64,000 nt of DNA. Source: a virus. The stretch covers positions 1 to 64,000 of IMG/VR virus record IMGVR_UViG_3300024259_000016; one strand, 5' to 3'. Shown piece by piece: positions 1 to 64,000 of this stretch. A program made the position numbers and the translations under genes. The notes under the pieces were generated by a model. The model was not told the origin of the DNA, made no database searches, and worked only from the letters and a program-made list of their open reading frames with translations. Positions within the stretch are counted from its first letter, which is position 1; every line of letters begins with the position of its first letter.

Positions 1-680
1 GGGGGAGCTGCCGCGGCGGCGCCATCCGCAGGCGGGGTAGGCGGAGGCGGAGCATCGGCGGGGGGAACCGGCGCCGGGGTGGGCGGCGGAGGGGGCGCAG
101 CAGCCTCGGGCGGGGGGGCCTGGGACGGCTGGGGGGGAGCGGCGGTGGTGGCAGCCTCCTCGCCGGGGGTGTTGTCCACCGCGTACTTCCAGTTGGCATC
201 GTTGAAGGGGATGCGGGTCCGGATGTAGTTGTTGGTCCCGTCCTTGCTGACGGTGAGGTAGGCGATGTACTTACGCCCGACCAGGACCTCGTTGTCCGCC
301 GCAGAGCCAGCCTCAGCCAGCTGGGTCAGGTAGTCACGGCAGGCTTCCTCACCGCCCAGGCACGCCTCCCAGATCTGCTTGTAGGCGGCCTTGTCTCGGG
401 CCATGCGCTCCTTCTGCTTGGGGGTGGCCTTGTCCAGGGTAGCCAGGTCACCGTTGCCGATCATGTCGGAGAACGGACGGTCCTCGCGACTGGTGTCGGC
501 GCCGGGGCCCATCTGGATCTCGGTGGCGAAGCGGGTGTAGGAGCCGGGACCATTCTTGTAGCCCCCACCCCCGATCTCAGTGACCTTCAGCAGGTAGAAG
601 CCCTCGGGGTGGGCAACGAAACCAGCGGACGAAGTGCCCAGGAATTCGTTGATGTCAAACGGCAGTGCATTCTTGTTCAT
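1..680 (-). CDS. Putative ssDNA-binding (DUF669-like) protein, 3' end outside window
   Basis: Open reading frame from ATG at 680, preceded by AAGGAGG 8 nt upstream, running off the left edge (at least 226 codons). The first ~155 residues form a compact domain (starts MNKNALPFDINEF; VLVGRKYIAYLTVSKDG near the end). A long low-complexity tail of Pro and Ala follows. Position directly downstream of a Sak4/AAA_24-type ATPase is typical of phage DUF669-type single-strand-binding proteins, which coat ssDNA during recombination and replication. The family call is by context and general appearance rather than a diagnostic motif. The Pro/Ala tail could be a protein-interaction linker. Confidence 0.6.
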   Translation of the reverse strand, partial: MNKNALPFDINEFLGTSSAGFVAHPEGFYLLKVTEIGGGGYKNGPGSYTRFATEIQMGPGADTSREDRPFSDMIGNGDLATLDKATPKQKERMARDKAAYKQIWEACLGGEEACRDYLTQLAEAGSAADNEVLVGRKYIAYLTVSKDGTNNYIRTRIPFNDANWKYAVDNTPGEEAATTAAPPQPSQAPPPEAAAPPPPPTPAPVPPADAPPPPTPPADGAAAAAP

Positions 681-728
681 GGTGGTGTCCTCCTTGTCGA
701 CAGTTGGACGGTTTAAAAAGAAGCTATC

Positions 729-1796
729 CTACCCGTTGAGCGACGGGATAGGCAGCGCGATGTGCTCATAGATGCGGTTGTAGACTGCCCGGAAGGTCGG
801 GGTTGTTCCCAGCTCCGGATCTGTGAGCTTGCCTTCCGGGAAGGCAAAAGCGAATCGATGTCCGACGGAACCGACGGAGTACTTGTCGGGCATCGTATAG
901 AAGACGCGAGAGGTTTCCATGCGTTTGTCAGCAGAGCTGGCATCAGTACTGGTCTGGTACACCGGGGTAGCCTGGATGACAAGATCGGCCGCCGCGGGGG
1001 TGGCCCAAACACTCTGGCCATCAAGAGCCAGCTTCACCTTGTCCAAAAGTAGATTGCCGCGGCCATCCTCTTTGAGGATCTGCTTCTCGTGGCCGATGAT
1101 GATCCGGTTGACAGGAAAAGAGTTCATCTTCTCCATCAGCGCCTGATGAAAATTCTTGAGGAGGCCATAGTCCTGCTTCTGGAACAGCACACCACCCTGG
1201 TCTCTCATCTGCTCGGCCCATCGCTCTCCGGGGCTCTTGCCGTCGCCTCCTCCAGAGGACTTGAGGAGTTTCTTGAGGTCGGCAGGTACAGCAACCTTGT
1301 CCTGGACCAGGGCCAGCCGGTAGGCCTGCAGATCGGTATACCAAAGCCTCTCGAGAAAGCCGATGGAGTCGAGGACCACGGTGGCTACACCCCATGCCCG
1401 CCAGTTCTTCTCGATCATGTCGAGGGCATCCTGCAGGCAGTGATGAGGCTCGTACTTGGAGATGTTGGCCGAGTCGTTGCTGTGCCCCGAGAAGTAGATG
1501 TCGAAGCGGGGGGGAGCCTCCTGGTTGAACACCGGCGGAATCGACAGGTCCTTGCACCGACTAATCAGGTGAGCAGCCACCTGAGGGTAGGTATCCAGGG
1601 CGGCATTACCCCCCTCGGCCACGATGTTCAGGAAGATAGGCGCCGGCCACATACAGGCCCATGTACTCTTGCCCGACTTCGGGGCACCAAACACCAACGT
1701 CGAGGTCTTTTTGGTCACTTCGTTCCCTACGCCGACGGTCCGCTGCGGCGCTCGGGCCGAGTAGCTAATGACGGCTGGCTGTTCCTGGTCACTCAT
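729..1796 (-). CDS. Sak4-like / AAA_24 RecA-fold ATPase
   Basis: 355 aa. Walker A is GAPKSGKST at about residues 37-45, followed by a second strand (IFLNIVAEGGNAALDTYP) and a Walker B-like strand VATVVLDSIGF around residue 140. This is the RecA-core layout of phage AAA_24/Sak4 proteins, single-strand annealing or recombinase-type ATPases that usually sit beside an SSB gene, as here. The start codon overlaps the stop of the upstream helicase gene (ATGA), and GGAGA precedes it, so the three genes are probably translationally coupled. ATPase assignment is firm; role in recombination is inferred from family and neighbours. Confidence 0.8.
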   Translation of the reverse strand: MSDQEQPAVISYSARAPQRTVGVGNEVTKKTSTLVFGAPKSGKSTWACMWPAPIFLNIVAEGGNAALDTYPQVAAHLISRCKDLSIPPVFNQEAPPRFDIYFSGHSNDSANISKYEPHHCLQDALDMIEKNWRAWGVATVVLDSIGFLERLWYTDLQAYRLALVQDKVAVPADLKKLLKSSGGGDGKSPGERWAEQMRDQGGVLFQKQDYGLLKNFHQALMEKMNSFPVNRIIIGHEKQILKEDGRGNLLLDKVKLALDGQSVWATPAAADLVIQATPVYQTSTDASSADKRMETSRVFYTMPDKYSVGSVGHRFAFAFPEGKLTDPELGTTPTFRAVYNRIYEHIALPIPSLNG

Positions 1797-3568
1797 GAGA
1801 GTCTCCTTGATGCAAAGTCGGACCGCTTCAGGATGTTGAGCAGATCGGTGAGCTGCTTGTGCTCCCGGCCGATCAGGTCGCCAGCGATGGCTTCCTCAGG
1901 CCCAACCCCGAGGACATCCTCAGAGTCCCGCTCTTTGGCCTGGATGCGCTCCAGGATCCGCTCGTCGACGGGATTGTTCTGGAGGAAGAGGTAGATGGCC
2001 TCTTTCTCCTTGACGAAGTCCCCCTCGGCCAGCATACGTCCCTCGACCTGAAGGTTCGGGTCGGGGTTCCAGTCGGGGGTGACGATGAGGCAGCCTGTAG
2101 CGACCTGTAGGGAGTGGTTGGACACCCCGATGCTGGCCCTGGTTGCGACGAGGACAGCCCTGCGGGACTTGTATGTGCCCAGCTCTTCGCACAGTGCCCA
2201 GCGTCGGGCTACAGGCATGGCACCGGTGACTGGCCCTATAACAGGCATCCCTGGACGGAGCCGCTGCAGCTCCTTACAGATGAGGGCTGCTGATGGACGC
2301 CGCTCGGTGAACACGACGAAGGTCTTGTGTGTTTTGAGAGCTTGCAGGGTAGCCTCAGCTGCATGCTGGACCTTGATCTCAGCCATCGCAGAGAGTGTAT
2401 GGGTCAGGGCCACCAACTTGGCCGGATAGGTTCGGGCGGCGCGCTTCTGATCGGCGGTGCCGTCGAACTTGATCCGAGGGCCACCGGGTATCTGGAGCCA
2501 CAGAGCCTTGGGCTGTTTCGCCTTACGGGCTTTGGCTGCCTTACGGCCGGCGGACAGAATAGCATCCTGCAGGGCGCCTCGCTCTGGGCCAGTCAGTTGA
2601 ACCCAGTGTCCTGACCTCTGGACCCGGGTGCCCCCGTGGCTGGCCGCGGTCCCCCGACTCACCTTGAGGACGAAGGGGTCGAGTCGGTGACGTAACTCAG
2701 AGGACTTCTGAGGCTTGCCCATGGTCCAGTAGACCTGACCGCCGCGGGTCTTTTGTTGCTCCATCCCACAGTAGCGGGGGCCGAACATGTCTCCGATCCA
2801 GTCGCCCCACTGCCCGGGCTGCATGATGTCGAGCTGCATCCACAGGTTGTGTCGGCCGGACCGGATGGGAGTGGCTGTCAAGAGCAGGCGCCGGGTCACT
2901 GAGGCCATTCCAGATAGGGCGCGCGTGGCCCCCGACCGGACGGCGGCCGGATTGGCGCAGGCATGAGATTCATCGATGATCAGGTTGACGGGACAGCCTC
3001 GACCCTGCCTGCGGATGAGAGGACCGACCTGCTCCAGGATATCGTAGTGGGCAAACCTGATGAGCTCATCCTTTTTGATGTCACCCTCTGAGACGTGTGC
3101 AACCTTCAGGCCGAAGTACCGGGCAGGGTCCCCCTTGGGCGAGCACCAGGTCTCGGCCGCTTGTAGGGGGCCCAAGATCAGGGTGGGCTCATCGAGGGCA
3201 CCCATACGATGGTATGCCTGTAAGGAGACGGGGGTCTTCCCCAGGCCAGGGGCCGCGGCGTACAGACAGCCGTTGGCATCGAAGCCATAGTTGGCCAAAC
3301 CGAAGCTAGAGAGAGCACGACGGATGAAGGTGACAGCTCGCCGTTGGTAGGACCTGAACTCGAGGCAGCCGCGGGGTGTTGTAGGAGAAGCATCCTCAGG
3401 ATACTGTAGGATCTTGTCCGCGCCGGCTGCCCCATCTTGGCTCTGAGGGAGCTGGAGAGCCAGATCGGAGAGGAGGAGCTTGTCGGCCTCTCCTCCATTG
3501 TGCGATGCAGCAAGCCGCCAGGGCCCTGCGATGTTGACTGTGTTTTGCACTGACGGACAAGGTGTCAT
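1793..3568 (-). CDS. SNF2-like superfamily 2 DNA helicase/translocase
   Basis: 591 aa from ATG 3568 (AGGTGG 8 nt upstream; a GTG at 3580 is an alternative). Domain order: RSYQRRAV Q-motif-like segment, Walker A APGLGKT, Walker B LIIDESHA (DESH box), motif III LLTATPIRSG. The C-terminal RecA lobe follows, with VVFTERRPSA and a motif V/VI region GVSNHSLQVATG...QVEGR. This is the plan of phage SNF2/DEAH ATPases that remodel DNA at recombination or replication forks. It is first in the leftward SNF2-ATPase-SSB operon, divergent from the 3724 gene. Confidence 0.85.
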   Translation of the reverse strand: MTPCPSVQNTVNIAGPWRLAASHNGGEADKLLLSDLALQLPQSQDGAAGADKILQYPEDASPTTPRGCLEFRSYQRRAVTFIRRALSSFGLANYGFDANGCLYAAAPGLGKTPVSLQAYHRMGALDEPTLILGPLQAAETWCSPKGDPARYFGLKVAHVSEGDIKKDELIRFAHYDILEQVGPLIRRQGRGCPVNLIIDESHACANPAAVRSGATRALSGMASVTRRLLLTATPIRSGRHNLWMQLDIMQPGQWGDWIGDMFGPRYCGMEQQKTRGGQVYWTMGKPQKSSELRHRLDPFVLKVSRGTAASHGGTRVQRSGHWVQLTGPERGALQDAILSAGRKAAKARKAKQPKALWLQIPGGPRIKFDGTADQKRAARTYPAKLVALTHTLSAMAEIKVQHAAEATLQALKTHKTFVVFTERRPSAALICKELQRLRPGMPVIGPVTGAMPVARRWALCEELGTYKSRRAVLVATRASIGVSNHSLQVATGCLIVTPDWNPDPNLQVEGRMLAEGDFVKEKEAIYLFLQNNPVDERILERIQAKERDSEDVLGVGPEEAIAGDLIGREHKQLTDLLNILKRSDFASRRLS

Positions 3569-3659
3569 ACGGCAAACCACCTGTCAACACCCTTTCTGAG
3601 AAAAGTCTCCGCTAACTGTCCGGAATTGTAGGTCCGCTCAGGGGGTACTGGAAATTCCC

Positions 3660-3687
3660 TTGACTTTCTGGGCGTTTGTTCTAACCT
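3660..3687 (+). promoter_or_regulatory. Candidate sigma70 promoter for the 3724 gene
   Basis: TTGACT (3660-3665), 16-nt spacer, TAACCT (3682-3687), followed by a GGGAGG ribosome site before ATG 3724. It lies in the divergent gap between the leftward helicase operon and the rightward ATPase. No dyad is seen in its spacer, unlike other promoters here. Confidence 0.45.
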
Positions 3688-3723
3688 ATGAATCTCAGTA
3701 GTGACCGGGAGGTAATGTAACAA

Positions 3724-4917
3724 ATGCCAAGGAAAATTGCAGACTTAGAGGTCTATTCAACTATCGAAGCAGTGCAAGCCGAAGAGCCCCCCGAGGGGAG
3801 GTGGATAGCCAAGCCCATCATCCCTACTGTAGGGAAGTTCCTCGTCTATGGGGACCCCAACGATTACAAGACGTTCACCATGTTTGACTTCCTGTTGGCC
3901 TACGCCAGCAACGGGACCTACTTTGGGGGGCTCCCCGTCGAGAAGGCAGGGACAGCTCTGTTTATCACGGCCGAAGGGGATATCTACGACACAGGTGCTC
4001 GGCTCCGGATGCTCATGCGGGGCCACAAGGACAAGGACCCCAACAACGTCGACCTCTACATGATCCATGATTCCATCCACCTCAACACCCCGCGGGGCCT
4101 GCAGCAATTCAACGATCTGCTCGTGGAGCTGGAGCCTGGTCTGGTCTTGTTCGACCCACTCCGGCATTTCATCCCCGGGGTCGACGAAAATGATGCCACT
4201 CAGATGGGGCTCTTTTGCGAGAACATGAACGGCTTCATTCGCAGCTATCGCTTCAGCCTGGGGTTCATCCACCATGCCAGTAAGAAAGGGAAGCCCCGCG
4301 GTTCCTCCGTCCTCGAGGGGTGGGTCGACTCCATGCTGCAGTTCGTCTGTGAGCGGGGTATTGAGCTCCATGATACAGAGCAGCTGTTCGACGTGATCAC
4401 TGTGCGGCAGAAGAAAGCTCGTAATGCCAAATACTCTCCTGACACCCTGCTGGTACCCGTCTTCGATAACTCCGATGAGCCTACCGAGACCGTCTACTAC
4501 GCCATGCTTGAGGGGATGAGGGAAGGTGACAGCCCCGCCACTGTAGAGGCCGCACAGCGGGTCTTGGCCTGGCACAAACGCCGCGGCCTGGCTGAGATGG
4601 ATATGCCCTTTTCAGTTAACCAGGCCGTCCAATCCATCAAAGGGGGTCGCCCCAACAAGATCAAGGCTGCCTTGACTTTCCTCCACGAGCGCGGTCTTGC
4701 CGAAAAGGCCGATGCACTGGTTTCTACTGGTCAAGGAAGAACACGATCAACCCCGGGCTGGCGCCTGCTCACCTCGACAATTGACAACATCCAAGCTATG
4801 CTTTCCCTCATGAAGAAGTATTCCGAGGTGCCGTACAGCAGCGACCCATTTCAGGCCCTCGAGGACGATTTTGGTTATCGTCCTGATGATGTCGAACCCC
4901 CAGATCCAGAAGAGTAG
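3724..4917 (+). CDS. RepA-like (AAA_25) hexameric helicase-type ATPase with altered Walker A
   Basis: 397 aa. The N-terminal half resembles RepA/AAA_25 ATPases: nucleotide loop GDPNDYKTF (residues 43-51), FITAEGD strand, LVLFDPLRHFIPGVDEND Walker B region, then LGFIHHASKKGKPRGSSVLEGWVDSM, the typical H-sensor and 'RGSS' segment of this family. The C-terminal ~130 aa look like a small winged or helical DNA-binding region (AALTFLHERGLAEK). Oddity: the P-loop has Tyr48 where Gly is expected before Lys-Thr. It probably acts in replication initiation or helicase loading. It is the only rightward gene pair in the left 19 kb. Confidence 0.75.
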   Translation: MPRKIADLEVYSTIEAVQAEEPPEGRWIAKPIIPTVGKFLVYGDPNDYKTFTMFDFLLAYASNGTYFGGLPVEKAGTALFITAEGDIYDTGARLRMLMRGHKDKDPNNVDLYMIHDSIHLNTPRGLQQFNDLLVELEPGLVLFDPLRHFIPGVDENDATQMGLFCENMNGFIRSYRFSLGFIHHASKKGKPRGSSVLEGWVDSMLQFVCERGIELHDTEQLFDVITVRQKKARNAKYSPDTLLVPVFDNSDEPTETVYYAMLEGMREGDSPATVEAAQRVLAWHKRRGLAEMDMPFSVNQAVQSIKGGRPNKIKAALTFLHERGLAEKADALVSTGQGRTRSTPGWRLLTSTIDNIQAMLSLMKKYSEVPYSSDPFQALEDDFGYRPDDVEPPDPEE

Positions 4918-4926
4918 CCCCAACCT

Positions 4927-5196
4927 ATGGCCCTTACAGACAAAAGCGAAGTGGATGCAGCCCTGGCCCTGCTCAAGGTCGAGCCTGCCCTGCGCCAGAA
5001 GTTCGACAAGATCATCATCGCCCTCGAGCGGAGGGGGTTAGCCCCCGCGGTCCCTTGTCCCGTCCTCGCTGACTGGCTCGCCTACAAGCCGGACCCGAAT
5101 GCCCCTTGTCTAGCCAACACCCTCATCGACATCAAGGTCCGCCAGAGCCCCCCCAGCTGGGCCGAGCGAATCAGGACCCTCCACCCCGGCCGCTAG
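4927..5196 (+). CDS. Hypothetical small protein downstream of RepA-like ATPase
   Basis: 89 aa, begins 10 nt after the ATPase stop, so probably cotranscribed. The sequence suggests a helical protein (VDAALALLKVEPALRQKFDKIIIALERRG) with no recognised domain. Its TAG stop shares the CTAG at 5193-5196 with the stop of the convergent gene. Confidence 0.6.
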   Translation: MALTDKSEVDAALALLKVEPALRQKFDKIIIALERRGLAPAVPCPVLADWLAYKPDPNAPCLANTLIDIKVRQSPPSWAERIRTLHPGR

Positions 5197-5387
5197 CTAA
5201 TGCGGCAGTAATGCGTCCAGCCAAAGACGAATTCACCGGCCCGCTCGCCCTTGATTTTGTGGTCGCCGGCAACTGGTCTAAGAACCTTCCTGCACTTGAT
5301 ACATCGAGGCCACATCTCCCTGGGGTAGTCCTCCAGGTAGATGTCTATTGGCCCACGCCGGGTCCAATGATCTGTCCAGTGGCTCAT
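5193..5387 (-). CDS. Hypothetical zinc-finger-like small protein
   Basis: 64 aa from ATG 5387, which overlaps the upstream stop as ATGA. Contains CIKC (PRCIKCRKVLRPV) and a C-terminal WTHYC, so it may bind zinc. Terminal gene of a four-gene leftward run starting at 6433. No family recognised. Confidence 0.55.
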   Translation of the reverse strand: MSHWTDHWTRRGPIDIYLEDYPREMWPRCIKCRKVLRPVAGDHKIKGERAGEFVFGWTHYCRIS

Positions 5388-5674
5388 GGTTTGCCGTCTC
5401 CTGTTGCTTTCGACATAGCCTGGCGCAAGTCGGCCTCTGTCGTTCCAGGGGGCACCATGACCGCTGGTCTGCCGCAAAAGAGGCAGGCATCGCCGCAGTC
5501 ACGTTTTAGGATTCGCCGCGAGATGTGCGCCGCTGGACAACCCCAGGTCGGGTAGTCGTACCAGCGGTCTGGGATGCCTAAAAACACTGCAGATCCCTCG
5601 GCCTCTGCTTGCGCTGATTCCATATCCCTCCAGATGACAAGCTGCTGGATGTCCGCCGCATCAAACGAAGTCAT
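5384..5674 (-). CDS. Hypothetical Cys-rich protein
   Basis: 96 aa. Residues 1-35 are acidic and helical; a CGDACLFCG motif at about residues 60-68 suggests a zinc-ribbon half, with another Cys in GCPAAH. Overlaps both neighbours by 4 nt (ATGA), consistent with translational coupling. Function unknown. Confidence 0.6.
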   Translation of the reverse strand: MTSFDAADIQQLVIWRDMESAQAEAEGSAVFLGIPDRWYDYPTWGCPAAHISRRILKRDCGDACLFCGRPAVMVPPGTTEADLRQAMSKATGDGKP

Positions 5675-6078
5675 GGCGTGTCGCTCTTGGTCGCTTTCGA
5701 CTCATGGACCCGGCCCCATTTCCGTGATGCTCTGTATTCATCCATGGCGGAGGGCTGCAGGCGGGCAATTTGCTCTGGCGTATACCCGTTTTCGTGTGCC
5801 ACAAGAGCGAGCTGCTCGTGGAAAAACTGCAGCGTCATCTCGGGACTATTGACGCCCCACGACACGCCTTTGGATGGTGCAGCCTCGTCCACCTCTCGTT
5901 TGTAATTCTCGATAATGTCACGTTTAAAACCACCCGCAAGCCGGGCCACTGCCGCCGCGAGTTGGCGCAGATCGTAGACCATTTGGGGCTCAAGCCCGTG
6001 GCTCCAGTGGTCGAGACGCCACTGTGCAAGATGACACTTCTTCAGGATTACTGCTGCCGCCTGAATTCCTTCATCCAT
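5671..6078 (-). CDS. Hypothetical helical protein
   Basis: 135 aa from ATG 6078, chosen because AGGGGCAGG lies just upstream and it overlaps the preceding gene by only 8 nt; an upstream in-frame ATG at 6132 would overlap by 62 nt. Predominantly helical (LRQLAAAVARLAGGFKRDI; MTLQFFHEQLALVAHENGYT). No catalytic motif recognised. Confidence 0.55.
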   Translation of the reverse strand: MDEGIQAAAVILKKCHLAQWRLDHWSHGLEPQMVYDLRQLAAAVARLAGGFKRDIIENYKREVDEAAPSKGVSWGVNSPEMTLQFFHEQLALVAHENGYTPEQIARLQPSAMDEYRASRKWGRVHESKATKSDTP

Positions 6079-6433
6079 CGACCTGCCCCTTGTCTCGGAG
6101 TGTCGATTCCAGCACAGCCTCACGCCAATCAACAGGGACCTGGTGGCCCTGGCCGGCGTCGTCTATCAGCTGGACCAGCTTGGTCAGGGCTAGGCGGAAG
6201 CCCCCCTCAATCAGCTTGCTGATCCGGAGCCCAGCCTCCATCCGGAGGATATCAAGCTGAAGTGCCCTGGTGGATGAATAGATCCGAACGTCCTCGCAGA
6301 CCAGCCTCTCTTTCTTGGGGCCGCCCCAGATCGTCAGGTCCTTATGAGACACTTTTCCGCTCCGGGATGGTGCGATTAAGCAAAAAAGGGAGCCCTCCGT
6401 GAGACACTTCTTAGGGTCTGAGCGTGCCATCAT
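6071..6433 (-). CDS. Hypothetical protein, first gene of a short leftward operon
   Basis: 120 aa from tandem ATG ATG at 6433-6428 with AAAGGAG 5 nt upstream. A basic, mixed N-terminal part (LFCLIAPSRSGKVSHKDLTIWGG) is followed by a helical C-terminal part. The TGTGCCA/TGGCACA dyad at 6445-6461 abuts the ribosome site, so expression is probably controlled there. No family recognised. Confidence 0.6.
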   Translation of the reverse strand: MMARSDPKKCLTEGSLFCLIAPSRSGKVSHKDLTIWGGPKKERLVCEDVRIYSSTRALQLDILRMEAGLRISKLIEGGFRLALTKLVQLIDDAGQGHQVPVDWREAVLESTLRDKGQVDG

Positions 6434-6444
6434 GTCACTCCTTT

Positions 6445-6461
6445 TGTGCCAACCTGGCACA
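6445..6461. promoter_or_regulatory. Dyad operator TGTGCCA-ACC-TGGCACA
   Basis: Perfect 7-bp arms around a 3-bp centre, immediately upstream of the Shine-Dalgarno of the 6433 gene. It is a variant, with 3 rather than 2 central bases, of the GTGCCAC/GTGGCAC dyad seen at 20411, 32102, 54331 and 56073. Confidence 0.6.
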
Positions 6462-6504
6462 GTAGTCTACTGCGATTCCCCCAGGTGCTTCTTATGGGGG
6501 GAGG

Positions 6505-6539
6505 GGGTTTCTGTAAATGTAACCTTTGTCCACAGGTTT
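6505..6539. repeat. 35-bp repeat, inverted copy at 15419-15453
   Basis: Identical over 35 bp to the reverse complement of 15419-15453. It contains AATGTAACCTT and TTGTCCACA (a one-mismatch DnaA-box-like 9-mer). Both copies lie in gaps flanking helicase genes that carry inteins. Confidence 0.8.
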
Positions 6540-6618
6540 CTCTTAACAATATCATGGGGTTCTTATATTACAGAAAAGTGAGGTACACCTGTGGCACACG
6601 ATCTGGAACCCCCCGTGA

Positions 6619-9600
6619 TTATTCATCAAAGGTTACATTTCGGAGAAAACGCCAAAATGGACTGTCCGGATCAAGGTAACCCGGCTTGGTTCTGGTAACG
6701 AACAGGCGGTCCTGGGCGCGGGTGACTGAGACATATAGGAGCCGGGTCTCTTCCTGAGACAGTTCGGGGTCCATCTTGGACTTGGCGCCGGGGAACCTGC
6801 CGTGCACCACATCAGCCAGGATGACGTTCCGGGCCTCCTTGCCTTTGAAGCCGTGGATGGTGCTCAGGGTGAGCACGTCCCCCTGCGACGGCCCTGCCTG
6901 GCCCTGGGCCTGCCTGTGCATCTCATGCATGCGCCGCAGCAGGTCAACCTGAGCCAGCAGCTCCCCTACGGTGTCGAATTCGGAGGCAAATTCCATGAGC
7001 TCTTCGAGCACAATGAACGCCCCCTCGGAGCCCTCGGCCTTGGTCAGCCCGAACTTCTCGGCTAGGTACTCCACGTAGCCGATCTCATCGATGACGAACT
7101 TCATCATCTCGGCGGGCCCGCGGCCCTCCCGGCCCATGATCCTCAGCCTGATGATCAGCTCCTTCAAGCTCCTGAGAGCCAGCCTCTGTGGCTTGATGAG
7201 CCTGGCCTTGTCTAGGATCTTGTCGATGAGGTCTGTCTCCTCAGAGCCCTCTGCCGCTGCGTACTGGGGCCTGCCTACGAACCTCTTGGGGACGTTCATG
7301 ACAGCCCGCAGGGCGGTCCCGTCAACATCCAGGCCGGCGCCCACCCGCAAGTAGTTGAGCAGGTCCCGGGCCTCACGCCCATCCAGGATGAAGCCCCCGC
7401 ACAGCTTGATGTACGGCACCTCGTTCTTGGTACACCAGATGGAGATCCAGTGCAGTACGGCCGCGGTCCTGGCCAGCACCGTGGTCTCCCCCAAGCCCAG
7501 CTCCTGAGCCTTATCCACGATCCATTTGACCTCGTCCATCCGGCTCTCGAAGGTCTTGAACTCAATGGGCTCACCACCCTCTGCCCGCCGCGGCCGAATC
7601 TGACCTGCCAGGTGCCAGGGCCTACCCTTCACAACAGCCGAGCCCAGGGTGCAGATCTTGTCGGTGGACCGGTAGTTGTTCGGGAGCTTGAACAGCTTGG
7701 CCTTGTCCCTGTCGATGAACTGCAGGATAACCCCAGGTTCCGCAGTGCGCCAGGAATACACACTGTTGTGGACAGCGATACCGTTGGCGAAGTAGTTGGT
7801 CGTTCCATCGATATCCAGGTCCCTCAATTCGAGAGGTTCTTCCGATCGGTAACCTGTCTTGGCTACAACCTCGTCGGGTGCTCCGTCGTCCCCCCAGATC
7901 CAGGTACCTGGAACGAGATTGGCCAGTGGCATAGCTGTCATTTTCTCCCCGCAGGGTCCTTTGGCACTGCTCAAGCTGACCCTAAGGACGGCACGAATTT
8001 TAGTTGCACCAGCAACTATGTCCCCAATCTGCTCGGCAGCAGCATGTGCTTCCGCACCGGATGGGTATCTCCGACGAATCCTGGCTGTCCCGCGACGTCC
8101 GTCTCGGACAGAGATACCTGTACAGGCTGTTATCGCCTCACGAATCTTTTGGGGCGCCAGTTCCTGTGATTCGCAGGTCAGCTCAGCCGGCCGATTGTTT
8201 TTAACACCCAATGTCAATGTAATAATGATGCGCTTACCGACCTGACTTTGGGGTAAGTACGTGGGCCAGGCAAAGAGCATATGAAACAACTTGAGGATCT
8301 TTGGCCCCCCCTTGCATCCGAATTCCTTGAATATGGCTGCAGCTCCGGCTTCCGACAGGCGTAGCTTCCGACCCACTGTCTTGAACGGGAGTGTAGGGAC
8401 CTTGTAGCGTAAAGACAGCTGCAGCTCTTGCAGAGCAGCATCAGCTGCCGTCTCATGACAATCGAGCAGCCACAGGGCATCAGCTCCTTCGTGCAATGCC
8501 CGAACGGATACAGAGTGACGGGCTGCGTTTTTTGCACCTTGGGTAAGTCCTATCCGAAACCCCATGTCTTTGCGCCACATGAGGTAGGTGTAGAAGCGGA
8601 CATTGGAGTGGGGCATGCAGGCAAAGACCAGGTGGTCGGAAGAGCCCTCTAGAATTCTCCCAGATGCTGTCTTGATCTTCGTTATCTCGGTCTTGTCTGT
8701 CGCTCCGGCATGTTGGACTGTTCTAAACACCTGTTTGCCACCCTGGCATGAACCGACAGAGTCCCCGGCTTCGATATCCCGGAGTAGCACCCTGCCCCGG
8801 GTTTTTGTCTGAATCATTGTCGTGTGGGGGTTCAGGCACTGGCTCAAGTCTCCGGCCAGCATCAAGTTCTGATCCCGGTCGGACCCACCCACCGTCGGGT
8901 AGATTCGGCTGGGCAGCCCCGCGGCCAGGCGCATCAGATCATGCTGGATGCCACTGCAGTCCTGAGCCTCATCCACGATGACCACGGACCACTGGGACCT
9001 CCACCAGGCCAGCAGGTCAGGACTCCCGATGAGCAGGTGCCAGACGAAGGACTGCACATCGTCGTAGCTGTACTTGGCCATGTCCCAGCGCAGCGCCTCG
9101 ATCTCCTGATACATGGTCAAGGCCTGCTGAGAATCGATGGGCATCTTGTCGGCCAACCACGACTCAGCTATCCGCCGTACCAGCTCCCGGCCGTTGTCAT
9201 TCAGACCAAACCAGTCCTTACGCCAGGGGACAGGCCCTGTGTTCTTGCACCGAGACATGAAGGTGGACAGCACCTCGTGGTCTACGATCATCTCAGGGAT
9301 CACCTTCATCTTCTTGAGACGGTCGACCTGGGCACGCTGGGCGGCCGGCAAAGCACCGTCCTCGTCGTGCGACATGGCATCGAAGAGCCAGGGCGCCATC
9401 TTCGGCCCCCTGTCGTAGCAAAGCCCGTGGATGGTTCTGACCTCACATCCCTCGATACCCATCCCCGAGAGCCGCTCGATCATCTCCCCACAGGCTGCCC
9501 GGGTGAATGTGACCAGCAGTATCCGCCACGAATCCACCCCGGCCTCGACCAGGTCCCTCACCCGCTCCAGCAGGCACCGAGTTTTGCCACTGTTATGGAC

Positions 9601-10500
9601 CAGGAACCCGGAGGCTTCGAAGTTATGATGTGGCCCCTTCATCTTGATGTCGTATGTACGCTGCGGCCCAGCCGGGGAGACCGACTTAACGATTCCGACC
9701 CGGGTATATTTGATGCCAAAGTTTTCATCTTTGCCATGAAGTCTGGCATGGGCCTTTTTCGACAGCAGCTGTAGATTCTCAGGGACATCATTGAGGGAGT
9801 CCTCATCCTTATGGTGGACCTCCAACTTAGGGTCCAGATAAGAGAAGATGGAGGGCAAGTCTCCCCGAGTTTTCAAGATTGCAACATAGTCGGAATAAGG
9901 AATCCCATTGATGGAGGCTTCCAGGACCAAACGAGCCCGCGGCACTTCCCAGTATCTGTACTTCTCCTCACGAATACGGAGGGTCCCGGCGGGATGATGG
10001 ACATGGAGGGTAACAACCCGACGTTTAGCATATCGGGTTCTCCCTTCCCCCTTCTTAGGGAGCATATTCCCGAGGAGAAGGACCTCATCGCCGGCGGACA
10101 GTTGCCCGGCCGGCTTTCCATCAATAAGGTCCGAAGGAGTCAGGAAGGGATGGTCCCGGGTACATGTTAATTCCAGGCCGCATCGGGTCGTAACGATGAG
10201 ACAGTCCTGAACTCCGGAATCCACGATGGCCTCGATCTCGCGGTAGGCCACAACCCCCCCAGGCTCAATCGACTTGATCCTAGATGTCATGGACAGGTCC
10301 CGACCTATCGACCTCCTGCACGGGAGACCATTGAATTTCCGGTAGGCCTCCTCGATTGTGTAGGGCCGAGATCCGGGTCGTTGTCCCCTGCTAATACCCA
10401 CGATAGCGTCGGCTGCGAGGCAACCTGGGTTGCCGGCCACCACCGAGGGGCCCAGGCGATGCACCGCTACTTGCTGCTGATCTTCATCCAGATTAATCAT
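6619..10500 (-). CDS. UvrD/PcrA-type superfamily 1 helicase with two inteins
   Basis: 1293 aa precursor; removal of two inteins (residues 27-303 and 555-912) leaves a 658-aa helicase. Extein motifs: I VVAGNPG/SGKT, Ia TFTRAACGEM, II VVIVDEAQD, III LAGDLSQ/SVYSWRTAEP, IV LPNNYRSTDKI, V LSTIHGFKGKEARNV, VI RLLYVSVTRAQDRL. These are the UvrD/Rep 3'-5' helicase signatures. Both inteins begin with Cys, end His-Asn and are followed by Ser, and they interrupt catalytic motifs I and III, so an unspliced protein should be inactive. Start ATG 10500 has AAAAGGA upstream and a dyad at 10516-10536. The C-terminus is ...NVTFDE. Confidence 0.92.
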   Translation of the reverse strand: MINLDEDQQQVAVHRLGPSVVAGNPGCLAADAIVGISRGQRPGSRPYTIEEAYRKFNGLPCRRSIGRDLSMTSRIKSIEPGGVVAYREIEAIVDSGVQDCLIVTTRCGLELTCTRDHPFLTPSDLIDGKPAGQLSAGDEVLLLGNMLPKKGEGRTRYAKRRVVTLHVHHPAGTLRIREEKYRYWEVPRARLVLEASINGIPYSDYVAILKTRGDLPSIFSYLDPKLEVHHKDEDSLNDVPENLQLLSKKAHARLHGKDENFGIKYTRVGIVKSVSPAGPQRTYDIKMKGPHHNFEASGFLVHNSGKTRCLLERVRDLVEAGVDSWRILLVTFTRAACGEMIERLSGMGIEGCEVRTIHGLCYDRGPKMAPWLFDAMSHDEDGALPAAQRAQVDRLKKMKVIPEMIVDHEVLSTFMSRCKNTGPVPWRKDWFGLNDNGRELVRRIAESWLADKMPIDSQQALTMYQEIEALRWDMAKYSYDDVQSFVWHLLIGSPDLLAWWRSQWSVVIVDEAQDCSGIQHDLMRLAAGLPSRIYPTVGGSDRDQNLMLAGDLSQCLNPHTTMIQTKTRGRVLLRDIEAGDSVGSCQGGKQVFRTVQHAGATDKTEITKIKTASGRILEGSSDHLVFACMPHSNVRFYTYLMWRKDMGFRIGLTQGAKNAARHSVSVRALHEGADALWLLDCHETAADAALQELQLSLRYKVPTLPFKTVGRKLRLSEAGAAAIFKEFGCKGGPKILKLFHMLFAWPTYLPQSQVGKRIIITLTLGVKNNRPAELTCESQELAPQKIREAITACTGISVRDGRRGTARIRRRYPSGAEAHAAAEQIGDIVAGATKIRAVLRVSLSSAKGPCGEKMTAMPLANLVPGTWIWGDDGAPDEVVAKTGYRSEEPLELRDLDIDGTTNYFANGIAVHNSVYSWRTAEPGVILQFIDRDKAKLFKLPNNYRSTDKICTLGSAVVKGRPWHLAGQIRPRRAEGGEPIEFKTFESRMDEVKWIVDKAQELGLGETTVLARTAAVLHWISIWCTKNEVPYIKLCGGFILDGREARDLLNYLRVGAGLDVDGTALRAVMNVPKRFVGRPQYAAAEGSEETDLIDKILDKARLIKPQRLALRSLKELIIRLRIMGREGRGPAEMMKFVIDEIGYVEYLAEKFGLTKAEGSEGAFIVLEELMEFASEFDTVGELLAQVDLLRRMHEMHRQAQGQAGPSQGDVLTLSTIHGFKGKEARNVILADVVHGRFPGAKSKMDPELSQEETRLLYVSVTRAQDRLFVTRTKPGYLDPDSPFWRFLRNVTFDE
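7765..8838 (-). other. Intein 2 in motif III (GDLSQ/S) of the UvrD-type helicase
   Basis: 358 aa (precursor residues 555-912). Splice signatures: N-terminal CLNPHTTMIQTKT with IEAGD, block B-like GSSDHLVFAC, C-terminal block TTNYFANGIAVHN then Ser+1. The central ~200 aa carry a segment with YKVPTLPFK and helical stretches; no HNH motif and no clean LAGLIDADG pair is visible. The insert may be a degenerate or unrecognised endonuclease. Confidence 0.9.
9592..10422 (-). other. Intein 1 in Walker A (GNPG/SGKT) with HNH endonuclease
   Basis: 277 aa (precursor residues 27-303). Block A begins CLAADAIVGI, block B is CTRDHPFL, C-terminal blocks are RTYDIKMKGPHHNFEASGFLVHN (split here: RTYDIKMKGPHHNF then EASGFLVHN) followed by Ser+1. 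An HNH-type nuclease motif LEVHHKDEDSLNDVPENLQ lies at precursor residues ~226-244, so this is a potentially active homing intein placed in the P-loop. Confidence 0.93.
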
Positions 10501-10515
10501 TGACGTCTTGTCCTT

Positions 10516-10536
10516 TTACCTATAAGATATAGGTAA
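10516..10536. promoter_or_regulatory. Dyad TTACCTATA-AGA-TATAGGTAA upstream of UvrD-type helicase
   Basis: Perfect 9-bp arms with a 3-nt centre, 16-36 nt upstream of the helicase ATG and just before its AAAAGGA site. Could be an operator, or a small hairpin in the leader. Confidence 0.5.
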
Positions 10537-10573
10537 GGAGAGGTCTATTCACAGGTCTCTTTTAAAGCTTTTC

Positions 10574-11299
10574 TCAACCCTCGTCGTGGCATTCATGGGC
10601 CATGTCGAGTCCATCGATCGGGACCAGAGGATCAACCTCCCGCAGCTCACCGAGCAGCCGCTTCTCGATGTCCTCATCTGTATCCATGACCGAACGCTTC
10701 TTCTCGACGGCCTGGAACACCCGCATGATCACCGCGGCATAGTCCTCGATGAGGATCCCATACCCCCGCCGCAGGTACTTGCGCACCCGGAGCAACGACC
10801 CCCCAGCATCCTCCTCCCTGTCCGGCCGGGTGTAGACCAGGCGCTTGGCAGCCACATCCTCATAGAAGCGGTCAGAGCACAAACTCTTCCAGCACTGCCC
10901 CCCTGTGCCCTGGGGGTTGTTATCCCACCACACAGCAGCCTGGACTATGGTGAAGTCGAAGCTCTCCACCAACGACTCAGCATCCGTGTACAGCCACCTG
11001 AAGATGTATTGGACGGCCAGCCGGCCCAGGGACAGGACGGTATAGGCGTTCTGGGTAGCATGGAACTTACCCTCCCGTCCCTTGGTCAACAGCCGGGCCT
11101 GTTCCCCCAGGACCAACTGGTTCCCCCCGAAGACGTCAATGTCCCCGGGGGTATCACCAGCGACCAGCGCCCGGATGAACCCCCCTCCGACGAACAACCC
11201 CCGTCCGACGAACAACCCCCGTCCTCTCATCTGAGCCGCCAGGTCCCGGGGAATGTGAGTGACCACCCTGGCCAGGTCTTGTTTATTAAGCTCCCTCAT
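10574..11299 (-). CDS. Nucleotidyltransferase-fold protein (Pol beta-like)
   Basis: 241 aa. GGGFIRALVAGDTPGDIDVF (about residues 36-55) matches the G-G...D-x-D signature of Pol beta-type nucleotidyltransferases, with DI-DV as metal ligands, as in phage relatives of the tRNA nucleotidyltransferase/poly(A) polymerase head domain. The N-terminus has an in-frame duplication RGLFVG/RGLFVG encoded by an 18-nt direct repeat near 11189-11222. The gene follows the nuclease gene by 1 nt. Substrate unknown; helical C-terminus ends acidic. Confidence 0.6.
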   Translation of the reverse strand: MRELNKQDLARVVTHIPRDLAAQMRGRGLFVGRGLFVGGGFIRALVAGDTPGDIDVFGGNQLVLGEQARLLTKGREGKFHATQNAYTVLSLGRLAVQYIFRWLYTDAESLVESFDFTIVQAAVWWDNNPQGTGGQCWKSLCSDRFYEDVAAKRLVYTRPDREEDAGGSLLRVRKYLRRGYGILIEDYAAVIMRVFQAVEKKRSVMDTDEDIEKRLLGELREVDPLVPIDGLDMAHECHDEG

Positions 11300-11300
11300 C

Positions 11301-13976
11301 TCAGTCCTCCTCCTTTGTCCCGGCCAGCAGCCTGGCGATCATCTCGGCGACGATCATCTTGCGGGGGATGGCGTACCACTTGGCGCCCTTGAGCAGCTTG
11401 GCCTTGGTGGGGCCCCTGTCGGGCTCAGGCTCCGATTCCCCGGCCAGTGGGCTCTTACCGTCACCAGGCAACAACCAGCTCACGCAGATCTCTCCAGTGG
11501 CCTCCTTGGCGCACAACAGGGGATCATCCTTGGAGCCTCGGCTGACCCGGTCGACCAGGGACTTGAGCAGTCCATCGCAGGCCTTCTTGATCTGCTTGTC
11601 GTCGAGGCCATCAGGGGTATCCCCGAACAGTTGGCCCAACCAATGCTTGTCGGTGTCGTCGACCCAGTCATGTAGCTGGTCGGGCTCAAGCGCCCCAATG
11701 CTCTCAACGCACTCATACTGGTACTTGAAGTACGGAATGATCTGGTCAGCGATACCCGCAGCCCCGCCCTCCTTGACATCCCGAGTGCTGGACAAGCCCT
11801 CGGCAACAGGCTTGGCCGACGGCGCCGAGTACCCGGCGGGGGGCTTTTCGAAGTAGGGCCCTCCACGCTGTAGCACATCGATGACCCGCTCATCGGACTG
11901 CACAAACTTGTGATCCATCCCGGTCAGCCCGCACAAGCCCATCGAGCACATCTCGAAGAAGTCGCAACGCCCCCACCGGCCGACACAGTTGACCGTGCAC
12001 TTGGGGAACCAGTTGTCCACGGTCAAGCCCCTCTTCTTCACCTCCTTTTCCTTGCCCCACAGGACAAGGTGCTGGGCCAGGTCGGTAGCCGCGGGGATCA
12101 TCTCATGTTCCCAACACCGCTCGATGTCCGCAGCCTTGCAGTCAGTAGCCACCCGCACCACATCGTCAGGGGCGATAGCCTGCACACCACCCTCTTCCCG
12201 TGGCTTTACCATGATGGTGACCTGGGTCTGGGCCAGCGGCCCCCACCCATCCGTCTTCTCGTAGTTCCCGTACCGAACCAGGGCGCCGTACCCCGTCAGC
12301 TGGAAGTCCAACCCGAAGGCCTGGTAGAGCTCCAGGGTGAGCATGGAGGCTGTCTTCTCGTCGTGTACCACCACCCCAGCTCGGCCGTCCACGTCCCGAG
12401 CGCCCCGGGACACATCATCCAGGCGCCCCACAAACCGCAACCGCCGACGACCCAGTCCAGTGATCGATACAGGCTCTTCGCACACCGCCTCCAGCCGACA
12501 CTCAACAGCCAGGATGCGACCCCCGTCCTCGACCGACTTGTCCAGGTGCCCGAACTTGGACAACCTCGTCCGCAGGCATGCCCGGGCGATGGCCAGCTCC
12601 TCCCCCAGCACCCCAGCACCAGCCTTGTTCTCGACGAACCGCAGCGGATCCTCCCACCGGTCGAGGCCATAAGACTTGGCGAACTGCAGGCTCGCATGTA
12701 CCAGCGTCCCGATCTGGAACTGTTGCTGCGGCAACCTGTGCTTCAGCCCCAACACATGGGCCAGGAACACCCGCCGCTTGCACTGCTGCCAGTCGATCAG
12801 GATGTGGATGTTGAATCCCCAGTCCAAAGACGACCCACCCGAGTATCCCTTCAGGCCGCCCAACAGCACCCCCACATCAGGCTTACCCAGGGCCAGCCCG
12901 ATCTCCTCCTCCCTCAGGATAGAGTCGATCAGCGAGATAGACTCACCACCACCCTCAGGCAGCTCGGGGAGGGGTGCGGACGACGACCCCTCAGGCACCT
13001 CAACCTCAGCTCCCAGGCCCTCACCCAGGTCCTTGCTCTCCTCTTCAGGAACCTCGACCTTCTTGCTCTCCCAGGCCGGCGCCTCCTCCCCTCGAAGAAC
13101 GAATACATGCTCCAGCTTCACCCAGCCTGGTTCATCTGTGTATGACCCTTCGAGCTTTGCCCGACAGTAGACCTTGTCACCTGACACCTGCTGGAGCAGG
13201 GCGCAATCGAAGGACATGTTGTCAGCGACAGGGCCGAAGCCCGTCTCCACGTCCCCCTGCCTGATAGCAACTGCCCCCTCATACCCCACGGCGTCAACAG
13301 GGAACGGGACCCACTTGTCCTGGAACTCCAGCTCCTTGTGGCCCAGGTCAACGCCACACCCATCACACTGGTCCCTCTCGTGCATCTCGTAGGAGAGGCG
13401 AGCCTGGCACTTGGGGCACTTGCCCCGCGGGTCATCCTTTTCCTTCTCGAGCATCGGGTTGCTCTTGACCTTCTTCTTTCTCTTCGTCACAGGCACCCGG
13501 ATCATCGAGGTAGGCGTCCAGGTCCCGGGGTCATCATCGGTCTTGCATAACAACAGGAACTCCTGGCCGTCCTCTTCCCGACGGTAGTAGTCCCGCAGCT
13601 CCCCCAGCTCAGGGTAGCCGCCCGACACCCGCAGCAGGCCCTGCATCCCGACCTCCCGCTCACTGGCCGGCAGCCACTCGATCTCCTCAGGCCCAGGCCC
13701 CTCGTAAGGCCCCCGCTCTGCCTCATCCTTGGCCAGGTCCAGGCGTGCCTTCGCAGCATCCGACTCAGCTCGAATCTCCTCGACCGCCTTGGGGCAGATG
13801 CGATCCGCCTCGTAGTACTTGTCGCAGTAGGCATGGACATCCGGGGTCCGCATCCCGATCTCCCCACCCCAGCAACCCCGCGGCATGGGCCCCGTCGTTA
13901 CTCCAGCCTCGGCATCGATAGCCACCACCTGCCCACATCGGCACATCACTGCACTGTTACTCTCCGGCTTACCCAT
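11301..13976 (-). CDS. Cas4/RecB-like PD-(D/E)XK exonuclease with zinc ribbons
   Basis: 891 aa. N-terminal third: Cys pairs (CRC; CPKCQARLSYEMHERDQCDGC at ~187-207, a zinc ribbon). Nuclease domain ~385-680: Cys399 (WQQCKRR), GTLVHASL with His427, GRLDDV (Asp520), VVVHDEKTAS (Asp539-Glu540-Lys541), the QxxxY motif QLTGY at 559-563, then a Cys cluster at 660, 664, 671 and 677. This order (Cys...H...D...E-x-K...QxxxY...three Cys) is the 4Fe-4S nuclease layout of Cas4/AddB. It probably processes DNA ends in recombination with the neighbouring helicases. The C-terminal ~200 aa are unassigned. Confidence 0.85.
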   Translation of the reverse strand: MGKPESNSAVMCRCGQVVAIDAEAGVTTGPMPRGCWGGEIGMRTPDVHAYCDKYYEADRICPKAVEEIRAESDAAKARLDLAKDEAERGPYEGPGPEEIEWLPASEREVGMQGLLRVSGGYPELGELRDYYRREEDGQEFLLLCKTDDDPGTWTPTSMIRVPVTKRKKKVKSNPMLEKEKDDPRGKCPKCQARLSYEMHERDQCDGCGVDLGHKELEFQDKWVPFPVDAVGYEGAVAIRQGDVETGFGPVADNMSFDCALLQQVSGDKVYCRAKLEGSYTDEPGWVKLEHVFVLRGEEAPAWESKKVEVPEEESKDLGEGLGAEVEVPEGSSSAPLPELPEGGGESISLIDSILREEEIGLALGKPDVGVLLGGLKGYSGGSSLDWGFNIHILIDWQQCKRRVFLAHVLGLKHRLPQQQFQIGTLVHASLQFAKSYGLDRWEDPLRFVENKAGAGVLGEELAIARACLRTRLSKFGHLDKSVEDGGRILAVECRLEAVCEEPVSITGLGRRRLRFVGRLDDVSRGARDVDGRAGVVVHDEKTASMLTLELYQAFGLDFQLTGYGALVRYGNYEKTDGWGPLAQTQVTIMVKPREEGGVQAIAPDDVVRVATDCKAADIERCWEHEMIPAATDLAQHLVLWGKEKEVKKRGLTVDNWFPKCTVNCVGRWGRCDFFEMCSMGLCGLTGMDHKFVQSDERVIDVLQRGGPYFEKPPAGYSAPSAKPVAEGLSSTRDVKEGGAAGIADQIIPYFKYQYECVESIGALEPDQLHDWVDDTDKHWLGQLFGDTPDGLDDKQIKKACDGLLKSLVDRVSRGSKDDPLLCAKEATGEICVSWLLPGDGKSPLAGESEPEPDRGPTKAKLLKGAKWYAIPRKMIVAEMIARLLAGTKEED

Positions 13977-14001
13977 CAGTTTTGTCTCCTTATCGAGTTA
14001 T

Positions 14002-14385
14002 CTATCCGACCCGGTGGAACAACCGGATCTGGTCAGCTTGTTCAGGTGTCAGCAGTAGGACAGTACGGCCCCCTGTCTCCATAGACTTTCCCCGTCCAGG
14101 TTCAGGGAGCACACACTCCCGCTCCATCTCCAGGATCTTCTGGCGGCTCACCCCCAATTCCTCGCCCAGTTGCACCCTGGTAATCCGCTCGCCCTTGGCG
14201 CCCCGCATCCACTTGATCTTCAGGCGGTAGCATTGCTGGTGCAGGGCCTTCTTCGTCACCCCCAACCGACGAGCACCCACCTCCATGGAAACCTTCCCAG
14301 CCAGGTGCAGCAGTCCCTCTCGGCGGGTCATCCTCTCCCCCCCGATCCGAACACCCTCATTCCAGATTCCTCTCTTGCCAGCCAT
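14002..14385 (-). CDS. Helix-turn-helix DNA-binding protein
   Basis: 127 aa from ATG 14385 (GAGGAG upstream). Two HTH-like segments are visible: SMEVGARRLGVTKKALHQQCYRLK and RVQLGEELGVSRQKILEMERE, so it may contain two tandem DNA-binding units. Located between the nuclease and the helicase C-terminal half. Candidate regulator for the local dyads, but no direct link is seen. Confidence 0.65.
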   Translation of the reverse strand: MAGKRGIWNEGVRIGGERMTRREGLLHLAGKVSMEVGARRLGVTKKALHQQCYRLKIKWMRGAKGERITRVQLGEELGVSRQKILEMERECVLPEPGRGKSMETGGRTVLLLTPEQADQIRLFHRVG

Positions 14386-14395
14386 CAGTCTCTCC

Positions 14396-15298
14396 TCACA
14401 ACCAGAGCCACATACCAAGAAGCGTCAGCCCCGCCCCAACGGCAACCCCGAACAATACTCCCCAGACGGGACCAGGCACCCAGCTCTCCTGTATAGGTTC
14501 TCTCGGCGCCACCTTCTCGACGGTATCAGCGAGGCTCAATCCCCCTCCCTGAATTCCCTTATGCAGCTCTCTCTTGAAGTCCTCCACCATGGGGCCAATG
14601 ATCCTTTTCACTTGTTCTCTTTGTTCAGGACTCGGTGGGAGTATCACCAGCTGGGTGTTATCAGGTGGGGGGATAACTCCCTTCCCCCCTTCGTAGCCTG
14701 CAGCAGCCAAAGCATCCAACTGCCTCTGCCTGTGCGGCCCATCCCCCACGAAGATACGGAAGTCAGGCCCTCCACCGATGCGGCTTCCCCTGCCCCCGGC
14801 CTGGATTACAGTATCTGGCGCCCCCACCCCAGGATCCAGGGCCACCCACTGAACGTTCGGGATGTCAATCCCTGTCCCCCACACTCGAGTCGCTACGGCT
14901 ACCCAGGCATCCCCGTCATCCAGACGCTGCCGCATCCCCTCTCGCAGCACCTTGCTCTTGACCCGGGCATCACTCACTTCGATGACCCGGTCCCCCCGGA
15001 ACCCCTCGATCCCGAGCAGCCCCAACCGTATCTTCAGCCACTGGGCTATCAGGTCCCCTGTCGGCAGGTCCCCCACCAACACCAAACCTGGCCAGCTCCC
15101 CTCGCTCAAAGCCACCAGCACATCCTTCAGGATGCCCTCCCAGGCGACATCCAGCCGGCCCTGCTCCCCCCACAGGCTCGACCCACTCGCCCCCTTCTCA
15201 CCACCGGGCTCAATCCCACCGTCGTGCCAGTTAACAACAGCTCCACCACCCGCCAGCTGGATCTCCCTGTCCCGGGGGTTACCTTTGCACGGACCCAT
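14396..15298 (-). CDS. Superfamily 2 helicase, C-terminal half (split gene) with membrane tail
   Basis: 300 aa. Helicase C-terminal lobe: GLVLVGDLPTGDLIAQWL (motif IV region), VAVATRVWGTGIDIPNV (motif V, ~133-149), VIQAGGRGSRIGGGPDF (motif VI, ~164-180). It lacks the N-terminal lobe, which is encoded by 15784-17838; the two would have to associate after translation. Oddity: residues ~278-300 form a hydrophobic segment (VWGVLFGVAVGAGLTLLGMW) that would be a C-terminal membrane anchor, unusual for a helicase. AGGAAAG lies upstream of ATG 15298. Confidence 0.8.
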   Translation of the reverse strand: MGPCKGNPRDREIQLAGGGAVVNWHDGGIEPGGEKGASGSSLWGEQGRLDVAWEGILKDVLVALSEGSWPGLVLVGDLPTGDLIAQWLKIRLGLLGIEGFRGDRVIEVSDARVKSKVLREGMRQRLDDGDAWVAVATRVWGTGIDIPNVQWVALDPGVGAPDTVIQAGGRGSRIGGGPDFRIFVGDGPHRQRQLDALAAAGYEGGKGVIPPPDNTQLVILPPSPEQREQVKRIIGPMVEDFKRELHKGIQGGGLSLADTVEKVAPREPIQESWVPGPVWGVLFGVAVGAGLTLLGMWLWL

Positions 15299-15529
15299 CA
15301 GATTCCCAGCTTTCCTGTAATGTAACCTTCTCCCAACAATATCGTCACCTTACACGCCATCTTATACTCCCTTGCCCGAAAATCCCCAAATATAACAGCT
15401 ATCCGATATCATTGTGGAAAACCTGTGGACAAAGGTTACATTTACAGAAACCCACGTCACACCTTATGCGCATGTGCGCGATCCCCGGGACTACTACCTG
15501 CGGTAGCAGCCCCAGTAGTAGTACCAGTA
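15299..15529. other. Intergenic segment inside the split helicase: repeats, DnaA-like boxes, hairpins
   Basis: Holds no gene. Seen: TTTTCCACA on the minus strand (15413-15421, fits the DnaA-box consensus) next to TTGTCCACA (15424-15432, one mismatch); the 35-bp repeat at 15419-15453; a shorter AATGTAACCTT copy at 15321-15331; an A/T-rich stretch around 15385-15415; and overlapping hairpins at 15490-15534. May act as promoter/leader for the C-terminal half, as a terminator of the upstream genes, or as an origin-like site. Confidence 0.5.
15419..15453. repeat. 35-bp repeat, inverted copy of 6505-6539
   Basis: Exact reverse-complement match to 6505-6539. Both contain AAGGTTACATT (this orientation), which also appears at 6629-6639 and, reversed, at 15321-15331. 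Confidence 0.8.
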
Positions 15530-15534
15530 CTACT
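15490..15534 (-). terminator. Overlapping hairpins downstream of the 85-aa gene
   Basis: ACTACTAC (15490-15497) can pair with GTAGTAGT (15515-15522); alternatively AGTAGTA (15514-15520) pairs with TACTACT (15528-15534). The two structures are mutually exclusive. No clear U-run follows, so terminator function is tentative. Confidence 0.3.
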
Positions 15535-15787
15535 CATCGGAGGAATCCTCTTTGCGCTCAGCCGGGACCCAGAGGTGGAATGTCATGTAGCTCGGGAGGC
15601 ATCCTCCATTACTGATGGCCCTGGCTGCCTTTTCGATAGGTGTTGTGTCTTTGTCGGACGGGGACTGGCGGAGCAACACAGTGGCTTTTCCTTCCTCGCT
15701 CAGCCCCAGTCGGTCTTCAACAAAGGTCTGCTCAAGCAGGTTCTCGCACTCCAAGCACAGGCCATCTTCATCAAAGGTAACTTTCAT
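15530..15787 (-). CDS. Hypothetical acidic protein between helicase halves
   Basis: 85 aa, start overlaps the N-terminal helicase stop (ATGA). Begins MKVTFDEDGLCLECENLLEQ with a CxxC, acidic C-terminus. No family recognised. It lies at the point where the helicase gene is divided, so it may belong to the insertion that split it. Confidence 0.55.
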   Translation of the reverse strand: MKVTFDEDGLCLECENLLEQTFVEDRLGLSEEGKATVLLRQSPSDKDTTPIEKAARAISNGGCLPSYMTFHLWVPAERKEDSSDE

Positions 15788-17838
15788 GTCCTCACAACCT
15801 CCCCGCGGGCTAGGTACCCACCCCGCTCCAAGTCAGCAATCTCGGCCACCCGTACAATAGGCCCCAGCGCGCACAGCATCAGGCAGTTCCGACCGTCTTG
15901 TCTCCCATCAGGAGTAGCTGTCAGGCCAATACGGCAGCGGGCCCTGAGGCGCCCCAGGACGGGCAAACGTGTATTACTCATGGCTGCATGGCAGTTATGG
16001 ACTACAAATCCGTTAGCGGTGTAGGTGTGCAGCCCCTCAACCTCGAGATTGTAGACAAGACCGTCTGGGCACACCCTCTCGTATTCTTCAAAACTTCCTT
16101 GTTGGAAAACCTGAATACGATCCACCCGAGTCCAGCGAGGAACTTGTCTTTCTTCCGGTCCTGACCTCGCCTCTCTGAACTGTTGTGACTCTGGCCGTCT
16201 ACCTCGATGGCTACCATCAGATCCGGTTGGGCAATGTCGATCTTGTAATGGGTGGGATATCCCCTGGATTTCGGGCCCACCCCTTCTGGAAGGCCTAGTC
16301 TCGTCGGGACAATGTGCTCCATTCCCCAACCGAGTAAACCTGCCAGCATTCGTTGGGGGACTGTAGGTTCTCGTCCGTTGCCCCCCCTCTCGACCCCTTC
16401 CGGCCAGCCCCTCTCCCTCACCTTGGCGGTCACCAGGGCGCGAACCTTGGGATCCTTCATCGGGTTGTTCTTCCGCATTCGCTCGGATGACTTCTTTGAC
16501 CACTCCTCGCGATGCTCCTCCCGGGTTCTGGCCCACACCTTCACTCGGTATTCCTTGACACATTGAACCGAGCAGTAACCCCCCTTTCCTCGGGAAAGTT
16601 GGTAGAGGGCAGACGGGCCCCGACTCCCCTGACAGATAATCCCCTTCCCGCAGTTTATGCAGTTCGTCTTGACTCTCTTCCTTCGTTCTTCCCTCCTCGT
16701 CAATTTGCATGTTTGGCAGAACAGGGATGCTCCGTTGTGATGTCTTTTCTTCCCTGTCTCCTGTCCGCATCTGTCGCAGGTGCCGTCTATCGATCTCTTC
16801 TGATGACCTTTTACTGTTTGATTCTCCATGCTTTCTGTACCCCTCTGGTTTGTGGTAGGGTACAGTGTATAGCACTCTGTCGTTGCGAGCAATCGTCTTG
16901 GCTGGTATCCAGCCTCGTTGGGTGAAAACGGGGTGTTCCTCGGTGCAGATGAATGAACCATCCTGCGTGGTAATCTGGATCAGAGATGATGGGGCTTTTC
17001 TCACGAAAGTTCCTGTGACGGTCCTCCTCTCAAGATTCCCAGATGTCTCATTGTAGGCACTGACTTGGTCCCCGATCTCAATGTCCTCAATGGGCTTTCC
17101 GTCAACCAAGGTCCCTGCTGGGAAGCACTCATCAATCACAACGCCGTCCAGGGCCCCCACAGCCTCCCCAGCAGTCCCTACGGACATGCACTGAGGCACC
17201 CCCTGCCCAACATCCCCACCAACCACATCCCTCATCTCAGGGATCACCCTGTCAAACACCTTCTGGGTCTGCCGAGCCAGCTCCTGGTTCACCACCAGGT
17301 ACCCGACCTTCTCTAGTCCAAGCAGCTCCTGCATGCACATAAGCAGCCCCGCGGCCATCACAGTTTTGCCACTGCCGGTCGCAGCTTGGATCACACACCT
17401 CCCCCACGGTGCACACAACCCCTCCACGATCCCCTCAGCTTGGTAATCACGCAGCGGCATCAGCAGCCCTTCATCCCGCAACGTCAGGACAGCTGACTCA
17501 ATCCGCAGCTGAATCAGCTCGGGCAACCAGGGATTAACAACAGCCCCCCCAACACCCCGGAGCCGGAGCAGCATAGGCTCAGTCTCATGCACTATATGCA
17601 GCCAGCTCATCATGCCCACGGGTACCTGCCCACTCGACAGAGAGCCCGCCCTCAGCACCTCAAGGGCCCCCTGGACTTCCATAACCAATTCTTCAGTACT
17701 GACGCGCCCATCCCGCATCTCCCGGGACCGATACCCCAAGGTCGTTCGCTCGTAGGCCGCCAACATGCTGACGAGGTTTGCCCTCCTACATCCCCCATGC
17801 CCCCAGGTATCCCCCATCCCGTCGACCAGAACGATCAT
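15784..17838 (-). CDS. Superfamily 2 helicase, N-terminal half, with intein in the DECH box
   Basis: 684 aa precursor; the spliced product would be 306 aa. LRDYQAEGI (~129-137), Walker A AATGSGKT (~152-159), LVVNQELARQT (motif Ia), VVIDE (Walker B, ends residue 237) / intein 238-615 / CHAAM, then IGLTATPDGRQDG (motif III). It ends after one RecA lobe (GPIVRVAEIADLERGGYLARGEVVRT), the point where XPB/SSL2-like helicases continue into the C-terminal lobe. That lobe is encoded separately at 14396-15298. The N-terminal ~120 aa are an unassigned helical domain. Confidence 0.85.
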   Translation of the reverse strand: MIVLVDGMGDTWGHGGCRRANLVSMLAAYERTTLGYRSREMRDGRVSTEELVMEVQGALEVLRAGSLSSGQVPVGMMSWLHIVHETEPMLLRLRGVGGAVVNPWLPELIQLRIESAVLTLRDEGLLMPLRDYQAEGIVEGLCAPWGRCVIQAATGSGKTVMAAGLLMCMQELLGLEKVGYLVVNQELARQTQKVFDRVIPEMRDVVGGDVGQGVPQCMSVGTAGEAVGALDGVVIDECFPAGTLVDGKPIEDIEIGDQVSAYNETSGNLERRTVTGTFVRKAPSSLIQITTQDGSFICTEEHPVFTQRGWIPAKTIARNDRVLYTVPYHKPEGYRKHGESNSKRSSEEIDRRHLRQMRTGDREEKTSQRSIPVLPNMQIDEEGRTKEESQDELHKLREGDYLSGESGPVCPLPTFPRKGGLLLGSMCQGIPSEGVGQNPGGASRGVVKEVIRANAEEQPDEGSQGSRPGDRQGEGEGLAGRGREGGQRTRTYSPPTNAGRFTRLGNGAHCPDETRPSRRGGPEIQGISHPLQDRHCPTGSDGSHRGRRPESQQFREARSGPEERQVPRWTRVDRIQVFQQGSFEEYERVCPDGLVYNLEVEGLHTYTANGFVVHNCHAAMSNTRLPVLGRLRARCRIGLTATPDGRQDGRNCLMLCALGPIVRVAEIADLERGGYLARGEVVRT
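15994..17127 (-). other. Intein 3 (DE/CHAA site) containing an out-of-frame endonuclease gene
   Basis: 378 aa. N-terminal splicing half (~100 aa): CFPAGTLVDGKPIEDIEIGD (block A), CTEEHPVF (block B). C-terminal splicing half (~50 aa): block F-like DGLVYNLEVEGLHTYTANG and terminal VVHN before Cys+1. The ~230 residues between, in this frame, are low-complexity with no domain, because that DNA encodes a homing endonuclease in another frame. The frame nevertheless stays free of stops, which splicing requires. Confidence 0.93.
16002..16829 (-). CDS. Vsr-like (EDxHD-type) homing endonuclease nested out of frame in intein 3
   Basis: 275 aa from ATG 16829 (AGAGGGG ~10 nt upstream). Order: zinc finger 1 (Cys18, 21, 38, 41), zinc finger 2 (Cys57, 60, 86, 90), a NUMOD3-like segment SERMRKNNPMKDPKVRAL (~115-132), then a Vsr/DUF559-type nuclease core: YKIDIAQPD (Asp198), AIEVDGQSH (Glu209, Asp211, His215), Asp/Lys-rich helix, LGWIVFRFSN (~234-243). 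This matches freestanding Vsr-fold homing endonucleases. The frame is shifted by one relative to the host intein, and the C-terminal ~46 codons overlap the intein C-terminal splicing blocks. It presumably cuts intein-less helicase alleles to mobilise the intein. Confidence 0.88.
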   Translation of the reverse strand: MENQTVKGHQKRSIDGTCDRCGQETGKKRHHNGASLFCQTCKLTRREERRKRVKTNCINCGKGIICQGSRGPSALYQLSRGKGGYCSVQCVKEYRVKVWARTREEHREEWSKKSSERMRKNNPMKDPKVRALVTAKVRERGWPEGVERGGNGREPTVPQRMLAGLLGWGMEHIVPTRLGLPEGVGPKSRGYPTHYKIDIAQPDLMVAIEVDGQSHNSSERRGQDRKKDKFLAGLGWIVFRFSNKEVLKNTRGCAQTVLSTISRLRGCTPTPLTDL

Positions 17839-18110
17839 TCTGAGTCCTTAGTGATGGGATCAGGTTCAACGAACAGCATGCATCCGCAGTAACTCTTGCG
17901 AATCTTTTGCGGGTGATACCCCGTCCCTTTGTCCTTCTTAGCGGGTGCAGCACCGGAGATGCACATCCCTTTGGGAAGTGTTGTCCAACCTCGATCACTC
18001 TGCGGCGGCTCGCCCTTGCGAGAAGGCTGGTCCAGGTGGCTATCCCGAGGATGCCCACAGCGAGCACAGATATTTTCGGGAGTTCGGTACTTATCTGACC
18101 AATGCGGCAT
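17835..18110 (-). CDS. Hypothetical zinc-ribbon protein
   Basis: 91 aa from ATG 18110 (AGGAGG 8 nt upstream; a GTG at 18119 is possible). CARCGHPRDSHLD near the N-terminus and CGCMLF near the C-terminus supply Cys/His for a zinc site. The 3' end overlaps the helicase start (ATGA), so it is probably in the same operon. Confidence 0.65.
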   Translation of the reverse strand: MPHWSDKYRTPENICARCGHPRDSHLDQPSRKGEPPQSDRGWTTLPKGMCISGAAPAKKDKGTGYHPQKIRKSYCGCMLFVEPDPITKDSE

Positions 18111-18181
18111 CACTCCCACCTCCTCTTGGCGTCCCGCTTGTTAAAGCGTTTATCGAACCAGTCTATTTTGCGCCAACTCAT
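18110..18181 (-). CDS. Very small basic peptide (23 aa)
   Basis: MSWRKIDWFDKRFNKRDAKR..., start overlaps the upstream stop (ATGA), stop overlaps the next start (TGATG), and AAGGAG lies 6 nt upstream. The perfect fit in the coupled series supports translation. It may serve mainly to couple its neighbours. Confidence 0.5.
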   Translation of the reverse strand: MSWRKIDWFDKRFNKRDAKRRWE

Positions 18182-18333
18182 GATTGCTCCTTAGCGGTGC
18201 CTTTTGCTTTATCCATCTCTTGCCGCGCCCACCTGGCCCCGTCGAATTGGCCGTTGAATTTCCCAATGCAGTATCCGGCCCAGTAGCCCAGTCCGCCCAC
18301 CGCAAAAAGGCTGATCAAAATAATCTCGCCCAT
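18178..18333 (-). CDS. Small single-span membrane protein
   Basis: 51 aa; MGEIILISLFAVGGLGYWAG forms an N-terminal transmembrane helix, followed by a polar, charged tail (WARQEMDKAKGTAKEQ). AGGAGGAG precedes the start. Function unknown; it belongs to the coupled series 18940-17835. Confidence 0.6.
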   Translation of the reverse strand: MGEIILISLFAVGGLGYWAGYCIGKFNGQFDGARWARQEMDKAKGTAKEQS

Positions 18334-18335
18334 GG

Positions 18336-18506
18336 CTACTCCTCCTGCTCCTTTGGGGTGGTTACCATTCCGAGGATCACCCTCAGAGCCTTCAGTCGGG
18401 CCTGTGGCCCACCGCGCTTCATGTGGCTATTCCAAGGTGACCGGAGGAACTTTTCGGTATCCTCGATCTCCTCGAGCAACCATTCGATGGCCTCGGGTTC
18501 CGTCAC
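18336..18506 (-). CDS. Hypothetical small protein, GTG start
   Basis: 56 aa, GTG start overlapping the upstream stop as GTGA. Begins VTEPEAIEWLLEEIEDTEKF, acidic helix then a basic helix (QARLKALRVILGMV). Start choice rests on the overlap; no ATG precedes the conserved-looking part. Confidence 0.55.
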   Translation of the reverse strand: MTEPEAIEWLLEEIEDTEKFLRSPWNSHMKRGGPQARLKALRVILGMVTTPKEQEE

Positions 18507-18940
18507 TGGCTCGGCTCTTTTTGGGTCGTTTGTGCATCCATCAAGCCCAGCCGGTTAGCCGCCTCCCGCACCTGGTCCATGTCCTTGCCGTACCCCCACG
18601 GATCGCCGTTGCTGTACCAGAGGGGGAAGGGGCCAAGGTGGCTTGCGGTGAACGTCGCGCCGTCTGCGACATACCTGGTGAGGTAACGACAGAGCGCCAG
18701 GAGGGTGCCGCCCTCAGAGAATCCACGGGGGGACCATCGCCACCAGTAGCGGGTGAAGCAGGCGATGTGCTTTTTGGTGAACTTATCCACGAACCAAACG
18801 CGGCCCCGATCATCCACGATGAAGCAGGACACTGATTGTTCATGGTGAAAGAACCGGCGGCCGCAGTTGGCGATAATGCGGATGAACTCATTCGCAATGA
18901 TCGCCCTCGACTCCCTGCCTTCAATCTTTTTTTGACGCAC
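18503..18940 (-). CDS. Hypothetical protein
   Basis: 145 aa from GTG 18940, which has AAGGAG 8 nt upstream and overlaps the preceding gene by 20 nt; upstream in-frame starts would overlap by more than 90 nt. Mixed alpha/beta with RVWFVDKFTKKHIACF and WRWSPRGFSEGGTLLALCRYL. No domain recognised. Confidence 0.55.
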   Translation of the reverse strand: MRQKKIEGRESRAIIANEFIRIIANCGRRFFHHEQSVSCFIVDDRGRVWFVDKFTKKHIACFTRYWWRWSPRGFSEGGTLLALCRYLTRYVADGATFTASHLGPFPLWYSNGDPWGYGKDMDQVREAANRLGLMDAQTTQKEPSQ

Positions 18941-19727
18941 TGGCCAGCTCCTTTGGGGTGGTTGGGGGCAAAGACTCTGAGGATACCCAGATGTCTCCCA
19001 CCGAGCACCACCCACTGTGGTCTCCGCTCTCATCGTAGCCCCCAGCCTCGGACCACCCCCTCAGGAAGTAAGCAGGTCCCCCATCCCCTACACCAGGACA
19101 CTCAGCCATGAACGATTGGAGCAGCGCCACACCCCCGATCACAGGGGAGTACACCCCTGTCTGGAGATCCACAGCGGACCCATCGGCCGGCGGATTCACA
19201 TAATCAGGAGGCACCCCTTCAGGCGGTTGTACAGCAAGTTGCTCCCGATCCATCTCAGATCCCTCTTCGTCTCCATCCCCCAAAAGAGGCTCACGGAAGC
19301 CATCAGGTCCAACCAGAACGGCTTGTTTAGCTAGCCCCAGTGCCCCGACACACATATCCACAAAAGCTTCGCCACTGTCCTTAGTCAGTTCCCCTCCTGC
19401 GTCAAGCTCAGGTTGCTCAGCAGGTTTGTCGCCGGTGAAGTAGGGCACCACTCGCTCGAGCCCAGTGTAACCTCCCTTCTTCTGGCAGGTGGCCAGCTCC
19501 TCAAGAGCATCTCCCAACCCAGGCCCTGCGCCAATAAACGGGGAGGTCCTTGAGCTCTGAGCTCCCTTGGTCCCCAGGGCTCGAATGTTCCAGCACTTGT
19601 GGCCCTGCATCCAGTCTACAGAGATCGAGTCTCCACCGTTGCAGTCCACCAGATAGGCACCCACCCGGTTCAGCAGCTCCACCTCGGCCGCCCCAAGTAC
19701 CAGTTCCTGCTCTTGCTGATCACTCAT
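18921..19727 (-). CDS. Hypothetical acidic protein, head of a leftward run
   Basis: 268 aa from ATG 19727 (GGAGG upstream). Ordered N-terminal ~110 aa (VGAYLVDCNGGDSISVDWMQGHKCWNIRA), then an acidic, Gly/Pro-rich remainder. Divergent from the 19777 gene across a 49-bp gap. No recognised function. Confidence 0.6.
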   Translation of the reverse strand: MSDQQEQELVLGAAEVELLNRVGAYLVDCNGGDSISVDWMQGHKCWNIRALGTKGAQSSRTSPFIGAGPGLGDALEELATCQKKGGYTGLERVVPYFTGDKPAEQPELDAGGELTKDSGEAFVDMCVGALGLAKQAVLVGPDGFREPLLGDGDEEGSEMDREQLAVQPPEGVPPDYVNPPADGSAVDLQTGVYSPVIGGVALLQSFMAECPGVGDGGPAYFLRGWSEAGGYDESGDHSGWCSVGDIWVSSESLPPTTPKELASASKKD

Positions 19728-19776
19728 GATTCCGTTATCCTCCACAGGGAATACTAATTTCCACAGGTGCATTGAA

Positions 19777-21222
19777 ATGAGTCTGTCTGGACCCGATAAA
19801 CCCAACCCCCTCCTCGACCATCCCCCCCAACCCCCCCGTCAGGAACCGGATGCCCCGGTCGATCCGGTGGCCATGGAGAATTACGTCCAGGCCCTGCTCG
19901 GCCACGACGGCTCTCTCCCCTCCACCAAGGACTTCAAGGCCTGCGTTCCCACCCACAAGCGCAGGGACGCCCGCATCTCCTGGGGCACCATGTGGGAGCG
20001 TACCTTCCCGAAGATCACCAACGTCACCAAGACCATCCTCAGGACAGCTCCGCACCGCTGCACCCACAAACACTGGACCGCTGTCCTCGGTGCCGCCCTG
20101 TACCTCGATAACCAAGGCAAGCCTGTCACCACAGCCGCGGTCAACCATCACGCCCGGGAGCTGTACCCCGAGGACTGGCGCCCCCCCAGGACCAAAGCAT
20201 CCTGGACCAACAAGGCAGCTCTCATCCTCGAAGAGGGTTTGTGGCATCTCGGCCTCCCACCTGTCAGGGTCATCCTTCATCAGTATCCGGCTGCCATGAT
20301 CCCAGCCAACGAGATTGCCAAGAGCGCATCGAAGCTTCTCGACGACGCACTGAGGCTCACCAAGTCGACTGGCCTTGGCATACCGCCCGAACCATCCGAG
20401 CCAGGAGATGGTGCCACAAGTGGCACACAAGTCAACCATAAACTCACACAAGATACCCAAGAACTCACCCCCCCAGAGGACCCGGCGCAGGCCATCGCCC
20501 ATCAAGCCCGGACCATGTCCTTGCTCCCTCGAGAACACTTTCTCAAGATGGCCACCGGCGCCGCGGCCGACTCCAAGGCCCGGCAGCTCGCCGCCTCTGA
20601 GACCACCCTCGAAATCGTCTCCAAGCTTGGGGACCTCTTGACCGGCCACCTGCTCACCATCTACCAGAAGGCCATCACGGAACCTGACTACTTTGAGGTC
20701 CCCGAGAAGATGACCACCGGGCACATGGAGAAGCTCGCCAAGACGGCTGCCGCCCTCCAGTCGGCTACTGCCAGCGCGGTCCAGACTTCCCGTCAGATTG
20801 CTGGCGAGCCTACCAAGTCCATCCTGCATGGGCTCATCTACATCGCATCCTCGATGACCCCGGCCGAGAAGGTCTACTACCGAGAGACAGGCGACCTCCC
20901 TGCCCGTCTCCTCACAGGTGGCTCTCCCGACACCCACCCCGGCGCCGAGGACTTCGACCCGGGCGTCACCCAGCTTCCCAGCGGCGCACCTACCATCGTC
21001 GACATCCCCAACACCCCATCCCCGGAGGACGACCCCAGCTTCACGGCCAGGCCCACCGACCCAGACTATGTTACCCAGCTCGCTGCCCATGCCCTCCGAA
21101 CACCGGAGGACCAAGACCCAGTGCATCAGGCCGCACTGGCCGCGTCCCCCATCGTGCCCCAGACACCAGAGGAGGAAGAGATCCTGACCTCCCCGTCGGT
21201 CCTCGACCGATTCAAGAAGTAG
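19777..21222 (+). CDS. Putative terminase small subunit or packaging accessory protein
   Basis: 481 aa from ATG 19777 (upstream in-frame ATG at 19726 has no ribosome site and would overlap the divergent gene). Pro-rich N-terminus, a central helical region containing an HTH-like segment (MIPANEIAKSASKLLDDAL), then a long coiled region (ASETTLEIVSKLGDLLTG) and acidic Pro-rich C-terminus. The assignment is positional: it ends 7 nt before the large terminase. It is larger than usual small terminases. A GTGCCAC/GTGGCAC dyad lies inside it at 20411. Confidence 0.45.
   Translation: MSLSGPDKPNPLLDHPPQPPRQEPDAPVDPVAMENYVQALLGHDGSLPSTKDFKACVPTHKRRDARISWGTMWERTFPKITNVTKTILRTAPHRCTHKHWTAVLGAALYLDNQGKPVTTAAVNHHARELYPEDWRPPRTKASWTNKAALILEEGLWHLGLPPVRVILHQYPAAMIPANEIAKSASKLLDDALRLTKSTGLGIPPEPSEPGDGATSGTQVNHKLTQDTQELTPPEDPAQAIAHQARTMSLLPREHFLKMATGAAADSKARQLAASETTLEIVSKLGDLLTGHLLTIYQKAITEPDYFEVPEKMTTGHMEKLAKTAAALQSATASAVQTSRQIAGEPTKSILHGLIYIASSMTPAEKVYYRETGDLPARLLTGGSPDTHPGAEDFDPGVTQLPSGAPTIVDIPNTPSPEDDPSFTARPTDPDYVTQLAAHALRTPEDQDPVHQAALAASPIVPQTPEEEEILTSPSVLDRFKK
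20411..20426. promoter_or_regulatory. Intragenic dyad GTGCCAC-AA-GTGGCAC with minus-strand -35 box
   Basis: Perfect dyad within the coding region of the putative small terminase. On the minus strand it is preceded by TTGACT (20430-20435), the same order as in the 32.1-kb operator. The matching -10 position (ACCATC) is poor. Could be an antisense promoter, or an operator used as a roadblock. Confidence 0.45.
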
Positions 21223-21229
21223 GCCCACC

Positions 21230-23245
21230 ATGGAAACTACTACAATCCTGGAAGCCGCCCCGGACCTCGGCACCTTCACGCCCCTACCAGATCCCAACGA
21301 TATCCCTTGGTCACAGCGTGCACATGATCCTACAGCTGGCGGCCGGCTCCCCCACCCCAGTGCGGCACTCAAAGAGAGCATCGCCCAGGACCCCGACGCT
21401 GAGCTCATCCTCAAGGCAGCCCTCGACCTGCAGCACCGAATCGAGCTGGCTCGTCGCTCCCCCCTCCATCTCCTCATGCTTTGCTTCAGGCAGCCCAACG
21501 GAGCCGAGCTCTTCGTCCCCTCCTTCTATCTGGAATGGGATAAAGCCACCAGGACAGAGGGCCGCATCCTCTTTGAGGCCCCCCGTGGCGTAGGAAAGTC
21601 CGCCTTCATGATCGCCGCGGCCTTGTGGGCCATCGGTAACAATCAGAACATCCGCATCAAGTGGATCGGCCCCTCCGACGGTAACGCCCAGAAGAGGCTC
21701 GCCGTCATCCACGAGGTCTTGGATAACCCCAACCACATCTACCACCTGATCTTCCCCGGCATCGAGAAGACACCCAAGTCCTCCAAGCGGAAGAACAACC
21801 AGTCCCAGCTCAACCTGAAACGTACCCTCGACTCCCCCGACCCGACCATCGAAGCTCTCGGCGTCATGTCCTCCGGCGTCGGTGGCCGCTCCGAGATCCA
21901 GATCTGGGATGACTATGTCTCGGAATCGAACACTATCCTCAACCCAGCCATGCGCCCCAAGGTCCTGTCCAAGATGCAGAAGGACCACCTGGGTACCCTC
22001 CTCCCAAAAGGCGTCGTCTGGAACGTCTTTACGCCCTGGTCGCAGGATGACGCCAATGCCTACTTCAAGGAAAACACCTCCTGGAAGCTCCTCCGCCACC
22101 CTCACGGGATAGACGGGGACCCGTACCATTCCATCTTCCCGCAGCTCTGGCCTTCCCACAGGCTCAGGGAACGTCGTGCCGACATGGGCGAGCATGGTTA
22201 TGCTGCAGCCTACCTGCTCCGTCCCAGCGCCGCGGGCGTCATTCCCATCCTCCCGCAGCACCTCCGCCTGTTCGACAGAGCCATCCTCAACCAGGCCAAG
22301 ATTCTGGCCGGCGACACCCGCGTCATCATCACCATCGACCCGGCCCGTGGAGAAGAACTGGACAAGGGCGCCCTGTGCCCTGTCGGTATCAGCATCCAGA
22401 TGTATGTACCGAGAACACTGCCGGGGGACTCCCCTTCGGGGAGCACCCCGCGGGTAGTAGACCCTACCTCGGACAATCCCGACAACGACGAGGAGCTTTC
22501 CTTCAAGGGACTCCCCTTCGAGATCTTCCAGATCGATGCCTTCGAGTGCTACCTGTCGACCGCCGACCAGCCGAACCTCATCTGGCACCTGGCTAACCTC
22601 TACGGCGCCCACTACATCCTGGTCGAACGGGAAGCCTTAGCCGACCTGCACACCTGGCTCGAGCAGCGGCGTCACACCCTACTCAGACAAGCAGGAATAG
22701 ACCCGGCCAAGCTCCCTGTCAAGAAAGGCATCGGCGCAGAGGTCGTCCCGGTCAGCTCAGACAACCTATCCAAAGGGCAGCGGCTCCTCTCGATCACCCC
22801 ATACCTCCACCTCCCTGAGGCAAGCCCAGGTGTCCCGGCCCCCCCGGTCATGTACTTCCACCCTCGGTGCATCAGGCCCCGCCCCGAGATGGAGCTCCTC
22901 CATGTCCCCAACTACAGGTCCATCGAGGTCAAACGAGATCTCCGGGAACAGACACTCTCTTTCCCCGCCAAGTACAAGGACATCATCGATGCCGTCGTCC
23001 ATGGCGTACGTTGGATAGTTCGTTCCCTCGTCGGCCGAGACCCTTACGGACTGTTCGTCGAGAAGGATCAAGAGCAGGGCCCCCTCCAAGTGATTTCTTT
23101 GTCTCTTCGAGACAAAGAACGAGACGAACCAGGGTCAGGCGCCAGGGCCAAGCTCAAGCCAGGCTCGTCCGACAACCCAGACCCCGAACCCAATCCCTTC
23201 AAGAAGCGACACCGCCGCAAGGTCAAACCACCCGGCTTCCGCTAG
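21230..23245 (+). CDS. terL: Terminase large subunit
   Basis: 671 aa. ATPase: Walker A EAPRGVGKSA (116-125), Walker B IQIWDD (223-228), coupling motif WNVFTPWSQDD (264-274). RNase H-like nuclease: IITIDPARGEELDKGA (Asp370 first catalytic Asp), then IDAFECY and YILVEREA as later acidic motifs. It packages DNA into procapsids and cleaves concatemers. The C-terminal ~70 aa are basic. Begins 8 nt after the putative small subunit. The only unequivocal virion-assembly gene in the window. Confidence 0.93.
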   Translation: METTTILEAAPDLGTFTPLPDPNDIPWSQRAHDPTAGGRLPHPSAALKESIAQDPDAELILKAALDLQHRIELARRSPLHLLMLCFRQPNGAELFVPSFYLEWDKATRTEGRILFEAPRGVGKSAFMIAAALWAIGNNQNIRIKWIGPSDGNAQKRLAVIHEVLDNPNHIYHLIFPGIEKTPKSSKRKNNQSQLNLKRTLDSPDPTIEALGVMSSGVGGRSEIQIWDDYVSESNTILNPAMRPKVLSKMQKDHLGTLLPKGVVWNVFTPWSQDDANAYFKENTSWKLLRHPHGIDGDPYHSIFPQLWPSHRLRERRADMGEHGYAAAYLLRPSAAGVIPILPQHLRLFDRAILNQAKILAGDTRVIITIDPARGEELDKGALCPVGISIQMYVPRTLPGDSPSGSTPRVVDPTSDNPDNDEELSFKGLPFEIFQIDAFECYLSTADQPNLIWHLANLYGAHYILVEREALADLHTWLEQRRHTLLRQAGIDPAKLPVKKGIGAEVVPVSSDNLSKGQRLLSITPYLHLPEASPGVPAPPVMYFHPRCIRPRPEMELLHVPNYRSIEVKRDLREQTLSFPAKYKDIIDAVVHGVRWIVRSLVGRDPYGLFVEKDQEQGPLQVISLSLRDKERDEPGSGARAKLKPGSSDNPDPEPNPFKKRHRRKVKPPGFR

Positions 23246-23246
23246 C

Positions 23247-23262
23247 TCAAGTAATGGCTTGA
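23247..23262. terminator. Hairpin between convergent genes
   Basis: TCAAG-TAATGG-CTTGA, extendable to GCTCAAG/CTTGAAGC with a bulge, in the 21-bp gap between convergent terL and 23267. Short stem and no strong U-run; it could stop transcription from both sides. Confidence 0.35.
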
Positions 23263-23266
23263 AGCA

Positions 23267-23710
23267 TCACCCAACATTCTTCAGCAATCGAGCAAGCTCA
23301 ATGACCTCTCCATCTTGTCCGTAGGCATAGATGGTGAACGACAACACCATCTCCCCGCCGAGGAGGGCGGTGTCGTCGTTTTCATACCTCACTACCATCC
23401 ATTCGGGAGGGTTACCAGGATCGGGGGGGCTACCTGATCCAAGTTTCAGTTCAGTCGGACCGTGCCCAAGAGACATCAGGTACTCGGCGCACTCCTCTGG
23501 CGTGTCGAAATGTTTCCACCCCCAGGTCTGGGCCTGATTCCGGTCGGCTTCGTCATCCCTATCCCCAATGTGGCTCCAGAGGACATAGAGCTTCGAGGCT
23601 GAAAAGTCACCCCCCTTTGGGGGTGGATCAGCCAGTCCCTCTTCGGAGATGTCTGCAAGGGCTTGCAGGCGTTCTTCCTCCAGACCTTCGTAGTAGATAT
23701 GAATCAGCAT
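23267..23710 (-). CDS. Hypothetical protein, end of the 32-kb leftward operon
   Basis: 147 aa. Begins MLIHIYYEGLEEERLQAL; acidic; contains WGWKHFDTPEECAEYLMSLG and a beta-rich C-terminus (EWMVVRYENDDTALLGGEMVLSF). No family recognised. Separated from the PAPS-reductase-like gene by 68 nt. Confidence 0.6.
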   Translation of the reverse strand: MLIHIYYEGLEEERLQALADISEEGLADPPPKGGDFSASKLYVLWSHIGDRDDEADRNQAQTWGWKHFDTPEECAEYLMSLGHGPTELKLGSGSPPDPGNPPEWMVVRYENDDTALLGGEMVLSFTIYAYGQDGEVIELARLLKNVG

Positions 23711-23778
23711 GGGTACCCCTTGCTAAAGGTTGAGTGGTGGATGGTCACATCAGGCAGACCCGGCACGTTGTTTTCCCG

Positions 23779-24819
23779 CTACTGATCTCGGAAGTTCCAT
23801 CCCAACTTATTTGATAGAAACTCCCGACGCTTGTTTTTTCCCCCAGGTGAGGCATCGGGACGCCAGCTCCCTTGTAGTTTAGCCCCCAAACCCATAGCTG
23901 CCGTTACCTCATAAAGTCCTAATTTATCCATACCGTAATGGTATTGTGATGGATGTGTCTGTTCCAGAATCTGGAAACGACCCCCGGACCCACAAGGTTT
24001 TTCGAGGTGGGCTCCGAAGCAGCACCACATGCATCCAGTTCTTCTCACCCCCATTTCCCCTTCATAGCAATCTGCTATCTGCAGCCGCTCTCGCCGAATA
24101 TAATTCCAGATGTCTTGTTCAGTCCAGAAGGATAGAGGTCGGCCGACGGGGCCACCACGAACTGTCCCTTCATACATGTTGCAACCAAAACGAACCATCG
24201 AAGATCGTCGGGCTCGGGAATCTCCAACCATTGTCCCGACCATGGGGCGGAGATTTCCGAGCTTCTTCTGTGCCCGTTGCATAGGTTCAACCTTGAGTAT
24301 GTAGCAACACTTTTCACTAACCTTAAATGGGGCGGATGCCAATCCCCAGAACTTGCGAGGGACACCGTATTGTTTGGCTCTCCCCTCGGCCAGGGGTTTG
24401 CCACCATTGAGAATTACTTTCGCCCGTTCGGTTCGTCCAGCAATCCAGTGTCTACTGGCATAACGGATCTTCTCGGCATGTTGTTTACTCACAACAGGAT
24501 ACCCTTCATCAATGAGAACACGACGGAATGGTTTCGAGGGACGAACGGTAAAGATGTTGTCAGTCTGCTCGACTTGTCTCACCACCTCAGGGAACTCAAC
24601 TCCGGTATCCCCGAAGATGCCCAACACACTCGGGTACGTCTTTCGGACAATATCCAGCAAAACCGTGGAGTCTTTTCCCCCACTGTACGAAACGCAGATT
24701 TTGTCCCCCCAATGCCTATGCCACAACCAGATTCGTTCCATGGTGGCTGCAACCTTTTGTGACAAAGGGAGATCAATCATCTCTTTGAGCAGCCACCGAC
24801 GATCATCCTCGCGACTCAT
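23779..24819 (-). CDS. PAPS/APS reductase-like protein (N-type ATP pyrophosphatase fold)
   Basis: 346 aa. PP-loop SGGKDS (46-51) after a beta strand ICVSY; LGIFGDTGVEFPE (strand 2) and the family's C-terminal cysteines: CC at 171-172 with Lys and Pro following (CCYILKVEP), and CMWC at 263-266. The CC...CxxC pattern is that of 4Fe-4S APS reductases and DndC-like ATPases. Family activities are reduction of adenylylated sulfate or sulfur transfer to DNA/RNA. Phage copies may serve nucleic-acid thiolation, but no dndA/D/E partner is nearby. Confidence 0.8.
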   Translation of the reverse strand: MSREDDRRWLLKEMIDLPLSQKVAATMERIWLWHRHWGDKICVSYSGGKDSTVLLDIVRKTYPSVLGIFGDTGVEFPEVVRQVEQTDNIFTVRPSKPFRRVLIDEGYPVVSKQHAEKIRYASRHWIAGRTERAKVILNGGKPLAEGRAKQYGVPRKFWGLASAPFKVSEKCCYILKVEPMQRAQKKLGNLRPMVGTMVGDSRARRSSMVRFGCNMYEGTVRGGPVGRPLSFWTEQDIWNYIRRERLQIADCYEGEMGVRRTGCMWCCFGAHLEKPCGSGGRFQILEQTHPSQYHYGMDKLGLYEVTAAMGLGAKLQGSWRPDASPGGKNKRREFLSNKLGWNFRDQ

Positions 24820-25044
24820 CTACTTAGACCTACCAACAGGCTGCAGCGCAACCACCCGGCCCTGACTCATCGATACCTCCACCCGATTCAAAGCCCCAAA
24901 CATAGGTCCATCAGGATCCACGGGCTGGTAGGACAAGAACTCCAAGGCCCGATTCAGGACGGCTTCAACAGCATCCATGTCGGCACCCTCCGGCACAGAC
25001 ACCTCCAAGTTGATCGTCGCCAGGTACTCATCTCGAAGTTCCAT
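24820..25044 (-). CDS. Hypothetical small protein preceding the PAPS-reductase-like gene
   Basis: 74 aa, stop directly abuts the next ATG. Beta-alpha pattern: YLATINLEVSVPEGADMDAVEAVLNRALEFL, then NRVEVSMSQGRVVAL. Resembles a small ferredoxin-like fold by pattern only. Confidence 0.6.
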   Translation of the reverse strand: MELRDEYLATINLEVSVPEGADMDAVEAVLNRALEFLSYQPVDPDGPMFGALNRVEVSMSQGRVVALQPVGRSK

Positions 25045-25047
25045 CAG

Positions 25048-25494
25048 CTACTCCTCCTCGAATCCAATCAACAAGATAGACAACACGCTCCGCCCCATCG
25101 CGGACAAGGTATCCCCGTCGAGTAACCCCATGTGCAGGAGCTTCGTCTGGGTCCCTATAGAAGGCTGGCTTAGGTGTGTCGGCCGATGCCACCACAGCAC
25201 AGCCTTACGCTGAGCATCCGTCAGATTCCAGGCTACCCGACCCTCTTTGTTGTAGTTCAAGAGCCAGCACCCCTCCCCAGCTCTACTAACCTGAATCCCA
25301 ATAGTCTCCAGCTGCCGAAGCATGTCAGGCAACTTCATCTTTACCTGGACATCCTCTCTGAACCGGGGATGTAGCTCGAGGATAGGTTGGTTGCCCCCCT
25401 TCATAGGATTACCCCGGACAACAAACACCCCCGAGTCAGCAAGCCCCAACTTCTTCAGGATGAACCGTAGCTTCCCAGCAGTAAGTTCTTTCAT
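25048..25494 (-). CDS. Hypothetical protein
   Basis: 148 aa. Basic N-terminal helix (KELTAGKLRFILKKLGLADSG), central beta segment and C-terminal helix. Starts in a TGATG overlap with the preceding gene. No motif recognised. Confidence 0.6.
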   Translation of the reverse strand: MKELTAGKLRFILKKLGLADSGVFVVRGNPMKGGNQPILELHPRFREDVQVKMKLPDMLRQLETIGIQVSRAGEGCWLLNYNKEGRVAWNLTDAQRKAVLWWHRPTHLSQPSIGTQTKLLHMGLLDGDTLSAMGRSVLSILLIGFEEE

Positions 25495-25691
25495 CAGCGC
25501 ATCAACCTATACGTCCGGATCTTGTCGGTCAGTTCCCCAAGAGGGACATCCGGAGCCTGCCCAACGGAGCCGGCCGCGGCAGCCACAAATAATGCTGTCT
25601 CGATCATAGTAGCAATCAACAATCTCCATACATACACCAGGTCCTTGACCCGATCGATCTCTGCGACCTTCAACCTAAAATCTCTATCCAC
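25494..25691 (-). CDS. Hypothetical small protein with hydrophobic helix
   Basis: 65 aa; VWRLLIATMIETALFVAAAAG may be a membrane helix or an amphipathic core helix. Overlaps the upstream gene by 8 nt and the downstream one by 1 nt. Confidence 0.55.
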   Translation of the reverse strand: MDRDFRLKVAEIDRVKDLVYVWRLLIATMIETALFVAAAAGSVGQAPDVPLGELTDKIRTYRLMR

Positions 25692-25959
25692 GATTCAGTT
25701 TCTCCAAGAACTCCAACCCGCAGGCTGCAGTGGCTTCAGTGATTCCTACCCTTGTGGTAGCCAAATGGAGTCCATCAGGAAACTCTGGACATACAGGTAC
25801 CGAGATTTCGCACCTCCAGGTCTTGTCTTCTCCATCAGCAGACCCCCCGAGGATCCTCACACACCCCCCATACTGAATCCGGATCTGATTCAGAACATCT
25901 TCCCCCACGGGCATGACTGTATCTACTTCTCTAGGGATAGGTGGTCTTTCCCTAACCAT
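25684..25959 (-). CDS. Hypothetical small protein
   Basis: 91 aa, beta-rich middle (CVRILGG, WRCEISVPVC) then a helix (GITEATAACGLEFLEKLNRG). Overlaps both neighbours by 8 nt. No family recognised. Confidence 0.55.
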   Translation of the reverse strand: MVRERPPIPREVDTVMPVGEDVLNQIRIQYGGCVRILGGSADGEDKTWRCEISVPVCPEFPDGLHLATTRVGITEATAACGLEFLEKLNRG

Positions 25960-26278
25960 CCTGGTTCTCTCTTTCCAGGAGTCTCAGACCTGCAGCTGTA
26001 GGCCTAAACAGGCGGCCATCTGGAGTGCCACGTTCCAGATTCCCTGCAGCTTCGGCGGCCATTGCCTCCTCAAAGAGCCATGCAGCATCACAGATGATTC
26101 CTCTCAGGCAGTGACGCACAATGCCCGAGTAGTCTCGATCCCTCTTTCGGGGGTGGTCGAAACAGATGTAAGAACCGTTGGCACGTTGGCGCATGTAACC
26201 TTGAATAGCCTCGTTGTGATACCTCTCCCCACAGATATCACAATCTTCGCGGCGACTGTTGCTATCGTCGAGGTCCAT
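25952..26278 (-). CDS. Hypothetical zinc-binding protein
   Basis: 108 aa. CDICGERYHNE and YICFDHPRKR supply a plausible Cys/His zinc site in the first half; a helical C-terminal half follows. Start overlaps the upstream stop (TAATG). Confidence 0.6.
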   Translation of the reverse strand: MDLDDSNSRREDCDICGERYHNEAIQGYMRQRANGSYICFDHPRKRDRDYSGIVRHCLRGIICDAAWLFEEAMAAEAAGNLERGTPDGRLFRPTAAGLRLLERENQDG

Positions 26279-26976
26279 TATTTGCTACCGTCGTCCGTGG
26301 CCACCCTCCAGGTCTTGAAGCCGGCCTTAACCATCCGGCGGGCAAGTTCATCCCCACCAGCACCACGCCCGATCAGGTCGACGAACTGCTTCGGGCTGAC
26401 CGTCAGGATGGTCGAAGGCGCTTCGGCCTCTCGGCCAGCGATGACCTGGATGTCAGGCCGATCAGCATCCAGCCCCACCTCGTAGGTGTCCTCATCCAGG
26501 AAGTGCTTCTGGAACCAGTCGGCCAGGTCGCCGTTCAACACCACCTTCTTCGGCTCGGCAGGACTCCCCTTGCCCTTGACTGCATTGAACAAAAAGCCCT
26601 TGTGCTCTTCGGAGTCGGACACCTGAGCCAGCAGCTTCTCATCCTTGATGGCCTTGAAGTTCCCCTCAGCCGAGTGCGCCGGCACAGTCACCGTCACCGC
26701 CCGCAACACACCCGTCTCGGCCACCCCGCCGAGCAACTTGATCTTGCTCGACTTGAACCCCAAGAAGTCGGCCAGCGTGAGATCCTTGAAGGCCCCCTGA
26801 CGAACCCCGTCGAGCACCTTCCACACCCGCTCCTGCACCTGCTCCAGCTTCACCCCCTCCACCATCTGGGCCTCAGCCACTTCCCCCTCAGCCTCGATGA
26901 GGTCGTCCACCGCTGCGGCCACATCCCCATCCTTAATTGAGAGAAGTTGTTTACGCCGATCGATTAAATGCTCCAT
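26278..26976 (-). CDS. Conserved-looking hypothetical protein with its own strong ribosome site
   Basis: 232 aa from ATG 26976, preceded by AGGAGGAGG. N-terminal helical region (LIDRRKQLLSIKDGDVAAAVDDLIEAEGEVAEAQ), then two mixed alpha/beta modules. The same frame is open upstream into an HNH nuclease, so the protein can also be made as a fusion. The strong internal ribosome site argues that this was an independent operon gene before the HNH gene arrived. Confidence 0.65.
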   Translation of the reverse strand: MEHLIDRRKQLLSIKDGDVAAAVDDLIEAEGEVAEAQMVEGVKLEQVQERVWKVLDGVRQGAFKDLTLADFLGFKSSKIKLLGGVAETGVLRAVTVTVPAHSAEGNFKAIKDEKLLAQVSDSEEHKGFLFNAVKGKGSPAEPKKVVLNGDLADWFQKHFLDEDTYEVGLDADRPDIQVIAGREAEAPSTILTVSPKQFVDLIGRGAGGDELARRMVKAGFKTWRVATDDGSK

Positions 26977-27852
26977 TTTTATTCCTCCTCCTTTTGCAGT
27001 TGTTTGCCAGTCTGGCCAGAAAACCTGACCGTTCCGATTAGGATAAGCTCTCCGTTCTGGACCTCCGTTGAGGAGGAGATCTTCCTGATGAGTTTTTCCA
27101 TGTATGAAGTTCTCAAGAGTAGGCCTCTTCAGTCCGTGCTTCTCGCACATCTCCTGTTTGTAATCGGAAAACACCCACCAGTCTCTTCTCGGGACACTGG
27201 GGCCAAGAAGCCCTCTCTCTTGGATAGGAGCACAGCCCGCCCGGATCTCTCTGACAACACCCAAAGGTATGCCTGATTTTCTTCCCCCCCTCCCATCCTC
27301 CGCCATTTGCTTCGAGTTCGCCTGGTAGGTCCCTAAATAAAGATGGCTGGGTCGACAACACTTTCTGTTGTTGCATAAGTGACATACAAGGAATTTTGGT
27401 CTGACTGGTCCATAAGAAAGAACCCAGACCATTCGGGATGCAGCAGTGGCTAGACTCTGAGATTTTCCAGCTTGGCTCCCGGGATAACGGACACCTACTG
27501 TAAAGCTCCCATACCCTTGCCTCTGGATAAGACTTCCCGTCCATTCCCAGCAAGAGGTGTCTATCCGTTCTGAGTGGGGCTCTCGCTCCGTACATGATAC
27601 TCGACTCCAGAGGCGGTTCTCTAGCCGGTATGGGAAGAGGAGATGTTCACGAAGATTGGCTACCCCCTCTTCCGATTCCAGTACGGACTGCCGCACTTGG
27701 CGCATCGTACGGGTGTCTCCGGTTTCCGTGGGAACCATGAGTGGCCGCACCGCTCGCATGTGCATGAGGGCAGTACGATCTGCTCGCCTGGCTTCGGATT
27801 CTGATGGGATGACTTTTTGGACTTGTCCGCTTTCATCTTTGATTTTCTCCAT
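26278..27852 (-). CDS. HNH endonuclease reading in frame into the downstream gene
   Basis: 524 codons; residues 1-292 are the nuclease, the rest is the 26278-26976 protein. Nuclease core: CWEWTGSLIQRQGYGSF, then SRMVWVLSYG, VCHLCNNRKCCRPSHLYLGT (His-Asn-His type, HNH_3-like with Cys pairs), then NSKQMAEDGR. N-terminal ~75 aa (VLESEEGVANLREHLLFPYRLENRLW) are shared with the paralogue at 28609. No stop separates nuclease and host gene. The putative promoter has -35 TTGACA at 27884-27889. Likely a freestanding homing nuclease that inserted into the operon. Confidence 0.75.
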   Translation of the reverse strand: MEKIKDESGQVQKVIPSESEARRADRTALMHMRAVRPLMVPTETGDTRTMRQVRQSVLESEEGVANLREHLLFPYRLENRLWSRVSCTEREPHSERIDTSCWEWTGSLIQRQGYGSFTVGVRYPGSQAGKSQSLATAASRMVWVLSYGPVRPKFLVCHLCNNRKCCRPSHLYLGTYQANSKQMAEDGRGGRKSGIPLGVVREIRAGCAPIQERGLLGPSVPRRDWWVFSDYKQEMCEKHGLKRPTLENFIHGKTHQEDLLLNGGPERRAYPNRNGQVFWPDWQTTAKGGGIKMEHLIDRRKQLLSIKDGDVAAAVDDLIEAEGEVAEAQMVEGVKLEQVQERVWKVLDGVRQGAFKDLTLADFLGFKSSKIKLLGGVAETGVLRAVTVTVPAHSAEGNFKAIKDEKLLAQVSDSEEHKGFLFNAVKGKGSPAEPKKVVLNGDLADWFQKHFLDEDTYEVGLDADRPDIQVIAGREAEAPSTILTVSPKQFVDLIGRGAGGDELARRMVKAGFKTWRVATDDGSK

Positions 27853-27857
27853 GCACC

Positions 27858-27889
27858 CTACTGTGCAGTAGACTGTAACAGTTTGTCAA
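27858..27889 (-). promoter_or_regulatory. Promoter with dyad for the first HNH gene
   Basis: Minus strand: TTGACA (27884-27889) and a CTACTG-TG-CAGTAG dyad (27858-27871) covering the spacer end and -10 position. ATG 27852 lies 37 nt from the 5' end of the -35 box, so little or no leader is expected. Confidence 0.4.
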
Positions 27890-27901
27890 TTCAATTTCCC
27901 T

Positions 27902-28609
27902 TTAGTGGCGAAGGAATGCCACCCGCAACGGTAGGTCAGTCCCCTCACTCTTGACCAAGGAATTCATATGGAAACACCTCCTGCAACCATGGCACCCCCG
28001 CTCGGGGGGGACGTTCCGTTGGTTCGGTACATGCAGGATCTGCTTGAGGCAGTTGTTCATCTCATCCCCGACACCAGGTGTCACTCCGCAGATGTCGGCG
28101 CACAGAGGCCACCCTACCTTCTCCCAAGGGTCTCCAGTCTCAGCATCAGTCGACGCCCAGATCCACAGGCCTCCGTCCCCTATCTCGACAGCCTCCACCC
28201 AGGCATCTATCCACTTCCGGCCCAGGCGCCAGGTCCTCGAGTAGGCATAGCAAACTAGGTCAACCCCAAAGTCTTCCCTTATTGCCCGAATAGCTAATGC
28301 CAAAGCGAGGAGATACTCTATACAGAAGAAATCTCCCGAGGAGTGTATTCGCACAGGTCCAGCTCCAGCCATAAGGAGCTCCCTGGTCAGACGTCGTGCC
28401 AACCCGTCAGTTCCTCCCGCATCAAGTTCTTCCTGGAGTTCCCTCAAGTTCCTGACGTGCGCTTTCCTAACGTGCTCGTAGCGAAAATTCCCTTTGCAAC
28501 CATAACAAATGGATCTACAAGACTCCGTCGAGCCGGGGCAAGAAAGGATAGCAGGGAGGTTCAGGGTCCAGATCCCACCAAGTGACTTATTGATCGTAAG
28601 AAGGCTCAT
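27902..28609 (-). CDS. Phage gp88-family protein
   Basis: 235 aa. The N-terminal signature LTINKSLGGIWTLNLPAILS, CPGSTESCRSICYGCKG and RKAHVRNL matches the gp88 family of mycobacteriophages and other phages (N-S-K-L-G...W-N-L-P...C-P-G-A-T...C...C-Y). More Cys pairs follow (CADICG; CHGCRRCFHMN). The abundance of Cys suggests metal or Fe-S binding; the family's biochemical function is not established. The start overlaps the stop of the second HNH gene (TAATG). Confidence 0.8.
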   Translation of the reverse strand: MSLLTINKSLGGIWTLNLPAILSCPGSTESCRSICYGCKGNFRYEHVRKAHVRNLRELQEELDAGGTDGLARRLTRELLMAGAGPVRIHSSGDFFCIEYLLALALAIRAIREDFGVDLVCYAYSRTWRLGRKWIDAWVEAVEIGDGGLWIWASTDAETGDPWEKVGWPLCADICGVTPGVGDEMNNCLKQILHVPNQRNVPPERGCHGCRRCFHMNSLVKSEGTDLPLRVAFLRH

Positions 28610-29418
28610 TATCTGGTCTTCTTCCGAACAGGCCAGCCAATTGCCCCATACCGACCTGGGTATGCACTACGGCTAGGGGGCCCACCGGCCACCAGGTCAT
28701 GCTGATAGGTGTTACCCCTGATGATATTGGTGACAGACATCCTTGATGCCCCCGTCTCCTGCATGACTTGCAGAATTAATTCTAACTCTGGGCTAGATCG
28801 TAAAGGTGCTCCGGGGCCAAGGAGACCCCTTTTGTAGAGACCATCTGCTCTCTTTCGGATGTTTCGTACCTGGGCACGACTGAACAGGTACCGAGCTTCA
28901 AACATCGGGAATCTTCCGTCCCTTACTGCATGCAGATTATTCACCCTGGCGGAACCGGCATAGATGTGGCTTGGACGGACACAGGGTTTGTTGTTGCATT
29001 CATGGCAGATGAAAAGCCCTTTTGGGATGGGGCCAAAAGATAGCGCCCAAGACATCCTATGAGCCAATACAGACTTAACCTTCGTCAGTGAAAAGTGGCC
29101 GTAGCCCGTTGCCATCAGTGCACCTGTCCAATGCCAACAACCCCCTTTACTCCGCTGAGGTTGCACCCTGGCCCAGAAACGAACCTCGAGTCTGTAGGGA
29201 TGGAGGAGGTGTTCTCGGATGGCATCTAACCCCTCTTCCGATTCCAGTACGGGCTTTTGCATTTTGCGCAGCGCAGAGGGACTCCCTCTTTCCTGGGGTG
29301 CCAACGGTGGCCGCACACTTTGCATGTGAACGATGGCAGCTTGATCTGCGGCTTCCGCTTCGTTTTTGGTTGGCCTGACTTCTTCGATTTGTCCGCTTCC
29401 ATTTGCTTTCCTTATCAT
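28609..29418 (-). CDS. HNH endonuclease, paralogue of the 27-kb copy
   Basis: 269 aa from ATG 29418 (a GTG at 29445 is in frame, but lies within the promoter dyads). CWHWTGALMATGYGHFSL, LAHRMSWALSFG, ICHECNNKPCVRPSHIYAG (HNH core), NNLHAVRDGRF. Shares the N-terminal block VLESEEGLDAIREHLLHPYR and the C-terminal LVAGGPPSRSAYPGR with the other HNH gene, so one arose from the other by duplication or both came from the same element. Unlike its paralogue it has its own stop. Confidence 0.8.
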   Translation of the reverse strand: MIRKANGSGQIEEVRPTKNEAEAADQAAIVHMQSVRPPLAPQERGSPSALRKMQKPVLESEEGLDAIREHLLHPYRLEVRFWARVQPQRSKGGCWHWTGALMATGYGHFSLTKVKSVLAHRMSWALSFGPIPKGLFICHECNNKPCVRPSHIYAGSARVNNLHAVRDGRFPMFEARYLFSRAQVRNIRKRADGLYKRGLLGPGAPLRSSPELELILQVMQETGASRMSVTNIIRGNTYQHDLVAGGPPSRSAYPGRYGAIGWPVRKKTR

Positions 29419-29420
29419 TC

Positions 29421-29453
29421 CTCTGGTGTACACCAGAGTGTACACTCTGTCAA
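29421..29453 (-). promoter_or_regulatory. Promoter with two overlapping perfect palindromes
   Basis: Minus strand: TTGACA (29448-29453), 17-nt spacer, TACACC (29425-29430). Two overlapping palindromes: CTCTGGTGTACACCAGAG (29421-29438) and CAGAGTGTACACTCTG (29434-29449). ATG 29418 falls 35 nt from the -35 box, at the expected start of transcription. Likely tightly repressed and leaderless. Confidence 0.55.
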
Positions 29454-29458
29454 GAGGT

Positions 29459-29680
29459 TTATGCCCCTGGTTCCCATCTGTTGCACGTCCTCCCCAAGCT
29501 CGGCAGAGTCCAGAACAATTTGCCCGGGGGTGGATTGAACCCTGAGCAGTTGAGGGTGTACGCCTCGGGATGAATAGGATGAGGGTGAGGGGGTTGGGTG
29601 GTCAAACGACAGGTCCCACAACACCGCAAGCTCTTCCACCCCTTCGGGGGGCGGTAGGGTTGATCCTGGCCCTGGCTCAT
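29459..29680 (-). CDS. Hypothetical small Cys-rich protein
   Basis: 73 aa. CCGTCRLTTQP, YTLNCSGFNPPPG and RTCNRWEP give five Cys in a zinc-binding-like arrangement; Pro-rich centre. 3 nt after the preceding gene. Resembles small phage 'C..C...C...W-E-P' proteins of unknown function. Confidence 0.55.
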   Translation of the reverse strand: MSQGQDQPYRPPKGWKSLRCCGTCRLTTQPPHPHPIHPEAYTLNCSGFNPPPGKLFWTLPSLGRTCNRWEPGA

Positions 29681-29683
29681 AAT

Positions 29684-30037
29684 TCACCCCCGAGGGACAG
29701 GCCCCAACACCCGCTCGAGCACAGCAAACCCGCACGCCAGAGGATCTTCCCCTCCGGTCCTCTGCATCTCAGCAACGATCATGTCCTCGAGGCACAGCTC
29801 ACCCGTTCCGATCTGACCGAGCAACCGACGGTACTCAAGTCCCTGACAGGCCGCCTCAAAGGAAGCCCCCACCGTCCTCAGGTAGGTCCCTATGTCCAGT
29901 CCCCCGGTTCGTGCCACCATCGCAGTAGCAGTCCCACCAACGGTCACAGCTTCTTGCGGAGAAAGGTCAAGGGCATCCCCCCGCAACAGGTTCGTCAGCA
30001 CATTGATCGCCACTCCAATTCTTTCCTCATCGGTCAT
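29684..30037 (-). CDS. Hypothetical helical protein
   Basis: 117 aa from ATG 30037 (TGATG overlap). Long helices: RIGVAINVLTNLLRGDALDLS, QEAVTVGGTATAMVARTGG, EDMIVAEMQRTGGEDPLACG. No motif recognised. Confidence 0.6.
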   Translation of the reverse strand: MTDEERIGVAINVLTNLLRGDALDLSPQEAVTVGGTATAMVARTGGLDIGTYLRTVGASFEAACQGLEYRRLLGQIGTGELCLEDMIVAEMQRTGGEDPLACGFAVLERVLGPVPRG

Positions 30038-30189
30038 CAAGACTCCATCAGCTCCTCGGCGATCACAGCGACCGCCTCCTCGGGATTCAATTCCCCCCGC
30101 CAGCTACGACAGGCATGCAGAATGTTGCACCCAACCAGCAACTGTTCGGGTCGAACAACCAACTTCACCACGATCCTCACATAGAACAT
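30037..30189 (-). CDS. Hypothetical small protein
   Basis: 50 aa from ATG 30189, which overlaps the upstream stop (TAATG) and has GAGGGG upstream. MFYVRIVVKLVVRPEQLLVG is a beta-strand segment; a helix ends the protein (NPEEAVAVIAEELMES). Confidence 0.55.
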   Translation of the reverse strand: MFYVRIVVKLVVRPEQLLVGCNILHACRSWRGELNPEEAVAVIAEELMES

Positions 30190-31184
30190 TAAACATCCCC
30201 TCTCAAGGTGAGGCTGGACAATGGGATGGAACACTCCGTCCGAAGATCCTCGTTGCCTGGATTGCAAGGCAGCACGATCCCCACGGGCACACGACCCACC
30301 TCAGAACTCGGGCTCATCACCACCAACCGATCAGACATCCCCCCGGCCGGTGCCCACAATTCGAAGCCGAATGCCTCGAGTGCCAGACACACAGGTAGAG
30401 CAATCCAATTCCATCCAACCCGCAAGAAGACCTCAGTCCCCCTCAACTCCGATGCTCCTATCTCCTTGCGAAGACGGGCTGCACCTATCCCCCGACCATC
30501 GGTACCTACAACCTCGAGACTCATGGACTGACGGTCCCACCAACCAACATCATCTGCCAGGTCGTCAACCCCTTTTCTTACCTGCAGTTCACAGCTGGCT
30601 GGCCTCGGGACGTCATCCTCCCATCCCAGATCAAACAGACAGCGAGTTACCAATCCGCCGCCCACTATGACTCTCCACTGTCGTACTAACCAGCCCGACT
30701 TCGGCAACAGAGCATCGGCGAGAGTCCCGCTTGCAAACATCCCCTCCCGTTCGATGTCGCCTACCAAGCCCCCATCTTGACGTGACCAGAGCCAGTCCAC
30801 AGGAGTATCGCCTTCCTCCCCAACGGACCGAGGCATTCCCGCCATCTTACAAGCCACCCCCATCAACCGGGCCATCCTCCGATGTGGCTTGTACCCCAGT
30901 AGAGTCTTGTCCTGATTGTGCACCCCGATTCCACGCAGGCTCGGATGCCACAGGGCCCACCAGTTACTTACCAGCACAGGCCATGGTGCCCACTCGCATA
31001 CTCCATATCCTAACTTGGACAGCTGACCCCCAACACCACCCCCCTCCAGCAATGCCTCCGGTCGGTACACCTTGACACCCGGCCCCAAGTCTCCACGGCC
31101 GTATCCTGACCCATGAAATGGATTGATTGTAGGAGTGATTGTGGGAATGGCTTTGCCATCCCCACACGAGTTAGATTTATTCAT
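30189..31184 (-). CDS. Hypothetical protein
   Basis: 331 aa from ATG 31184 (AAGGAG 10 nt upstream; overlaps the preceding gene by 8 nt). Trp-rich and mixed alpha/beta (WAPWPVLVSNWWALWHPSLRG; RQWRVIVGGGLVTRCLFDLGW). No catalytic motif recognised. The operon context links it with the PAPS-reductase-like gene rather than with virion genes. Confidence 0.6.
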   Translation of the reverse strand: MNKSNSCGDGKAIPTITPTINPFHGSGYGRGDLGPGVKVYRPEALLEGGGVGGQLSKLGYGVCEWAPWPVLVSNWWALWHPSLRGIGVHNQDKTLLGYKPHRRMARLMGVACKMAGMPRSVGEEGDTPVDWLWSRQDGGLVGDIEREGMFASGTLADALLPKSGWLVRQWRVIVGGGLVTRCLFDLGWEDDVPRPASCELQVRKGVDDLADDVGWWDRQSMSLEVVGTDGRGIGAARLRKEIGASELRGTEVFLRVGWNWIALPVCLALEAFGFELWAPAGGMSDRLVVMSPSSEVGRVPVGIVLPCNPGNEDLRTECSIPLSSLTLRGDV

Positions 31185-31623
31185 CGTCAGAATTCTCCTT
31201 GATACGTAACCCAAGCCCCTTGGCGCTTACCGCATACCCCCCAACCGAGAAGGTGCATAATCCTGGAAGAGAGATTTGTTCAGTTCGGATTACAGAGTAA
31301 ACGGGAGGTGCTGCCCGCCTTGCGAAAGGCAGCAGTCCGACCAAACGGTCCATCAGGGATCCCCCAAACTCCGCTCTGGCGTCCACCAAATGGGTGATTG
31401 ATACAAGAGTGCCCTGGGCTGTTGCATAACGGTAGTGCTTCCTTGACGACGCCACGTACTCCCCGGGTCCACTACGAGGGTAGAAGCTCACCGACACAGG
31501 CATCGCGGCGCGCAAAGGCACCTCAGCCGCACAAAAGAAGCTCTTCGCAGCCCGAACGAACCCCATAGCAGCAGGGGCGGCCCCCCTCAACGCAGCAGCC
31601 ATCTCCCGATCCAACCTGTTCAT
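31177..31623 (-). CDS. Hypothetical protein
   Basis: 148 aa. Ala-rich helical N-terminus (AALRGAAPAAMGFVRAAKSFFCAAEVPLRAA), then a beta-rich C-terminal part. Starts in an ATGA overlap. No family recognised. Confidence 0.6.
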   Translation of the reverse strand: MNRLDREMAAALRGAAPAAMGFVRAAKSFFCAAEVPLRAAMPVSVSFYPRSGPGEYVASSRKHYRYATAQGTLVSITHLVDARAEFGGSLMDRLVGLLPFARRAAPPVYSVIRTEQISLPGLCTFSVGGYAVSAKGLGLRIKENSDDE

Positions 31624-32072
31624 CTCTTCGGCCCACCCTCTTTCCCCTTAGGGACAGGCAGCAGATCAGAGTCAGGAGTTGGCAGGGGGAAAGGATACTG
31701 AGCAGTTACTTCACTTGCCGCCATCTTCCCCACCATCAGATCGATCAGCGCGCAGGTGATAGTGCCACGGACTTTCATGTCATCCAGATACTGGACCCAT
31801 GGTTTGCCTTGGATCAATTTCCGCATAACATCTTGGACGTCCATCCCTACCTTGGTTATTACCCCTTCAGCAGAAGTCAATCCGATGACTGCAACGAATG
31901 CGTCCAGGCAGGCCTCGAGCACATGAATATTGTAGATCCACTTAGGATCAGTCGCTGACCACTTCCCAATCAGCTCACGAAGGCAGTTAACATTTGAATC
32001 CTGTAGTTCGTACCAACCCTTCGAGTACAAGATAATGTGCTGGGACAAAGTTCCCCTATCAGGATTACTCAT
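31620..32072 (-). CDS. Hypothetical protein, first gene of the 32-23.7 kb operon
   Basis: 150 aa; GGAGGG upstream of ATG 32072. Helical (NVNCLRELIGKWSATDPKWIYNIHVLEACLDAFVAVIG), Pro-rich C-terminus. Transcribed from the promoter-operator at 32098-32126. Confidence 0.6.
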   Translation of the reverse strand: MSNPDRGTLSQHIILYSKGWYELQDSNVNCLRELIGKWSATDPKWIYNIHVLEACLDAFVAVIGLTSAEGVITKVGMDVQDVMRKLIQGKPWVQYLDDMKVRGTITCALIDLMVGKMAASEVTAQYPFPLPTPDSDLLPVPKGKEGGPKR

Positions 32073-32097
32073 CGCAGTGGTTCCCTCCGGAGATCAG

Positions 32098-32126
32098 GTT
32101 ATGCCACGTGTGGCACACAAAGTCAA
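32098..32126 (-). promoter_or_regulatory. Promoter with TGCCAC-N2-GTGGCA operator in the spacer
   Basis: Minus strand: TTGACT (32121-32126), 17-nt spacer containing most of the TGCCACACGTGGCA dyad (32102-32115), then CATAAC (32098-32103) as -10. It drives the leftward operon. A repressor bound here would sit between the two promoter boxes. Confidence 0.65.
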
Positions 32127-32132
32127 GGAGAC

Positions 32133-33705
32133 TCAACAACCCCAATAGTCCCTCACTTGCTCATGAAGATCATACAGGGCGATGTTGAAAACATTGGGGC
32201 TCCAAAGTCCTGCCAGTCCAGCCTTCAGGTTATCCCCAAAGAACCTCCCGAAGATCCCCTCGAGTTTTCTCAAGGACGCCCAGTCAGTTTCCCCGAACGA
32301 GCGGTCCCGGAACAACCCCCCCACAGATTTATATATCGAGGACCAAGAGTCCTCGAGCATCCTACAGAACATCCCTACCTGGCTGTCCCTCCAAGCATAA
32401 GATGGCTCGAGATACTCTTTCCCTCCAGGGAAAGCAAGGCGCCCCTCCCTCGACAACCGATCACACAGCTTGGTCCCCGGGAACACACGCAGGTGCATGT
32501 CGGGATGCCGGAACACCTGTTGCAATGCCATCATTCTCCCCCAGGAAGCCCAGCGACTCCTCGAGCTCCTCCCACGTGGTGTCAGGACCAAACAAGATCC
32601 GACCGAGGTTCACCCGTATCCCTGCCCTACGCAGCCCGAGCACAGCAGTTCTCACATCCCTGGACTTCACTCCCTTCCCCAAGTACCCAAGCATCCGATC
32701 CGACCCACTCTCGGCCCCGAGGAACACGGTCTTCATCCCTGACCTATTCAGTTGCTTCAACAGGTCCATGTCCAGTTGCCCACCCCAGTTCAGGGAGTCG
32801 GCCCGAAGCTCCACCTTGTACTCGATATCCAACTCACGTTCCAGGATCTCGTGGGCAATCTCAGTGGCATGGTCCCATCCATCCATCCCCTTTGGCAGGA
32901 ACAGGTCATCATTGAAGTAGAACCGACGGATCCCCCTCTGCTTAACCATCACTTCGATCTCATCGACGACATCCCCAGCATCCCGACCAATCCAAGAAGG
33001 CTGTCCACAAAGCTTGCGGACGGCCGGCGTGGTGCAGAAGCTGCAGTTGTGGGGGCACCCGCGGCTCGCCAGGATCCGGGCACACTGTTGTCCATCACCC
33101 ATCTCATCGAGCACAGCTCGGTCAGGCTGCAGCCCTTTCCATACCTCCGAGTCACTCACCTTCTCAGTAGCCGGGCCTGTAAAAATGGGGGCAGGACATC
33201 CGGCCCGAGGTCGGAAACCGATACCCATGACACCAGTCATATAGGTTGTTGGGGGCTCCCCCAGTCTATTAGCCAGACAGACGGCAGAGGCAACCTCGGG
33301 GGCAGTCAGTTCCCCGTCCCCCAGTACAACCACATCACAGGCTGTTGTCTCCCAGTCCTCGAGGATCGCACGGGCGCACAGACTAGCATGGTGTCCGCCC
33401 CAACAAACCACAGGGGACTCGAGCCTCCACATAGCCCGGACATCCCGGCTGACCCGACTTACCACCTCCGCATTCGAACAGTCCACCGTGAACCCAACCA
33501 TACCAGCCATAGGAATCCGGGACAGAGTTGTCACTACTTTGGCGACACCACCCATCACCCCGCTATCCAGGATCCTCACCTCATGCCCACACCCCCGCAA
33601 AGAGGCAGACACATAGGCCAGGCCCAGGTGTTCGTCGGCATGAACCCGTTGTCTAACCAGGTCGCCCCCAGCCTCGGTCAGTAATCTCACCAGATAGATC
33701 AACAT
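32133..33705 (-). CDS. B12-binding-type radical SAM protein, frameshifted
   Basis: Two frames: 32461-33705 (414 aa) and its continuation at 32133-~32540. N-terminal cobalamin-binding-like Rossmann domain (VVCWGGHHASL; VVVLGDGE), then the radical SAM motif CPHNCSFC (217-224) and a TIM-barrel half (FYFNDDLFLPKG; ELRADSLNWGG; TVFLGAESGSDRMLGYLGKG; VNLGRILFGPDTTWEELEES). The expected end (HLRVFPGTKLCDRLSREGRL) is in the +1 frame; removing one base from the CCCCC run at 32538-32542 rejoins them to ~520 aa, a normal family length. Such enzymes methylate or rearrange unactivated carbons. Confidence 0.8.
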
Positions 33706-34661
33706 CAGCCTGGCTCCCTCATGTACGTGCAGTCATCGTTGCCGCAGTGCATGCAGCCAGGCTCTCCTGTCTTGCACTGATGGAGGTCCGCCCCACACTC
33801 CGGACACTTCTCAACATCGTCGTCAGCCTCACCTTTGCTTCCGCAATGAGCGCACTCAAAATGCTCCGGGCTGGCTTTTTTCAGGTTTTCAGCCAGGCAC
33901 CTGTCCCTATCGACAACGGCTGTAATATTGAAAAGCGGGTCTCCACCTTCCTCAGTCCTGCTCTCACACTCGGGATTACTGCAACGAATCAATTCCATAG
34001 TCTCCAGGGCGTACATGGCGTCACGCACCTCGACCAGCTCATGCACGGCTGTGTCCATCATTCTGGCAGCCTCCGCTGCTGCTTCGGCCACAGAGACGGC
34101 CTCGAGGCAGGCATCGCCGATCTCAATGCAGATGAATCGCGCCAGGCCATCCCCTTCAGAGTTCTCTCGGATAAGGTCCCCCCCATCTGGGTACGCCTGG
34201 CGGGCAGATGTGAGCAGCACTTCTCTGATGTCCCTTGTCATCTCTGCGACAACTCTGTCTCTAATGTTTTCCGTCTCCACGTCGACAGGTAGCACATCCC
34301 CTCGTCGGCTGGCAGTGAACATGGCCTTGGCCGTCTCGATGTGGACATCGTGGTCCTCGCTCACCCACAGTGGATCCTTGATACTCAGGGTAAGCCATGC
34401 GGTGTCAACGTCAGCCTGTACCACAGAAGGATGCACCTCGATACGAGGTACCTTCTCGCCAGGAAACGTGCTGCCGATGACGAGGCGGGCATCCCACCGA
34501 ACGCGCTGCCAGAGCATCTCACGCAATGGAGTCAACTGCCCCAGACAGCCAATCAGGTCCATGCCTCCGTTGGCGTGCTCGACAACCTCGATCCCGCGGT
34601 GCTTGCACAGCCGCCGGATGATGGTTCCCCTCTTCATATTTTCATCCACCCCTCGCGGCAT
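33705..34661 (-). CDS. Hypothetical protein with C-terminal zinc ribbons
   Basis: 318 aa. Middle part helical and acidic (SVAEAAAEAARMMDTAVHELVEVRDAMY); C-terminal ~90 aa hold several Cys pairs: RCSNPEC, CAHCGSKG, CPECGADLHQC, CMHCGNDDC. Starts in an overlap with the preceding gene and abuts the radical SAM gene. Zinc binding is likely; role unknown. Confidence 0.65.
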   Translation of the reverse strand: MPRGVDENMKRGTIIRRLCKHRGIEVVEHANGGMDLIGCLGQLTPLREMLWQRVRWDARLVIGSTFPGEKVPRIEVHPSVVQADVDTAWLTLSIKDPLWVSEDHDVHIETAKAMFTASRRGDVLPVDVETENIRDRVVAEMTRDIREVLLTSARQAYPDGGDLIRENSEGDGLARFICIEIGDACLEAVSVAEAAAEAARMMDTAVHELVEVRDAMYALETMELIRCSNPECESRTEEGGDPLFNITAVVDRDRCLAENLKKASPEHFECAHCGSKGEADDDVEKCPECGADLHQCKTGEPGCMHCGNDDCTYMREPG

Positions 34662-34972
34662 CAGGCGTCTTCGATGGCATCGGAGAAGTGGTCCTCGAGG
34701 ACATCCACGTCATCGTTGTGCTCCAACCAGGCCCTGGCTTCCGCAGGTGTCAGGGGGGCGATACCCTCACCACTGCCACGTCCATGCTGCATATCCCCCT
34801 CACCCCAGCGGGTCATAGGCCCTCCCATTCCGTGGAGGAACCAGGTTCCCTTCTTCGTCAAGTACAGGTCTTCGGAGTACTGATCGAAGTCTCCGGCGTA
34901 GCCGCGGCTGAACGACGCCACACACTCAGCCGTGGCTGTGTTGTACCGCTTCCCATCAATGATCTTGATCAT
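34661..34972 (-). CDS. Conserved mobile-element hypothetical protein
   Basis: 103 aa. MIKIIDGKRYNTATAECVAS, LYLTKKGTWFLHGMGG and IAPLTPAEARAWLE follow a pattern I recognise from small proteins of plasmids, integrative elements and phages, but I know of no assigned function. Confidence 0.65.
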   Translation of the reverse strand: MIKIIDGKRYNTATAECVASFSRGYAGDFDQYSEDLYLTKKGTWFLHGMGGPMTRWGEGDMQHGRGSGEGIAPLTPAEARAWLEHNDDVDVLEDHFSDAIEDA

Positions 34973-35373
34973 GTCCCTTCCTCCTCGTCTATCGGATAAG
35001 GCCAGTCCTCACCCGTCTGATGTTCGAAGTCCCCCTTATCCACCCACACCCAGGCTTGCACGTAGGCCCCACCCCCATCCGCTCCGACCGACACATAAGC
35101 GTCGTCATCGATCTCCAACTCACCCTCGATGTAGTGCCGACGCTTGGTATACTCCACCACAGCATCATGCTCGGCTGTGTCAGCAGATAGCTTGAGACGG
35201 GTCAGCGCAGTAACCAGCAGGTCCTTAGCCTTGGTAGACGTTGCCCACCCATGTTTGTGCAGGCACACCTTGAGCCAGTTCACGGCCTCATGGACCACGG
35301 GCGGGGCGTGCCCTGGCTCTTCGTTCTTTGTCGCGAACTCAGCCGGCCGACTCTTCACTCTGTCACTACTCAC
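34969..35373 (-). CDS. Hypothetical protein
   Basis: 134 aa. Helical N-terminal half (VVHEAVNWLKVCLHKHGWATSTKAKDLLVTALTRLKL), acidic beta-type C-terminal half (ELEIDDDAYVSVGADGG; YVQAWVWVDKGDF). ATGA-type overlaps with both neighbours. Confidence 0.6.
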   Translation of the reverse strand: MSSDRVKSRPAEFATKNEEPGHAPPVVHEAVNWLKVCLHKHGWATSTKAKDLLVTALTRLKLSADTAEHDAVVEYTKRRHYIEGELEIDDDAYVSVGADGGGAYVQAWVWVDKGDFEHQTGEDWPYPIDEEEGT

Positions 35374-35654
35374 GGAAGGTAGCCCTCACAATCAGGATCT
35401 TCGACCAGGCCCAAGGCATTCTTAACTACCCTGAACCCGCTACAATCCTTTTGCAGTTTCCTCTTCAGTTCTTCGACAGGGGAGACATCAAGCCAGATAT
35501 TAAAAGATGGGTAGTCTGCTGGATTGTAGGTAGCAAATAAGGTCGGACCATGGGGAGCTTTAACTATTAGGACAGCAGCACCATCATCGTTGAGCAACAA
35601 GGTATTACCTCTCTCGCAAACCCCCCCGTTGGCAAACAACTCATGTGCGTTCAT
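35370..35654 (-). CDS. Hypothetical small protein
   Basis: 94 aa. Beta-rich (GNTLLLNDDGAAVLIVKAPHGPTLFATY), then DVSPVEELKRKLQKDCSGFRVV. No family recognised. Confidence 0.55.
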   Translation of the reverse strand: MNAHELFANGGVCERGNTLLLNDDGAAVLIVKAPHGPTLFATYNPADYPSFNIWLDVSPVEELKRKLQKDCSGFRVVKNALGLVEDPDCEGYLP

Positions 35655-36088
35655 CGGGACGCCCCTGCAATCTTAGCCTTCCTACATTGGCGGTCTTCAA
35701 TGTTGGTCCACCATGCCTGCTCAGGGGGGCGGAGGCCAAAGCCCTTCTCGAGCATCTCAACACGGCAGGCCAGCAGCAGCCACCGGGCCTGGAGGAAATT
35801 CATGTACGCGGCGGCGCGTTCACCTCCATCATCATCCTTGAATCTTGGATCCTCTCTAAAGGTGAAGTCACCAACAGTTCCTTGGAAATCACACTCAGGG
35901 CACTCACAGTAACTTTGATTGCCCCAGATGGTATCTCCAGAAGGTGCTTCATTTCCATCATCATAGATGTCTAGTACCTCGGTGCATGTCATCTCGATCC
36001 GCAGGGAATCCTGGTGCCCACAACAGGGACAGCACATCCCCCTAAGGGCGTTGACGTTCATGTCCTCAGCCGTTAACTGTTTATGCAT
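35651..36088 (-). CDS. Hypothetical zinc-ribbon protein
   Basis: 145 aa. CCPCCGHQDSLRIEMTCTEV and SYCECPECDFQGTVGDF form two Cys-pair knuckles typical of a zinc ribbon; helical C-terminal half with Trp. TGATG overlap at its start. Confidence 0.65.
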   Translation of the reverse strand: MHKQLTAEDMNVNALRGMCCPCCGHQDSLRIEMTCTEVLDIYDDGNEAPSGDTIWGNQSYCECPECDFQGTVGDFTFREDPRFKDDDGGERAAAYMNFLQARWLLLACRVEMLEKGFGLRPPEQAWWTNIEDRQCRKAKIAGASR

Positions 36089-36807
36089 CAGACCGTCTCC
36101 CCATCAAACACAGGATCGTTGCCAGCTTCCCCAAGGTCAGGCTCACTCCCGCCAAGAGTCCGGCCCCCCGCGGCACCATACATCTTGAGCATCAGGTTGG
36201 ACGCCGGACAATCAGGGGCACGCTCCCCATCCTGCACATCCCCAGCGTACCGACGCAGCCCGGCCAGGCAATCCCCACCCATGAAGTCCCGAGCCGACGA
36301 ACCAATCCTATTCACAGGCCTATCAAGCAAGTCCTCCATCAATCTCTCATCGGCCAGGATCTCTTCGGCCCGCTTGACCCCCCGACTTACAGCCCACCCG
36401 AACCGCGGCGCCGAGTCATCATCCAGCGGCGCCCTCGTACCGTGCGTCCGCAAGGCATCAGCCAACAGAGGAAACAGTTTCCCCAGTTTCTCACCGTCGT
36501 CCAGTTCCTCATCGGCAACCATCTCGGCGTAGTAGTCTTGTTGTCCACAGTAATCCAAGGCGCTATTCCAGACAGAGGCATCAACCCCCAGTACATCAAC
36601 GAGCTGCACCTCCCACACAAACTGATCCCCTCCGCCACCACGCCAGTCATCCCCGCAGGCATCTTGCATGTCCGTCACTTCAACGAACAGGTACCGATGC
36701 GCAACCTTCCCAGCCTCGCCAGTCAACGACTTGCAGTAGACCGCGTGGGTATCCTCGTACCAGACTTCCCACCCTCGGGCCTCAGCCCACTTGCCCAGCT
36801 CACTCAT
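36088..36807 (-). CDS. Hypothetical acidic protein
   Basis: 239 aa from ATG 36807 (TGATG overlap). N-terminus LGKWAEARGWEVWYEDTHAV is reminiscent of small plasmid/phage accessory proteins; the rest is acidic and helical. No catalytic motif recognised. Confidence 0.6.
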   Translation of the reverse strand: MSELGKWAEARGWEVWYEDTHAVYCKSLTGEAGKVAHRYLFVEVTDMQDACGDDWRGGGGDQFVWEVQLVDVLGVDASVWNSALDYCGQQDYYAEMVADEELDDGEKLGKLFPLLADALRTHGTRAPLDDDSAPRFGWAVSRGVKRAEEILADERLMEDLLDRPVNRIGSSARDFMGGDCLAGLRRYAGDVQDGERAPDCPASNLMLKMYGAAGGRTLGGSEPDLGEAGNDPVFDGETV

Positions 36808-37379
36808 CAAGTTGTCTCCCCATACCAGGGCAGATAGCCGCAGGCATCAATCTCGAACGGGTCCTGTCCCTCGTCACCGTCGTAACCATTCAGCTCCAGG
36901 TTGAGATTGTCGATGTCCATGCCGTTGTCCTCATGGCTATCAGTCCAGGCCACCCCATGGCCTACGATAGGCATCACCTGGTAGTGCCCCCAACCATCCA
37001 GGTCATCGAGGGCGTCAGCCTTACCAGCCCACTGCCACCAGCCACCCTCAGTCTGTGCCCGCTCGATCTTGCATGCCAGCTGTTCGGCATACCAGTCAGC
37101 TTGCTTGAACCCCAACTCATAGCGGGCATCAGCATCCCCCTTGTCTGGGGCAATATCCATGAGGTCTACCCCCATCAAGCTCCGACCCCCAAAGGCCCGA
37201 GCACTATCAGGCATGCCAGCATATTCCTCGTCGGTCAGATCATCGTTGTCCGACAGCCACGACTCACCACCAGGCTTGTCCTCCTCGCAGGAGATCCAGG
37301 CCAGCACGAAGATGGTCCGAGCCATCGACTCGACAACCTCGGCACGCACTTCGCTCACTTCCATCTCAGTCTTCGGCAT
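36807..37379 (-). CDS. Hypothetical acidic protein
   Basis: 190 aa; GGAGGAG upstream. Strongly acidic with Trp-rich centre (EGGWWQWAGKADALDDLDGWGHYQVM) and C-terminal ELNGYDGDEGQDPFEIDACGYL. An anti-restriction DNA mimic is a possibility on charge alone; unproven. Confidence 0.55.
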   Translation of the reverse strand: MPKTEMEVSEVRAEVVESMARTIFVLAWISCEEDKPGGESWLSDNDDLTDEEYAGMPDSARAFGGRSLMGVDLMDIAPDKGDADARYELGFKQADWYAEQLACKIERAQTEGGWWQWAGKADALDDLDGWGHYQVMPIVGHGVAWTDSHEDNGMDIDNLNLELNGYDGDEGQDPFEIDACGYLPWYGETT

Positions 37380-37381
37380 TA

Positions 37382-38521
37382 CTATGCTCCTCCTCGCCTG
37401 AACATCTCGGTCAGGACATCAGCAATCTCGCAGGTAGCAAGGGTTCGATTAGTCGCCTGATTCAGGTCGACCTTGATCTCCTCGGCCAGCCACTGCAGGT
37501 CTTCACCCTCCACATGTAGGGCCCGCAGTGGCGCCCCCCACAGGCCCAGCCAGAACTCAACCCGATCCGATTCCGGCTCGACATCAGACAGGTGAACAAG
37601 CAGGTCCTCTCGGATCCCTTCAGCATTCGGCTTGAATGCTTTGTTGTCCTTGATCTCCTCTTGCACATAATGCACGGCATCGCACAAGGCTCCATCCCAG
37701 GTCTCATCCGGCTCAAGCGGATCAAGCAGGTGCCCACGAATGGCATCGGCGAGCTGGCCATCATCGAAGTAATCATCCTCCTCGTCAGACTTGATCTGCT
37801 CTCGCTGGATCTCCAGGTCAGCCTCGTCCTCCGAGGTCAGTGTCTCGAAGCAGTCGATGCACACAGAGCCACCATGGTACTCATCGCCGGGCTTGGGGAA
37901 ACTCTGCCCGAGGTCGTATGTATCGCCGCCGCCGAACTTCCCTTCGCCAACCCCGCGCAGGAGTATGGCATCTACACACTCCGGGCACATCTCAGCGCAG
38001 TCCCGGCACAGGGCAACCTCCCCCCCGTTACCCGCGACGAAGGTGAAGGGGGGCTGCTCATCACCGGCATCATCCTGGTCCTGCGTGTAGACGCCGCGGA
38101 GAGCCCGGTCCCATTGCATGAAGTACTTGTAGTCATCGGGCGTACCCTTGCCCGTCGTCAGCCGGCGGAAGATCTCTTCACTGGCGTCGTCCCCGATCAT
38201 CATCCGGCCCCCACAGGCAGCGCAGACCCACAGGATTCCCTGGTCCTCCGGCCGAGCCCAGTCAACAGGCTCAGTCGATTGGTCCTCGGTAGCATGCAGC
38301 CGCTCGAACCTGTCCGGGTCCTCGTCGTTCATCACGACCGACCGCAGGTGCGCAAGCTCGGCTTCCTCAGCATCGATCCCGTCGGGCAGTACACCCTGAC
38401 AGCAAGGGCAGCCCTTGCTCGCCCGAAACAGAGTGGCCTCCCACCAGGTCATGTCCCCAGTAGCCACCCCATACCCATCCCAGGGCTCGTTGCACACTCC
38501 ACATAGAATGTCTTGGCTCAC
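37382..38521 (-). CDS. Hypothetical acidic, multi-zinc-ribbon protein, GTG start
   Basis: 379 aa from GTG 38521 (GTGA overlap, GGAGA upstream). Cys pairs: CGVCNEPWDG, CPCCQGVLPDG, CAACGGRM, CRDCAEMCPEC, CIDCFETL. Acidic linker and helical C-terminus (EGEDLQWLAEEIKVDL). Largest of the zinc-ribbon series. Confidence 0.65.
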   Translation of the reverse strand: MSQDILCGVCNEPWDGYGVATGDMTWWEATLFRASKGCPCCQGVLPDGIDAEEAELAHLRSVVMNDEDPDRFERLHATEDQSTEPVDWARPEDQGILWVCAACGGRMMIGDDASEEIFRRLTTGKGTPDDYKYFMQWDRALRGVYTQDQDDAGDEQPPFTFVAGNGGEVALCRDCAEMCPECVDAILLRGVGEGKFGGGDTYDLGQSFPKPGDEYHGGSVCIDCFETLTSEDEADLEIQREQIKSDEEDDYFDDGQLADAIRGHLLDPLEPDETWDGALCDAVHYVQEEIKDNKAFKPNAEGIREDLLVHLSDVEPESDRVEFWLGLWGAPLRALHVEGEDLQWLAEEIKVDLNQATNRTLATCEIADVLTEMFRRGGA

Positions 38522-38736
38522 GTCAATTGTCTCCCAATGAAGGCAGCAACATCTGCCGGCTCGAAGCCGTACTCCGCAAGTAGATAATCGAGTTGGCCAG
38601 CAGCCCCTGAGTTGTTGATGTTGCTTGCCTCGCAGGACTTGCATTCATGAACGAGGTCATCCAGCCATTCAGCGGCATCTTCCATGCTGCCGTACTCCTC
38701 GGCGAGAATCCTCTCGAGCTTCTGTCTATCGGTCAT
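38518..38736 (-). CDS. Hypothetical small helical protein
   Basis: 72 aa. RQKLERILAEEYGSMEDAAEW, CKSCEAS, AGQLDYLLAEYGFEPADVAA. Overlaps both neighbours by 4 nt. Confidence 0.6.
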   Translation of the reverse strand: MTDRQKLERILAEEYGSMEDAAEWLDDLVHECKSCEASNINNSGAAGQLDYLLAEYGFEPADVAAFIGRQLT

Positions 38737-39056
38737 ACCGCGTTGCCTTCTTTGTCTACCGACGTTATGTACGTAGGCCAGCCCAGGAAATTGAGTAATT
38801 GACCGCCCCCCACCTCCTTATCAGCCTGGAGTTTGAACTCATGGCTCAGATCATGTGGCCACTCAGCCGTCGTATGATCTCGATCGTTGAGCCATTGAGC
38901 GAGTGCCGGATTAAACTCGGCCTTTGGGTTGAACCAGATGCCGCACTCCGGGCAATCAACCAGACCCTCGAAGTCAGGCTTGGCTTCAAACTCAGCGCCG
39001 CACCCAATGATGTCCCCATCGGAATGCCTGCTTGTCGGACAGATGTACTTGGCCAT
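38733..39056 (-). CDS. Hypothetical zinc-ribbon protein
   Basis: 107 aa. YICPTSRHSDGDIIGCGAEF and VDCPECGIWFNPKAEF; the second half contains an aspartate/histidine-rich helix. No further similarity recognised. Confidence 0.6.
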   Translation of the reverse strand: MAKYICPTSRHSDGDIIGCGAEFEAKPDFEGLVDCPECGIWFNPKAEFNPALAQWLNDRDHTTAEWPHDLSHEFKLQADKEVGGGQLLNFLGWPTYITSVDKEGNAV

Positions 39057-39415
39057 TAGTAGGCCTCGTACATCCCGGCCTCATCTTCTCCGTCGACAGC
39101 ATCGAGCAGGCCCAAGGCCATCTCCCCGGTCATGCCCGGTTCCATGGCGCACAGCAACTTGTCCAGGCTTTCGCGGCGCCCACCCATCCGGGCAGCGCAG
39201 GATGCCTCAAACTCGTCGCGCAGGGCCTGGGCCTCTCGGTGGCTCAGGCCAGAGCCAGGCGCCGCATAGTAGGTCATGCACCCCCCATCTCCGGCCTGCG
39301 ATGCTTGCAACACAGGGGCATCATCAACATGCACCACACAGGTCCAGGCATACCCCTTCCCTGTGTCATGCCCCTTCAACCCACTGATCGTGATCATCCG
39401 AAGTTCAATGCTCAT
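39056..39415 (-). CDS. Hypothetical protein
   Basis: 119 aa from ATG 39415 (GGAGAG upstream). Beta-type N-terminus (MSIELRMITISGLKGHDTGK), helical C-terminus (SLDKLLCAMEPGMTGEMALG). An in-frame ATG at 39463 would overlap the upstream gene. Confidence 0.55.
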   Translation of the reverse strand: MSIELRMITISGLKGHDTGKGYAWTCVVHVDDAPVLQASQAGDGGCMTYYAAPGSGLSHREAQALRDEFEASCAARMGGRRESLDKLLCAMEPGMTGEMALGLLDAVDGEDEAGMYEAY

Positions 39416-39420
39416 GATCT

Positions 39421-39756
39421 CTATCTCTCCATCTTCCAGAGGTTGTAGTTGCTCGGGTAGCATCTTTGCAGCATCTTCTCAGCCAGAGCCAAGTCGACCC
39501 CAGGGAATAGCTCAGGCCAGGTCAAGATGATGGCGTAGGTTGCGCAGTCCTCTTCGAACCACAGCCCAGCCCCGCCGTTGCCAGGGTTTTCCCAGTCGGT
39601 ATCGCCGATGGCAGATAGAGCCGGCGGCATCGAGCCAATCAGTTGCGATGCCACGTAGACACCCCCATGCGACGGCGTCTGGTACTCAATGACCCCAGGC
39701 ATCAGAACCTTGACATGGTCGGGCCTGCCCCATGGTGTGTTAGTTGGCTTCAACAT
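39421..39756 (-). CDS. DUF7007-like protein
   Basis: 111 aa. TPWGRPDHVKVLMPGVIEYQ, TPSHGGVYVASQLIGSMPPA, LWFEEDCATYAIILTWPELF: the 'TP-S/G-HGG...M-P...W-x-E-E-D-C' pattern matches a small domain common in plasmid, prophage and anti-restriction-associated proteins (I recall it as DUF7007). Molecular function unknown. Confidence 0.65.
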   Translation of the reverse strand: MLKPTNTPWGRPDHVKVLMPGVIEYQTPSHGGVYVASQLIGSMPPALSAIGDTDWENPGNGGAGLWFEEDCATYAIILTWPELFPGVDLALAEKMLQRCYPSNYNLWKMER

Positions 39757-39761
39757 GATCC

Positions 39762-39980
39762 CTATCCCTCCTCGCTCGCGTTCAACCAGTCGGCTACTTC
39801 GCAGGCCAAGTCAGCTCGCCAGCCACCAAAGTGCCAGTAGTCATGAGATCGATCCGTGTCGGACGTCGATCCACTGTAATGCACCTCGCCGTTCTTCTTG
39901 ACCCTCACCCGTCGGCTACCTACCCCATGCCCGAGGTACTCTCGGATCTGCGCGTCGGTAACATCTGTGTACTTGATCAT
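39762..39980 (-). CDS. Hypothetical small protein
   Basis: 72 aa from ATG 39980, directly preceded by GAGGAGG. MIKYTDVTDAQIREYLGHGV, then a basic beta region RRVRVKKNGEVHYSGSTS, and helix LACEVADWLNASEEG. Confidence 0.6.
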   Translation of the reverse strand: MIKYTDVTDAQIREYLGHGVGSRRVRVKKNGEVHYSGSTSDTDRSHDYWHFGGWRADLACEVADWLNASEEG

Positions 39981-39984
39981 CAAA

Positions 39985-40899
39985 CTACCTCCTCGGCATG
40001 TTGGCGCATGCTGATACGAAGTCACGGTATCGCTTGCTTCGCTTCTCTCTCATCGGGATGGTGTGGGCTGCCTCATGCTCGAACTCCTTGGCTATCCAAC
40101 AACGGAGCTCATGGCCATCCCACCCGGCAGGCAGGTCACCTTCCTCGATGTGCCGGATGAACATGGCCTGCATGTCCTCCATGAATCGGTTGACCAGGCG
40201 CAACTTGCCCAAACGGTGGTGAATATCCTCTGTGCGTGTCTCAGACCAGTTCGGGGTCCAGTCCGCCTCAGAAGAAACAAAGTGAGACAGGGCGCCACAG
40301 TCAGGACACTCGCCGGCCGGCATCAGCTCTCCTGGCTCGACTCGGCCAAGCAAGTCAAAATACTCCACCAGGTCACCGCCATTGACATCCTTGTCCAAGT
40401 CCATGCCCCCTGCGTCTGCATCGAAGTACATGAAGTGGACCAAATCGGCGACCAATGCCTTGGCCGCCACAGCCGCACCGACCGGCGCATCTTCGCCGGG
40501 GTCATATGTTAGTATCGGCGGTCCTTGTGTCTCAGCATCGAGAGGCATCGCATCCTGCCTTTTGCTGAGCTTGAGCGCGTATGCCTCCTGCTCATGCAGA
40601 TGCTTGGACAAAAAGGTGGCGAAGGCATAGCCCCAGGAGCGAGAGGCTACGTAGTCAGCCACATTCTCCCACGAAAGCTCAGGCCCCTCTTCCCAGCCCC
40701 GGCTGAGCCGCTCATCCAGGATCTCCAGTGCCTGCTCCAGGTGGCTCTGTTTGAGCACTCGACGAGATGCCACAGGCCCCTCACCGCGCAGGTGCTCGGC
40801 CACACCCCACAGGGCACGCTCAAGTAGCTCTTCCCAACGGCTGCCCCTCGGCACTTCATGTTTGTCACACAGTTTGCGGATGCTGGTCCAGGTATCCAT
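39985..40899 (-). CDS. Hypothetical protein
   Basis: 304 aa from ATG 40899 (AAGGAGG; TGATG overlap). Helical throughout; acidic middle (FDADAGGMDLDKDVNGGDLVEY), CPDCGAL zinc knuckle half, basic C-terminus (MREKRSKRYRDFV). No family recognised. Confidence 0.6.
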   Translation of the reverse strand: MDTWTSIRKLCDKHEVPRGSRWEELLERALWGVAEHLRGEGPVASRRVLKQSHLEQALEILDERLSRGWEEGPELSWENVADYVASRSWGYAFATFLSKHLHEQEAYALKLSKRQDAMPLDAETQGPPILTYDPGEDAPVGAAVAAKALVADLVHFMYFDADAGGMDLDKDVNGGDLVEYFDLLGRVEPGELMPAGECPDCGALSHFVSSEADWTPNWSETRTEDIHHRLGKLRLVNRFMEDMQAMFIRHIEEGDLPAGWDGHELRCWIAKEFEHEAAHTIPMREKRSKRYRDFVSACANMPRR

Positions 40900-41153
40900 C
40901 AGGTTACGTCCTCCTTGATCGTTTTCCACTTGTTGGTCTCGTCATCCCACTGCTGCACAGCCAGGACTTTGTCTCCATGCTCGGCCAACCACCGCACCTT
41001 CGATCGAATCCAATCCAAGCTATCAGACAGGTAGTAGGCCACACCCATCCCGCTCGGGTCGGGCCTACCAATCCAGTGTTTATAACGATACTTAATCCGG
41101 TAGTCGTGCAGGAACACGGCTCGCCCCCCAATCTCCTCCCGATGTAGGGTCAT
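40899..41153 (-). CDS. Hypothetical small protein, start uncertain
   Basis: 84 aa from ATG 41153; an in-frame ATG at 41189 is possible. Neither has a clear ribosome site. FLHDYRIKYRYKHWIGRPD, YLSDSLDWIRSKVRWLAEHG, VLAVQQWDDETNKWK. 41153 is preferred because it follows closely the end of the small frame at 41158. Confidence 0.5.
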   Translation of the reverse strand: MTLHREEIGGRAVFLHDYRIKYRYKHWIGRPDPSGMGVAYYLSDSLDWIRSKVRWLAEHGDKVLAVQQWDDETNKWKTIKEDVT

Positions 41154-41157
41154 CGAC

Positions 41158-41294
41158 TCAGAACTGGCGGCCAAACTGGACGCAGACATTCATTGGCTTG
41201 TAGTGACGGCGGGCCGTCTTCACGATCCGGCGCCATGTTGCCCCCCGCCACAGCGCAACTTACCTAGTCGGGTGTTGATCTCAGGCTGGCTCAT
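41158..41294 (-). pseudogene. Possible small gene broken at a C6 run
   Basis: ATG 41294 overlaps the upstream stop (ATGA). As written the frame ends after 24 aa at 41220. Adding one base to the CCCCCC run at 41241-41246 would give 45 aa (MSQPEINTRLGKL...RRIVKTARRHYKP) ending at 41158. A basic peptide; weak evidence. Confidence 0.3.
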
Positions 41295-41689
41295 GATTCA
41301 TCCTCCTCAACGATCTGAGGTTCATCGCCAATGGCTGCGCATGCCCTCATGTATGCCTCTCCCAGGTCAACCCAGTCAGAGTCGCAATTTGGCGCACAGG
41401 TGCCATCCGCAGAGATTCGGATGCCGCCTGTCTCATTGACCGTTGTTATTAAGTCGATGAGGCATCCGATGAGCTCCTTCTCTGAATAGATATTTTTCAA
41501 CTCGGAGACCTTGCCGGTCCAGTCACACTCGCAGATAACTAGGGCGTCGTTATCGACAGGAAACTCCGTGGCGGCGAGTGCCCCCGGCCCCACAGCCTGG
41601 AGCCTGCCACACCAGCGGAAAGCAGCTGGCAGCCGGACAATCAACCGATCTCCATCACAAGCCGGGCACACCTGACGTAGCCGGCTCAT
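41291..41689 (-). CDS. Hypothetical zinc-ribbon protein, paralogue of 42999-43556
   Basis: 132 aa from ATG 41689 (ATGA overlap). VCPACDGDRLIVRLPAAFRW, TEFPVDNDALVICECDWTGK align with VCCPDCGEAEPRFVIQLPATF and TEFPIEDGATVVCNDCDWTG of the 43-kb gene, so they are tandem-cluster duplicates with a zinc ribbon at the N-terminus. C-terminal halves diverge. Confidence 0.65.
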   Translation of the reverse strand: MSRLRQVCPACDGDRLIVRLPAAFRWCGRLQAVGPGALAATEFPVDNDALVICECDWTGKVSELKNIYSEKELIGCLIDLITTVNETGGIRISADGTCAPNCDSDWVDLGEAYMRACAAIGDEPQIVEEDES

Positions 41690-41928
41690 GTGATTACGAT
41701 CCAATCGTTGCCCGCTGTCACGTAACAGGTGCCAATGTTGGAGAAGATGCACAGGTACACCCGGCGCCAGCGAGGAGAGCCGGGCAACTTGGCCATCGTC
41801 GATGTTGGGATCTTGCGGCCATAGCCAGAGGCTGTGTATTGCAGGCCAACCTTTTGCCACGGCAACAACTCAGTCTTGTGCTCCAGGTCCTCGAGGGGAT
41901 ACCGCGCAACAATCTTGGTCTCAGGCAT
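41686..41928 (-). CDS. Hypothetical small protein
   Basis: 80 aa. MPETKIVARYPLEDLEHKTE, PSTMAK-like basic centre, C-terminal strands VYLCIFSNIGTCYVTAGNDW. No family recognised. Confidence 0.55.
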   Translation of the reverse strand: MPETKIVARYPLEDLEHKTELLPWQKVGLQYTASGYGRKIPTSTMAKLPGSPRWRRVYLCIFSNIGTCYVTAGNDWIVIT

Positions 41929-41936
41929 CGGCTGGG

Positions 41937-42476
41937 CTACTCGTCGTCAGTAGCACAATCGGTGCACATGCCAGCTTCATCATCGAAACAATCGTGGCAG
42001 ACCATCAGGCCACAGATGTCGCACTCTTCCGTGTCGTCCTCGTCGACATCCTGCTTGCACACTGGGCATTCAACCTCAACAGGCTCTTCGTTGAAGTCGG
42101 CCGGCTCGGTCTCACCTCGTCGCTTAACCACGATCAGGGTACCCTCGTGTAGCTCGGCGGTCTCCATGTGAGCCATGCCATCCGACGGGTGGGGCATGTG
42201 CAGCAGCAGATGACCATCAGGCGTCCGCCGCATCGTGAACACGAAACAGCCCCGAGGGTCACCTACCGACACGCAGCAGGACACCTCATCTTTGTCTGGG
42301 TCAGCTGTGATCCGAGCAGAGTTGAGCCAGGACAAACCACCTCGGCATTCACCATACCCATTCTCGGCGTCGGGATTGGAGATCCTGACCGTCAGCTCTT
42401 CTCCTGGCTCTCGCTCATCCATCAGCCCCCCGGCGTATTCCCCATCAACTTCAGGTATCAATCTCACATCGCTCAT
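41937..42476 (-). CDS. Hypothetical protein with RING-like zinc domain
   Basis: 179 aa from ATG 42476 (AAAGGAGGGAGG). Beta-rich acidic body (ELTVRISNPDAENGYGECRG; CFVFTMRRTPDGHLLLHM), C-terminal CPVCKQDVDEDDTEECDICG followed by CHDCFDDEAGMCTDC, a cross-brace-like array of eight Cys/His. Zinc binding likely. Confidence 0.65.
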   Translation of the reverse strand: MSDVRLIPEVDGEYAGGLMDEREPGEELTVRISNPDAENGYGECRGGLSWLNSARITADPDKDEVSCCVSVGDPRGCFVFTMRRTPDGHLLLHMPHPSDGMAHMETAELHEGTLIVVKRRGETEPADFNEEPVEVECPVCKQDVDEDDTEECDICGLMVCHDCFDDEAGMCTDCATDDE

Positions 42477-42489
42477 TGTCCTCCCTCCT

Positions 42490-42999
42490 TTAGTATCCCA
42501 TCCTGGCTTCCCAGGCTTCCTCAGCAGCCCACTCAGCACGCATCCCAATCCGCTTCCTCACCCGGGCACAATTCGGATCGTCCGGTGAGGGTACAGGCTC
42601 GACACGACGGCCACCGCAGCCGTAGCACGGCACATCGTAGTCACCCCTCATGTAGCTCCGCTGAAACTCAGGGCCCAGCTCAGCCATCTCCGAACCTGTA
42701 ATCCCATCGGCATCTATACCGGGATTGACATGGCTGCCTCGGCCATCACATACCGTACAAACTTCCCAGACAATGTAGACCTCAACAGACTCGGTGCAGT
42801 TGCCACAGTCGGCTCCAACACATCGAGTCGGAGCAAGATGGACCCCCTGCTCTTGTTTCTCTTGGTCTCCATAGCAAGGCCGGTCCCCAGCCTCTACTGG
42901 CAGCTCCACCCGACAGGTCATCCCCTTCTCGTCGAGGCTGTCCTTATCGTACCAGCAGGTCATGTAGCTTGCCCTGTCCCTACAATCAGAGTGGAACAT
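42490..42999 (-). CDS. DnaJ-type Cys-rich zinc-finger protein
   Basis: 169 aa. CTVCDGRGSHVNPGIDADG and VPCYGCGGRRVEPV are paired CxxCxGxG knuckles separated by ~40 aa; this 'G-S-H-V-N-P-x-I-D' version recurs in phage and plasmid proteins. N-terminal half has further Cys (CVGADCGNC). Probably folds around two zinc ions; partner unknown. Confidence 0.65.
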   Translation of the reverse strand: MFHSDCRDRASYMTCWYDKDSLDEKGMTCRVELPVEAGDRPCYGDQEKQEQGVHLAPTRCVGADCGNCTESVEVYIVWEVCTVCDGRGSHVNPGIDADGITGSEMAELGPEFQRSYMRGDYDVPCYGCGGRRVEPVPSPDDPNCARVRKRIGMRAEWAAEEAWEARMGY

Positions 43000-43556
43000 C
43001 AGGCAGGCACCTCGATCTTCGCACCACCCACCTTATCAATCAGGTCTTGCAGCTCACGGCAGGCTTCCCCAACCATCTGCCCGTAGTAGCCCCCTGCCTC
43101 CTTGAACCCCTTTTCATCCTTGTAGCTGCAGGCGCCGAGGAAGGCTGAACCGTACAAGCCCTTATAGGTGGCACGTACCTCGACCTTGGCCCAGGCCCAG
43201 ACATCTCCCCCCTCAAGCCGACGGATGATCTCGTCCTCGACTTCCTTGTCGTAGGCATCATCCCCGCTTGCCATAGCGTTGCCCCGAACAGGGATGTCAT
43301 CCTCCGGCTGCACATGCAACGTGATCTCAGGCTGCACCTTGGCTGCCACAGGCTGAAGGTCATAGACCCGACCGGTCCAGTCGCAGTCGTTGCAAACCAC
43401 GGTGGCCCCATCCTCAATCGGGAACTCAGTACCAACCAGGTGTTCATCCAGCAACGCCAGGTCCATGACCCCGTCCCACTTGAAGGTCGCAGGCAGCTGG
43501 ATAACAAACCTGGGCTCGGCCTCACCGCAGTCGGGGCAGCAGACTTGCCTACTCAT
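42999..43556 (-). CDS. Hypothetical zinc-ribbon protein, paralogue of 41291-41689
   Basis: 185 aa. N-terminal ribbon CCPDCGEAEPRF...CNDCDWTG shared with the 41.3-kb gene, then an acidic linker and C-terminal helix (YYGQMVGEACRELQDLIDKV). The extra ~55 aa relative to the paralogue lie in the C-terminal half. Confidence 0.65.
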   Translation of the reverse strand: MSRQVCCPDCGEAEPRFVIQLPATFKWDGVMDLALLDEHLVGTEFPIEDGATVVCNDCDWTGRVYDLQPVAAKVQPEITLHVQPEDDIPVRGNAMASGDDAYDKEVEDEIIRRLEGGDVWAWAKVEVRATYKGLYGSAFLGACSYKDEKGFKEAGGYYGQMVGEACRELQDLIDKVGGAKIEVPA

Positions 43557-44043
43557 AAGTTATCTCCTTTGCTACCTTCAGAGCCACATCAGCCAGCAGC
43601 TCACAACCAGCCTCGCTGGCTTTCTCGAGGCGGTCATCGTCCTCGCCGGCTGCCTCGAACAGCGGCGTGACCTCCTTGTCGTAGCGTTTCTTGATCATTT
43701 TGATGGCCAGGGCCAGGGCGCCGTTGTACTCAGGCCTGTAATAATCCCACAGCAGATCACGGTCCTCTTTACTGGCCTTATCATCTTGATGCTCAGGCAA
43801 GAATTCAGAGAGACCGATCGTATCACCCTCGTCACACCAGGTATCGATGGTTCGGCGGTCAGCCCACTCATCCGGCCTGGCCCCATCATAGAACCAGTGC
43901 TCAATCTGTTCTTCAGTGAGTACAGCCTTCACATCTTCCCGTGCCCACCGTTCAGCCAGCTCTCGGGCGCCTCGATACAGAGTCATGCGCGCCGCCGATC
44001 TTGCATCCACATAGGCTCGTCGATGAAGAACATCAGCTCCCAT
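43549..44043 (-). CDS. Hypothetical helical protein, start uncertain
   Basis: 164 aa from ATG 44043; ATG 43985 (MTLYRGARELAERW) is an alternative. Helical and acidic: VLTEEQIEHWFYDGARPDEW, GALALAIKMIKKRYDKEVTP, KASEAGCELLADVALKVAKE. Overlap with the preceding 51-aa gene is 11 nt with the first start. Confidence 0.5.
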   Translation of the reverse strand: MGADVLHRRAYVDARSAARMTLYRGARELAERWAREDVKAVLTEEQIEHWFYDGARPDEWADRRTIDTWCDEGDTIGLSEFLPEHQDDKASKEDRDLLWDYYRPEYNGALALAIKMIKKRYDKEVTPLFEAAGEDDDRLEKASEAGCELLADVALKVAKEITYE

Positions 44044-44188
44044 CCCCCCCATCATCAGGGCTGGGGTCCTCAACAACTTTGTCTGGGTCGAAGAACTCGT
44101 CGCCCTCAAACTTGTCCACCACCTGGCGGCACAGCTTGATCAGCTCTGCCCTGGCGAGGGTCTCCCCCTTCTCTGGACTCAGATGCAC
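44033..44188 (-). CDS. Small acidic protein, GTG start
   Basis: 51 aa, GTG 44188 with GGGAG 6-8 nt upstream. VHLSPEKGETLARAELIKLC then RQVVDKFEGDEFFDPDKVV and acidic tail. Fills a gap in the otherwise continuous series, which supports it. Confidence 0.45.
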   Translation of the reverse strand: MHLSPEKGETLARAELIKLCRQVVDKFEGDEFFDPDKVVEDPSPDDGGDGS

Positions 44189-44204
44189 ATCGTACTCCCG
44201 CTCT

Positions 44205-45137
44205 CTACTCCTCCTCGGTGATCTGATCGGGGTGAGGGCCTTCCTTGGCCACCCACTTACGAAATTGCTGTGATCTCTCGTCCGATTTATAGGCGGTGAT
44301 GCTCACGTCTGGCTGGACATCCCCCACATGAAACACCTCCCAATCAGGCCCATGGTTGCCACCAATGTCGACGTTGCCCCGGCTGAAGGGCTTAACACGC
44401 AGGCCAAAGCCGGCAGGGCCCTCGCCCCCGCTCACTGCAAAGCCGTAGCGTCCATCCTTGGACTTGACCCAGATCTCCCGGGCATCGTTGGGCCACAGGG
44501 AGACTCGGGCCAGCGACAGCAGGGAGTCCGGCTGCTCAACCAGGTCGACGTACTTTTCAAGGCGTTGGTCGACGTTGTCGAGCACCTCCCCCCCGATGAC
44601 CTCGGTCTCGGGGCAGGCATCCGAGTACTCGAGCGACGTGCGGATGGCCTCAATGGCCGTGCTGCCGGCGATGGCGTCCGCCACGCACTGCTCAACGTCC
44701 TCGCGCTGATCGTCGAGGCACTGCACCTCGATCTCAACGAACACCCGATGGCGCACCACTTCGATCTCTTTCCACTTGAGCACCACGTAGATGTTTGGCT
44801 GCTCCTCGGGCGGCACCCAGCCGATCTCCTCGTCAACATGTTCTTCAGGCATCGGATTGCCCTTCTTGTTGACAGGCCAGAACAGTGTCGGATCAGCCTC
44901 ATGCGCGCGGGTTAACTCAGCGTCCAGGGCAGCACCGATCTGCTCATTCCCAACCCCATCAGGCACACCGTCCCAGGTATGCTCGCTGCCCATCAGGTCT
45001 TCGACAGCCGCACCGGCATCACCCCAGTTCGGCGAGCAATACAACAACAGCTCACCATCCCTGTTGTGCCCATCCTGCAGATAGCAAGGGGAGCACTTAT
45101 CGACGAAGTCAGCCGTCACTTCATACTTCTTGGTCAT
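44205..45137 (-). CDS. Hypothetical acidic protein
   Basis: 310 aa from ATG 45137 (ATGA overlap). CSPCYLQDGHNRDGELLLYC near the N-terminus; a beta-strand-rich middle (IYVVLKWKEIEVVRHRVFVE); GRYGFAVSGGEGPAGFG; C-terminal EWVAKEG-like basic patch. No recognised fold. Confidence 0.6.
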   Translation of the reverse strand: MTKKYEVTADFVDKCSPCYLQDGHNRDGELLLYCSPNWGDAGAAVEDLMGSEHTWDGVPDGVGNEQIGAALDAELTRAHEADPTLFWPVNKKGNPMPEEHVDEEIGWVPPEEQPNIYVVLKWKEIEVVRHRVFVEIEVQCLDDQREDVEQCVADAIAGSTAIEAIRTSLEYSDACPETEVIGGEVLDNVDQRLEKYVDLVEQPDSLLSLARVSLWPNDAREIWVKSKDGRYGFAVSGGEGPAGFGLRVKPFSRGNVDIGGNHGPDWEVFHVGDVQPDVSITAYKSDERSQQFRKWVAKEGPHPDQITEEE

Positions 45138-45475
45138 AACCACTCTCCATTGATCTTGATGGCTGTACATCCAGCATTCGGCATACCGAAGTCATCGAGG
45201 GGCTCGAAGCCGCTGTACTCCCCATAGATTATCCCTTCGTAGTGGCAGTTACCGTCGTCGTCATACAGACTGAACCTGGCTGCATTCCCCCTCACCTCGG
45301 AATTGAGGTTGGATGGTCCCTTCGTCCCTACGGCACTGTTATCCCAGTCAGACCCATCGGCCCGCTTCGCGCCGTGCTTTTTGATAGATCTCTCGAGGAG
45401 TCTATCGCGGGTGACCTCCCAGCGGTAAAAGGCCTCGCCATTAGCATCTACCTCAGGTACATTCCACAGGCCCAT
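45134..45475 (-). CDS. Hypothetical protein
   Basis: 113 aa from ATG 45475 (TGATG overlap). MGLWNVPEVDANGEAFYRWE, then ARFSLYDDDGNCHYEGIIYG and IKINGEWL: short strands, acidic. No family recognised. Confidence 0.55.
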   Translation of the reverse strand: MGLWNVPEVDANGEAFYRWEVTRDRLLERSIKKHGAKRADGSDWDNSAVGTKGPSNLNSEVRGNAARFSLYDDDGNCHYEGIIYGEYSGFEPLDDFGMPNAGCTAIKINGEWL

Positions 45476-45816
45476 CAGGTATGCACACTCCAACCATCCT
45501 GCGGTGTCAAACAAACGGACAGGGTTGGTGCCCCACCATCTCCACCATTGTCATGCCGGCCATGCCAAATTAAACCGCCGGAAAACCAGTGACGATACTC
45601 TCCATCTTCCCCTCTCTGCTCCATTGCAAAGGAGAAGGACAGTGGCGCAAAGTCGGTACCGAGATGGCACCTGGTAGCCTCCGGATCTCCATGGCAGGCA
45701 TACTCGGCGAGGTAAGTCAGTTCCCCCTCCAGCTGCTCCCTCATCTCTACCCCAAGCTTGTCCGCCGCGGCTCTCACCTCGGCCAGATACTCTTCACACC
45801 TATCAATTATTAGCAT
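45475..45816 (-). CDS. Hypothetical protein
   Basis: 113 aa from ATG 45816 (TAATG overlap). Helical N-terminus (RCEEYLAEVRAAADKLGVEM), acidic, WFSGGLIWHGRHDNGGDGGA near the C-terminus. Confidence 0.55.
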   Translation of the reverse strand: MLIIDRCEEYLAEVRAAADKLGVEMREQLEGELTYLAEYACHGDPEATRCHLGTDFAPLSFSFAMEQRGEDGEYRHWFSGGLIWHGRHDNGGDGGAPTLSVCLTPQDGWSVHT

Positions 45817-46187
45817 TAGCTTACCACCCCATTGAGTTCTTTTATCAGGCCGAGGACAATACCAGTTACCTCGGCCGCTGACATTTGGGGACGTGCCCCC
45901 CATCGACCTTCTAATGCACTCATGAGAGACAGCTGACCAGCGATCCAAGAGGGCATCATCTCGTCCGGGGTCAGGTCAGAAATGAACACCGAGGGACGTC
46001 CTATTCGTGCCAAAGAGAACGGCATCTTCAGGACGACCAGCAGGTCAGCCTCGGGCACCTCTGTTTTGTCGTTGGCCGCCAGGTACCCTTTGACAGGTAT
46101 CAGCAGAAACTTGCAGTCACCACGGTCCACGATCAGGGAGAAACCTGTCTCCTTGGCGAGCATCCACATCCTTTGTGCATCAGTCAT
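45816..46187 (-). CDS. Hypothetical protein
   Basis: 123 aa. KETGFSLIVDRGDCKFLLIP and ADLLVVLKMPFSLARIGRPS give a beta-rich core; helical C-terminus (AAEVTGIVLGLIKELNGVV). Confidence 0.55.
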   Translation of the reverse strand: MTDAQRMWMLAKETGFSLIVDRGDCKFLLIPVKGYLAANDKTEVPEADLLVVLKMPFSLARIGRPSVFISDLTPDEMMPSWIAGQLSLMSALEGRWGARPQMSAAEVTGIVLGLIKELNGVVS

Positions 46188-46190
46188 GGG

Positions 46191-46601
46191 TTATTCCTCC
46201 TCGAGGCTGATGTTCATACGCAAGGACAAGGACTCATCGCACCCGGGGCACTTAATCTTACGGACAACCCTGGCCACCTTACGGACAGGCCTCTCCTTCT
46301 TCCGACGCCGTTCTACCTCAGCGAATGCTTGGGCAGGGTGCAGGAATGAATGTTCAATGGAATTGTGCCCCCCGTCACTGGTACGCACGGCAGGCTCTCC
46401 AAGATCGTCAGAAGGGGACGGGGGAACAAGAACGTCGTCTACCGTATCGAAGAAGCTCATGTAGACCTTGTTTGTTCCTTCCATCACGAAGAAGTAACGG
46501 AACATCCCCCCTCTGGTCATGCACACAGGCATCCCATAGATAGGCTTGCCACCCCACTCACCGACCTTGCGGCCGGCGGTCCTGGTTGTCTTTCTCCTCA
46601 T
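46191..46601 (-). CDS. Hypothetical protein with C-terminal CxxC
   Basis: 136 aa. Strands MPVCMTRGGMFRYFFVMEGT, basic helix VERRRKKERPVRKVARVVRK, terminal KCPGCDESLSL. Possibly nucleic-acid binding because of the basic helix. Confidence 0.55.
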   Translation of the reverse strand: MRRKTTRTAGRKVGEWGGKPIYGMPVCMTRGGMFRYFFVMEGTNKVYMSFFDTVDDVLVPPSPSDDLGEPAVRTSDGGHNSIEHSFLHPAQAFAEVERRRKKERPVRKVARVVRKIKCPGCDESLSLRMNISLEEE

Positions 46602-46605
46602 CAGA

Positions 46606-46737
46606 TCACCAGGTTCCCGTACCTACACAGTTCAGCAGCCAAGGTTGTCGGCCCAACCATATCAGAGCGAACAACAACACCAAGGAGATCAGGAGCAGGC
46701 CCCAGATGTGCATGTCGCTGCGCTGCCGCGGTGTCAT
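46606..46737 (-). CDS. Small membrane protein
   Basis: 43 aa from ATG 46737 (ATGA overlap). HIWGLLLISLVLLFALIWLG is a clear transmembrane helix. It follows a coiled-coil membrane protein; the pair could act at the envelope, but neither has a lipobox. Confidence 0.6.
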   Translation of the reverse strand: MTPRQRSDMHIWGLLLISLVLLFALIWLGRQPWLLNCVGTGTW

Positions 46738-47099
46738 AGGACCACCAGCCCAACCATAATCAGGAAGCCAAACCAACCGGCCGCGGCGAGCCAATAAGCC
46801 CGCCGGACATCCCCCTGCAGGACCTTGATGGTCCCTATACCATCACGCACGGCCGTCTCCTGCTCGCACAGGGACTCGTACATCTCCTCGTTTCCTACGA
46901 GTAGGCTATCCCGGTTCACACGCACGGCTTCCAGCGATCCCCGAAGCCCCTTGTTCAGGCTCTTCAGCTCGGCAGCCTGCTTGTGGCATCGGCGTCCATC
47001 CTTACGGGCTGAGTTCAGCTCCCGCTCCAACCCTTGGATCATCTCATCACGGCGTAATGCCGCAGCCTCGTCTTTCTTCGCACGATTCCTCTCACTCAT
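46734..47099 (-). CDS. Coiled-coil protein with C-terminal membrane helix
   Basis: 121 aa. Charged coiled coil over ~residues 5-70 (MIQGLERELNSARKDGRRCH), C-terminal YWLAAAGWFGFLIMVGLVVL as membrane anchor. Tail-anchored topology (N-terminus cytoplasmic) is inferred. It differs from typical i-spanins, which are N-anchored. Confidence 0.6.
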   Translation of the reverse strand: MSERNRAKKDEAAALRRDEMIQGLERELNSARKDGRRCHKQAAELKSLNKGLRGSLEAVRVNRDSLLVGNEEMYESLCEQETAVRDGIGTIKVLQGDVRRAYWLAAAGWFGFLIMVGLVVL

Positions 47100-47473
47100 G
47101 ACAAGTCCTCTGCCTGCAATGCAGCTGTTAACTCAGCCAAGAAAAGACCAAAGTCCTCATATACCTGCCCAGGGTCTGATGACCGGTGTGCCCGCTGGCG
47201 GGCTGTATTGTACGATCCTGGAAAGGCACCACTGAGGGTCATCTCCGAGAAGGCATTAGTCATGTTGTCAGGTAGAAGTAAGTGAAGGAACCAGACATGC
47301 AGATTGTGGTCCGAGTTGTTAGTGTCTGTCTCAGCTGCCAACAAGGTTATGTTGCGTATGGTCACAGGCATCCCGTATGGGTACCGACTCTTCGGGAACA
47401 TCTGCTTGAACCGTTTGAACTGATCCCTGCAAGGATACAAGGAGGCCAGAGCTTCATGGGTGATGTGCCTCAT
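47096..47473 (-). CDS. Hypothetical protein
   Basis: 125 aa. RHITHEALASLYPCRDQFKR, VTIRNITLLAAETDTNNSDH, helical C-terminus (EDFGLFLAELTAALQAEDLS). ATGA overlaps with both neighbours. Confidence 0.55.
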   Translation of the reverse strand: MRHITHEALASLYPCRDQFKRFKQMFPKSRYPYGMPVTIRNITLLAAETDTNNSDHNLHVWFLHLLLPDNMTNAFSEMTLSGAFPGSYNTARQRAHRSSDPGQVYEDFGLFLAELTAALQAEDLS

Positions 47474-47670
47474 CGAACTAGCATCCTGTCGAGCAGCTCC
47501 CCGAACTCCCCGTCAATAGAGACGGGCTTGCCGGAGGTCTTGCGACCCTTCCCCTTCTTACCCTTCTTGCGGCGCTTCCACCTGTCCCGCCGATTCTTCT
47601 TCTCATTCAACCCCATGTCAGACAGGTCTTGGAAGACAGGGCCCTCTACTTCGGTCTTCTTCAGAGACAT
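47470..47670 (-). CDS. Small highly basic protein
   Basis: 66 aa with the Lys/Arg run NEKKNRRDRWKRRKKGKKGK. Likely nucleic-acid binding by charge; notable among otherwise acidic neighbours. Confidence 0.6.
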   Translation of the reverse strand: MSLKKTEVEGPVFQDLSDMGLNEKKNRRDRWKRRKKGKKGKGRKTSGKPVSIDGEFGELLDRMLVR

Positions 47671-47673
47671 GGT

Positions 47674-48015
47674 CTACCCCTCGATCCCGCGGATGAAGTT
47701 GATCATATGAGACAGGGCCGCGGCATCCCCGTCGTACCTGAGCCTCAGCTTCTCCATCATATAGTTCGGGTGGATCCAGCAGCCCTGGGGCAACCACATG
47801 CTGGCGTGGAAATTGACCACGGATAGTAGATCATGGGCCGTGGGCTCGGTCATTGGCGCCAGAGTCAGGCACACCTCGTAGCTGGTGGCATTACCCGGCT
47901 CGTAGAGGAACATCCGGGTGTCTGGATGATGCAAGCGGCGTTGCTCATTGACTGGATGAAACATTTCAGCCAGCGCCTCATTGCAGATAGCAGTGTGCAT
48001 GCTTGGACGTGGCAT
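47674..48015 (-). CDS. Hypothetical protein
   Basis: 113 aa from ATG 48015. MPRPSMHTAICNEALAEMFH, MFLYEPGNATSYEVCLTLAP, VVNFHASMWLPQGCWIHPNY. Upstream in-frame starts would overlap the 48017 gene. Confidence 0.55.
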   Translation of the reverse strand: MPRPSMHTAICNEALAEMFHPVNEQRRLHHPDTRMFLYEPGNATSYEVCLTLAPMTEPTAHDLLSVVNFHASMWLPQGCWIHPNYMMEKLRLRYDGDAAALSHMINFIRGIEG

Positions 48016-48016
48016 C

Positions 48017-48940
48017 CTACTTGCCCCCCCTGCCGACGAAGGTGTAGACCGGGCGGGCAACCTTGCCCGAAGCAAACCTGTTCCCTACCCTCTTCTGGAC
48101 GAGCTCACGGTCAATACGAACCTGCCCCATGGCAGGCCGGTGGCGCAGGGTGGGCTGCTGCTTCCCCTTCACATCCCCCCCCATCCCCAGCCTCATCTGC
48201 TCAACCTTCTCCTTCTCCTGCTCCTTGCGTGCACGTACCAGCTCAGCCCGGGCAGCTTTCTCGACCTTCAGTGCCCTGGCGGCCTGCCCCAGCACGTCAT
48301 CCAGCATGGCCCTGCCTGCCTTGCTCATCCCTTTACGTACCCCAGGCCTGTCCAGCATCTTCAGGTCCCGCCCAGCCCTCTCCACGGCGTCCTGGGCAGC
48401 CATAAGGCCTGCCATCGGGCTGTCACCCCGGCTCCGAGCTGTCAACAGGCCTTGAGTCGTCACAATCTGACCTGCTTTCCCCGGGGCACGGGAGGCCACC
48501 AGCATGTGCTCAGCCTCCAGGTACCAGCCCAGAGCTTTCTCCAGCCCGCACAAGGCCGCATCCAACCGAACATCAGGCTCGGCATCCCACTTCTTGCGAG
48601 CCACCCAGATTTCTTCAAGCCTCGCCTTGAATCGGGCCCCCCGCCTACGGATCGCGTGCATATCCTCAGAGAACCGGGCGTTCAGCGCATCCACGCGCGC
48701 CTCGATTTCCTCAGCGTCCCGCCGGCTCATCACCACCTGACCCACCTCGACATCCACAACAGGTGAGGGCAGGCATACGCCAGTAGCCTCAACATCTTGA
48801 GTCAGCGCAGGGCTGGTGCCCCTACACTCCAACGAATTATCCCCCATCACCCGGGGGTCTGCATCAACAGCAGCACTCTGCTGGGCCTGCTTAGTCACCT
48901 TACGGCGGAGCTGTACGCCCAGGGCCACGAATTTACACAT
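48017..48940 (-). CDS. Coiled-coil, basic hypothetical protein
   Basis: 307 aa. Long helices with charged heptads (VMSRRDAEEIEARVDALNAR; VEKAARAELVRARKEQEKEK), basic Gly-rich C-terminus. No family recognised. 46-nt gap upstream separates it from the 48987 gene. Confidence 0.6.
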   Translation of the reverse strand: MCKFVALGVQLRRKVTKQAQQSAAVDADPRVMGDNSLECRGTSPALTQDVEATGVCLPSPVVDVEVGQVVMSRRDAEEIEARVDALNARFSEDMHAIRRRGARFKARLEEIWVARKKWDAEPDVRLDAALCGLEKALGWYLEAEHMLVASRAPGKAGQIVTTQGLLTARSRGDSPMAGLMAAQDAVERAGRDLKMLDRPGVRKGMSKAGRAMLDDVLGQAARALKVEKAARAELVRARKEQEKEKVEQMRLGMGGDVKGKQQPTLRHRPAMGQVRIDRELVQKRVGNRFASGKVARPVYTFVGRGGK

Positions 48941-48986
48941 GGCATTTCTCCTCGATTGTTTTGAAGTACTACAGATGAATCAGGTA

Positions 48987-49385
48987 CTACCCGTAAACGA
49001 CAGAACCAAAAAGGCAGAGCTGGAGGAATACATCCCCCGTAGTGGCATCATCGTTCTCCGCCATGAAGTCACCCCAGTGGCGGGTGTACTTCTGCTGCAT
49101 CAGCGCCAGCCCCTTCTCGATGGCGGCCTTGTCCAGCTTGTAGCGGCTGTCGGGGTCATCATCGGTGGAGAACACCACCGAGCAGCCCTCCACAAACGGG
49201 ATCAGCTGCGACGGGTGCCAGTAGGTCTCTCCCGTCTGGCTCCCCCCCTCCTGGAAGTCCTTGTGGGTGAGGCCATCGCGCAGCTCTTCGCCGACGATCT
49301 GGTACCAGTAGTTGCTGCCGCCCTCCAGGGCACAGCACAACAGGCCCCGAATCTTGTCATCGGGAATGCTAATCTTGACGTCCAT
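48987..49385 (-). CDS. Conserved phage/plasmid hypothetical protein
   Basis: 132 aa. VKISIPDDKIRGLLCCALEG, GSNYWYQIVG, LMQQKYTRHWGDFMAENDDA and TGDVFLQLCLFGSVVYG match a small protein I recognise from many phages and plasmids ('ALEGGSNYWY...AENDDAxTGDVFLQ'). No known function. Confidence 0.7.
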   Translation of the reverse strand: MDVKISIPDDKIRGLLCCALEGGSNYWYQIVGEELRDGLTHKDFQEGGSQTGETYWHPSQLIPFVEGCSVVFSTDDDPDSRYKLDKAAIEKGLALMQQKYTRHWGDFMAENDDATTGDVFLQLCLFGSVVYG

Positions 49386-49408
49386 CTCTGTCTCCTTTGT
49401 TGTTGAAA

Positions 49409-49750
49409 CTACAGGCGATCCCAGTTGTACGGGCGGTTGACCATGTCAGGCTCATCGACCAGCTCTTCAGGCTCATGGTCGACGTAGGGGGGCACCACCC
49501 AGGTGTAGCCGTGCCGGCTGATGAAGATCACCCGTCCGGCCTCATGCAAGCGCTTGACGCAGGTGAACACAGCCTGCTCAAACTCCCCCCACCCCCCCAG
49601 CTCCTCATTCTCATCCCCCCACCCCAGGTCGGAGGCCTCCGGTGTAGGCCTGCCGGCGTACATCAACGGGATCGGGTATGGGAACCTGGCCCCACCTGGC
49701 ATCCAGCGGATCATCTCGTACACTTTCTTCTCATCGATCTTGAATTCCAT
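49409..49750 (-). CDS. Hypothetical protein
   Basis: 113 aa. MEFKIDEKKVYEMIRWMPGG, FTCVKRLHEAGRVIFISRHG, acidic C-terminus. No family recognised. Confidence 0.55.
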   Translation of the reverse strand: MEFKIDEKKVYEMIRWMPGGARFPYPIPLMYAGRPTPEASDLGWGDENEELGGWGEFEQAVFTCVKRLHEAGRVIFISRHGYTWVVPPYVDHEPEELVDEPDMVNRPYNWDRL

Positions 49751-49752
49751 GG

Positions 49753-50013
49753 TTACCTCCGGGCGTCCGGGTGGGGTTCAGGGCAGAAGTGCAGCTCCCA
49801 GCACAGCAGCTCAGTGCATCCCGCACACCCAGCCCGCTCAGGCTGGCTGCAGTCAGGCCCGCGGTCCAGCTCCCCCAGCTCGGCGGCCTCCAGGCACACA
49901 GGCATCACGTACCCGGGCCCTTTGAGCAGCCGGGCCAGGCACCGGGCGTTGTCACACCCCCCGCACATGGCGACCTGCTTATCCTCTTCAATTCTCACGG
50001 CATTGCTCATCAT
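49753..50013 (-). CDS. Cys-rich small protein
   Basis: 86 aa from ATG 50013 (ATGA overlap; tandem ATG ATG). Ten Cys, including CGGCDNARCLARLLKG and CAGCTELLCWELHFC. Zinc or Fe-S binding likely. Confidence 0.6.
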   Translation of the reverse strand: MMSNAVRIEEDKQVAMCGGCDNARCLARLLKGPGYVMPVCLEAAELGELDRGPDCSQPERAGCAGCTELLCWELHFCPEPHPDARR

Positions 50014-50234
50014 TTGATCTCCTCGACATCCACCGCGGCTGCAGCTGGTCCCATCCATCGGACCGCCTCGGCCAGGTTGTTAAACCGCATGGACCTGGCG
50101 TAGGCATCCAGGGCGCCCTTCTCGCTCAGGGCTGTGTGGGTCCCCAGCAGGAGGCCAGAGCGGTGCCCCCTGATCTCGTAGGTCTTGAGCTTGACTTCGG
50201 TGGGGCCGAAGAATATCCGTGTTGTCTTAGGCAT
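50010..50234 (-). CDS. Hypothetical small protein
   Basis: 74 aa from ATG 50234 (TGATG overlap). RIFFGPTEVKLKTYEIRGHR strands, then helices ALDAYARSMRFNNLAEAVRW. Confidence 0.55.
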   Translation of the reverse strand: MPKTTRIFFGPTEVKLKTYEIRGHRSGLLLGTHTALSEKGALDAYARSMRFNNLAEAVRWMGPAAAAVDVEEIK

Positions 50235-50497
50235 CAGCAGTCCTCCCCCCAGCAGCCCCAACAGTCAGAGCTGGGCTCGCAGCCCGAGGGGCAACGCAGG
50301 CCCTGGGCCTGCTCACGCCCCCACTGCCCGACCACGGCCTGCTTGTCCTGCTCCAGGTTGCTCTTGAACTTCTGGCAGATCCCGAAGCAATCGAGCGGGG
50401 TGTACTGCTTGTAGGCAGAAACATCCGGGAAGGTTCGGCCGATGAGGCTGGCCAGTTCTTCGCGGGTCAGGTTCTGATCCAATTCGTTGAAGGTCAT
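50234..50497 (-). CDS. Hypothetical small protein with Cys-rich end
   Basis: 87 aa. LTREELASLIGRTFPDVSAY, then CFGICQKFKSNLEQDKQAVV and C-terminal CPSGCEPSSDCWGCWGEDC. Metal binding likely at the C-terminus. Confidence 0.55.
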   Translation of the reverse strand: MTFNELDQNLTREELASLIGRTFPDVSAYKQYTPLDCFGICQKFKSNLEQDKQAVVGQWGREQAQGLRCPSGCEPSSDCWGCWGEDC

Positions 50498-50512
50498 GAA
50501 CTTTTCTCCATG

Positions 50513-50947
50513 TCAGGCGACGAGCCAGTCGCATCCGGCGGCTCTGGCGGCATCCACTTGCAGGCTACTACACACCTGTATCGCGACACACCGCATGGTA
50601 ATCTCGGACTGGAATTGGCCAGCTACCCTATCTCTGATCAGGTGGGGCAAGGGCAGGTCAGTCCAGGCCTCCGACTCGAAGACCAGATAGGCCGGCGTGG
50701 ACATCCTGGGCAACTCGAACAGCTCAGGGAACAATACCTCATCAGCTGGACTGACAAGGAGCTGATCTTCGTGCACCCACCTGGCCGGGGCCATCTGATC
50801 AACCCAGATTTCAGGGGGCTGGGACCGGACAACCAGGTCAGGCAGTGAAGTAACCCTGTCCAGGCCACGACACCAAGGATCCGCCGGCAGCTCCTCCAGG
50901 AGCAGTGCCCCGAGGATCAGGAAGACGAGCAGAGCGAAGATGAACAT
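50513..50947 (-). CDS. Membrane-anchored hypothetical protein, promoter-proximal gene of the long leftward series
   Basis: 144 aa. N-terminal MFIFALLVFLILGALLLEEL is a signal anchor; the rest is a periplasmic or cytosolic soluble domain without recognised motifs. The array of GTGAAC-N4-GTTCAC dyads begins 128 nt upstream. Confidence 0.6.
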   Translation of the reverse strand: MFIFALLVFLILGALLLEELPADPWCRGLDRVTSLPDLVVRSQPPEIWVDQMAPARWVHEDQLLVSPADEVLFPELFELPRMSTPAYLVFESEAWTDLPLPHLIRDRVAGQFQSEITMRCVAIQVCSSLQVDAARAAGCDWLVA

Positions 50948-51036
50948 GCTACCTCCAGTTGAAGGTTAGGGGAGATCATTGAATTTGCAGGTGATTCAAG
51001 TTGCTGGCTACCCCTCGCACACGCGGGAGTTCACTA

Positions 51037-51050
51037 GTAGGTGAGCCTAC
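51037..51050. promoter_or_regulatory. Small inverted repeat beside the dyad array
   Basis: GTAGG-TGAG-CCTAC, on the left flank of the array, in the direction of the 50947 gene. Possibly a hairpin in that gene's leader. Confidence 0.35.
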
Positions 51051-51074
51051 TTAGGCGGAGCTAACTCCCCAGGT

Positions 51075-51265
51075 GTAATCGATTGTTCACAGTGTAATCG
51101 GTTGTTCACGTGAACCGCTGTTCACAGGGGGTGTGAACGATTGTTCACAGTCCAGGGGGTTGAGGGTGTGAACGTTGGGTTACAGGTGTGAACGTCTGTT
51201 CACGGTCAACGGGATATGCTACCCTGTGAACGATTGTTCACATAGAGGTGTGAACTTCTGTTCAC
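51075..51265. repeat. Array of eight GTGAAC-N4-GTTCAC dyads
   Basis: Copies at 51075-51090, 51094-51109 (both with GTAATC left arms), 51110-51125, 51133-51148, 51168-51183 (degenerate), 51188-51203, 51226-51241 and 51250-51265. Consensus GTGAACGATTGTTCAC. Irregular 16-38 bp spacing. Lies in the 436-bp gap between the leftward 50947 gene and the stop of the 51384 gene. Reads as an iteron- or operator-array. Confidence 0.85.
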
Positions 51266-51305
51266 GTTCCCCTAAACTCCGTGCGATATCAAGGGATTAG
51301 GGGGA

Positions 51306-51323
51306 ACCATGAGTTTTCATGGT
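51306..51323. terminator. Hairpin ACCATGA-GTTT-TCATGGT
   Basis: Perfect 7-bp stem with 4-nt loop, between the dyad array and the 3' end of the 51384 gene. Could terminate leftward transcription of that gene; no strong U-run. Confidence 0.35.
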
Positions 51324-51383
51324 CCGGACGTAGGTATGGTGTGGGCTACTGGGGGGTGTTGCTCCGCTTTCCCTGTGATACTG

Positions 51384-52484
51384 CTAGGTATTCGCGGGGT
51401 AGAGTCTCATTCCAAGCTCATTGGGGGTGACACAGTATGTTGCTCCTGACCTTGAAGGCCAGTGGACCCAATGGGGAATGCTATGTAGATAGTTGCTGTA
51501 TGTCTCTTGTGTTGACTCCTGAGCTTGCCTAGTGGGTGCTACCTGGTTACGGTACGCCGCGACCCTGGATGGTGTCAGGCGACGGGTGGTGCGTTGCTGT
51601 GCAGTCGCTTGACGCTTGATCTGTCGGTTGAGCTTGCGACGTTGTTTCTTCGATAGTTTGGATGCAGGGGATCCGCATACCTTGCGACGGGTGGCGCGGG
51701 ATTCTGAACCATTTTGTGCGTGTTCTTCTATGTCCCGTGCACTGTAACCATGGTTCTGGGGGTCGTTTATGGGGTCGATAGCGTCGACGATAGGAGCAAT
51801 CCCCCCCTTCCCTAACACCTTGCGTATGTTCCCCCGTAGCCGCGCGCGCTCGCTTGTATATTCAGCTTTTTGGGATGGGTCAAGGGGAGTACGGCACTCG
51901 GTACAAACGACCTTTAAACCGCTTGTATCAATGTCTACTGGCGCCATACATACGGGACATACTGCCCCATGGTATTGATACTGCTCCGCCCCTTCTACAC
52001 TCCAACGTATGGATCCTTGTATACTGCCCGGTCCTTGTGTAGGGCCGTACCCGAATCCCTGCATATTGCGAGACTGTACACAAGCTAGCTTGCTATCTAC
52101 TTGCCGCGATTGGCTGTCATTGCGACGTATAGAGGCTACTACAGATTGTATAGACTTGAGTAATATACGTTTATAGTGAACAGGGAGATTATCTACAGTG
52201 GTTTGTACATTATTGAATGATGATGCTACTTTGTATATTTCCCTAGTAGATAGGGATTCGAGATATTGTATACAACGTGTGTAGTATTGTGGGCCATACT
52301 CGCCAGCGACGGGAGTAGGTAGCCCGATGACATGATCGGGTGCGCGATAGCCTGTCACGTCCCTATGTACTAGGGACCATGACGGCCAGTGTACCTTGAC
52401 CAATGGATCAGGTAGCAAGCAAGGGAGAATCCCTTTGTAGGTTTGCTGGAGGGTATCGGGGGATGGTATTAGGGGGGGAAGCAC
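51384..52484 (-). CDS. Hypothetical basic zinc-ribbon protein of atypical composition
   Basis: 366 aa. Central zinc ribbon CPVCMAPVDIDTSGLKVVCT...C (Cys x4), Gln/Tyr-rich middle, basic C-terminal region SKLSKKQRRKLNRQIKRQAT. Codon use and base composition (A/T-richer, many TA-containing codons) look unlike the flanking genes, suggesting separate origin. Beside the dyad array it is a candidate replication or partition protein, but no Rep motif is recognised. Confidence 0.6.
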   Translation of the reverse strand: MLPPLIPSPDTLQQTYKGILPCLLPDPLVKVHWPSWSLVHRDVTGYRAPDHVIGLPTPVAGEYGPQYYTRCIQYLESLSTREIYKVASSFNNVQTTVDNLPVHYKRILLKSIQSVVASIRRNDSQSRQVDSKLACVQSRNMQGFGYGPTQGPGSIQGSIRWSVEGAEQYQYHGAVCPVCMAPVDIDTSGLKVVCTECRTPLDPSQKAEYTSERARLRGNIRKVLGKGGIAPIVDAIDPINDPQNHGYSARDIEEHAQNGSESRATRRKVCGSPASKLSKKQRRKLNRQIKRQATAQQRTTRRLTPSRVAAYRNQVAPTRQAQESTQETYSNYLHSIPHWVHWPSRSGATYCVTPNELGMRLYPANT

Positions 52485-52510
52485 AGTACGGTGGGAGTAG
52501 GGCAGGAGCC

Positions 52511-52789
52511 CTACGCCAGGGACATGCTCGCGATCTTGTTGGTGAGATCCGAGCGCCGGTCCTTGGCAGTCTCGCCGGGCAAAGTGTCGCGAAGCGACCC
52601 CTTAAAGTCCGAGTAGGCCAGGGAACCATACGCCGCAATGATGCTCGCCTTAGACTTGGCCAGCGCGTCGACGGTAGCCGCGTGAACATCCGGACCGGTA
52701 GCACCGGCAGCCACTTGGACCGGGATGGTGGCGGATCCGGACTTGTTCAGGGGAACGGTGAGGGTAACTTTCTTTGGTGAATCGGACAT
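52511..52789 (-). CDS. Hypothetical small protein
   Basis: 92 aa, AAGGAGA upstream. KKVTLTVPLNKSGSATIPVQ beta segment, then helices (AATVDALAKSKASIIAAYGS). No motif recognised. Confidence 0.65.
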   Translation of the reverse strand: MSDSPKKVTLTVPLNKSGSATIPVQVAAGATGPDVHAATVDALAKSKASIIAAYGSLAYSDFKGSLRDTLPGETAKDRRSDLTNKIASMSLA

Positions 52790-52821
52790 GATATTCTCCT
52801 TTGTTGGTTAACTACAAGGGG

Positions 52822-52923
52822 TTAACGTGCCAAGTACTTGTCAAGGATCGCGGTAGTGCTCGCGGGGGTTTTGATGGACTTGCAAGGGATGGCCTTGCCG
52901 TTCTTCAAGATGATAGTGAACAT
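52822..52923 (-). CDS. Very small basic protein (33 aa)
   Basis: MFTIILKNGKAIPCKSIKTP plus a short helix; AAAGGAT 7 nt upstream of ATG 52923. Fits between two coupled genes. Confidence 0.5.
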   Translation of the reverse strand: MFTIILKNGKAIPCKSIKTPASTTAILDKYLAR

Positions 52924-52942
52924 GGTTGCTATCCTTTGGTAA

Positions 52943-53140
52943 TTACCATCTGAGATTGAAGTCAGAGTAACCAAACAATTTGGCCACCCTTTTTGCTTGT
53001 TTCTTGATCTCCCCTCGGACAGCTGCTTTGTCAGTGGGGGAGAAGTTGTGATCATGGTTTTCATCTAAAGCCATCAAAGCATTCTCAAAGGAGTACAGAA
53101 GCCTGTCTTGTGCTTCCCGTTTTGCTTGTGTCTTTGTCAT
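52943..53140 (-). CDS. Small basic helical protein
   Basis: 65 aa, MTKTQAKREAQDRLLYSFEN, then KAAVRGEIKKQAKRVAKLFG. Lys/Arg-rich helix suggests DNA or RNA binding. First gene of the 53.1-51.4 kb leftward group. Confidence 0.6.
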   Translation of the reverse strand: MTKTQAKREAQDRLLYSFENALMALDENHDHNFSPTDKAAVRGEIKKQAKRVAKLFGYSDFNLRW

Positions 53141-53251
53141 ACCAGAAGAGTGGGTTATATGAGAGTATAGGTCAAGGGAAAAGAACCTATGATATTACGC
53201 TAGGTTACTGTGATTCAGTGGTATCTGCTATCCCGGACCATGCAAATAAGG

Positions 53252-53275
53252 GAGATCCCCAAGGGAAGGGATCTC
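53252..53275 (-). terminator. Inverted repeat GAGATCCC/GGGATCTC
   Basis: 8-bp arms, 8-nt loop. On the minus strand the stem is followed by CCTTATTTG, a weak U-tract. May terminate leftward transcription or insulate the 53140 gene. Confidence 0.35.
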
Positions 53276-53438
53276 ATAAGATAGAATGAACCGTGATCCT
53301 GCTACCATCGCGCGCGTACCCGTACCGCCAGTGCTGGCCGCCGGACCACCACTGAATCGGTCGAGACAGAGTCAAGCGATGGATCCGGACAGAGGACAGA
53401 ATGTTAGCTAAGTGTAGGTAATGACAGATGGAATGCAT
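53274..53438 (-). CDS. Doubtful small Trp-rich frame
   Basis: 54 aa from ATG 53438. PIQWWSGGQHWRYGYARDGS looks protein-like, but there is no ribosome site and the N-terminal part is low in information. It overlaps the noncoding region. Confidence 0.2.
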   Translation of the reverse strand: MHSICHYLHLANILSSVRIHRLTLSRPIQWWSGGQHWRYGYARDGSRITVHSIL

Positions 53439-53912
53439 ACCTACATGATATGAGAGGTATCCTACAGTTACATACCAATACAAGGAATACAAGGTATTTC
53501 TATCCTACACTGTAGGGAAGTGTATACAATCCACCTATAGGTTTTCTGTAGTGATAACAGATAGTTACGCTGGAATCAATTCTAAGCTCATAACCTATAC
53601 TCCTATACCAGGGGATACCTCGAACCGGTAGGGAGCCTCACAGGACCTAGAATAATAGGGTCCATCCAGACATGGTTAGGGTTTCTGGAACCTAGTGCCA
53701 AGTCTATAGACAAGGTAGACAATGACCCCTTTTCCTGTGTAGGGTAGGGTAGTGTGGAGTAGGTAGCAGCCTACAGTGGGGGGTAGGGTAGGAGTAGGGA
53801 CCGGGGTACGGTATACAGGGGAACCGGTCCGGACCTTGACCACCCTCGCCCGCCGGACAAGGGTATTCCCCTTGAATTGGGGTACCGAAATGCCGGATTT
53901 CCCACGCGGGGG

Positions 53913-54096
53913 GTCCCATCACGCTATCAACTACTCGGTCCTTAGATACATAAGTATATACTCCCGTGACAACCCCCATCACGATATCGTATCGAAAACT
54001 CCCCTATGATGATTCATATACTCCCATAACAACTCCCGTCACGCTATCAAATACCCCGACCCCCCATAAACTGGCATATACTCCCATAGCAGTTAC
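53913..54096. repeat. 60-bp tandem repeat, three units
   Basis: Strict 60-bp period: (C/A)TCACG(C/A)TATC at 53917, 53977 and 54037; ATATACTCCC(A/G)T at ~53956, 54016 and 54076. Between these blocks the units diverge. Noncoding; iteron-like spacing. Confidence 0.75.
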
Positions 54097-54330
54097 CGGT
54101 GGACCTCGTGACCCCTCCTGTACTACATTCCCGACAGAGATTGGCGGCCAGCAACCGTTGCCCTCCAGGCGTCCTACCGCTTGGGGGGCTTTCTCTTTCC
54201 CTCCTGATGCAGCTATGAACCTGCAGCCGGCCCCCGCGGCGCCGGCCGTATTCCCTCTGCAGCACCTTCTCTTATCCCGAAGATCCTGACGGCCCTCTAT
54301 TCTAAAAGAAAAGCTGGCCCCACATCTATT

Positions 54331-54374
54331 GTGCCACACGTGGCACCTGACAGGTATGTGTCAGTGTGCCACAC
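54331..54374. promoter_or_regulatory. Operator cluster upstream of the 54382 gene
   Basis: GTGCCAC-AC-GTGGCAC (54331-54346), then CTGACA-GGTATG-TGTCAG (54347-54364), then a half-site GTGCCACAC (54366-54374). CTGACA at 54347 may be a -35 box: the ATG at 54382 is exactly 35 nt from it. Confidence 0.6.
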
Positions 54375-54381
54375 CTTTGTG

Positions 54382-54847
54382 ATGAAATACAGCGACAAGA
54401 AGAACCGCAAGGCGGTTGGATCCTTCGATTGGCAAGCGCAGGGGCGGCCGGAAGTCAACCCGTTCTCGGCGGGTCAGGAAACCTTCAGCGCCGGCATATT
54501 CATGTGGAAGCTACGGCCCGCCAAGAAGGACGGCCAGCCGAGGTACAAGAAGGGTCCGATCGTCCTACGTGTGAAGGGCTACGCCGCGGACCCGAGCAAA
54601 GACCTGTTCGTCAGCTACACCGTCGGGAAGGTGCTTCGGGTAGACATGGAGAAAGGGGAGGTGGTCCTGCAAAAGATACTACGATGTGTTGTGGCGGATC
54701 GCCAAGGCCTACAAGACACCTGACCAGCTCCGTAAGGATCCGAACGTGGAGGTCCTGGGCCTCGAGGAAGTCATGGAGATGGCCTACCAGAACATCCAGA
54801 CCGAGGCCAAGAACGCTATCCGTCGACGGCGCCGGCCTGCAGAATAA
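54382..54847 (+). CDS. Hypothetical protein, frameshifted at an A-run
   Basis: Frame 1 starts MKYSDKKNRKAVGSF and stops at 54723; the natural continuation RYYDVLWRIAKAYKTPDQLR ...EMAYQNIQTEAKNAIRRRR lies in the +1 frame to 54847. Skipping one A in AAAA (54671-54674) joins both to ~154 aa. The second frame reads clearly as protein, so this is one gene carrying an indel. No family recognised. First rightward gene; no Shine-Dalgarno. Confidence 0.6.
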
Positions 54848-54857
54848 GGGGAGAACC

Positions 54858-55277
54858 ATGGACAAGTTCAGGAAAGGGGACCTGGCCCACTGCACCAGCG
54901 GGGACCCGACGATGAAGATGACACATACGATGTGTTCCCAGCTGGGGCAGTGGTGGGCCGAGATGGCCCCAAAAGAGCTGCCGGGTCTCCTGCATGTTAA
55001 TGGCCTCCGTACATGGATGGAAGTCAGGGGGACGGAGGCTGAATATGATATCCGCCCGCGCGCGCTAGAGTTTGCAGCCCGTCTCGTGGTGGACCCAGAC
55101 AAGGAGAGCCCCGACCTTCCTCCCTCTGTCCCGAAGGAGTTTAACGTATCCTTCCTCGTCCCGAAGATCCTCTTGGCCGGCAAGAGCCGTCAGGAGGCCG
55201 AGGGGGCCGCCCGCCATCATATCTGCATACTGATGCCGTTCAGGGTTCGTGAAGCCCATGAGCCGGGGTTGAAATGA
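54858..55277 (+). CDS. Hypothetical protein
   Basis: 139 aa from ATG 54858 with AAGGGGAG upstream. FRKGDLAHCTSGDPTMKMTH, MCSQLGQWWAEMAPKELPGL, FNVSFLVPKILLAGKSRQEA. No family recognised. Confidence 0.6.
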   Translation: MDKFRKGDLAHCTSGDPTMKMTHTMCSQLGQWWAEMAPKELPGLLHVNGLRTWMEVRGTEAEYDIRPRALEFAARLVVDPDKESPDLPPSVPKEFNVSFLVPKILLAGKSRQEAEGAARHHICILMPFRVREAHEPGLK

Positions 55278-55504
55278 CCAGGTGGAGGGTGAAGAAGATC
55301 CCACCTAAAGGGGCCAGGACCTGGAGGTACACCTGCTCCAACGGAGAGCTGACCTGCGGGACAGAGCACAGGAACCCAGAGGCCGCCCGCCAGCACTGCA
55401 TCGCCTTAAATGAGCAGGCCGCGGAGGGGAGAAATGAAGGAGCACAAGGTGGTGATCACGGGGAAAGCGGAAGTCCGCTTCCGGAAGGTCGTGATGGTCC
55501 CTGA
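55274..55504 (+). CDS. Hypothetical small protein
   Basis: 76 aa, ATGA overlap at the start. TWRYTCSNGELTCGTEHRNP with two Cys and His. Its last 24 codons overlap the 55434 gene by 71 nt; that C-terminal part may not be functional. Confidence 0.5.
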   Translation: MTRWRVKKIPPKGARTWRYTCSNGELTCGTEHRNPEAARQHCIALNEQAAEGRNEGAQGGDHGESGSPLPEGRDGP

Positions 55505-55634
55505 GGATGAGCTGGAGGAGTACTGCCAGCCGGAGGTCCTTGACATGCAAATCGATGATGAAGACCTGGAGGACCGGATAGACCAGATTGTCTCACTCGA
55601 GCACACGGTGGATGGGGGAAGCCCTGATGGCTGA
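55434..55634 (+). CDS. Hypothetical small acidic protein
   Basis: 66 aa from ATG 55434, GGAGGGGAG upstream. KEHKVVITGKAEVRFRKVVM strands, then acidic ELEEYCQPEVLDMQIDDEDL. Confidence 0.6.
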   Translation: MKEHKVVITGKAEVRFRKVVMVPEDELEEYCQPEVLDMQIDDEDLEDRIDQIVSLEHTVDGGSPDG

Positions 55635-55956
55635 CAGGAGCATTGCTGAGATCGTGCTGGCTGTCCAGGAGCAGGAGGAAGTGTCTGATGAGGAGCTCCG
55701 GCTCTGCCTGCTCGCCCTGGACTACAAGGCCCAGCTCGCTCAACGTAGGATCGAGAGCGCATTAGAACACGGCTCCCTTTTCAGGCTGATGCACAGGACC
55801 AAGTTGCAAGCCTTCACGGACTGGCACACGTTCAACAATACAACACCGAAGAAGTACCTTGGCCCTCGGTATACCCCAGGGACTGAGGAGAACACCAAGG
55901 GCCGGCGGATGAGCAAGAGGATCATGGATGCAGCGATGAGCAAGAAGGGTGGGTGA
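55627..55956 (+). CDS. Hypothetical helical protein
   Basis: 109 aa from ATG 55627 (8-nt overlap). IAEIVLAVQEQEEVSDEELR, LCLLALDYKAQLAQRRIESA; basic C-terminus. No family recognised. Confidence 0.6.
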   Translation: MADRSIAEIVLAVQEQEEVSDEELRLCLLALDYKAQLAQRRIESALEHGSLFRLMHRTKLQAFTDWHTFNNTTPKKYLGPRYTPGTEENTKGRRMSKRIMDAAMSKKGG

Positions 55957-56063
55957 GAGGACCGGGACGAGGCTGTCGGGTTCCAGTGAGATAGGACATC
56001 AGCTCCTGGGGCGGCACAACTGGGATCAGAATAGCAGCCTGAGGGGATGAGGGCAACCAAGGG

Positions 56064-56092
56064 TTGACAAAGGTGCCACGTGTGGCACACTC
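56064..56092 (+). promoter_or_regulatory. Promoter with GTGCCAC-GT-GTGGCAC operator in the spacer
   Basis: TTGACA (56064-56069), 17-nt spacer with most of the dyad (56073-56088), ACACTC at the -10 position. ATG 56099 is 35 nt from the -35 box, so the message may start at the start codon. Confidence 0.6.
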
Positions 56093-56098
56093 CTTCGC

Positions 56099-56470
56099 AT
56101 GGACGAACCTATCAGGTACAGAAGGCGGGGGATGAAGACCCGGACGGGCCTACGGGATACCCTTCTACGGTGCGCTGAGCTAGAGAGGCAAGTAGAGCTG
56201 AAGGCCGGCGCTCTCCATAGGGTTGCCAAAGAAGCCGAGGTCCCGCGGTTGCTCCAAGACCTGATGAGCTACTGCCACGAATTTGAGATCCGGGTGAAGG
56301 ACGATCTGCGGGAGACCCTCCCCTTTTGCCCAAGCCTCTTTCGGATTGCAGACAAGCATCGTCTCGAGCGAGTTATTGCAGTGGGAACGTGTGCTACGAG
56401 GTGCCCCAGCTTCACCTTCGTCGGAGCATCGGATACGACTGGCTACTTCTCGGGAACACGCCAGGGCTGA
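56099..56470 (+). CDS. Hypothetical helical protein, possibly leaderless
   Basis: 123 aa from ATG 56099, with no Shine-Dalgarno; ATG 56132 is an alternative. TLLRCAELERQVELKAGALH helical, LRETLPFCPSLFRIADKHRL. Its C-terminal ~40 codons overlap another frame. Confidence 0.5.
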   Translation: MDEPIRYRRRGMKTRTGLRDTLLRCAELERQVELKAGALHRVAKEAEVPRLLQDLMSYCHEFEIRVKDDLRETLPFCPSLFRIADKHRLERVIAVGTCATRCPSFTFVGASDTTGYFSGTRQG

Positions 56471-56636
56471 CAAGATTCTAGGACAGCGTCTGCAGTGCCT
56501 GATGTTGATCCTGAATCATCGAAGAGTGGTTATTGTGTGCTCTGACGAAGAAGCGGCCAAACAAGAAGCCCAGGCGATCAAGGAGTTGGCTGCCCTACTC
56601 GGATTGGGGGAGCTGATCGAGGGAGAAGAAGAATGA
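56346..56636 (+). CDS. Hypothetical protein, start uncertain
   Basis: 96 aa from ATG 56346, or 44 aa from ATG 56502. LMLILNHRRVVIVCSDEEAA and QAIKELAALLGLGELIEGEE look coding; the first 50 residues overlap the preceding gene. ATGA overlap with the next gene supports the 3' end. Confidence 0.45.
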   Translation: MQTSIVSSELLQWERVLRGAPASPSSEHRIRLATSREHARADKILGQRLQCLMLILNHRRVVIVCSDEEAAKQEAQAIKELAALLGLGELIEGEEE

Positions 56637-57220
56637 GGCTGAAAGATTCACTTCGGGATGAGGGGGACTGGACTGCTCTTCTGGACTGGGTGGATGGGCG
56701 GTTAGGGACTACGCCGGATGAGCCTGCTCCTGCGGTTAACTTCCTGGAGCGTTTCGTTGCGGGGGAGATCTGGGTCAAGGCCGAGACGTGGGGCCAGCGT
56801 GCTCAGTTCTTCTCGGCACTATGTGCTGCGGAGCCTTTGTTACGGCAGACGGCCCCTTTACCAAATCCCTCGGATGCCCCCTACCTTCGTGCCCGCGAAT
56901 ACCTGGTCGCCCTACAAGCTCGCACCCCCTTCGAGGGGAATAGGTTGAGGGGGAGTATTGTGGTCTCGGTTAATACAGCCTCGGGGGTGGGCGTCACAAT
57001 TGCAAAGAGTGATGAAGCGGTAGAGATCCTTCAGAGGGAACAGAAGTTACAAATTGTCTACCATCCAAGTCCGGCTACTCCAAAGCGAGACTTCCGACCT
57101 GCCTGTGCCAACTGCAAGGATAAGAGGTTTGTGAAGTACGCCGGGGGGGATTGGTACCCGTGCGAGCCATCAGATCCAAATGAATGGACCAGGCCCTGCC
57201 CTGTCTGCACCAAGGAGTGA
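56633..57220 (+). CDS. Hypothetical protein with C-terminal zinc ribbon
   Basis: 195 aa. VAGEIWVKAETWGQRAQFFS, LRGSIVVSVNTASGVGVTIA, C-terminal CANCKDKRFVKYAGGDWYPC...CPVC zinc ribbon. Starts in ATGA overlap. Confidence 0.6.
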   Translation: MRLKDSLRDEGDWTALLDWVDGRLGTTPDEPAPAVNFLERFVAGEIWVKAETWGQRAQFFSALCAAEPLLRQTAPLPNPSDAPYLRAREYLVALQARTPFEGNRLRGSIVVSVNTASGVGVTIAKSDEAVEILQREQKLQIVYHPSPATPKRDFRPACANCKDKRFVKYAGGDWYPCEPSDPNEWTRPCPVCTKE

Positions 57221-57224
57221 GAAC

Positions 57225-57764
57225 ATGCTGAGTGATTTCCCCCTAACGAGGGTTTGGGTGCACAAGCTGGCCAGGTACGATGGGGAGCGGACCAGGATAA
57301 ACGAGAAGGTCGCAGCCTCCATGATGGGAATGGCGATCGTCCCGACGGCGAAGATGCGTCGGTCGGTGAGTGGGGGCCGTCGGTCTTGGCTCCCGATGCC
57401 GTTGAACTTGGAGATGCCTCGTGCCGCTTACGTGGTGGGAGTGAAGTACCTCCAGACAGGTTCTCCTACTTATGGCCACAATGATGCAGGTCCCCTTCTA
57501 TTCGATGAGGCCGAAGCGCGAGTGCCGGTGCTTGAGTGCCGGTTCTGGCCGAGCGGGAAGTCCTTCTTCGTTCCCTTGGGAGGTTGGGTCTTATGCGAGG
57601 GGAAGTACGCTGGCCTTCGCCCGGTCTCTCCCCAGCAGCGATCCTGGGATGAGACTCCCAAGAAGACGGGTGACGATGCCCGGAAGGTGCTGCGGGAGGA
57701 TGCATCCAAGCAGAAGCGGGGGCCCAACGGGGGATTCATCAAGGGGGGGAAAACTGATGGGTAG
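57225..57764 (+). CDS. Hypothetical protein
   Basis: 179 aa from ATG 57225, AAGGAG upstream. TRINEKVAASMMGMAIVPTA, RVPVLECRFWPSGKSFFVPL; basic C-terminus (EDASKQKRGPNGGFIKGGKT). Overlaps the HAD gene by 8 nt. Confidence 0.6.
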   Translation: MLSDFPLTRVWVHKLARYDGERTRINEKVAASMMGMAIVPTAKMRRSVSGGRRSWLPMPLNLEMPRAAYVVGVKYLQTGSPTYGHNDAGPLLFDEAEARVPVLECRFWPSGKSFFVPLGGWVLCEGKYAGLRPVSPQQRSWDETPKKTGDDARKVLREDASKQKRGPNGGFIKGGKTDG

Positions 57765-58515
57765 ATTTGTCCTCTGGTGCGATGTTGACGGTGTGGTTTC
57801 TAACACTGTGGCGGGGATACAGATCGAGGTGGCTCGGAATACCGGTGTAGTCTTTCGTCCTCAGGATGTAGGCCAGCAGGCTGTCACCCAGGCCCTCGCC
57901 GACTCTGGCCTCTTTGAGAGTGGTTCGGACATGGAGGTATATGTCAAAGAGGCTATCTATAAGGCCTTTGCCAGCCCTTTGTTCTACTCAGCGTTGGGGC
58001 ACTATCCTGAGGCCTGGGCCGCGGTGGTATCCCTGTTGATGGCTAAGTCTCAGAAGGAGCTCTGGGCAGATCTGGTTGACGTCAGGTTCCTGACAGCCCG
58101 CCCCTTTGAGACGACCCGTATGCGGGTAGCTTCCCAGAAGTGGATCTCGGACAGGTTCGGCTGGGATGCCCTACTCTACTTTGAGCGTGCCCACGGTGCC
58201 AAGGACAAGGGAGAATTCCTGAGTCAGTGGGGTAGGGAGGCTGCAGAGTCTGAGACTTGGCTCATCCTCGAGGACAGCCTCGAGCAGGTCTACGGAATTC
58301 AACGAGAGATCATGGCAGGCTGCTTGCCATGCAAAAACATCTTTGTCTTCTTGGTTGATCGGCCTTGGAACCAGATGGGTTGTAAGGGGAACGATGAGAT
58401 TCTTCACAGTCTGGCTAATGGGCAATGGATAAGGATTTCAGAATCGGGGTTGGAGATGGCCCTCAGCAAGCAGGTTCTGCAACACGCGCAGGATAACACT
58501 GAGGAAGAGGGCTGA
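57757..58515 (+). CDS. HAD-superfamily 5'-nucleotidase-like protein
   Basis: 252 aa from ATG 57757. Motif I LWCDVDGVVSNT (Asp9, Asp11), motif II VRFLTARPFETT, motif III/IV LILEDSLEQVYG with preceding Lys region, as in NT5C-type 5'(3')-deoxyribonucleotidases and phage relatives. It probably dephosphorylates a (deoxy)nucleotide and adjusts pools. The helical cap (AVTQALADSGLFESGSDMEV) lies between motifs I and II. Confidence 0.75.
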   Translation: MGRFVLWCDVDGVVSNTVAGIQIEVARNTGVVFRPQDVGQQAVTQALADSGLFESGSDMEVYVKEAIYKAFASPLFYSALGHYPEAWAAVVSLLMAKSQKELWADLVDVRFLTARPFETTRMRVASQKWISDRFGWDALLYFERAHGAKDKGEFLSQWGREAAESETWLILEDSLEQVYGIQREIMAGCLPCKNIFVFLVDRPWNQMGCKGNDEILHSLANGQWIRISESGLEMALSKQVLQHAQDNTEEEG

Positions 58516-59069
58516 TGGGTAAGTATTGGGATCTGACTCTTCCCCAGAAGAGGGCTTTGGTTGTACTGGGGCACTATCTACTGAAAGTCCATGCAGGCCC
58601 CAATCCCGAGGATGCGGCAGATGGGATCCCTGCCAGGGACCTACTACCTGAAGAACCATCAAGGTCCCGAGTGACCCAACAGGTTGCCCTAGTCCTTTCC
58701 CGACTGTCTCGACGTCGCCCCCCTCTGATCCGAATGACGATGGCTAGTAAGGGCCATAGCTCTCCGACAACTTACAATCTCACTTCGACTGGATGGGACT
58801 TCTATAATAGATTCTGCGGGGAGCTGCACCTGGACCAGGCCGCCGAGCGGATGTCGTGCGGGGCCTGCGTCCATCGCTGCTCCACGTGCGGGCTGCCTCA
58901 CGATGGAGACCCGAACCACTGGCGCGGCGACCGGCACATGGTGGCGGATCCAGGTGCGGGGTTTGCCGGGTGCGCGGTGGCGGATTTGGTTGAGTGTGGG
59001 GCGGTGGGGGCGGGTGCGAAAATGACCGCTTGCAACAAGGGAGGGACGAGAAATGAATCCAAAACCTAA
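58515..59069 (+). CDS. Putative winged-helix protein with Cys-rich tail
   Basis: 184 aa. TLPQKRALVVLGHYLLKVHA, RVTQQVALVLSRLSRRRPPL, PTTYNLTSTGWDFYNRF follow a winged-helix pattern; after residue ~110 a Cys/His segment (CGACVHRCSTCGLPHD) and Gly-rich tail follow. TGATG overlap at its start. Confidence 0.5.
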   Translation: MGKYWDLTLPQKRALVVLGHYLLKVHAGPNPEDAADGIPARDLLPEEPSRSRVTQQVALVLSRLSRRRPPLIRMTMASKGHSSPTTYNLTSTGWDFYNRFCGELHLDQAAERMSCGACVHRCSTCGLPHDGDPNHWRGDRHMVADPGAGFAGCAVADLVECGAVGAGAKMTACNKGGTRNESKT

Positions 59070-59367
59070 CAGCCGAGATCAGATCCTGGCATTCGTCGGG
59101 GATATGAAAAAGAGGGCGCGCGCAACAGGTTCTGGCGGTGAGGAATATGCATACGACGTGGTTGAGGGATTCATTCAGTGGATGACACCTGATCCCGACG
59201 CGGCCCCGGCGAAGAGTGCGGGGGAGCGGGTGCTGGCGCTGGACTGCGACATCTTGCACTTGAGGCACCCCGGCGAGTGGTGCGTCGTCAACGGTCACAT
59301 GCGCGGCACAGGCCCGGACCCCCGAGTCGGCAGCGGCTGCGGTGCTCCGGGGCTTGAAGGAGTGTGA
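59053..59367 (+). CDS. Hypothetical protein
   Basis: 104 aa; overlaps the preceding gene by 17 nt. QILAFVGDMKKRARATGSGG, YAYDVVEGFIQWMTPDPDAA; Gly/Pro-rich tail. GAGGGACGAGA precedes the start. Confidence 0.5.
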   Translation: MNPKPNSRDQILAFVGDMKKRARATGSGGEEYAYDVVEGFIQWMTPDPDAAPAKSAGERVLALDCDILHLRHPGEWCVVNGHMRGTGPDPRVGSGCGAPGLEGV

Positions 59368-59370
59368 GTG

Positions 59371-59730
59371 ATGGGACACATGAGACACCATTCAATAATC
59401 GTGACCGGGTGCATGGACGGCGCACTGGACAAGGCCCACGACGAGGCGGTTCGTCTGTTCGCATGGGTAAGCCCAAGATGCCCAGACCAGACCAACGGCT
59501 ACCGCTCCTTCTTCATCCCGCCCGATGGAAGCAAGGAGGGTTGGGATGAATCTGAAAGCGGAGACAGTCACAGGAACGCGTTCGTGGCCTTCCTCCAGTC
59601 ACTCCGGTATGAGGACGGCTCATCTCCCGTTGACTGGGTCGAGGTGGTTTTCGGTGACGATGGCGACTGGACCGAAGTTACGCGGGAGGTCAATAAGGAC
59701 ACCACCAAGGAGCCAGAAACCGATGCATAA
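59371..59730 (+). CDS. Conserved phage hypothetical protein
   Basis: 119 aa from ATG 59371 (GTG 59368 and ATG 59380 also possible). MRHHSIIVTG, NGYRSFFIPPDGSKEGWDES, YEDGSSPVDWVEVVFGDDG match a small protein I recognise from other phages of proteobacteria; function unknown. Confidence 0.65.
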   Translation: MGHMRHHSIIVTGCMDGALDKAHDEAVRLFAWVSPRCPDQTNGYRSFFIPPDGSKEGWDESESGDSHRNAFVAFLQSLRYEDGSSPVDWVEVVFGDDGDWTEVTREVNKDTTKEPETDA

Positions 59731-60013
59731 CCAGGACCAGGAACGCGAGGGGCTGCGGGCGCTGGACACCGTGCGGCACTATATCAACGCGACAGGCCGA
59801 CTCGGCATACACCCCAAGGCAGAAACCCTGGAAGCCCTCGCGACCCTGACCCGGCTCGTGTCCGGGCGTCAAGATGTGGCGGACGGCGATGCACCGCTGG
59901 CACTACAGCGCCTGGAGCGCAACCATATTCGCAACTGCAACGGGTGGGCGCCAGATCAGGCCGTAGCTGACCTTGCTACCGTGTGGCGGATTGTTTCGGG
60001 GAGTCGAGTTTAG
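59723..60013 (+). CDS. Hypothetical helical protein
   Basis: 96 aa from ATG 59723 (8-nt overlap). REGLRALDTVRHYINATGRL, TLEALATLTRLVSGRQDVAD. No family recognised. Confidence 0.55.
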   Translation: MHNQDQEREGLRALDTVRHYINATGRLGIHPKAETLEALATLTRLVSGRQDVADGDAPLALQRLERNHIRNCNGWAPDQAVADLATVWRIVSGSRV

Positions 60014-60331
60014 GTGGGGGTTGATGCGATTGAGGCGCTGGAGCGGGAACGTGACGCGCTCCGATCCGAGGTTAAGGGTGTGCGCACATGGGCCGGCATA
60101 GAGGCTGATAACGTGGATGCGCTGAACGTGGAGCTGGCCCGTGTTCGGAAGCGTGTAGCCGCCATGACCGTTAGGATAACTATCCAGGCCAACCGTGTTC
60201 GGAAGCAGATATCCGCCATGACCGCCGCCCGCGCACTGTTGACCAGGTGCATACCACTAGCCAAGAGCCACGACGAGACCCTGTATCAGGACATCGTGCG
60301 GGCGCTCAAGGATGGGGAGAAAAATGGATAG
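60014..60331 (+). CDS. Coiled-coil protein, GTG start
   Basis: 105 aa, GTG directly follows the preceding stop. AIEALERERDALRSEVKGVR, DNVDALNVELARVRKRVAAM heptads. The DNA has an internal near-repeat (GTGTTCGGAAGC at 60143 and 60198). Confidence 0.5.
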   Translation: MGVDAIEALERERDALRSEVKGVRTWAGIEADNVDALNVELARVRKRVAAMTVRITIQANRVRKQISAMTAARALLTRCIPLAKSHDETLYQDIVRALKDGEKNG

Positions 60332-60503
60332 TCAACAAAAAATGCAGCGTGAGATTGCCGCACTTAAGGACAGGATTGTCGCCGTGGCAGAGGAGAAGGA
60401 CGCCGAGATTGAGCGGCTGAGGCGGGAGCGAGACGAAGCCCGCGCCGGCGTCACCAGGCTACAAGGTGTGGTCGAGATGCTCAAGTCGGGCGGGGCGGGG
60501 TGA
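60324..60503 (+). CDS. Small coiled-coil protein
   Basis: 59 aa from ATG 60324 (8-nt overlap). MQREIAALKDRIVAVAEEKD, AEIERLRRERDEARAGVTRL. It may pair with the preceding coiled-coil protein. Confidence 0.55.
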   Translation: MDSQQKMQREIAALKDRIVAVAEEKDAEIERLRRERDEARAGVTRLQGVVEMLKSGGAG

Positions 60504-60841
60504 TGAGCACATGCAACTGCGGGCCGCGCGGACATGGCCCAGAATGTACAGCGCAGGCAGGGGAGATATCCCGGCTCAGCGAACAGGTCCGGGAACTGAA
60601 AAACGGGGTGGGAGCCACGACCGAGCGGTGGGAGATGGGGAAGTACGCGCAGATGGTCTATGAGCGCCACGACTACAAACAGGGATACTGGGAGCAAAAA
60701 TTCGGATTCCGGGTTGGCGACCGGATCTGGTGGGTGGGCGTGGAAGGGTACGGCCACGACGAAGAACAGAGCAAGAAGGACAAAGGGACTTGCCGCGAGA
60801 TAGTGCGGCGCTTGAATGCCGACCCCGAGCCCGGCGAGTAA
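60503..60841 (+). CDS. Hypothetical protein
   Basis: 112 aa from ATG 60503 (TGATG). STCNCGPRGHGPECTAQAGE Cys-rich N-terminus, short coiled coil, FGFRVGDRIWWVGVEGYGHD. No family recognised. Confidence 0.55.
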   Translation: MSTCNCGPRGHGPECTAQAGEISRLSEQVRELKNGVGATTERWEMGKYAQMVYERHDYKQGYWEQKFGFRVGDRIWWVGVEGYGHDEEQSKKDKGTCREIVRRLNADPEPGE

Positions 60842-60859
60842 CCGGCAGGGGGCGGGGGG

Positions 60860-60888
60860 TTGACTTCTGTGGCGCACGTGGCACACTC
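60860..60888 (+). promoter_or_regulatory. Promoter with degenerate GTGGCGC-AC-GTGGCAC operator
   Basis: TTGACT (60860-60865), imperfect dyad (60869-60884), ACACTC at the -10 position, the same layout as at 56064. ATG 60932 is farther away and has AGGAGG. Confidence 0.5.
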
Positions 60889-60931
60889 TGCTGGACTATC
60901 TAATCTGTGATGAAATACTGAGGAGGAAGAG

Positions 60932-61186
60932 ATGCCGAAACAGCCCAAGACCATTAAGTACTCACCGGCGGATGAGCGCCTGCTGCTGGAGTACTGGAAC
61001 AACCACCACAGGGCCTGGCAGTATCCGTCGGCTTCTGACCTGACCCTGTGCCGGAAGATCGTTGCGGCGCCACAGAAGTATGGAGACATGATGGAGATGT
61101 CGGTGTGCCCTCACGGGGACCTGCAGGGACGCGAGAGGTTCCGCCTGACCCCGGTGGGCCGTGCCCGGGTTGGTAAGGACCTGTAG
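60932..61186 (+). CDS. Hypothetical protein
   Basis: 84 aa, AGGAGG upstream. YSPADERLLLEYWNNHHRAW, CRKIVAAPQKYGDMMEMSVC. First gene after the degenerate dyad; may be a small winged-helix protein by pattern. Confidence 0.55.
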   Translation: MPKQPKTIKYSPADERLLLEYWNNHHRAWQYPSASDLTLCRKIVAAPQKYGDMMEMSVCPHGDLQGRERFRLTPVGRARVGKDL

Positions 61187-61507
61187 GTGGGGCGGCCAGA
61201 TCCCATACTGGAGATGATGAAGCCTCTCGATGGGGCTGACCGGATCTTGGCTGTGCAAACCTACCTCCGGCAGATGCTGACACTGTCATGCTCCAAGGCC
61301 GGTGTGACCGTTGAGGCGTATCGTAAACTCGAGCCGGCCTGGTGCAAATTCATCGATAAGTTCCCCGATGTGGGGGTAGCAGGTCTGCAACACCTGGAGC
61401 CAGCTTGGCAGCAGATGGCCAGTCAGGCATTTGTGTGGGCGGACCTGCCGGAGCCAGGGGAGACGACTGAAGGAAAACCCCTGAAGGTGCTGGAGGTGAA
61501 GATATGA
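61187..61507 (+). CDS. Hypothetical helical protein
   Basis: 106 aa from GTG 61187, immediately after the preceding stop; ATG 61217 is an alternative. RILAVQTYLRQMLTLSCSKA, GLQHLEPAWQQMASQAFVWA. Confidence 0.5.
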   Translation: MGRPDPILEMMKPLDGADRILAVQTYLRQMLTLSCSKAGVTVEAYRKLEPAWCKFIDKFPDVGVAGLQHLEPAWQQMASQAFVWADLPEPGETTEGKPLKVLEVKI

Positions 61508-61896
61508 GCCGCGAAGGTCTGACGTCCCATCCGATCGTTAACAAGATGGCGTCCCTGCTGCTTGATGAGGTCCAGGAACATGGCCTGGAGGCATTGGTCC
61601 TCCCTACCGGAGGCGGCCTGGACCTGTCATTGTGTGTCCAGAGAAAGAACTCTGTGCGCAGTCTCCTGCGAATCGAGGTAGTCTTCGGCAGGGAAGAGAG
61701 CGGTTCCGACTTGCTCCTGGTGGTCATGGACTGCGACTGTATCGCTGAGACCCACAAGGCGATCATGACCAATAAGGGGAGAGGAGGTCCTGACTCTACC
61801 TTGGTGTTCAATACAGGGGACCTGGAGACCGATCCGAAGTTGCCCGATGCTGTAGAGCAGGTCAAGGCGTTGGTCAAAGCCTGCGCCGGACTGTAG
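61504..61896 (+). CDS. Hypothetical protein
   Basis: 130 aa, ATGA overlap. NKMASLLLDEVQEHGLEALV, SLLRIEVVFGREESGSDLLL, AVEQVKALVKACAGL. No family recognised. Confidence 0.6.
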   Translation: MSREGLTSHPIVNKMASLLLDEVQEHGLEALVLPTGGGLDLSLCVQRKNSVRSLLRIEVVFGREESGSDLLLVVMDCDCIAETHKAIMTNKGRGGPDSTLVFNTGDLETDPKLPDAVEQVKALVKACAGL

Positions 61897-61933
61897 AATA
61901 AGTTCTTCTGAAGACCGGGGAAAGTGAAAGTAC

Positions 61934-62182
61934 GTGGCCGCAAAGAAGAGACAGAAAAAAGTCGTAAAGGTCCGACATCGTCCCCCCCTCCATACCACCA
62001 TCTCGAAGTACGCCCGGGGATTGCTTGACGGCCTGATTGCTGATGTCAAGACCGCGGGGAAACCCGAACTCAAGCAGTCAGCCATCCTTGATCGCTGCAT
62101 CATCGCTCAGGTACCGAAGCTTCGGGAACAGAATGGTCTCCCCCCGGATCCCGAGCAGGTCGCCAGAGAGGGGGGCAAGTAA
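61934..62182 (+). CDS. Small basic, possibly ribbon-helix-helix protein, GTG start
   Basis: 82 aa from GTG 61934. Basic N-terminus (AAKKRQKKVVKVRHRPP), then LHTTISKYARGLLDGLIADV and KQSAILDRCIIAQVPKLREQ, a strand-helix-helix order compatible with a ribbon-helix-helix repressor. Candidate binder of the local operators; untested. Confidence 0.5.
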   Translation: MAAKKRQKKVVKVRHRPPLHTTISKYARGLLDGLIADVKTAGKPELKQSAILDRCIIAQVPKLREQNGLPPDPEQVAREGGK

Positions 62183-62204
62183 CCCCTTCCCCCCCTCCCC
62201 CCTT

Positions 62205-62939
62205 ATGCCCCGACAACCGGCCTCGATTTATCTATACCAAGGGGACATGTTTGATGTCCTTCCTTACCTGGTGCGTGCCGGGTTGGACCTGCAGTCCATC
62301 TTCACTGATCCCCCCTATTCCGATGTAACCTGTGATGGCCACAACAAAGGAGCCTCTGGCGTAGAGGGGCGGGGAGTTATTGAGTACTCGAGCTGGGGGG
62401 CGGAGGAGGCCCGTCGGTTCTGTCGAGAGATTGCTGTATTGGCACATGGATGGGTTGGGGTGCTGACTGACGACATTCTGGCTGCTGTGTTCCGTGAGTA
62501 TCTGAAGAAGCCTGTTGCAGACGGGGGGGCTGGTCGGTACAGCTTCGCACCGGTACCCTGTGTTGTCCCTGCCAGCCGGGTCCGGTTCCAAGGAGATGGG
62601 CCCCCTTGTGAATCCCACTACCTGGTGGTGGGCCGCCCGAAGCAGGACAGGTTCGTCGGAGGCTGGTCCCCGCGGGGATACTATATCGGGCATCGGGAGG
62701 AACCCTTGAAAGTCCTGGGGGGCAAACCCTTGTCCTTGATGGTCCCGATCGTGAGGGACTACTACTCCAGGGGGGCTGGTGGGTTCGTTTGTGATCCGTG
62801 CCTCGGTAACGGCCAGACCTGCATTGCTTGCTCAATATCGGGAATCCCGTCAGTGGGGATCGAGATGAGTGAGGAGAACCTGGACCTGGCGTATCGCCGA
62901 TGTTTGGAACATGGTCTCCCTGTTACACTGGTCACCTAA
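62205..62939 (+). CDS. DNA (adenine-N6 or cytosine-N4) methyltransferase
   Basis: 244 aa from ATG 62205. IFTDPPYSD (DPPY at 35-38, motif IV) early, then GFVCDPCLGNGQTCIAC (motif I, SAM binding) and VGIEMSEENLDLAYRR (motif II acidic residue) near the C-terminus: the beta-class order. Upstream is pyrimidine-rich without a Shine-Dalgarno; ATG 62247 with GGGGAC is an alternative but would cut into the fold. It probably modifies phage DNA against restriction. Confidence 0.82.
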   Translation: MPRQPASIYLYQGDMFDVLPYLVRAGLDLQSIFTDPPYSDVTCDGHNKGASGVEGRGVIEYSSWGAEEARRFCREIAVLAHGWVGVLTDDILAAVFREYLKKPVADGGAGRYSFAPVPCVVPASRVRFQGDGPPCESHYLVVGRPKQDRFVGGWSPRGYYIGHREEPLKVLGGKPLSLMVPIVRDYYSRGAGGFVCDPCLGNGQTCIACSISGIPSVGIEMSEENLDLAYRRCLEHGLPVTLVT

Positions 62940-62950
62940 CGGAGGACTTG

Positions 62951-63808
62951 ATGTCTGATTACCCTACTCTGAGACTTACCAAGCCGGCGACCCACAGCCC
63001 TGCTGTTACCCGTCTGCAGGAGCTCCTGGACCTTGCCGGGTTTGCTCTCCAATGCGATGGATGGTTTGGACGGGAAACCCATAAAGCGGTTGTTGCCTTT
63101 CAGAAGCTCACTTCTATCGAACCTGACGGGGTGGCCGGTCTGCGGACCTGGGCTGCCCTCGAGCCCCCGACGAATGCGGCCCCTCGTCCGGAAGATTCGG
63201 ATCCGATCGTCAGCCGCATTGGCTACCATCCCAAGCCGCGGCTGTTCCAGCGGGTCAGGGAATGGGCCGATATCTGCGGCGTGACCCTGCATCAGATGGG
63301 GATCCTCGTTTCCGACACACCGCAACGTCAGGATACTCTCGGGGCACATATTTCTATCCTCCGCTCGGGTGCCATCGTCCGGGTGAACCCGATGACAGAC
63401 ATGATTTGGCATGCCCAGAAGCTGAGCCACAAGACCGTTGGGATTGAGTTCAATGGGAATATGGAGGGTATCGAGGGGGACCGTTCTACTCTTTGGGGAG
63501 ATGCCGGCCCTCATCCTGTAACTGATGCACAAGTGGATGCGGCCAACGACGTCCTGTTCCCTTGGTTGGTTCGATGTTTTGAGGCCAATGGGGTGCACTT
63601 CAGCAACGTCCATGCACATCGCCAATCCAGTGGTACCCGACGGGCCGACCCGGGGTCAGAGATCTGGCAGCGGGTAGGGATTCCGTGGATCGAGAGGCTG
63701 AAGGCACTAGGGATGGGCAAGCGGGGGGACGGTGGAGCAGGGTTCTCGGTGGGGGACGGTCGGTCAATTCCGAAGGAGTGGAACCCGGAGTACCCTGGGA
63801 AGTACTGA
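62951..63808 (+). CDS. Endolysin: peptidoglycan-binding domain plus amidase-like domain
   Basis: 285 aa from ATG 62951 (GGAGG upstream). N-terminal PG_binding_1 repeat (VTRLQELLDLAGFALQCDGW; VVAFQKLTSIEPDGVAG) in residues 10-70. C-terminal amidase_2-like domain: VTLHQMG (His114), GAHISILRSGAIVRV, KTVGIEFNGN (Glu166), VHAHRQSSGTRRADPG (His221/223, Asp233) as zinc and catalytic residues. It cleaves peptidoglycan for lysis. No signal peptide; a holin is not identified nearby. Confidence 0.85.
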   Translation: MSDYPTLRLTKPATHSPAVTRLQELLDLAGFALQCDGWFGRETHKAVVAFQKLTSIEPDGVAGLRTWAALEPPTNAAPRPEDSDPIVSRIGYHPKPRLFQRVREWADICGVTLHQMGILVSDTPQRQDTLGAHISILRSGAIVRVNPMTDMIWHAQKLSHKTVGIEFNGNMEGIEGDRSTLWGDAGPHPVTDAQVDAANDVLFPWLVRCFEANGVHFSNVHAHRQSSGTRRADPGSEIWQRVGIPWIERLKALGMGKRGDGGAGFSVGDGRSIPKEWNPEYPGKY

Positions 63809-63824
63809 CCGGCGAGGCCCTGAG

Positions 63825-64000
63825 ATGCTCTGTGCCGGGCCGAACCCACAATCCGGTACACCTGCATTGCCGGGTCCGGGCTCTGTCGGGGGCGTGTGCG
63901 GTGCGAATTGTGGCGGGGGTGTGCGGGTGGGGGTGTCTACGGGACGGAGGCGGGAGTCGCGGCGCTCTCTGCCGGCGCTGGGTCGGGTGTTGGGCACACC
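63825..64000 (+). CDS. Possible partial gene at right edge
   Basis: Open from ATG 63825 to the window end (58 codons). MLCAGPNPQSGTPALPGPGS, Gly/Arg-rich. No clear Shine-Dalgarno; it could be noncoding. Confidence 0.3.
   Translation, partial: MLCAGPNPQSGTPALPGPGSVGGVCGANCGGGVRVGVSTGRRRESRRSLPALGRVLGT

Follow-up and report, generated by a model that had tools for sequence, protein, structure and literature searches.

The intein in motif II of a superfamily 2 (SF2) helicase gene of a phage (IMG/VR record IMGVR_UViG_3300024259_000016, of which positions 1 to 64,000, hereafter the window, were analysed) has a predicted Vsr-like endonuclease gene nested in its +1 frame. We consider it rather likely that this intein lineage in helicase motif II is widespread and obligately dual-coded, in that the endonuclease always lies in +1, the bases of its last strand are shared with the Hint domain and neither can be moved, and that release of this overlap by stops in the linker was the origin of fractured genes with split inteins. 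Taken as a whole, the data are very probably best explained by invasion of motif II by a mobile dual-coded intein, formation of a split clade through loss of the open frame, and a separate division of the helicase in the window.

An SF2 helicase coded by two genes

As the original prediction had it, the SF2 helicase is coded by two genes, with the division between the RecA lobes (Table 1), and the coordinates, open reading frames (ORFs) and distribution of motifs agreed with its description. Motifs I-VI of the two lobes are present and spread over both genes according to ResIII, Helicase_C, PHROG 16 and a colinear profile. By eye, GSGKT, DE^CH (^ marking the intein site) and TAT were read in the N-half, and TRVWGTGIDIP and QAGGRGSR in the C-half. 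PHROG 16, a phage DNA helicase profile, is colinear with the two genes (profile positions 268-385 and 516-596 of 986). Further, when 32 unbroken helicases were used to build a C-extein profile, positions 1-49 of the profile matched the end of the N-half (E 3e-8) and positions 147-202 matched the C-half (E 3e-7). Both halves are thus contained in intact helicases.

The break lies 69 codons downstream of the intein. Of 149 non-redundant loci that carry this kind of intein, the window phage alone has a break between the lobes; its same-ORF C-extein has 69 aa, and the next shortest in the non-redundant set has 200 aa, contig edges aside. Positions 8399-21298 of the window recur without any difference in a second assembly, IMGVR_UViG_3300022902_000012, which makes an assembly error less likely and provides no independent variation. 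Searches of IMG/VR for helicase relatives returned only this identical contig, as did a terminase search. The helicase C-half had no phage match, and among phages the N-extein matched just two records, both of the same archaeal virus (E 0.01). The two helicase halves might perhaps associate without splicing.

The 85-aa gene and the repeat-bearing gap of 231 bp between the halves were found as predicted, with the sizes and repeats claimed. The 85-aa ORF matched nothing in Pfam or NCBIfam and had one weak match in PHROG (E 0.03), and the 22-nt core of the gap repeat recurs inverted at 6515-6536. An Rfam scan of positions 10000-24000 returned nothing. Promoter-like sites were about as frequent as chance predicts (2 found against 1.6), terminator-like sites numbered 5 where 2.2 were expected, and no inference was drawn from either. 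Long off-frame ORFs are common around the locus, where the GC content of 2-kb blocks is 57-63%.

Table 1 Features of the divided helicase locus in the window
Feature	Position	Strand	Evidence
Helicase N-half precursor, 684 aa	15784..17838	-	ResIII E 2.3e-9; PF14890 Intein_splicing E 6.2e-9
N-extein, motif I and DE of motif II	17128-17838	-	Profile matches; motifs by eye
Intein of 378 aa, from C1 to HN, between the E and the C of DECH	15994..17127	-	PF14890; AlphaFold2 (AF2) model; Foldseek to Hint/intein structures
N-terminal splicing (Hint) half, residues 1-90	16858..17127	-	pLDDT about 94-98
Intein-frame linker, shadow of the endonuclease, predicted disordered	16147..16857	-	pLDDT about 43-58 for the greater part; kept free of stops by selection in relatives
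C-terminal splicing half, residues 328-378, overlapping the endonuclease 3' end almost throughout	15994..16146	-	pLDDT mostly 90-98
Endonuclease gene, +1 frame, 275 aa, Cys-rich N-terminus, DUF559/Vsr-like nuclease	16002..16829	-	DUF559 E 8e-11; AF2 pLDDT 85.6
AGAGGGG, Shine-Dalgarno-like, 10 nt upstream of the ATG of the endonuclease	16840..16846	-	Sequence; family enrichment
Start of the C-extein (69 aa), with motif III and the CH of motif II	15787-15993	-	Profile matches; motifs by eye
85-aa ORF, function unassigned	15530..15787	-	ATG overlaps N-half stop (ATGA)
231-bp gap containing an inverted pair of AAGGTTACATT and words resembling DnaA boxes (DnaA reading by eye)	15299..15529	.	
Helicase C-half, 300 aa, motifs IV-VI, hydrophobic C-terminal segment (by eye)	14396..15298	-	Helicase_C E 3.6e-6

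The intein and its nested endonuclease

The intein had been described as complete and lying in the N-terminal half of the helicase. Its splicing blocks are indeed complete, but no homing endonuclease domain lies in frame: the splicing blocks occupy the helicase frame, the endonuclease is in +1, and the middle of the intein is a linker of about 235 residues that is predicted to be disordered. The Hint fold was modelled with confidence by AF2 at both ends of the intein, and Foldseek likewise gave matches to Hint/intein structures. C1, T62, H65, H377 and N378 were invariant in 48/48 rows of the intein alignment, although the invariance of the final HN is partly by choice, since the script trimmed each row at HN or SN; the +1 Cys is also present. 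The RV[ED]xVE motif of the C-terminal splicing half stands in a fixed register. Only one copy of the window intein was found, which is identical, and the search returned no empty-site relative of it.

AF2 folded the products of both frames, namely the splicing halves and the endonuclease. The endonuclease model aligned (VIA-align) with 3hrl (Z 11.3), I-Bth0305I (3r3p, Z 9.6) and Vsr (1cw0, Z 8.7). Foldseek alone gave no PDB match at E <= 0.001, and the predicted PD-(D/E)XK Vsr-like fold is based on VIA-align together with the sequence profile. EDxHD homing endonucleases have the catalytic residues E, D, H and D. In an alignment of 50 endonucleases, D211, H215 and D224 were invariant and E209 was at least 90% conserved, and the modelled fold and these residues together mark the enzyme as a putative EDxHD/Vsr-like endonuclease. 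Shine-Dalgarno-like words preceded 36 of 85 endonuclease ATGs, with starts chosen blind to them and a word list of our own, compared with 80 of 539 other-frame ATGs (p 3e-8), and were missing before the other 49.

Dual coding across the intein family

Four endonuclease profile scans each kept the best 80 of 414, 336, 290 and 282 relatives, in three of the four of at least that many. After the window copies (L001, L002, L004, L008, L015 and L175) and the empty sites (L255-L257) were left out, 325 loci remained, including the window. Among the matches listed, the endonuclease lay in +1 at all 283 loci with both splicing blocks, with 0 in frame and 0 in +2. These 283 include repeat fetches of some contigs, which were removed by clustering at 80% amino acid identity, and the +1 relation held in 186/186 non-redundant loci among those matches. 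The remaining 42, which lack one or both intein blocks, comprise 36 stand-alone DUF559 genes (L139-L174) and L100, L117, L124, L135, L279 and L310. The C-terminal block is present in L117, L124, L135 and L310, again in the +1 relation; it is the only block in L135, and in L100 and L279, which have the endonuclease, no intein was detected.

Across the intein frames of 180 non-redundant unsplit loci, 0 stops occurred in 30,841 codons, compared with 1,278.9 expected from synonymous shuffles that kept each gene's codon usage, whereas the third frame of the same loci contained 2,103 stops compared with 1,997.0 expected. These computations show that the open intein frame is under selection in the unsplit relatives. 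In addition, third-position divergence of the endonuclease was 0.453 in the linker and 0.234 over the overlap with the C-terminal splicing block (65 open pairs), showing dual constraint on the overlapping frames. The last conserved strand of the endonuclease, GWxVLRFS, and the Hint strand RV[ED]xVE[VI]L are coded by the same bases; therefore, the GW of the endonuclease is held in a fixed register with the RV[ED] of the intein.

Mobility and the split clade

Three pairs of genomes, phi673/phi674, 104E43.1/142E35-1 and Rostov M3/VchM-138, are distinguished by precisely the intein (302, 300 and 353 aa), together with C in place of V/A at +1, and the empty sites read DEVH or DEAH. Between phi673 and phi674, 7/7 downstream mismatches fell within the first 100 of 300 nt, resembling a co-conversion tract. 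Judged from these sequence comparisons, the three precise empty sites point to mobility of the intein.

In L130 and L258-L264, the intein frame is interrupted and the order is a tandem N-half, endonuclease and C-half (6 non-redundant loci). The intein frame of these six contained 23, 25, 35, 26, 15 and 27 stops, compared with 24.8, 24.2, 34.1, 30.1, 17.4 and 30.1 expected, and the contrast between open and split loci is based on only these six. The split rows group as a single clade (SH-aLRT 99), adjacent to three rows with an open frame (97), corresponding to 1 change. The split clade thus appears to be derived from the dual-coded state by losing the open intein frame, and the dual-coded arrangement looks like a forerunner of naturally split inteins.

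Alternative explanations

The original prediction had linked the divided helicase to fractured genes with split inteins and Vsr-like nucleases. The link holds for a Vsr-like endonuclease in the +1 frame of the intein and for a derived split clade with the endonuclease between the halves, but not for a split intein as the cause of the break. That the window helicase is a classical fractured gene, with a trans-splicing split intein at the break, is suggested by the shared direction of the two halves and the small ORF that separates them, and is nonetheless highly improbable: PF14890 has only two matches in the record, at 15994-17094 (the helicase intein) and 9592-10236 (an intein in the UvrD-like gene), so no intein sequence was found at the break, and the window intein is unsplit, with an open frame, and lies upstream of it; the split state was found only in L130 and L258-L264. 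It is quite possible, by comparison, that the helicase is decaying, the 85-aa ORF and the gap having been inserted between the lobes and killed the gene, so that the intein sits in a dead gene. The uniqueness of the break, the lack of an independent copy of the broken helicase and the occurrence of the gap repeat elsewhere in the genome are in line with decay, whereas the motifs and open frames retained in both lobes, and the N-half stop that overlaps the next ATG in the style of a working operon, argue against it.

The open second frame could also be a by-product of composition and codon usage without translation, in keeping with the off-frame ORFs and GC content of the locus. The shuffles, which kept codon usage and still gave over a thousand stops, the absence of stop avoidance in the third frame and the neutral stop number of the split relatives refute this unless the split clade has an odd composition, and we regard it as scarcely credible. 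Programmed +1 frameshifting from the intein frame, producing a fusion of N-intein and endonuclease, would account for the +1 relation fixed at every locus with both blocks among the matches listed. It is unlikely, however, as a start codon lies near the junction in 92/92 representatives, Shine-Dalgarno-like words are enriched before the endonuclease start, and the N-intein ORF of the split clade ends at the junction, with the endonuclease still following in +1.

Proposed mechanism and comparison with known systems

The computed results (+1 nesting, open-frame selection, dual constraint, predicted folds and precise empty sites) are consistent with a model in which a mobile intein entered the helicase gene at motif II, its DNA coding for two proteins. 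The helicase frame would yield a precursor with the N- and C-terminal Hint halves bridged by a long disordered linker, and we infer that the Hint domain would excise itself and restore DECH. Internal initiation at an ATG with its own ribosome-binding site in the +1 frame would provide a free homing endonuclease of the Vsr/EDxHD type, which presumably cleaves motif II sequences that lack the intein and thereby lets the intein be copied into them. The clade of split inteins, that is, fractured genes, would have arisen when the open frame was lost, with a start codon preceding the C-terminal half. In a separate event, seen in our sample only in the window phage, the helicase would have been divided between its lobes into two genes.

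The fractured genes attributed to Dassa et al. (2009) reportedly combine split inteins with Vsr-like (EDxHD) endonucleases. They resemble the present system in having such an endonuclease tied to an intein in an enzyme gene, and L130 and L258-L264 share the tandem order of N-half, endonuclease and C-half; in contrast, the intein of the main family is unsplit, with the endonuclease in +1 inside its open frame. I-Bth0305I is coded by an intron. The present enzyme shares the nuclease fold of I-Bth0305I and Vsr but differs from I-Bth0305I in its genetic setting, an intein. In a published HNH insert, the endonuclease likewise lies in another frame and the host frame crosses the insert without stops; however, as far as the consulted part of that report goes, the insert has an HNH enzyme and no splicing domain was found, while here a Hint intein and a Vsr-like enzyme share conserved strands. 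The Brucellaphage terminase similarly has an out-of-frame endonuclease, said to be intein-encoded, in a phage gene (PMC4422536), but the relevant passage is a remark on a single gene with an HNH enzyme and contains no family, constraint test or split relatives. A full-text literature search returned no description of this dual-coded intein family; Dassa 2009, Gorbalenya 1998 and Gosselin 2025 were outside its reach. The preprint of Gosselin et al. (2025) on actinobacteriophage inteins of non-canonical architecture may cover out-of-frame endonucleases and could overlap with our findings.

The dual-coded arrangement accounts for the presence of a mobile endonuclease in an intein to which it is not fused. 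It is also an extensive and clear-cut example of overlapping genes selected in both frames, and it suggests a concrete path by which natural split inteins, themselves tools in wide use, could arise from ordinary ones. Many phages and bacteria share the arrangement. In phage records these genes bear only labels such as helicase or hypothetical protein, and the endonuclease is therefore easily missed.

An endonuclease in the +1 frame of helicase inteins

The ORF nested in the window's intein (see table) matches DUF559 (E 8e-11) and MTES_1575. Over the same region the intein frame matches intein/Hint families at both ends, and a domain family scan found no endonuclease-like match in that frame. 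All nine loci first examined had the endonuclease frame shifted +1 from that of the helicase. Relatives occurred in 41 phage records; where the genes over them were listed (40 records), these carried helicase, hypothetical and like annotations.

Features of the helicase locus and related elements in the window
Feature	Position	Strand	Description
Helicase N-half	15784-17838	-	684 aa; motifs I-III and intein
Endonuclease ORF inside intein	16829-16002	-	+1 frame
ORF between helicase halves		-	85 aa; start overlaps N-half stop (ATGA)
Gap between 85-aa ORF and C-half			231 bp
22-nt repeat, gap copy	15422-15443	-	perfect repeat
20-codon ORF	15298-15360	-	ends TGATG, overlapping C-half start (by eye)
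Helicase C-half	14396-15298	-	300 aa; motifs IV-VI
C-terminal segment of C-half	14396-14470	-	hydrophobic (by eye)
UvrD-like helicase gene	6619-10500	-	two Intein_splicing matches; in-frame HNH_3 match
22-nt repeat, second copy	6515-6536	+	perfect repeat

Once copies had been removed, 325 loci remained from profile scans of IMG/VR and bacterial genomes, which took the best 80 of 414, 336, 290 and 282 endonuclease relatives, and from phage records. The endonuclease lay between the N- and C-terminal splicing blocks in 283 of them, always in +1 (283/283), and the intein frame was open in 275. Clustering at 80% identity left 186 loci, 6 of them split and the other 180 open, with the insertion falling between E and x of the DExH motif in 154, immediately past it in 13, one or two residues beyond its end in 14 and elsewhere in 4; one site was left unplaced. 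The hosts were ResIII- or SNF2-type SF2 helicases in all seven scanned of the 186, and two of these seven precursors also contained an in-frame LAGLIDADG match, indicating that our methods can detect ordinary in-frame endonucleases. Forty sampled loci came from bacterial genomes, 35 with a named phylum, spanning 15 phyla or candidate divisions in total. In a Spirochaetaceae contig (L100:2992-3588), the same endonuclease immediately precedes the start of an SF2 helicase gene; no intein was detected there or at L279, another endonuclease locus.

Selection on both reading frames

With synonymous codons shuffled within each endonuclease, 1,278.9 intein-frame stops were expected in the 30,841 codons of the 180 non-redundant open loci, and none was found. 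The third frame had 2,103 stops against 1,997.0 expected, and thus there is no general stop avoidance. Stop counts in the intein frame of the six split loci matched expectation, at 23, 25, 35, 26, 15 and 27 against 24.8, 24.2, 34.1, 30.1, 17.4 and 30.1 expected. Selection acts on the endonuclease frame as well: divergence at its codon positions 1, 2 and 3 across the linker was 0.242, 0.206 and 0.453 in 65 unsplit pairs. Over the C-terminal splicing block, third-position divergence in these pairs was 0.234. The split pairs gave 0.252 in the overlap (4 pairs, 107 codons), a low value that is expected because the C-half is still coded there. The endonuclease GWxVLRF and intein RV[ED]xVE motifs are written in shared bases, always in one register, but conservation of the latter is weak proof by itself, being largely forced by GW; the dual-coding argument rests on the third-position drop and the confident Hint fold rather than on motif conservation. 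In the predicted intein-frame structure, residues 1-90 (pLDDT about 94-98) and 328-378 (mostly 90-98) flank a region mostly at about 43-58, and Hint and intein structures were the best matches. The endonuclease model (mean pLDDT 85.6) aligned with the DUF559 protein 3hrl (Z 11.3), I-Bth0305I (Z 9.6) and Vsr (Z 8.7).

Expression signals and mobility

A start codon lay near the junction in 92/92 representatives of the set at that stage, and a SD-like word preceded 36 of 85 endonuclease ATGs versus 80 of 539 other-frame ATGs. Three natural empty sites (phi674, 142E35-1 and VchM-138) each differed from the occupied gene by exact absence of the intein and V or A for C at +1. Between phi673 and phi674, 1 of 300 upstream bases differed, as did 7 of the first 100 downstream and then 0 of 200, the pattern that co-conversion would be expected to leave. 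The window shares 75% DNA identity with Pseudomonas phage MR14 at the intein 3' end; no MR14 match to the window N-extein was found.

The split-intein clade and the broken helicase

In eight loci (L130 and L258-L264), an N-half ending in stops is followed by the endonuclease, shifted +1 as in the open loci, and then the C-half, which is the fractured-gene layout. They form one clade beside the open loci, with one change on a tree (branch supports 99 and 97) built by a quick method and with the outgroup not on one side of any branch; the layout appears to be derived from the open state. Out-of-frame endonucleases in phage inserts are already described (PMC11855218), and PMC4422536 mentions one intein case in passing. 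No prior report of the +1 intein family, its constraint or the split-intein link was found in our literature search, outside which key papers lay.

The window belongs to a 114,059-base virus record, a phage-like contig with a terminase matching phrog_38, and all helicase-locus features are on the minus strand. ORFs, Pfam/PHROG matches and a C-extein profile agree with the original prediction that the helicase is split into two genes between motifs III and IV. The proposed comparison with intact homologues recovered both halves in colinear order by Pfam and PHROG. On the profile of the C-exteins of 32 unbroken helicases, the N-half end aligns at positions 1-49 and the C-half further along, at 147-202, and by BLAST both pieces match L021, a related locus, in the same order. 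Among 149 non-redundant loci, including the window and without contig-edge cases, no C-extein comes near the window's in shortness: it is 69 aa long (script count 62), the next being 200 aa. Given these colinear matches and the uniquely short C-extein, the break is real and private to the window within this sample; a second assembly is identical at the locus. As for the suggested resemblance to fractured genes, that layout does exist in the derived split clade, but no intein piece was found at the helicase break, which lies after motif III, and the break is therefore unrelated to that clade. The two halves may tentatively be proposed to associate, and decay of the broken helicase is about equally probable.

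The C-terminal segment of the C-half resembles a membrane anchor, which is odd for a helicase lobe, and the 20-codon ORF is perhaps a leader peptide. The 22-nt repeat occurs in only two copies in the 114-kb record (up to 2 mismatches allowed), in opposite orientations, each with an inverted AAGGTTACATT partner 113 nt away and, by eye, the DnaA-box-like words TTGTCCACA and TTTTCCACA. The inverted copy adjoins the UvrD-like gene, and the repeat could be a shared control or origin element inserted between the helicase lobes. The intein of the UvrD-like gene looks like the ordinary in-frame endonuclease kind, since its HNH_3 match is in frame and no same-strand nested ORF of at least 110 aa was found in the gene. 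GC skew switches sign near 50 kb (window 50001 onward).

Follow-up and report, generated by a model that had tools for sequence, protein, structure and literature searches.

The window analysed here, 64,000 nt in length, comprises positions 1 to 64,000 of IMGVR_UViG_3300024259_000016, a 114-kb IMG/VR virus record, and contains a helicase ORF that is interrupted by an intein within which a second gene overlaps in another frame (Table 1). The ORF runs from the start of a ResIII-type SF2 helicase to the sequence VVIDE, continues through the intein, and resumes with CHAAMSNT and helicase motif III. A sequence-only reading of the stretch had correctly described two overlapping frames offset by one base, together with their extents, and gave no strand; both lie on the minus strand, and stops are abundant on the plus strand over the same interval. 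The helicase is encoded in two ORFs, the intein-bearing piece stopping past motif III and the remainder lying downstream (14396-15787, minus strand). An 85-aa ORF without assigned function is located between the two pieces, and the Helicase_C ORF has a hydrophobic tail. Due to this division into two ORFs, the function of the host gene in the window is not assured.

Table 1 Features of the intein-bearing helicase locus (window coordinates)
Feature	Position	Strand	Basis
SF2 (ResIII-type) helicase N-terminal ORF, intein-interrupted, 684 aa	15784..17838	-	ORF; Pfam ResIII E=2.3e-9, Intein_splicing E=6.2e-9, PT-HINT E=1.1e-9
Intein, 378 aa, in the Walker B/DEAH box, DE^C...HN^CHAAM	15994..17127	-	Sequence boundaries; D-E, C1, H-N and C+1 conserved in at least 90% of 56 relatives
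N-terminal splicing half (Hint blocks A/B)	16864..17127	-	AlphaFold pLDDT ~97; matches solved inteins
Read-through filler in the intein frame, DNA shared with the nuclease	16141..16863	-	pLDDT ~45, almost without secondary structure; stop-free against expectation
C-terminal splicing half (blocks F/G), overlapping the nuclease C-terminus	15994..16140	-	pLDDT ~96; slow at all codon positions family-wide
Likely internal ribosome-binding site (GAGGGG) and nuclease ATG	16827..16845	-	Sequence; weak at this locus alone (top 9% of positions)
Nested predicted homing endonuclease, 275 aa, +1 frame; zinc knuckles and EDxHD/DUF559	16002..16829	-	Pfam DUF559 E=6e-11; AlphaFold pLDDT 88; best PDB match I-Bth0305I, 3r3p
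Predicted nuclease catalytic stretch E209-x-D211-G212-xx-H215...D224	16157..16207	-	D211, G212, H215 and D224 invariant, E209 in at least 90%, among 58 relatives
C-extein of the intein-bearing ORF, CHAAMSNT... to helicase motif III (LTATP)	15784..15993	-	Sequence; alignment of relatives
Second helicase piece (Helicase_C), separate downstream ORF	14396..15298	-	Pfam Helicase_C E=3.6e-6; tblastn with the extein of L018

Elsewhere in the window, a UvrD-type helicase ORF (6619-10500, minus strand) carries two more inteins, which are conventional and serve for contrast: one in Walker A (GNPG^C...HN^SGKT) with an in-frame HNH_3 domain, the other at the site DLSQ^C...HN^S. A 524-aa ORF (26278-27852, minus strand) with HNH_3 and zf-His_Me_endon matches is perhaps a homing endonuclease or the host of one, and a B12-binding radical SAM protein is encoded at 32461-33705 (minus strand) of this phage contig.

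The intein begins with the residues CFPAGTLVDG and ends with HTYTANGFVVHN, followed by C, and the hallmarks of the class are present, namely the nucleophile C1, the block B TxxH motif, the C-terminal HN and a cysteine at +1. Across the family alignment (A7 numbering) C3, T64, H67, N380 and C381 are invariant and H379 is nearly so. Pfam analysis of the 684-aa frame placed Intein_splicing at residues 249-615, together with PT-HINT. AlphaFold, run on alignments made without three phage-collection rows, predicted the first 90 residues of the intein frame (pLDDT ~97) and the last 50 (~96) with high confidence, with the middle ~240 residues disordered (pLDDT ~45-55), and Foldseek matched the ordered part to solved inteins at E ~1e-5, including gp41-1 and the Ssp DnaB mini-intein. 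The two halves are part of one continuous ORF in the window; separate ORFs for the two halves, as in a split intein, were found only in L127 (see below).

The nested frame is contained entirely in the intein, shifted by one base, and is open from an ATG at 16961 (319 aa). The likely nuclease ATG at 16829 follows the end of the N-block (near 16864) by ~35 nt, in agreement with the suggestion that the nuclease begins where the N-terminal splicing half ends, and the final ~140 nt of the nuclease are shared with the intein C-block (about 16140-15994), also as had been proposed. Pfam matches to the nested frame were DUF559 and REase_MTES_1575, with DUF559 matched in all nine nuclease family members tested. 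AlphaFold, again run without those three rows, predicted a nuclease domain together with zinc knuckles and an extended helical region, at a mean pLDDT of 88, and the top Foldseek match was I-Bth0305I (3r3p; probability 1.00, TM 0.66 on the target, E 0.037). By sequence, I-Bth0305I was not reached with a profile built from nine nucleases, and was reached only marginally (E=0.5) with one built from 58. On the basis of the predicted fold and the conserved E, D, H and D residues, the nested protein qualifies as an EDxHD, or Vsr-like, homing endonuclease; the original Vsr-like assignment is thus supported by fold and is refined to EDxHD/DUF559 with zinc-knuckle modules at the N-terminus.

In order to establish how widespread the arrangement is, the nuclease was used as a query against viral contigs, prokaryotic genomes and annotated phages, and locus classes were assigned from the positions of the intein N-block, the C-block and the nuclease. 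At 123 loci both splicing halves share a single ORF and the nuclease has the offset seen in the window; one of these loci is an identical copy of the window locus on a second metagenome contig (L002); the search for the same arrangement that had been called for thus returned 122 further loci. The nested loci reduce to 89 distinct loci at 85% identity. A nuclease in frame, or at any other offset, was seen at none of the 123. Inteins recovered via the N-block alone comprised 75 nested inteins, five mini-inteins, and no in-frame or split forms. Cultured phages with the nested element include Vibrio CP-T1, Corynebacterium phi673 and Pseudomonas MR14, and cultured bacteria include Ktedonobacter racemifer, Azospirillum canadense and Longilinea arvoryzae. 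In the GenBank records inspected, one gene is annotated (helicase, P-loop NTPase, coil-containing or hypothetical) and the nuclease is unannotated in all; phi673, the only actinobacterial phage matched, is annotated as a plain helicase. The insertion site is nearly always D-E^C of Walker B, in ResIII-type helicases, some SNF2-like ones and two DnaX-type clamp loader genes (L110:3388-5346 and L119:3136-5214). The neighbours of the L110 gene are RecA-like, delta and delta' genes, resembling a large phage replication module. The nested arrangement, which the sequence-only reading had rightly recognised and had taken to be an unusual one, is therefore not a one-off confined to a single genome; it is an established mobile-element lifestyle.

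Several states of the insertion site were recovered. An empty site is present in Vibrio phage VchM-138 (L173:2501-4423), which reads DEAHH where CP-T1 (L172:1501-4482) reads DE^CHH with flanks that are ~95% identical, so that the occupied allele differs by an Ala-to-Cys change that supplies the splicing nucleophile. A search for an intein-free relative of the window's own helicase found none. At five loci the same site holds a mini-intein that lacks the nuclease; the four that were read out are 131-151 residues long. In L127:3196-5487, from a Lacinutrix MAG, the ORF of the N-half ends just past the N-block, the C-half ORF lies in the same frame, and many stops lie between them; the middle of the intein frame has decayed and the nuclease is intact, which corresponds to a fractured-gene form. 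In L097:3977-6042, from a Spirochaetaceae MAG, a free-standing nuclease of the family lies just upstream of an uninterrupted ResIII helicase (DESHH). The nuclease tree places L097 and L127 among the nested members; its outgroup is not monophyletic and its rooting is weak, and it does not settle whether change ran from nested to split or from split to nested. Observations that had been named in advance as counter-evidence were scarce: no degraded nuclease frame was present among the 122 loci, the intein frame was interrupted only in L127, where the intein is split, and no fusion with both in one frame was found.

Selection on the two frames was compared across the family. When nuclease codons were reshuffled synonymously, 7.8 intein-frame stops per locus were expected and none was observed at 122 loci, a zero that is partly a matter of definition as loci were classed by an unbroken ORF, although L127, which has both halves, was the only locus dropped in this way. 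For the window's sequence, represented by the identical L002, 7.6 stops were expected and none was observed. The third frame contained 10.9 stops against 10.3 expected. Together with the disordered middle predicted by AlphaFold, these values bear out the idea that the intein frame is a low-information read-through kept open for splicing. The comparison of substitutions in both frames, also proposed at the outset, showed that changes in the middle region concentrate at nuclease codon position 3 (1171, 1014 and 2608 at positions 1, 2 and 3), and identity between relatives is higher in the nuclease than in the intein frame (e.g. 90% vs 64%). Rates at host codon positions 1, 2 and 3 were.38,.32 and.56 in the 5' extein,.23,.16 and.42 in the N-block,.38,.17 and.15 in the middle,.15,.10 and.14 in the C-overlap, and.13,.10 and.64 past the nuclease stop. 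The fastest position thus switches at the element boundaries from host position 3, in the exteins and N-block, to host position 1, equivalent to nuclease position 3, in the middle; the C-overlap is slow at all three positions, and host position 3 is again the fastest beyond the nuclease stop. These switches indicate that selection acts on the nuclease in the middle, on the intein at the ends, and on both in the overlap, selection on the window's copy being read from the family because its only close relative is identical.

The genetic code offers an explanation for the fixed offset. At the present offset a host-frame stop requires a T at nuclease codon position 3 followed by AA, AG or GA. No amino acid is encoded by a T-ending codon without a C-ending synonym, so that a suitable choice of codons keeps any protein free of host-frame stops. 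At the other offset, TGA is unavoidable wherever Met precedes a codon that begins with A; an RMK motif is commonly conserved in the nuclease family. Stop-free writability may therefore account for the fixed offset, which common descent would also explain.

The start of the nuclease was examined across the family. Of 88 loci, 68 have an ATG no more than 10 codons upstream of the first CxxC, compared with 31% of control windows (p=1e-18), and anti-SD pairing upstream of the position-fixed ATG is shifted towards stronger values (p=8e-6). When SD strength was instead taken as the best among all candidate starts, no convincing signal emerged (median P 0.40). The conserved DEVL(Y) codons of several Vibrio phages, GAT/GAC GAG GTT TTA TAT, supply both the GAGG and the ATG. 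Programmed +1 ribosomal frameshifting, by which the nuclease would be made as a fusion to the N-extein and the N-half of the intein, would fit the offset, as the nested frame is the +1 frame and a +1 shift would join the two, and 13 of the 88 loci have no obvious start near the first zinc knuckle. However, the distance from the opening of the nuclease frame to the first CxxC is 12 codons or less in 28 of the 88, so that a shift would have little space, and the enrichment of both the ATG and SD strength also argues against it, making frameshifting unlikely. Internal initiation is preferred as the probable source of the nuclease.

Other explanations for the nested frame carry far less weight. 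An ordinary large intein, its endonuclease in frame, would show a one-base offset if sequencing or assembly had introduced an indel; two indels would be needed for the C-half to stay in frame, and such an error was rejected as extremely improbable due to the identical copy on a second contig, the same layout in the cultured phage and bacterial genomes listed above, and the codon-position signal, which changes frame at the internal boundaries of the element. The nested frame could alternatively be the dying relic of an out-of-frame nuclease gene, given that the mini-inteins at the same site show that nuclease loss happens and that the window copy is without an informative close relative. This was also rejected, as very unlikely, because the nuclease frame is stop-free with invariant catalytic residues, is under purifying selection family-wide, and encodes in the window itself a protein with a confidently predicted fold. 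Removal at the RNA level, with a self-splicing intron bearing an intronic endonuclease gene and an incidentally open helicase frame, has in its favour that group I introns are known to encode EDxHD enzymes (PMC3943268), but an Rfam search of the window gave no match and no intron was found, full Hint halves with an invariant C1, Asn and C+1 lie at the exact boundaries, and the intein frame is open against expectation in 122 loci. There is hardly any likelihood left for this explanation, and it was likewise rejected.

The best reading, to which a probability of about 0.88 was assigned, is a mini-intein overprinted by a homing endonuclease gene that is translated from an internal start. Direct support comes from the anatomy of the locus, its conservation, the direction of selection, the empty, mini and split states of the site, and the predicted folds. 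The helicase frame would encode a cis-splicing mini-intein whose Hint halves are joined by a disordered linker of ~240 residues, and the +1 frame of the linker, extending into the C-half, would encode an EDxHD homing endonuclease as a translation product of its own. Ribosomes initiating at the helicase start codon would make a precursor from which the intein is spliced out to restore the helicase, and those initiating at the internal ATG just past the N-half would make the nuclease. The nuclease would cleave copies of the gene that have no intein, and repair of the break would then insert the entire element. Selection on the linker would act mainly to keep it stop-free, which at this offset would come without cost.

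Known elements resemble this arrangement in part. Canonical large inteins, with an in-frame LAGLIDADG or HNH domain, also place Hint halves around a homing endonuclease and occupy the same niche; their endonuclease stays joined to the splicing domain, whereas in the window and all 122 loci it is offset by one base, as a separate overlapping gene. Fractured genes, in many cases helicases, have an EDxHD/Vsr-like endonuclease gene placed between two intein halves. L127 resembles these, whereas the window and the 122 loci differ in having a continuous ORF that is potentially cis-splicing, with the nuclease overlapping out of frame. Fractured genes with split inteins were reportedly described by Dassa and colleagues in 2009, a study cited in PMC3229294. 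ShiLan-type insertions in phage methylases carry an out-of-frame HNH endonuclease (Arsenault et al. 2025, PMC11855218), and share with the window an endonuclease gene in another frame of an insertion that leaves the host frame open, as well as a homing-like distribution. They differ in that no splicing domains were found in them, so that they are thought to be retained in the protein, in the use of HNH rather than EDxHD, and in an endonuclease described in the third frame rather than at offset one; the window insertion has a splicing domain. I-Bth0305I, the best fold match of the nested nuclease, is an EDxHD homing endonuclease encoded in a group I intron (PDB 3r3p; PMC3943268), unlike the window gene, and its sequence similarity is marginal. 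No description of a continuous intein with an overprinted endonuclease was found in the papers searched, although a 2025 preprint on non-canonical actinobacteriophage inteins, cited by PMC11855218 for overlapping frames in actinobacteriophages, may overlap with the present finding (Gosselin, Arsenault and Gogarten 2025, bioRxiv 2025.01.02.630785).

The nested loci probably represent a widespread, unannotated class in which a mini-intein carries an overprinted homing endonuclease gene at the one offset that permits any nuclease to be written stop-free, and which links mini-inteins in evolution with free-standing nucleases and with the fractured-gene, split-intein form. An intein and a homing endonuclease would here be joined through shared DNA rather than a shared polypeptide, in a natural, long same-strand overlap with one frame under protein-level selection and the other selected mainly for openness. 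As L127 has the same layout following decay of the linker frame, the origin of split inteins and of fractured genes becomes testable. Natural tolerance of linkers of ~240 residues within Hint domains may also be useful to protein engineers.

Follow-up and report, generated by a model that had tools for sequence, protein, structure and literature searches.

Eight copies of the dyad GTGAAC-N4-GTTCAC lie together in a gene-free gap of a tailed-phage genome and, judged from sequence features, are probably the iterons, or initiator-binding part, of the main, bidirectional replication origin of the phage. Since all eight sit at the sole switch point of strand composition, the array probably marks the place where copying of the genome starts. 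The analysed window covers the initial 64 kb of a viral contig of 114,059 bp, which has matches to terminase, tape measure, tail tube and baseplate proteins, together with a family-A DNA polymerase and AAA_25 and UvrD helicases. The map closes into a circle of about 114,027 bp: a unique 32-bp overlap joins the two contig ends, and an intact proline-rich ORF spans the junction. Genes of relevance to replication or regulation are:

3724–4917, AAA_25 helicase, a candidate replisome part
6619–10500, UvrD helicase, a candidate replisome part
14002–14385, small HTH candidate, KorA/HTH-like (weak)
21230–23245, terminase, 28 kb from the array
109434–109688, small HTH candidate with a Replic_Relax-like winged helix, adjoining the DNA polymerase gene
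109685–111922, family-A DNA polymerase, a candidate replisome part

The UvrD helicase gene contains an intein and HNH, and there is also an intein in a DEAD/ResIII helicase gene (14396–17838), of which a separate ORF (14396–15298) may be the C-terminal helicase part. An auxiliary gene at 23779–24819 is phosphoadenosine phosphosulfate reductase-like, and sulfotransferase family matches are also present in the proteome.

The array was described in an earlier note on this DNA as having eight copies, two with altered left arms and one degenerate, and this description is confirmed in each respect. Five of the dyads are exact and three have two mismatches, all within 191 bp at 51075–51265:

51075–51090, plus strand, iteron 1, GTAATCGATTGTTCAC, altered left arm GTAATC
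51094–51109, plus strand, iteron 2, GTAATCGGTTGTTCAC, altered left arm GTAATC
51110–51125, plus strand, iteron 3, GTGAACCGCTGTTCAC, exact, abutting iteron 2
51133–51148, plus strand, iteron 4, GTGAACGATTGTTCAC, exact
51168–51183, plus strand, iteron 5, GTGAACGTTGGGTTAC, degenerate right half GGTTAC
51188–51203, plus strand, iteron 6, GTGAACGTCTGTTCAC, exact
51226–51241, plus strand, iteron 7, GTGAACGATTGTTCAC, exact
51250–51265, plus strand, iteron 8, GTGAACTTCTGTTCAC, exact

The right half, YTGTTCACR, is on the plus strand in all seven intact copies and occurs nowhere else in the 114 kb on either strand, and the array therefore consists of direct repeats, all in one direction, of an imperfect 18-bp palindrome (consensus TGTGAACGNYTGTTCACR; the array dyad is also written as TGTGAACGATTGTTCACA). 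Start-to-start spacing is irregular (19, 16, 23, 35, 20, 38 and 24 bp). When the window is shuffled, there are 2.4 ± 1.4 scattered matches at ≤2 mismatches, and none of 100 shuffles reaches the eight present in the real window. All five exact dyads in the 114,059-bp contig are in the array, and there are no further dyads at ≤2 mismatches elsewhere in it. The earlier note had held that dyads scattered throughout the genome would speak against its reading, and on the whole contig the array proves to be the sole locus. The array strand folds better than shuffled sequences (z −4.4), as expected because the dyads are dense.

The array and its neighbours are arranged as follows:

50250–50957, no strand, interval with the fitted GC-skew switch and the cumulative GC and keto minima
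50513–50947, minus strand, first gene of the leftward series, its start 128 bp from the array
50948–51383, no strand, gene-free gap with the array, 436 bp with no gene called; the contig has six gaps >250 bp, this one included
51036–51051, no strand, flanking perfect dyad AGTAGG-TGAG-CCTACT, unlike the iterons in sequence
51307–51322, no strand, flanking perfect dyad CCATGA-GTTT-TCATGG, unrelated to the iterons
51384–52484, minus strand, 366-aa ORF with CxxC...CxxC (zinc-ribbon), GTG start, reading towards the array
52091–52290, no strand, inside the 51384 ORF, one of the most AT-rich segments of the contig, its best 100 bp (70% AT) at 52140
53400–53599, no strand, non-coding, the 200 bp with the highest AT content in the contig (64%)

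Everywhere outside 50950–51400 there are at most three perfect 6-N4-6 dyads per 200-bp window. The leftward series beginning at 50947, previously put at ~17 kb, actually extends to 23267 (about 27 kb) and is interrupted only by one doubtful small plus-strand ORF (32182–32400). Within the array, 51220–51260 is moderately unstable, but only within the least stable 3–5% of the contig. No strong AT-rich element was found abutting the array; the most AT-rich 100-bp and 200-bp segments of the contig lie 0.8–2.3 kb rightward, and 52091–52290 is possibly a distant unwinding region. A 60-bp repeat (CATATACTCCC...CATCACGCTATC) is present in three imperfect copies in the non-coding segment 53914–54098, before the rightward genes. 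An Rfam scan gave no match above gathering score, and DNA and protein similarity searches of the array region in phage and plasmid collections gave no match. The only relatives of the region are contigs 100% identical to it, which offer no diverged sequence for a conservation comparison.

Nucleotide-skew analysis, one of the checks that the earlier note proposed, places the array within 0.9 kb of the main GC-skew switch of the genome. In the whole closed contig the cumulative GC-skew minimum is at 50,897 and the keto-skew minimum at 50,957, with the opposite cumulative-skew extremum at about 4–5 kb; in a two-arc fit the switch falls at 50,250 (bootstrap 50,250–50,750) and the opposite switch at ~4.75 kb. 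The direction of the genes does not explain this. A gene-level regression gives an arm effect of 0.10 versus a strand effect of 0.02 (best break 50.0–51.5 kb), the arm effect beyond strand exceeds that in all 1000 of 1000 permutations, and three blocks of genes on the 'wrong' strand keep the skew of their own arm (19.7–23.2 kb, −0.23; 63.9–75.3 kb, +0.02; 107.7–113.0 kb, +0.04). Moreover, gene direction changes only at 53.3–54.3 kb, to the right of the skew switch; leftward ORFs reach 53.1 kb and rightward genes start at 54.3 kb, so the two switches are ~3 kb apart, with the skew switch resolved to about 1 kb and the composition of 51.4–54.3 kb being odd. A strand-composition switch that is independent of gene strand is a general feature of bidirectional replication origins, and it is present at this site.

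We searched for tandem GTGAAC-N4-GTTCAC dyads in viral contigs and in bacterial genomes, and found them in at least eight unrelated loci of phages or prophages, in each case inside a replication-initiator gene, as confirmed by PHROG matches. These include:

L027, viral, phrog_678 (7.8e-24), next gene a primase/helicase
L031, viral, phrog_391 (7.5e-21)
L035, viral, phrog_2880 (9e-14), next gene DnaB
L152, viral, phrog_270 (7.7e-15), 5 copies
L153, viral, phrog_678 (4e-19), 6 copies
L110, L129 and L131, bacterial contigs, dyads likewise inside replication-initiator genes

Two further families (the L024 group and L029) are placed by their DnaB neighbours (phrog_19, 2e-90 and 6e-58). The dyads are located just after the N-terminal winged helix, and the next gene, where readable, encodes DnaB or a primase-helicase. 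The copies within a single gene are not all in the same reading frame in L029, L031 and L035, and it is thus the DNA word and not a peptide that is conserved. As a control, two other palindromes in tandem gave 2 and 9 viral matches with none beside the DnaB, primase-helicase or O queries, compared with 9 of 20 for the dyad, a comparison that is biased because the query proteins came from the case set. At the corresponding position, the O-like genes of three annotated enterobacterial phages contain TTAGC-N5-GCTAA dyads, four in tandem with spacings of 20, 24 and 23 bp, which agrees with the known lambda layout (PMC7466680). By its sequence context, then, the dyad recurs as an origin repeat among phage initiators, though not exclusively so. 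The bacterial matches are mostly pairs of dyads near MFS/TetR-type genes of Actinobacteria, where they are probably operators, and because of this paired use the motif alone is not diagnostic of an origin. Skew in the dyad-bearing contigs G002, G003, G005, G006 and G007 is weak, their dyads are not placed at a switch, and they lend no support.

Other contexts of the dyad were also seen. Two phages (L039 and L036) have pairs 16–18 bp apart at several places per genome, a dispersed, operator-like use. Pairs in four Anaerolineae loci (L068, L080, L124 and L128) lie within ParB-like genes, an arrangement that would amount to parS in parB, and three dyads of phage L028 (835–950) are in a gap upstream of a terminase gene pair.

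The array has features of several known systems. Lambda iterons are 19-bp imperfect inverted repeats in 4–6 direct copies (PMC7466680), and here too there are tandem copies of an 18–19-bp imperfect inverted repeat in one orientation; the identical dyad is embedded in the O-like initiator genes of L027, L031, L153 and L129. However, this array is intergenic rather than inside an initiator gene, its eight copies are irregularly spaced, no strong AT-rich tract of the kind that flanks lambda-O repeats was found directly beside it, and no O-like gene was found in the phage. Plasmid and RepA_N iteron origins, including that of the PLE satellite of Vibrio cholerae, similarly consist of semi-palindromic direct repeats located in non-coding DNA, and the initiator gene of PLE lies apart from the origin repeats (PMC7145576, PMC8263062). 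No Rep family was found in this phage, whose replicon is 114 kb; a plasmid iteron origin has its rep gene beside the repeats, whereas the neighbour here (51384–52484) matches no Rep family. The array would work in the manner of a lambda-O or plasmid iteron origin, but we have filed it with neither, since the repeats are neither in nor beside a recognisable initiator gene. The spacing of 16–38 bp, less regular than the usual 21–24, also counts against an origin.

Comparison of the phage proteins with phrog_391, HTH_36 and Bac_DnaA_C (DnaA domain IV) gave no match, and a custom O-like wHTH profile gave nothing (E>2), although these comparisons could miss a very diverged initiator. The 51384 ORF is probably real, with 405 stop-free codons compared with a maximum of 238 in 400 simulated sequences. 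A role for its zinc-ribbon product at the array is nonetheless unsupported: the searches made found no relative, family match or Rep family, a single-sequence AlphaFold model is unusable (pLDDT 41), and the codon usage is foreign (GC3 0.48 versus 0.68 for the genome). Two other candidates were considered and rejected. The gene at 32461–33705 encodes a CxxxCxxC radical-SAM-type enzyme, of families that are common, and was dismissed as a dyad binder; the proximity of its homologues to dyad pairs in L091 and L122 (~350 bp) is probably a coincidence. The iterons of the phage P4 alpha protein (GGTGAACAG) look similar to the array dyads, but there is no P4-alpha-like helicase-primase among the scanned phage proteins, and no published text with GGTGAACAG was found.

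The earlier note offered two readings of the array, plasmid-like iterons or a multi-operator switch, of which the iterons are the better supported (directional repeats at one locus, the skew switch, and the dyad in initiator genes elsewhere) and the switch is retained as the main rival, albeit an unlikely one. A phage repressor or activator, such as the 14002–14385 or 109434–109688 protein, would bind the dyads and control the leftward operon from 50947. The array is 128–318 bp upstream of the first leftward gene, the phage encodes these two small HTH proteins, and dyad pairs are found upstream of the MFS/TetR-type genes in Actinobacteria and dispersed in phage L039. The actinobacterial sites share the same 12 specified bases and came from the same search, but they are two copies 22–26 bp apart at transporter or regulator genes, not oriented and not in arrays of eight. 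Operators usually number one to three, and in phages with dispersed operators the site recurs at several promoters, whereas here eight copies are at one place with none at other promoters in the 114 kb (≤2 mismatches). No sigma-70-like promoter was found between the array and the gene at 50947, and a switch of this kind leaves the coincidence with the strand-independent skew switch unexplained.

Readings that invoke host DnaA, partition, packaging or LexA are minor. It is improbable that the half sites are high-GC DnaA boxes (TTGTNCACA) recruiting or titrating host DnaA; each dyad does consist of two abutting inverted 9-mers, and the three occurrences of TTGTTCACA in the contig are all within the array, but only three of the eight copies fit on the plus strand, strict dyad symmetry is not a DnaA-box feature, and a canonical cluster is lacking, with TTATNCACA absent from the contig and TTGTCCACA present elsewhere but not in the array. 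Furthermore, there is no DnaA domain IV among the phage proteins. A parS-like partition site or a pac site is more doubtful still; the dyads inside the Anaerolineae ParB-like genes (L124) and upstream of the L028 terminase gene pair are the precedents, but no ParB or ParA match to the phage proteins was found in the Pfam scan or among the PHROG matches listed, and the terminase gene is distant. We regard it as least probable of all that these are LexA/SOS boxes tying the phage to host DNA damage. The Gram-positive Cheo box has the identical core, GAAC-N4-GTTC, and the 109434–109688 winged-helix protein has a weak LexA_DNA_bind score (E 0.12); however, a cluster of eight boxes at one site would have no known precedent, the outer bases (GTG/CAC) are fixed without being required by the core, and two copies lack the left GAAC, having GTAATC instead.

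Under the preferred reading, that of an iteron origin, we infer that a sequence-specific initiator dimer would bind each 18-bp imperfect palindrome and that the eight directional copies would build a nucleoprotein complex. This complex would open the nearby duplex and load the replisome, and forks would travel in opposite directions along a circular 114-kb intermediate, heading for a terminus near 4–5 kb. In a more specific and rather speculative version, which we think unlikely as a whole, this large lytic-type phage would have a detached iteron origin on which an initiator from an undescribed family, perhaps the 51384 zinc-ribbon protein, acts in trans through a dyad shared by many unrelated phage initiators; if true, one DNA specificity recurs across initiator families. 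For large uncultured phages the origin is hardly ever located, and here sequence alone has yielded a 200-bp origin candidate with a matching replication signature, so that the array could serve as bait to isolate the missing initiator. The dyad inside initiator genes is a side result that can be checked across public data, and a 12-base dyad serving as the built-in origin repeats of many O-like initiators would let origins and initiators be paired by motif.
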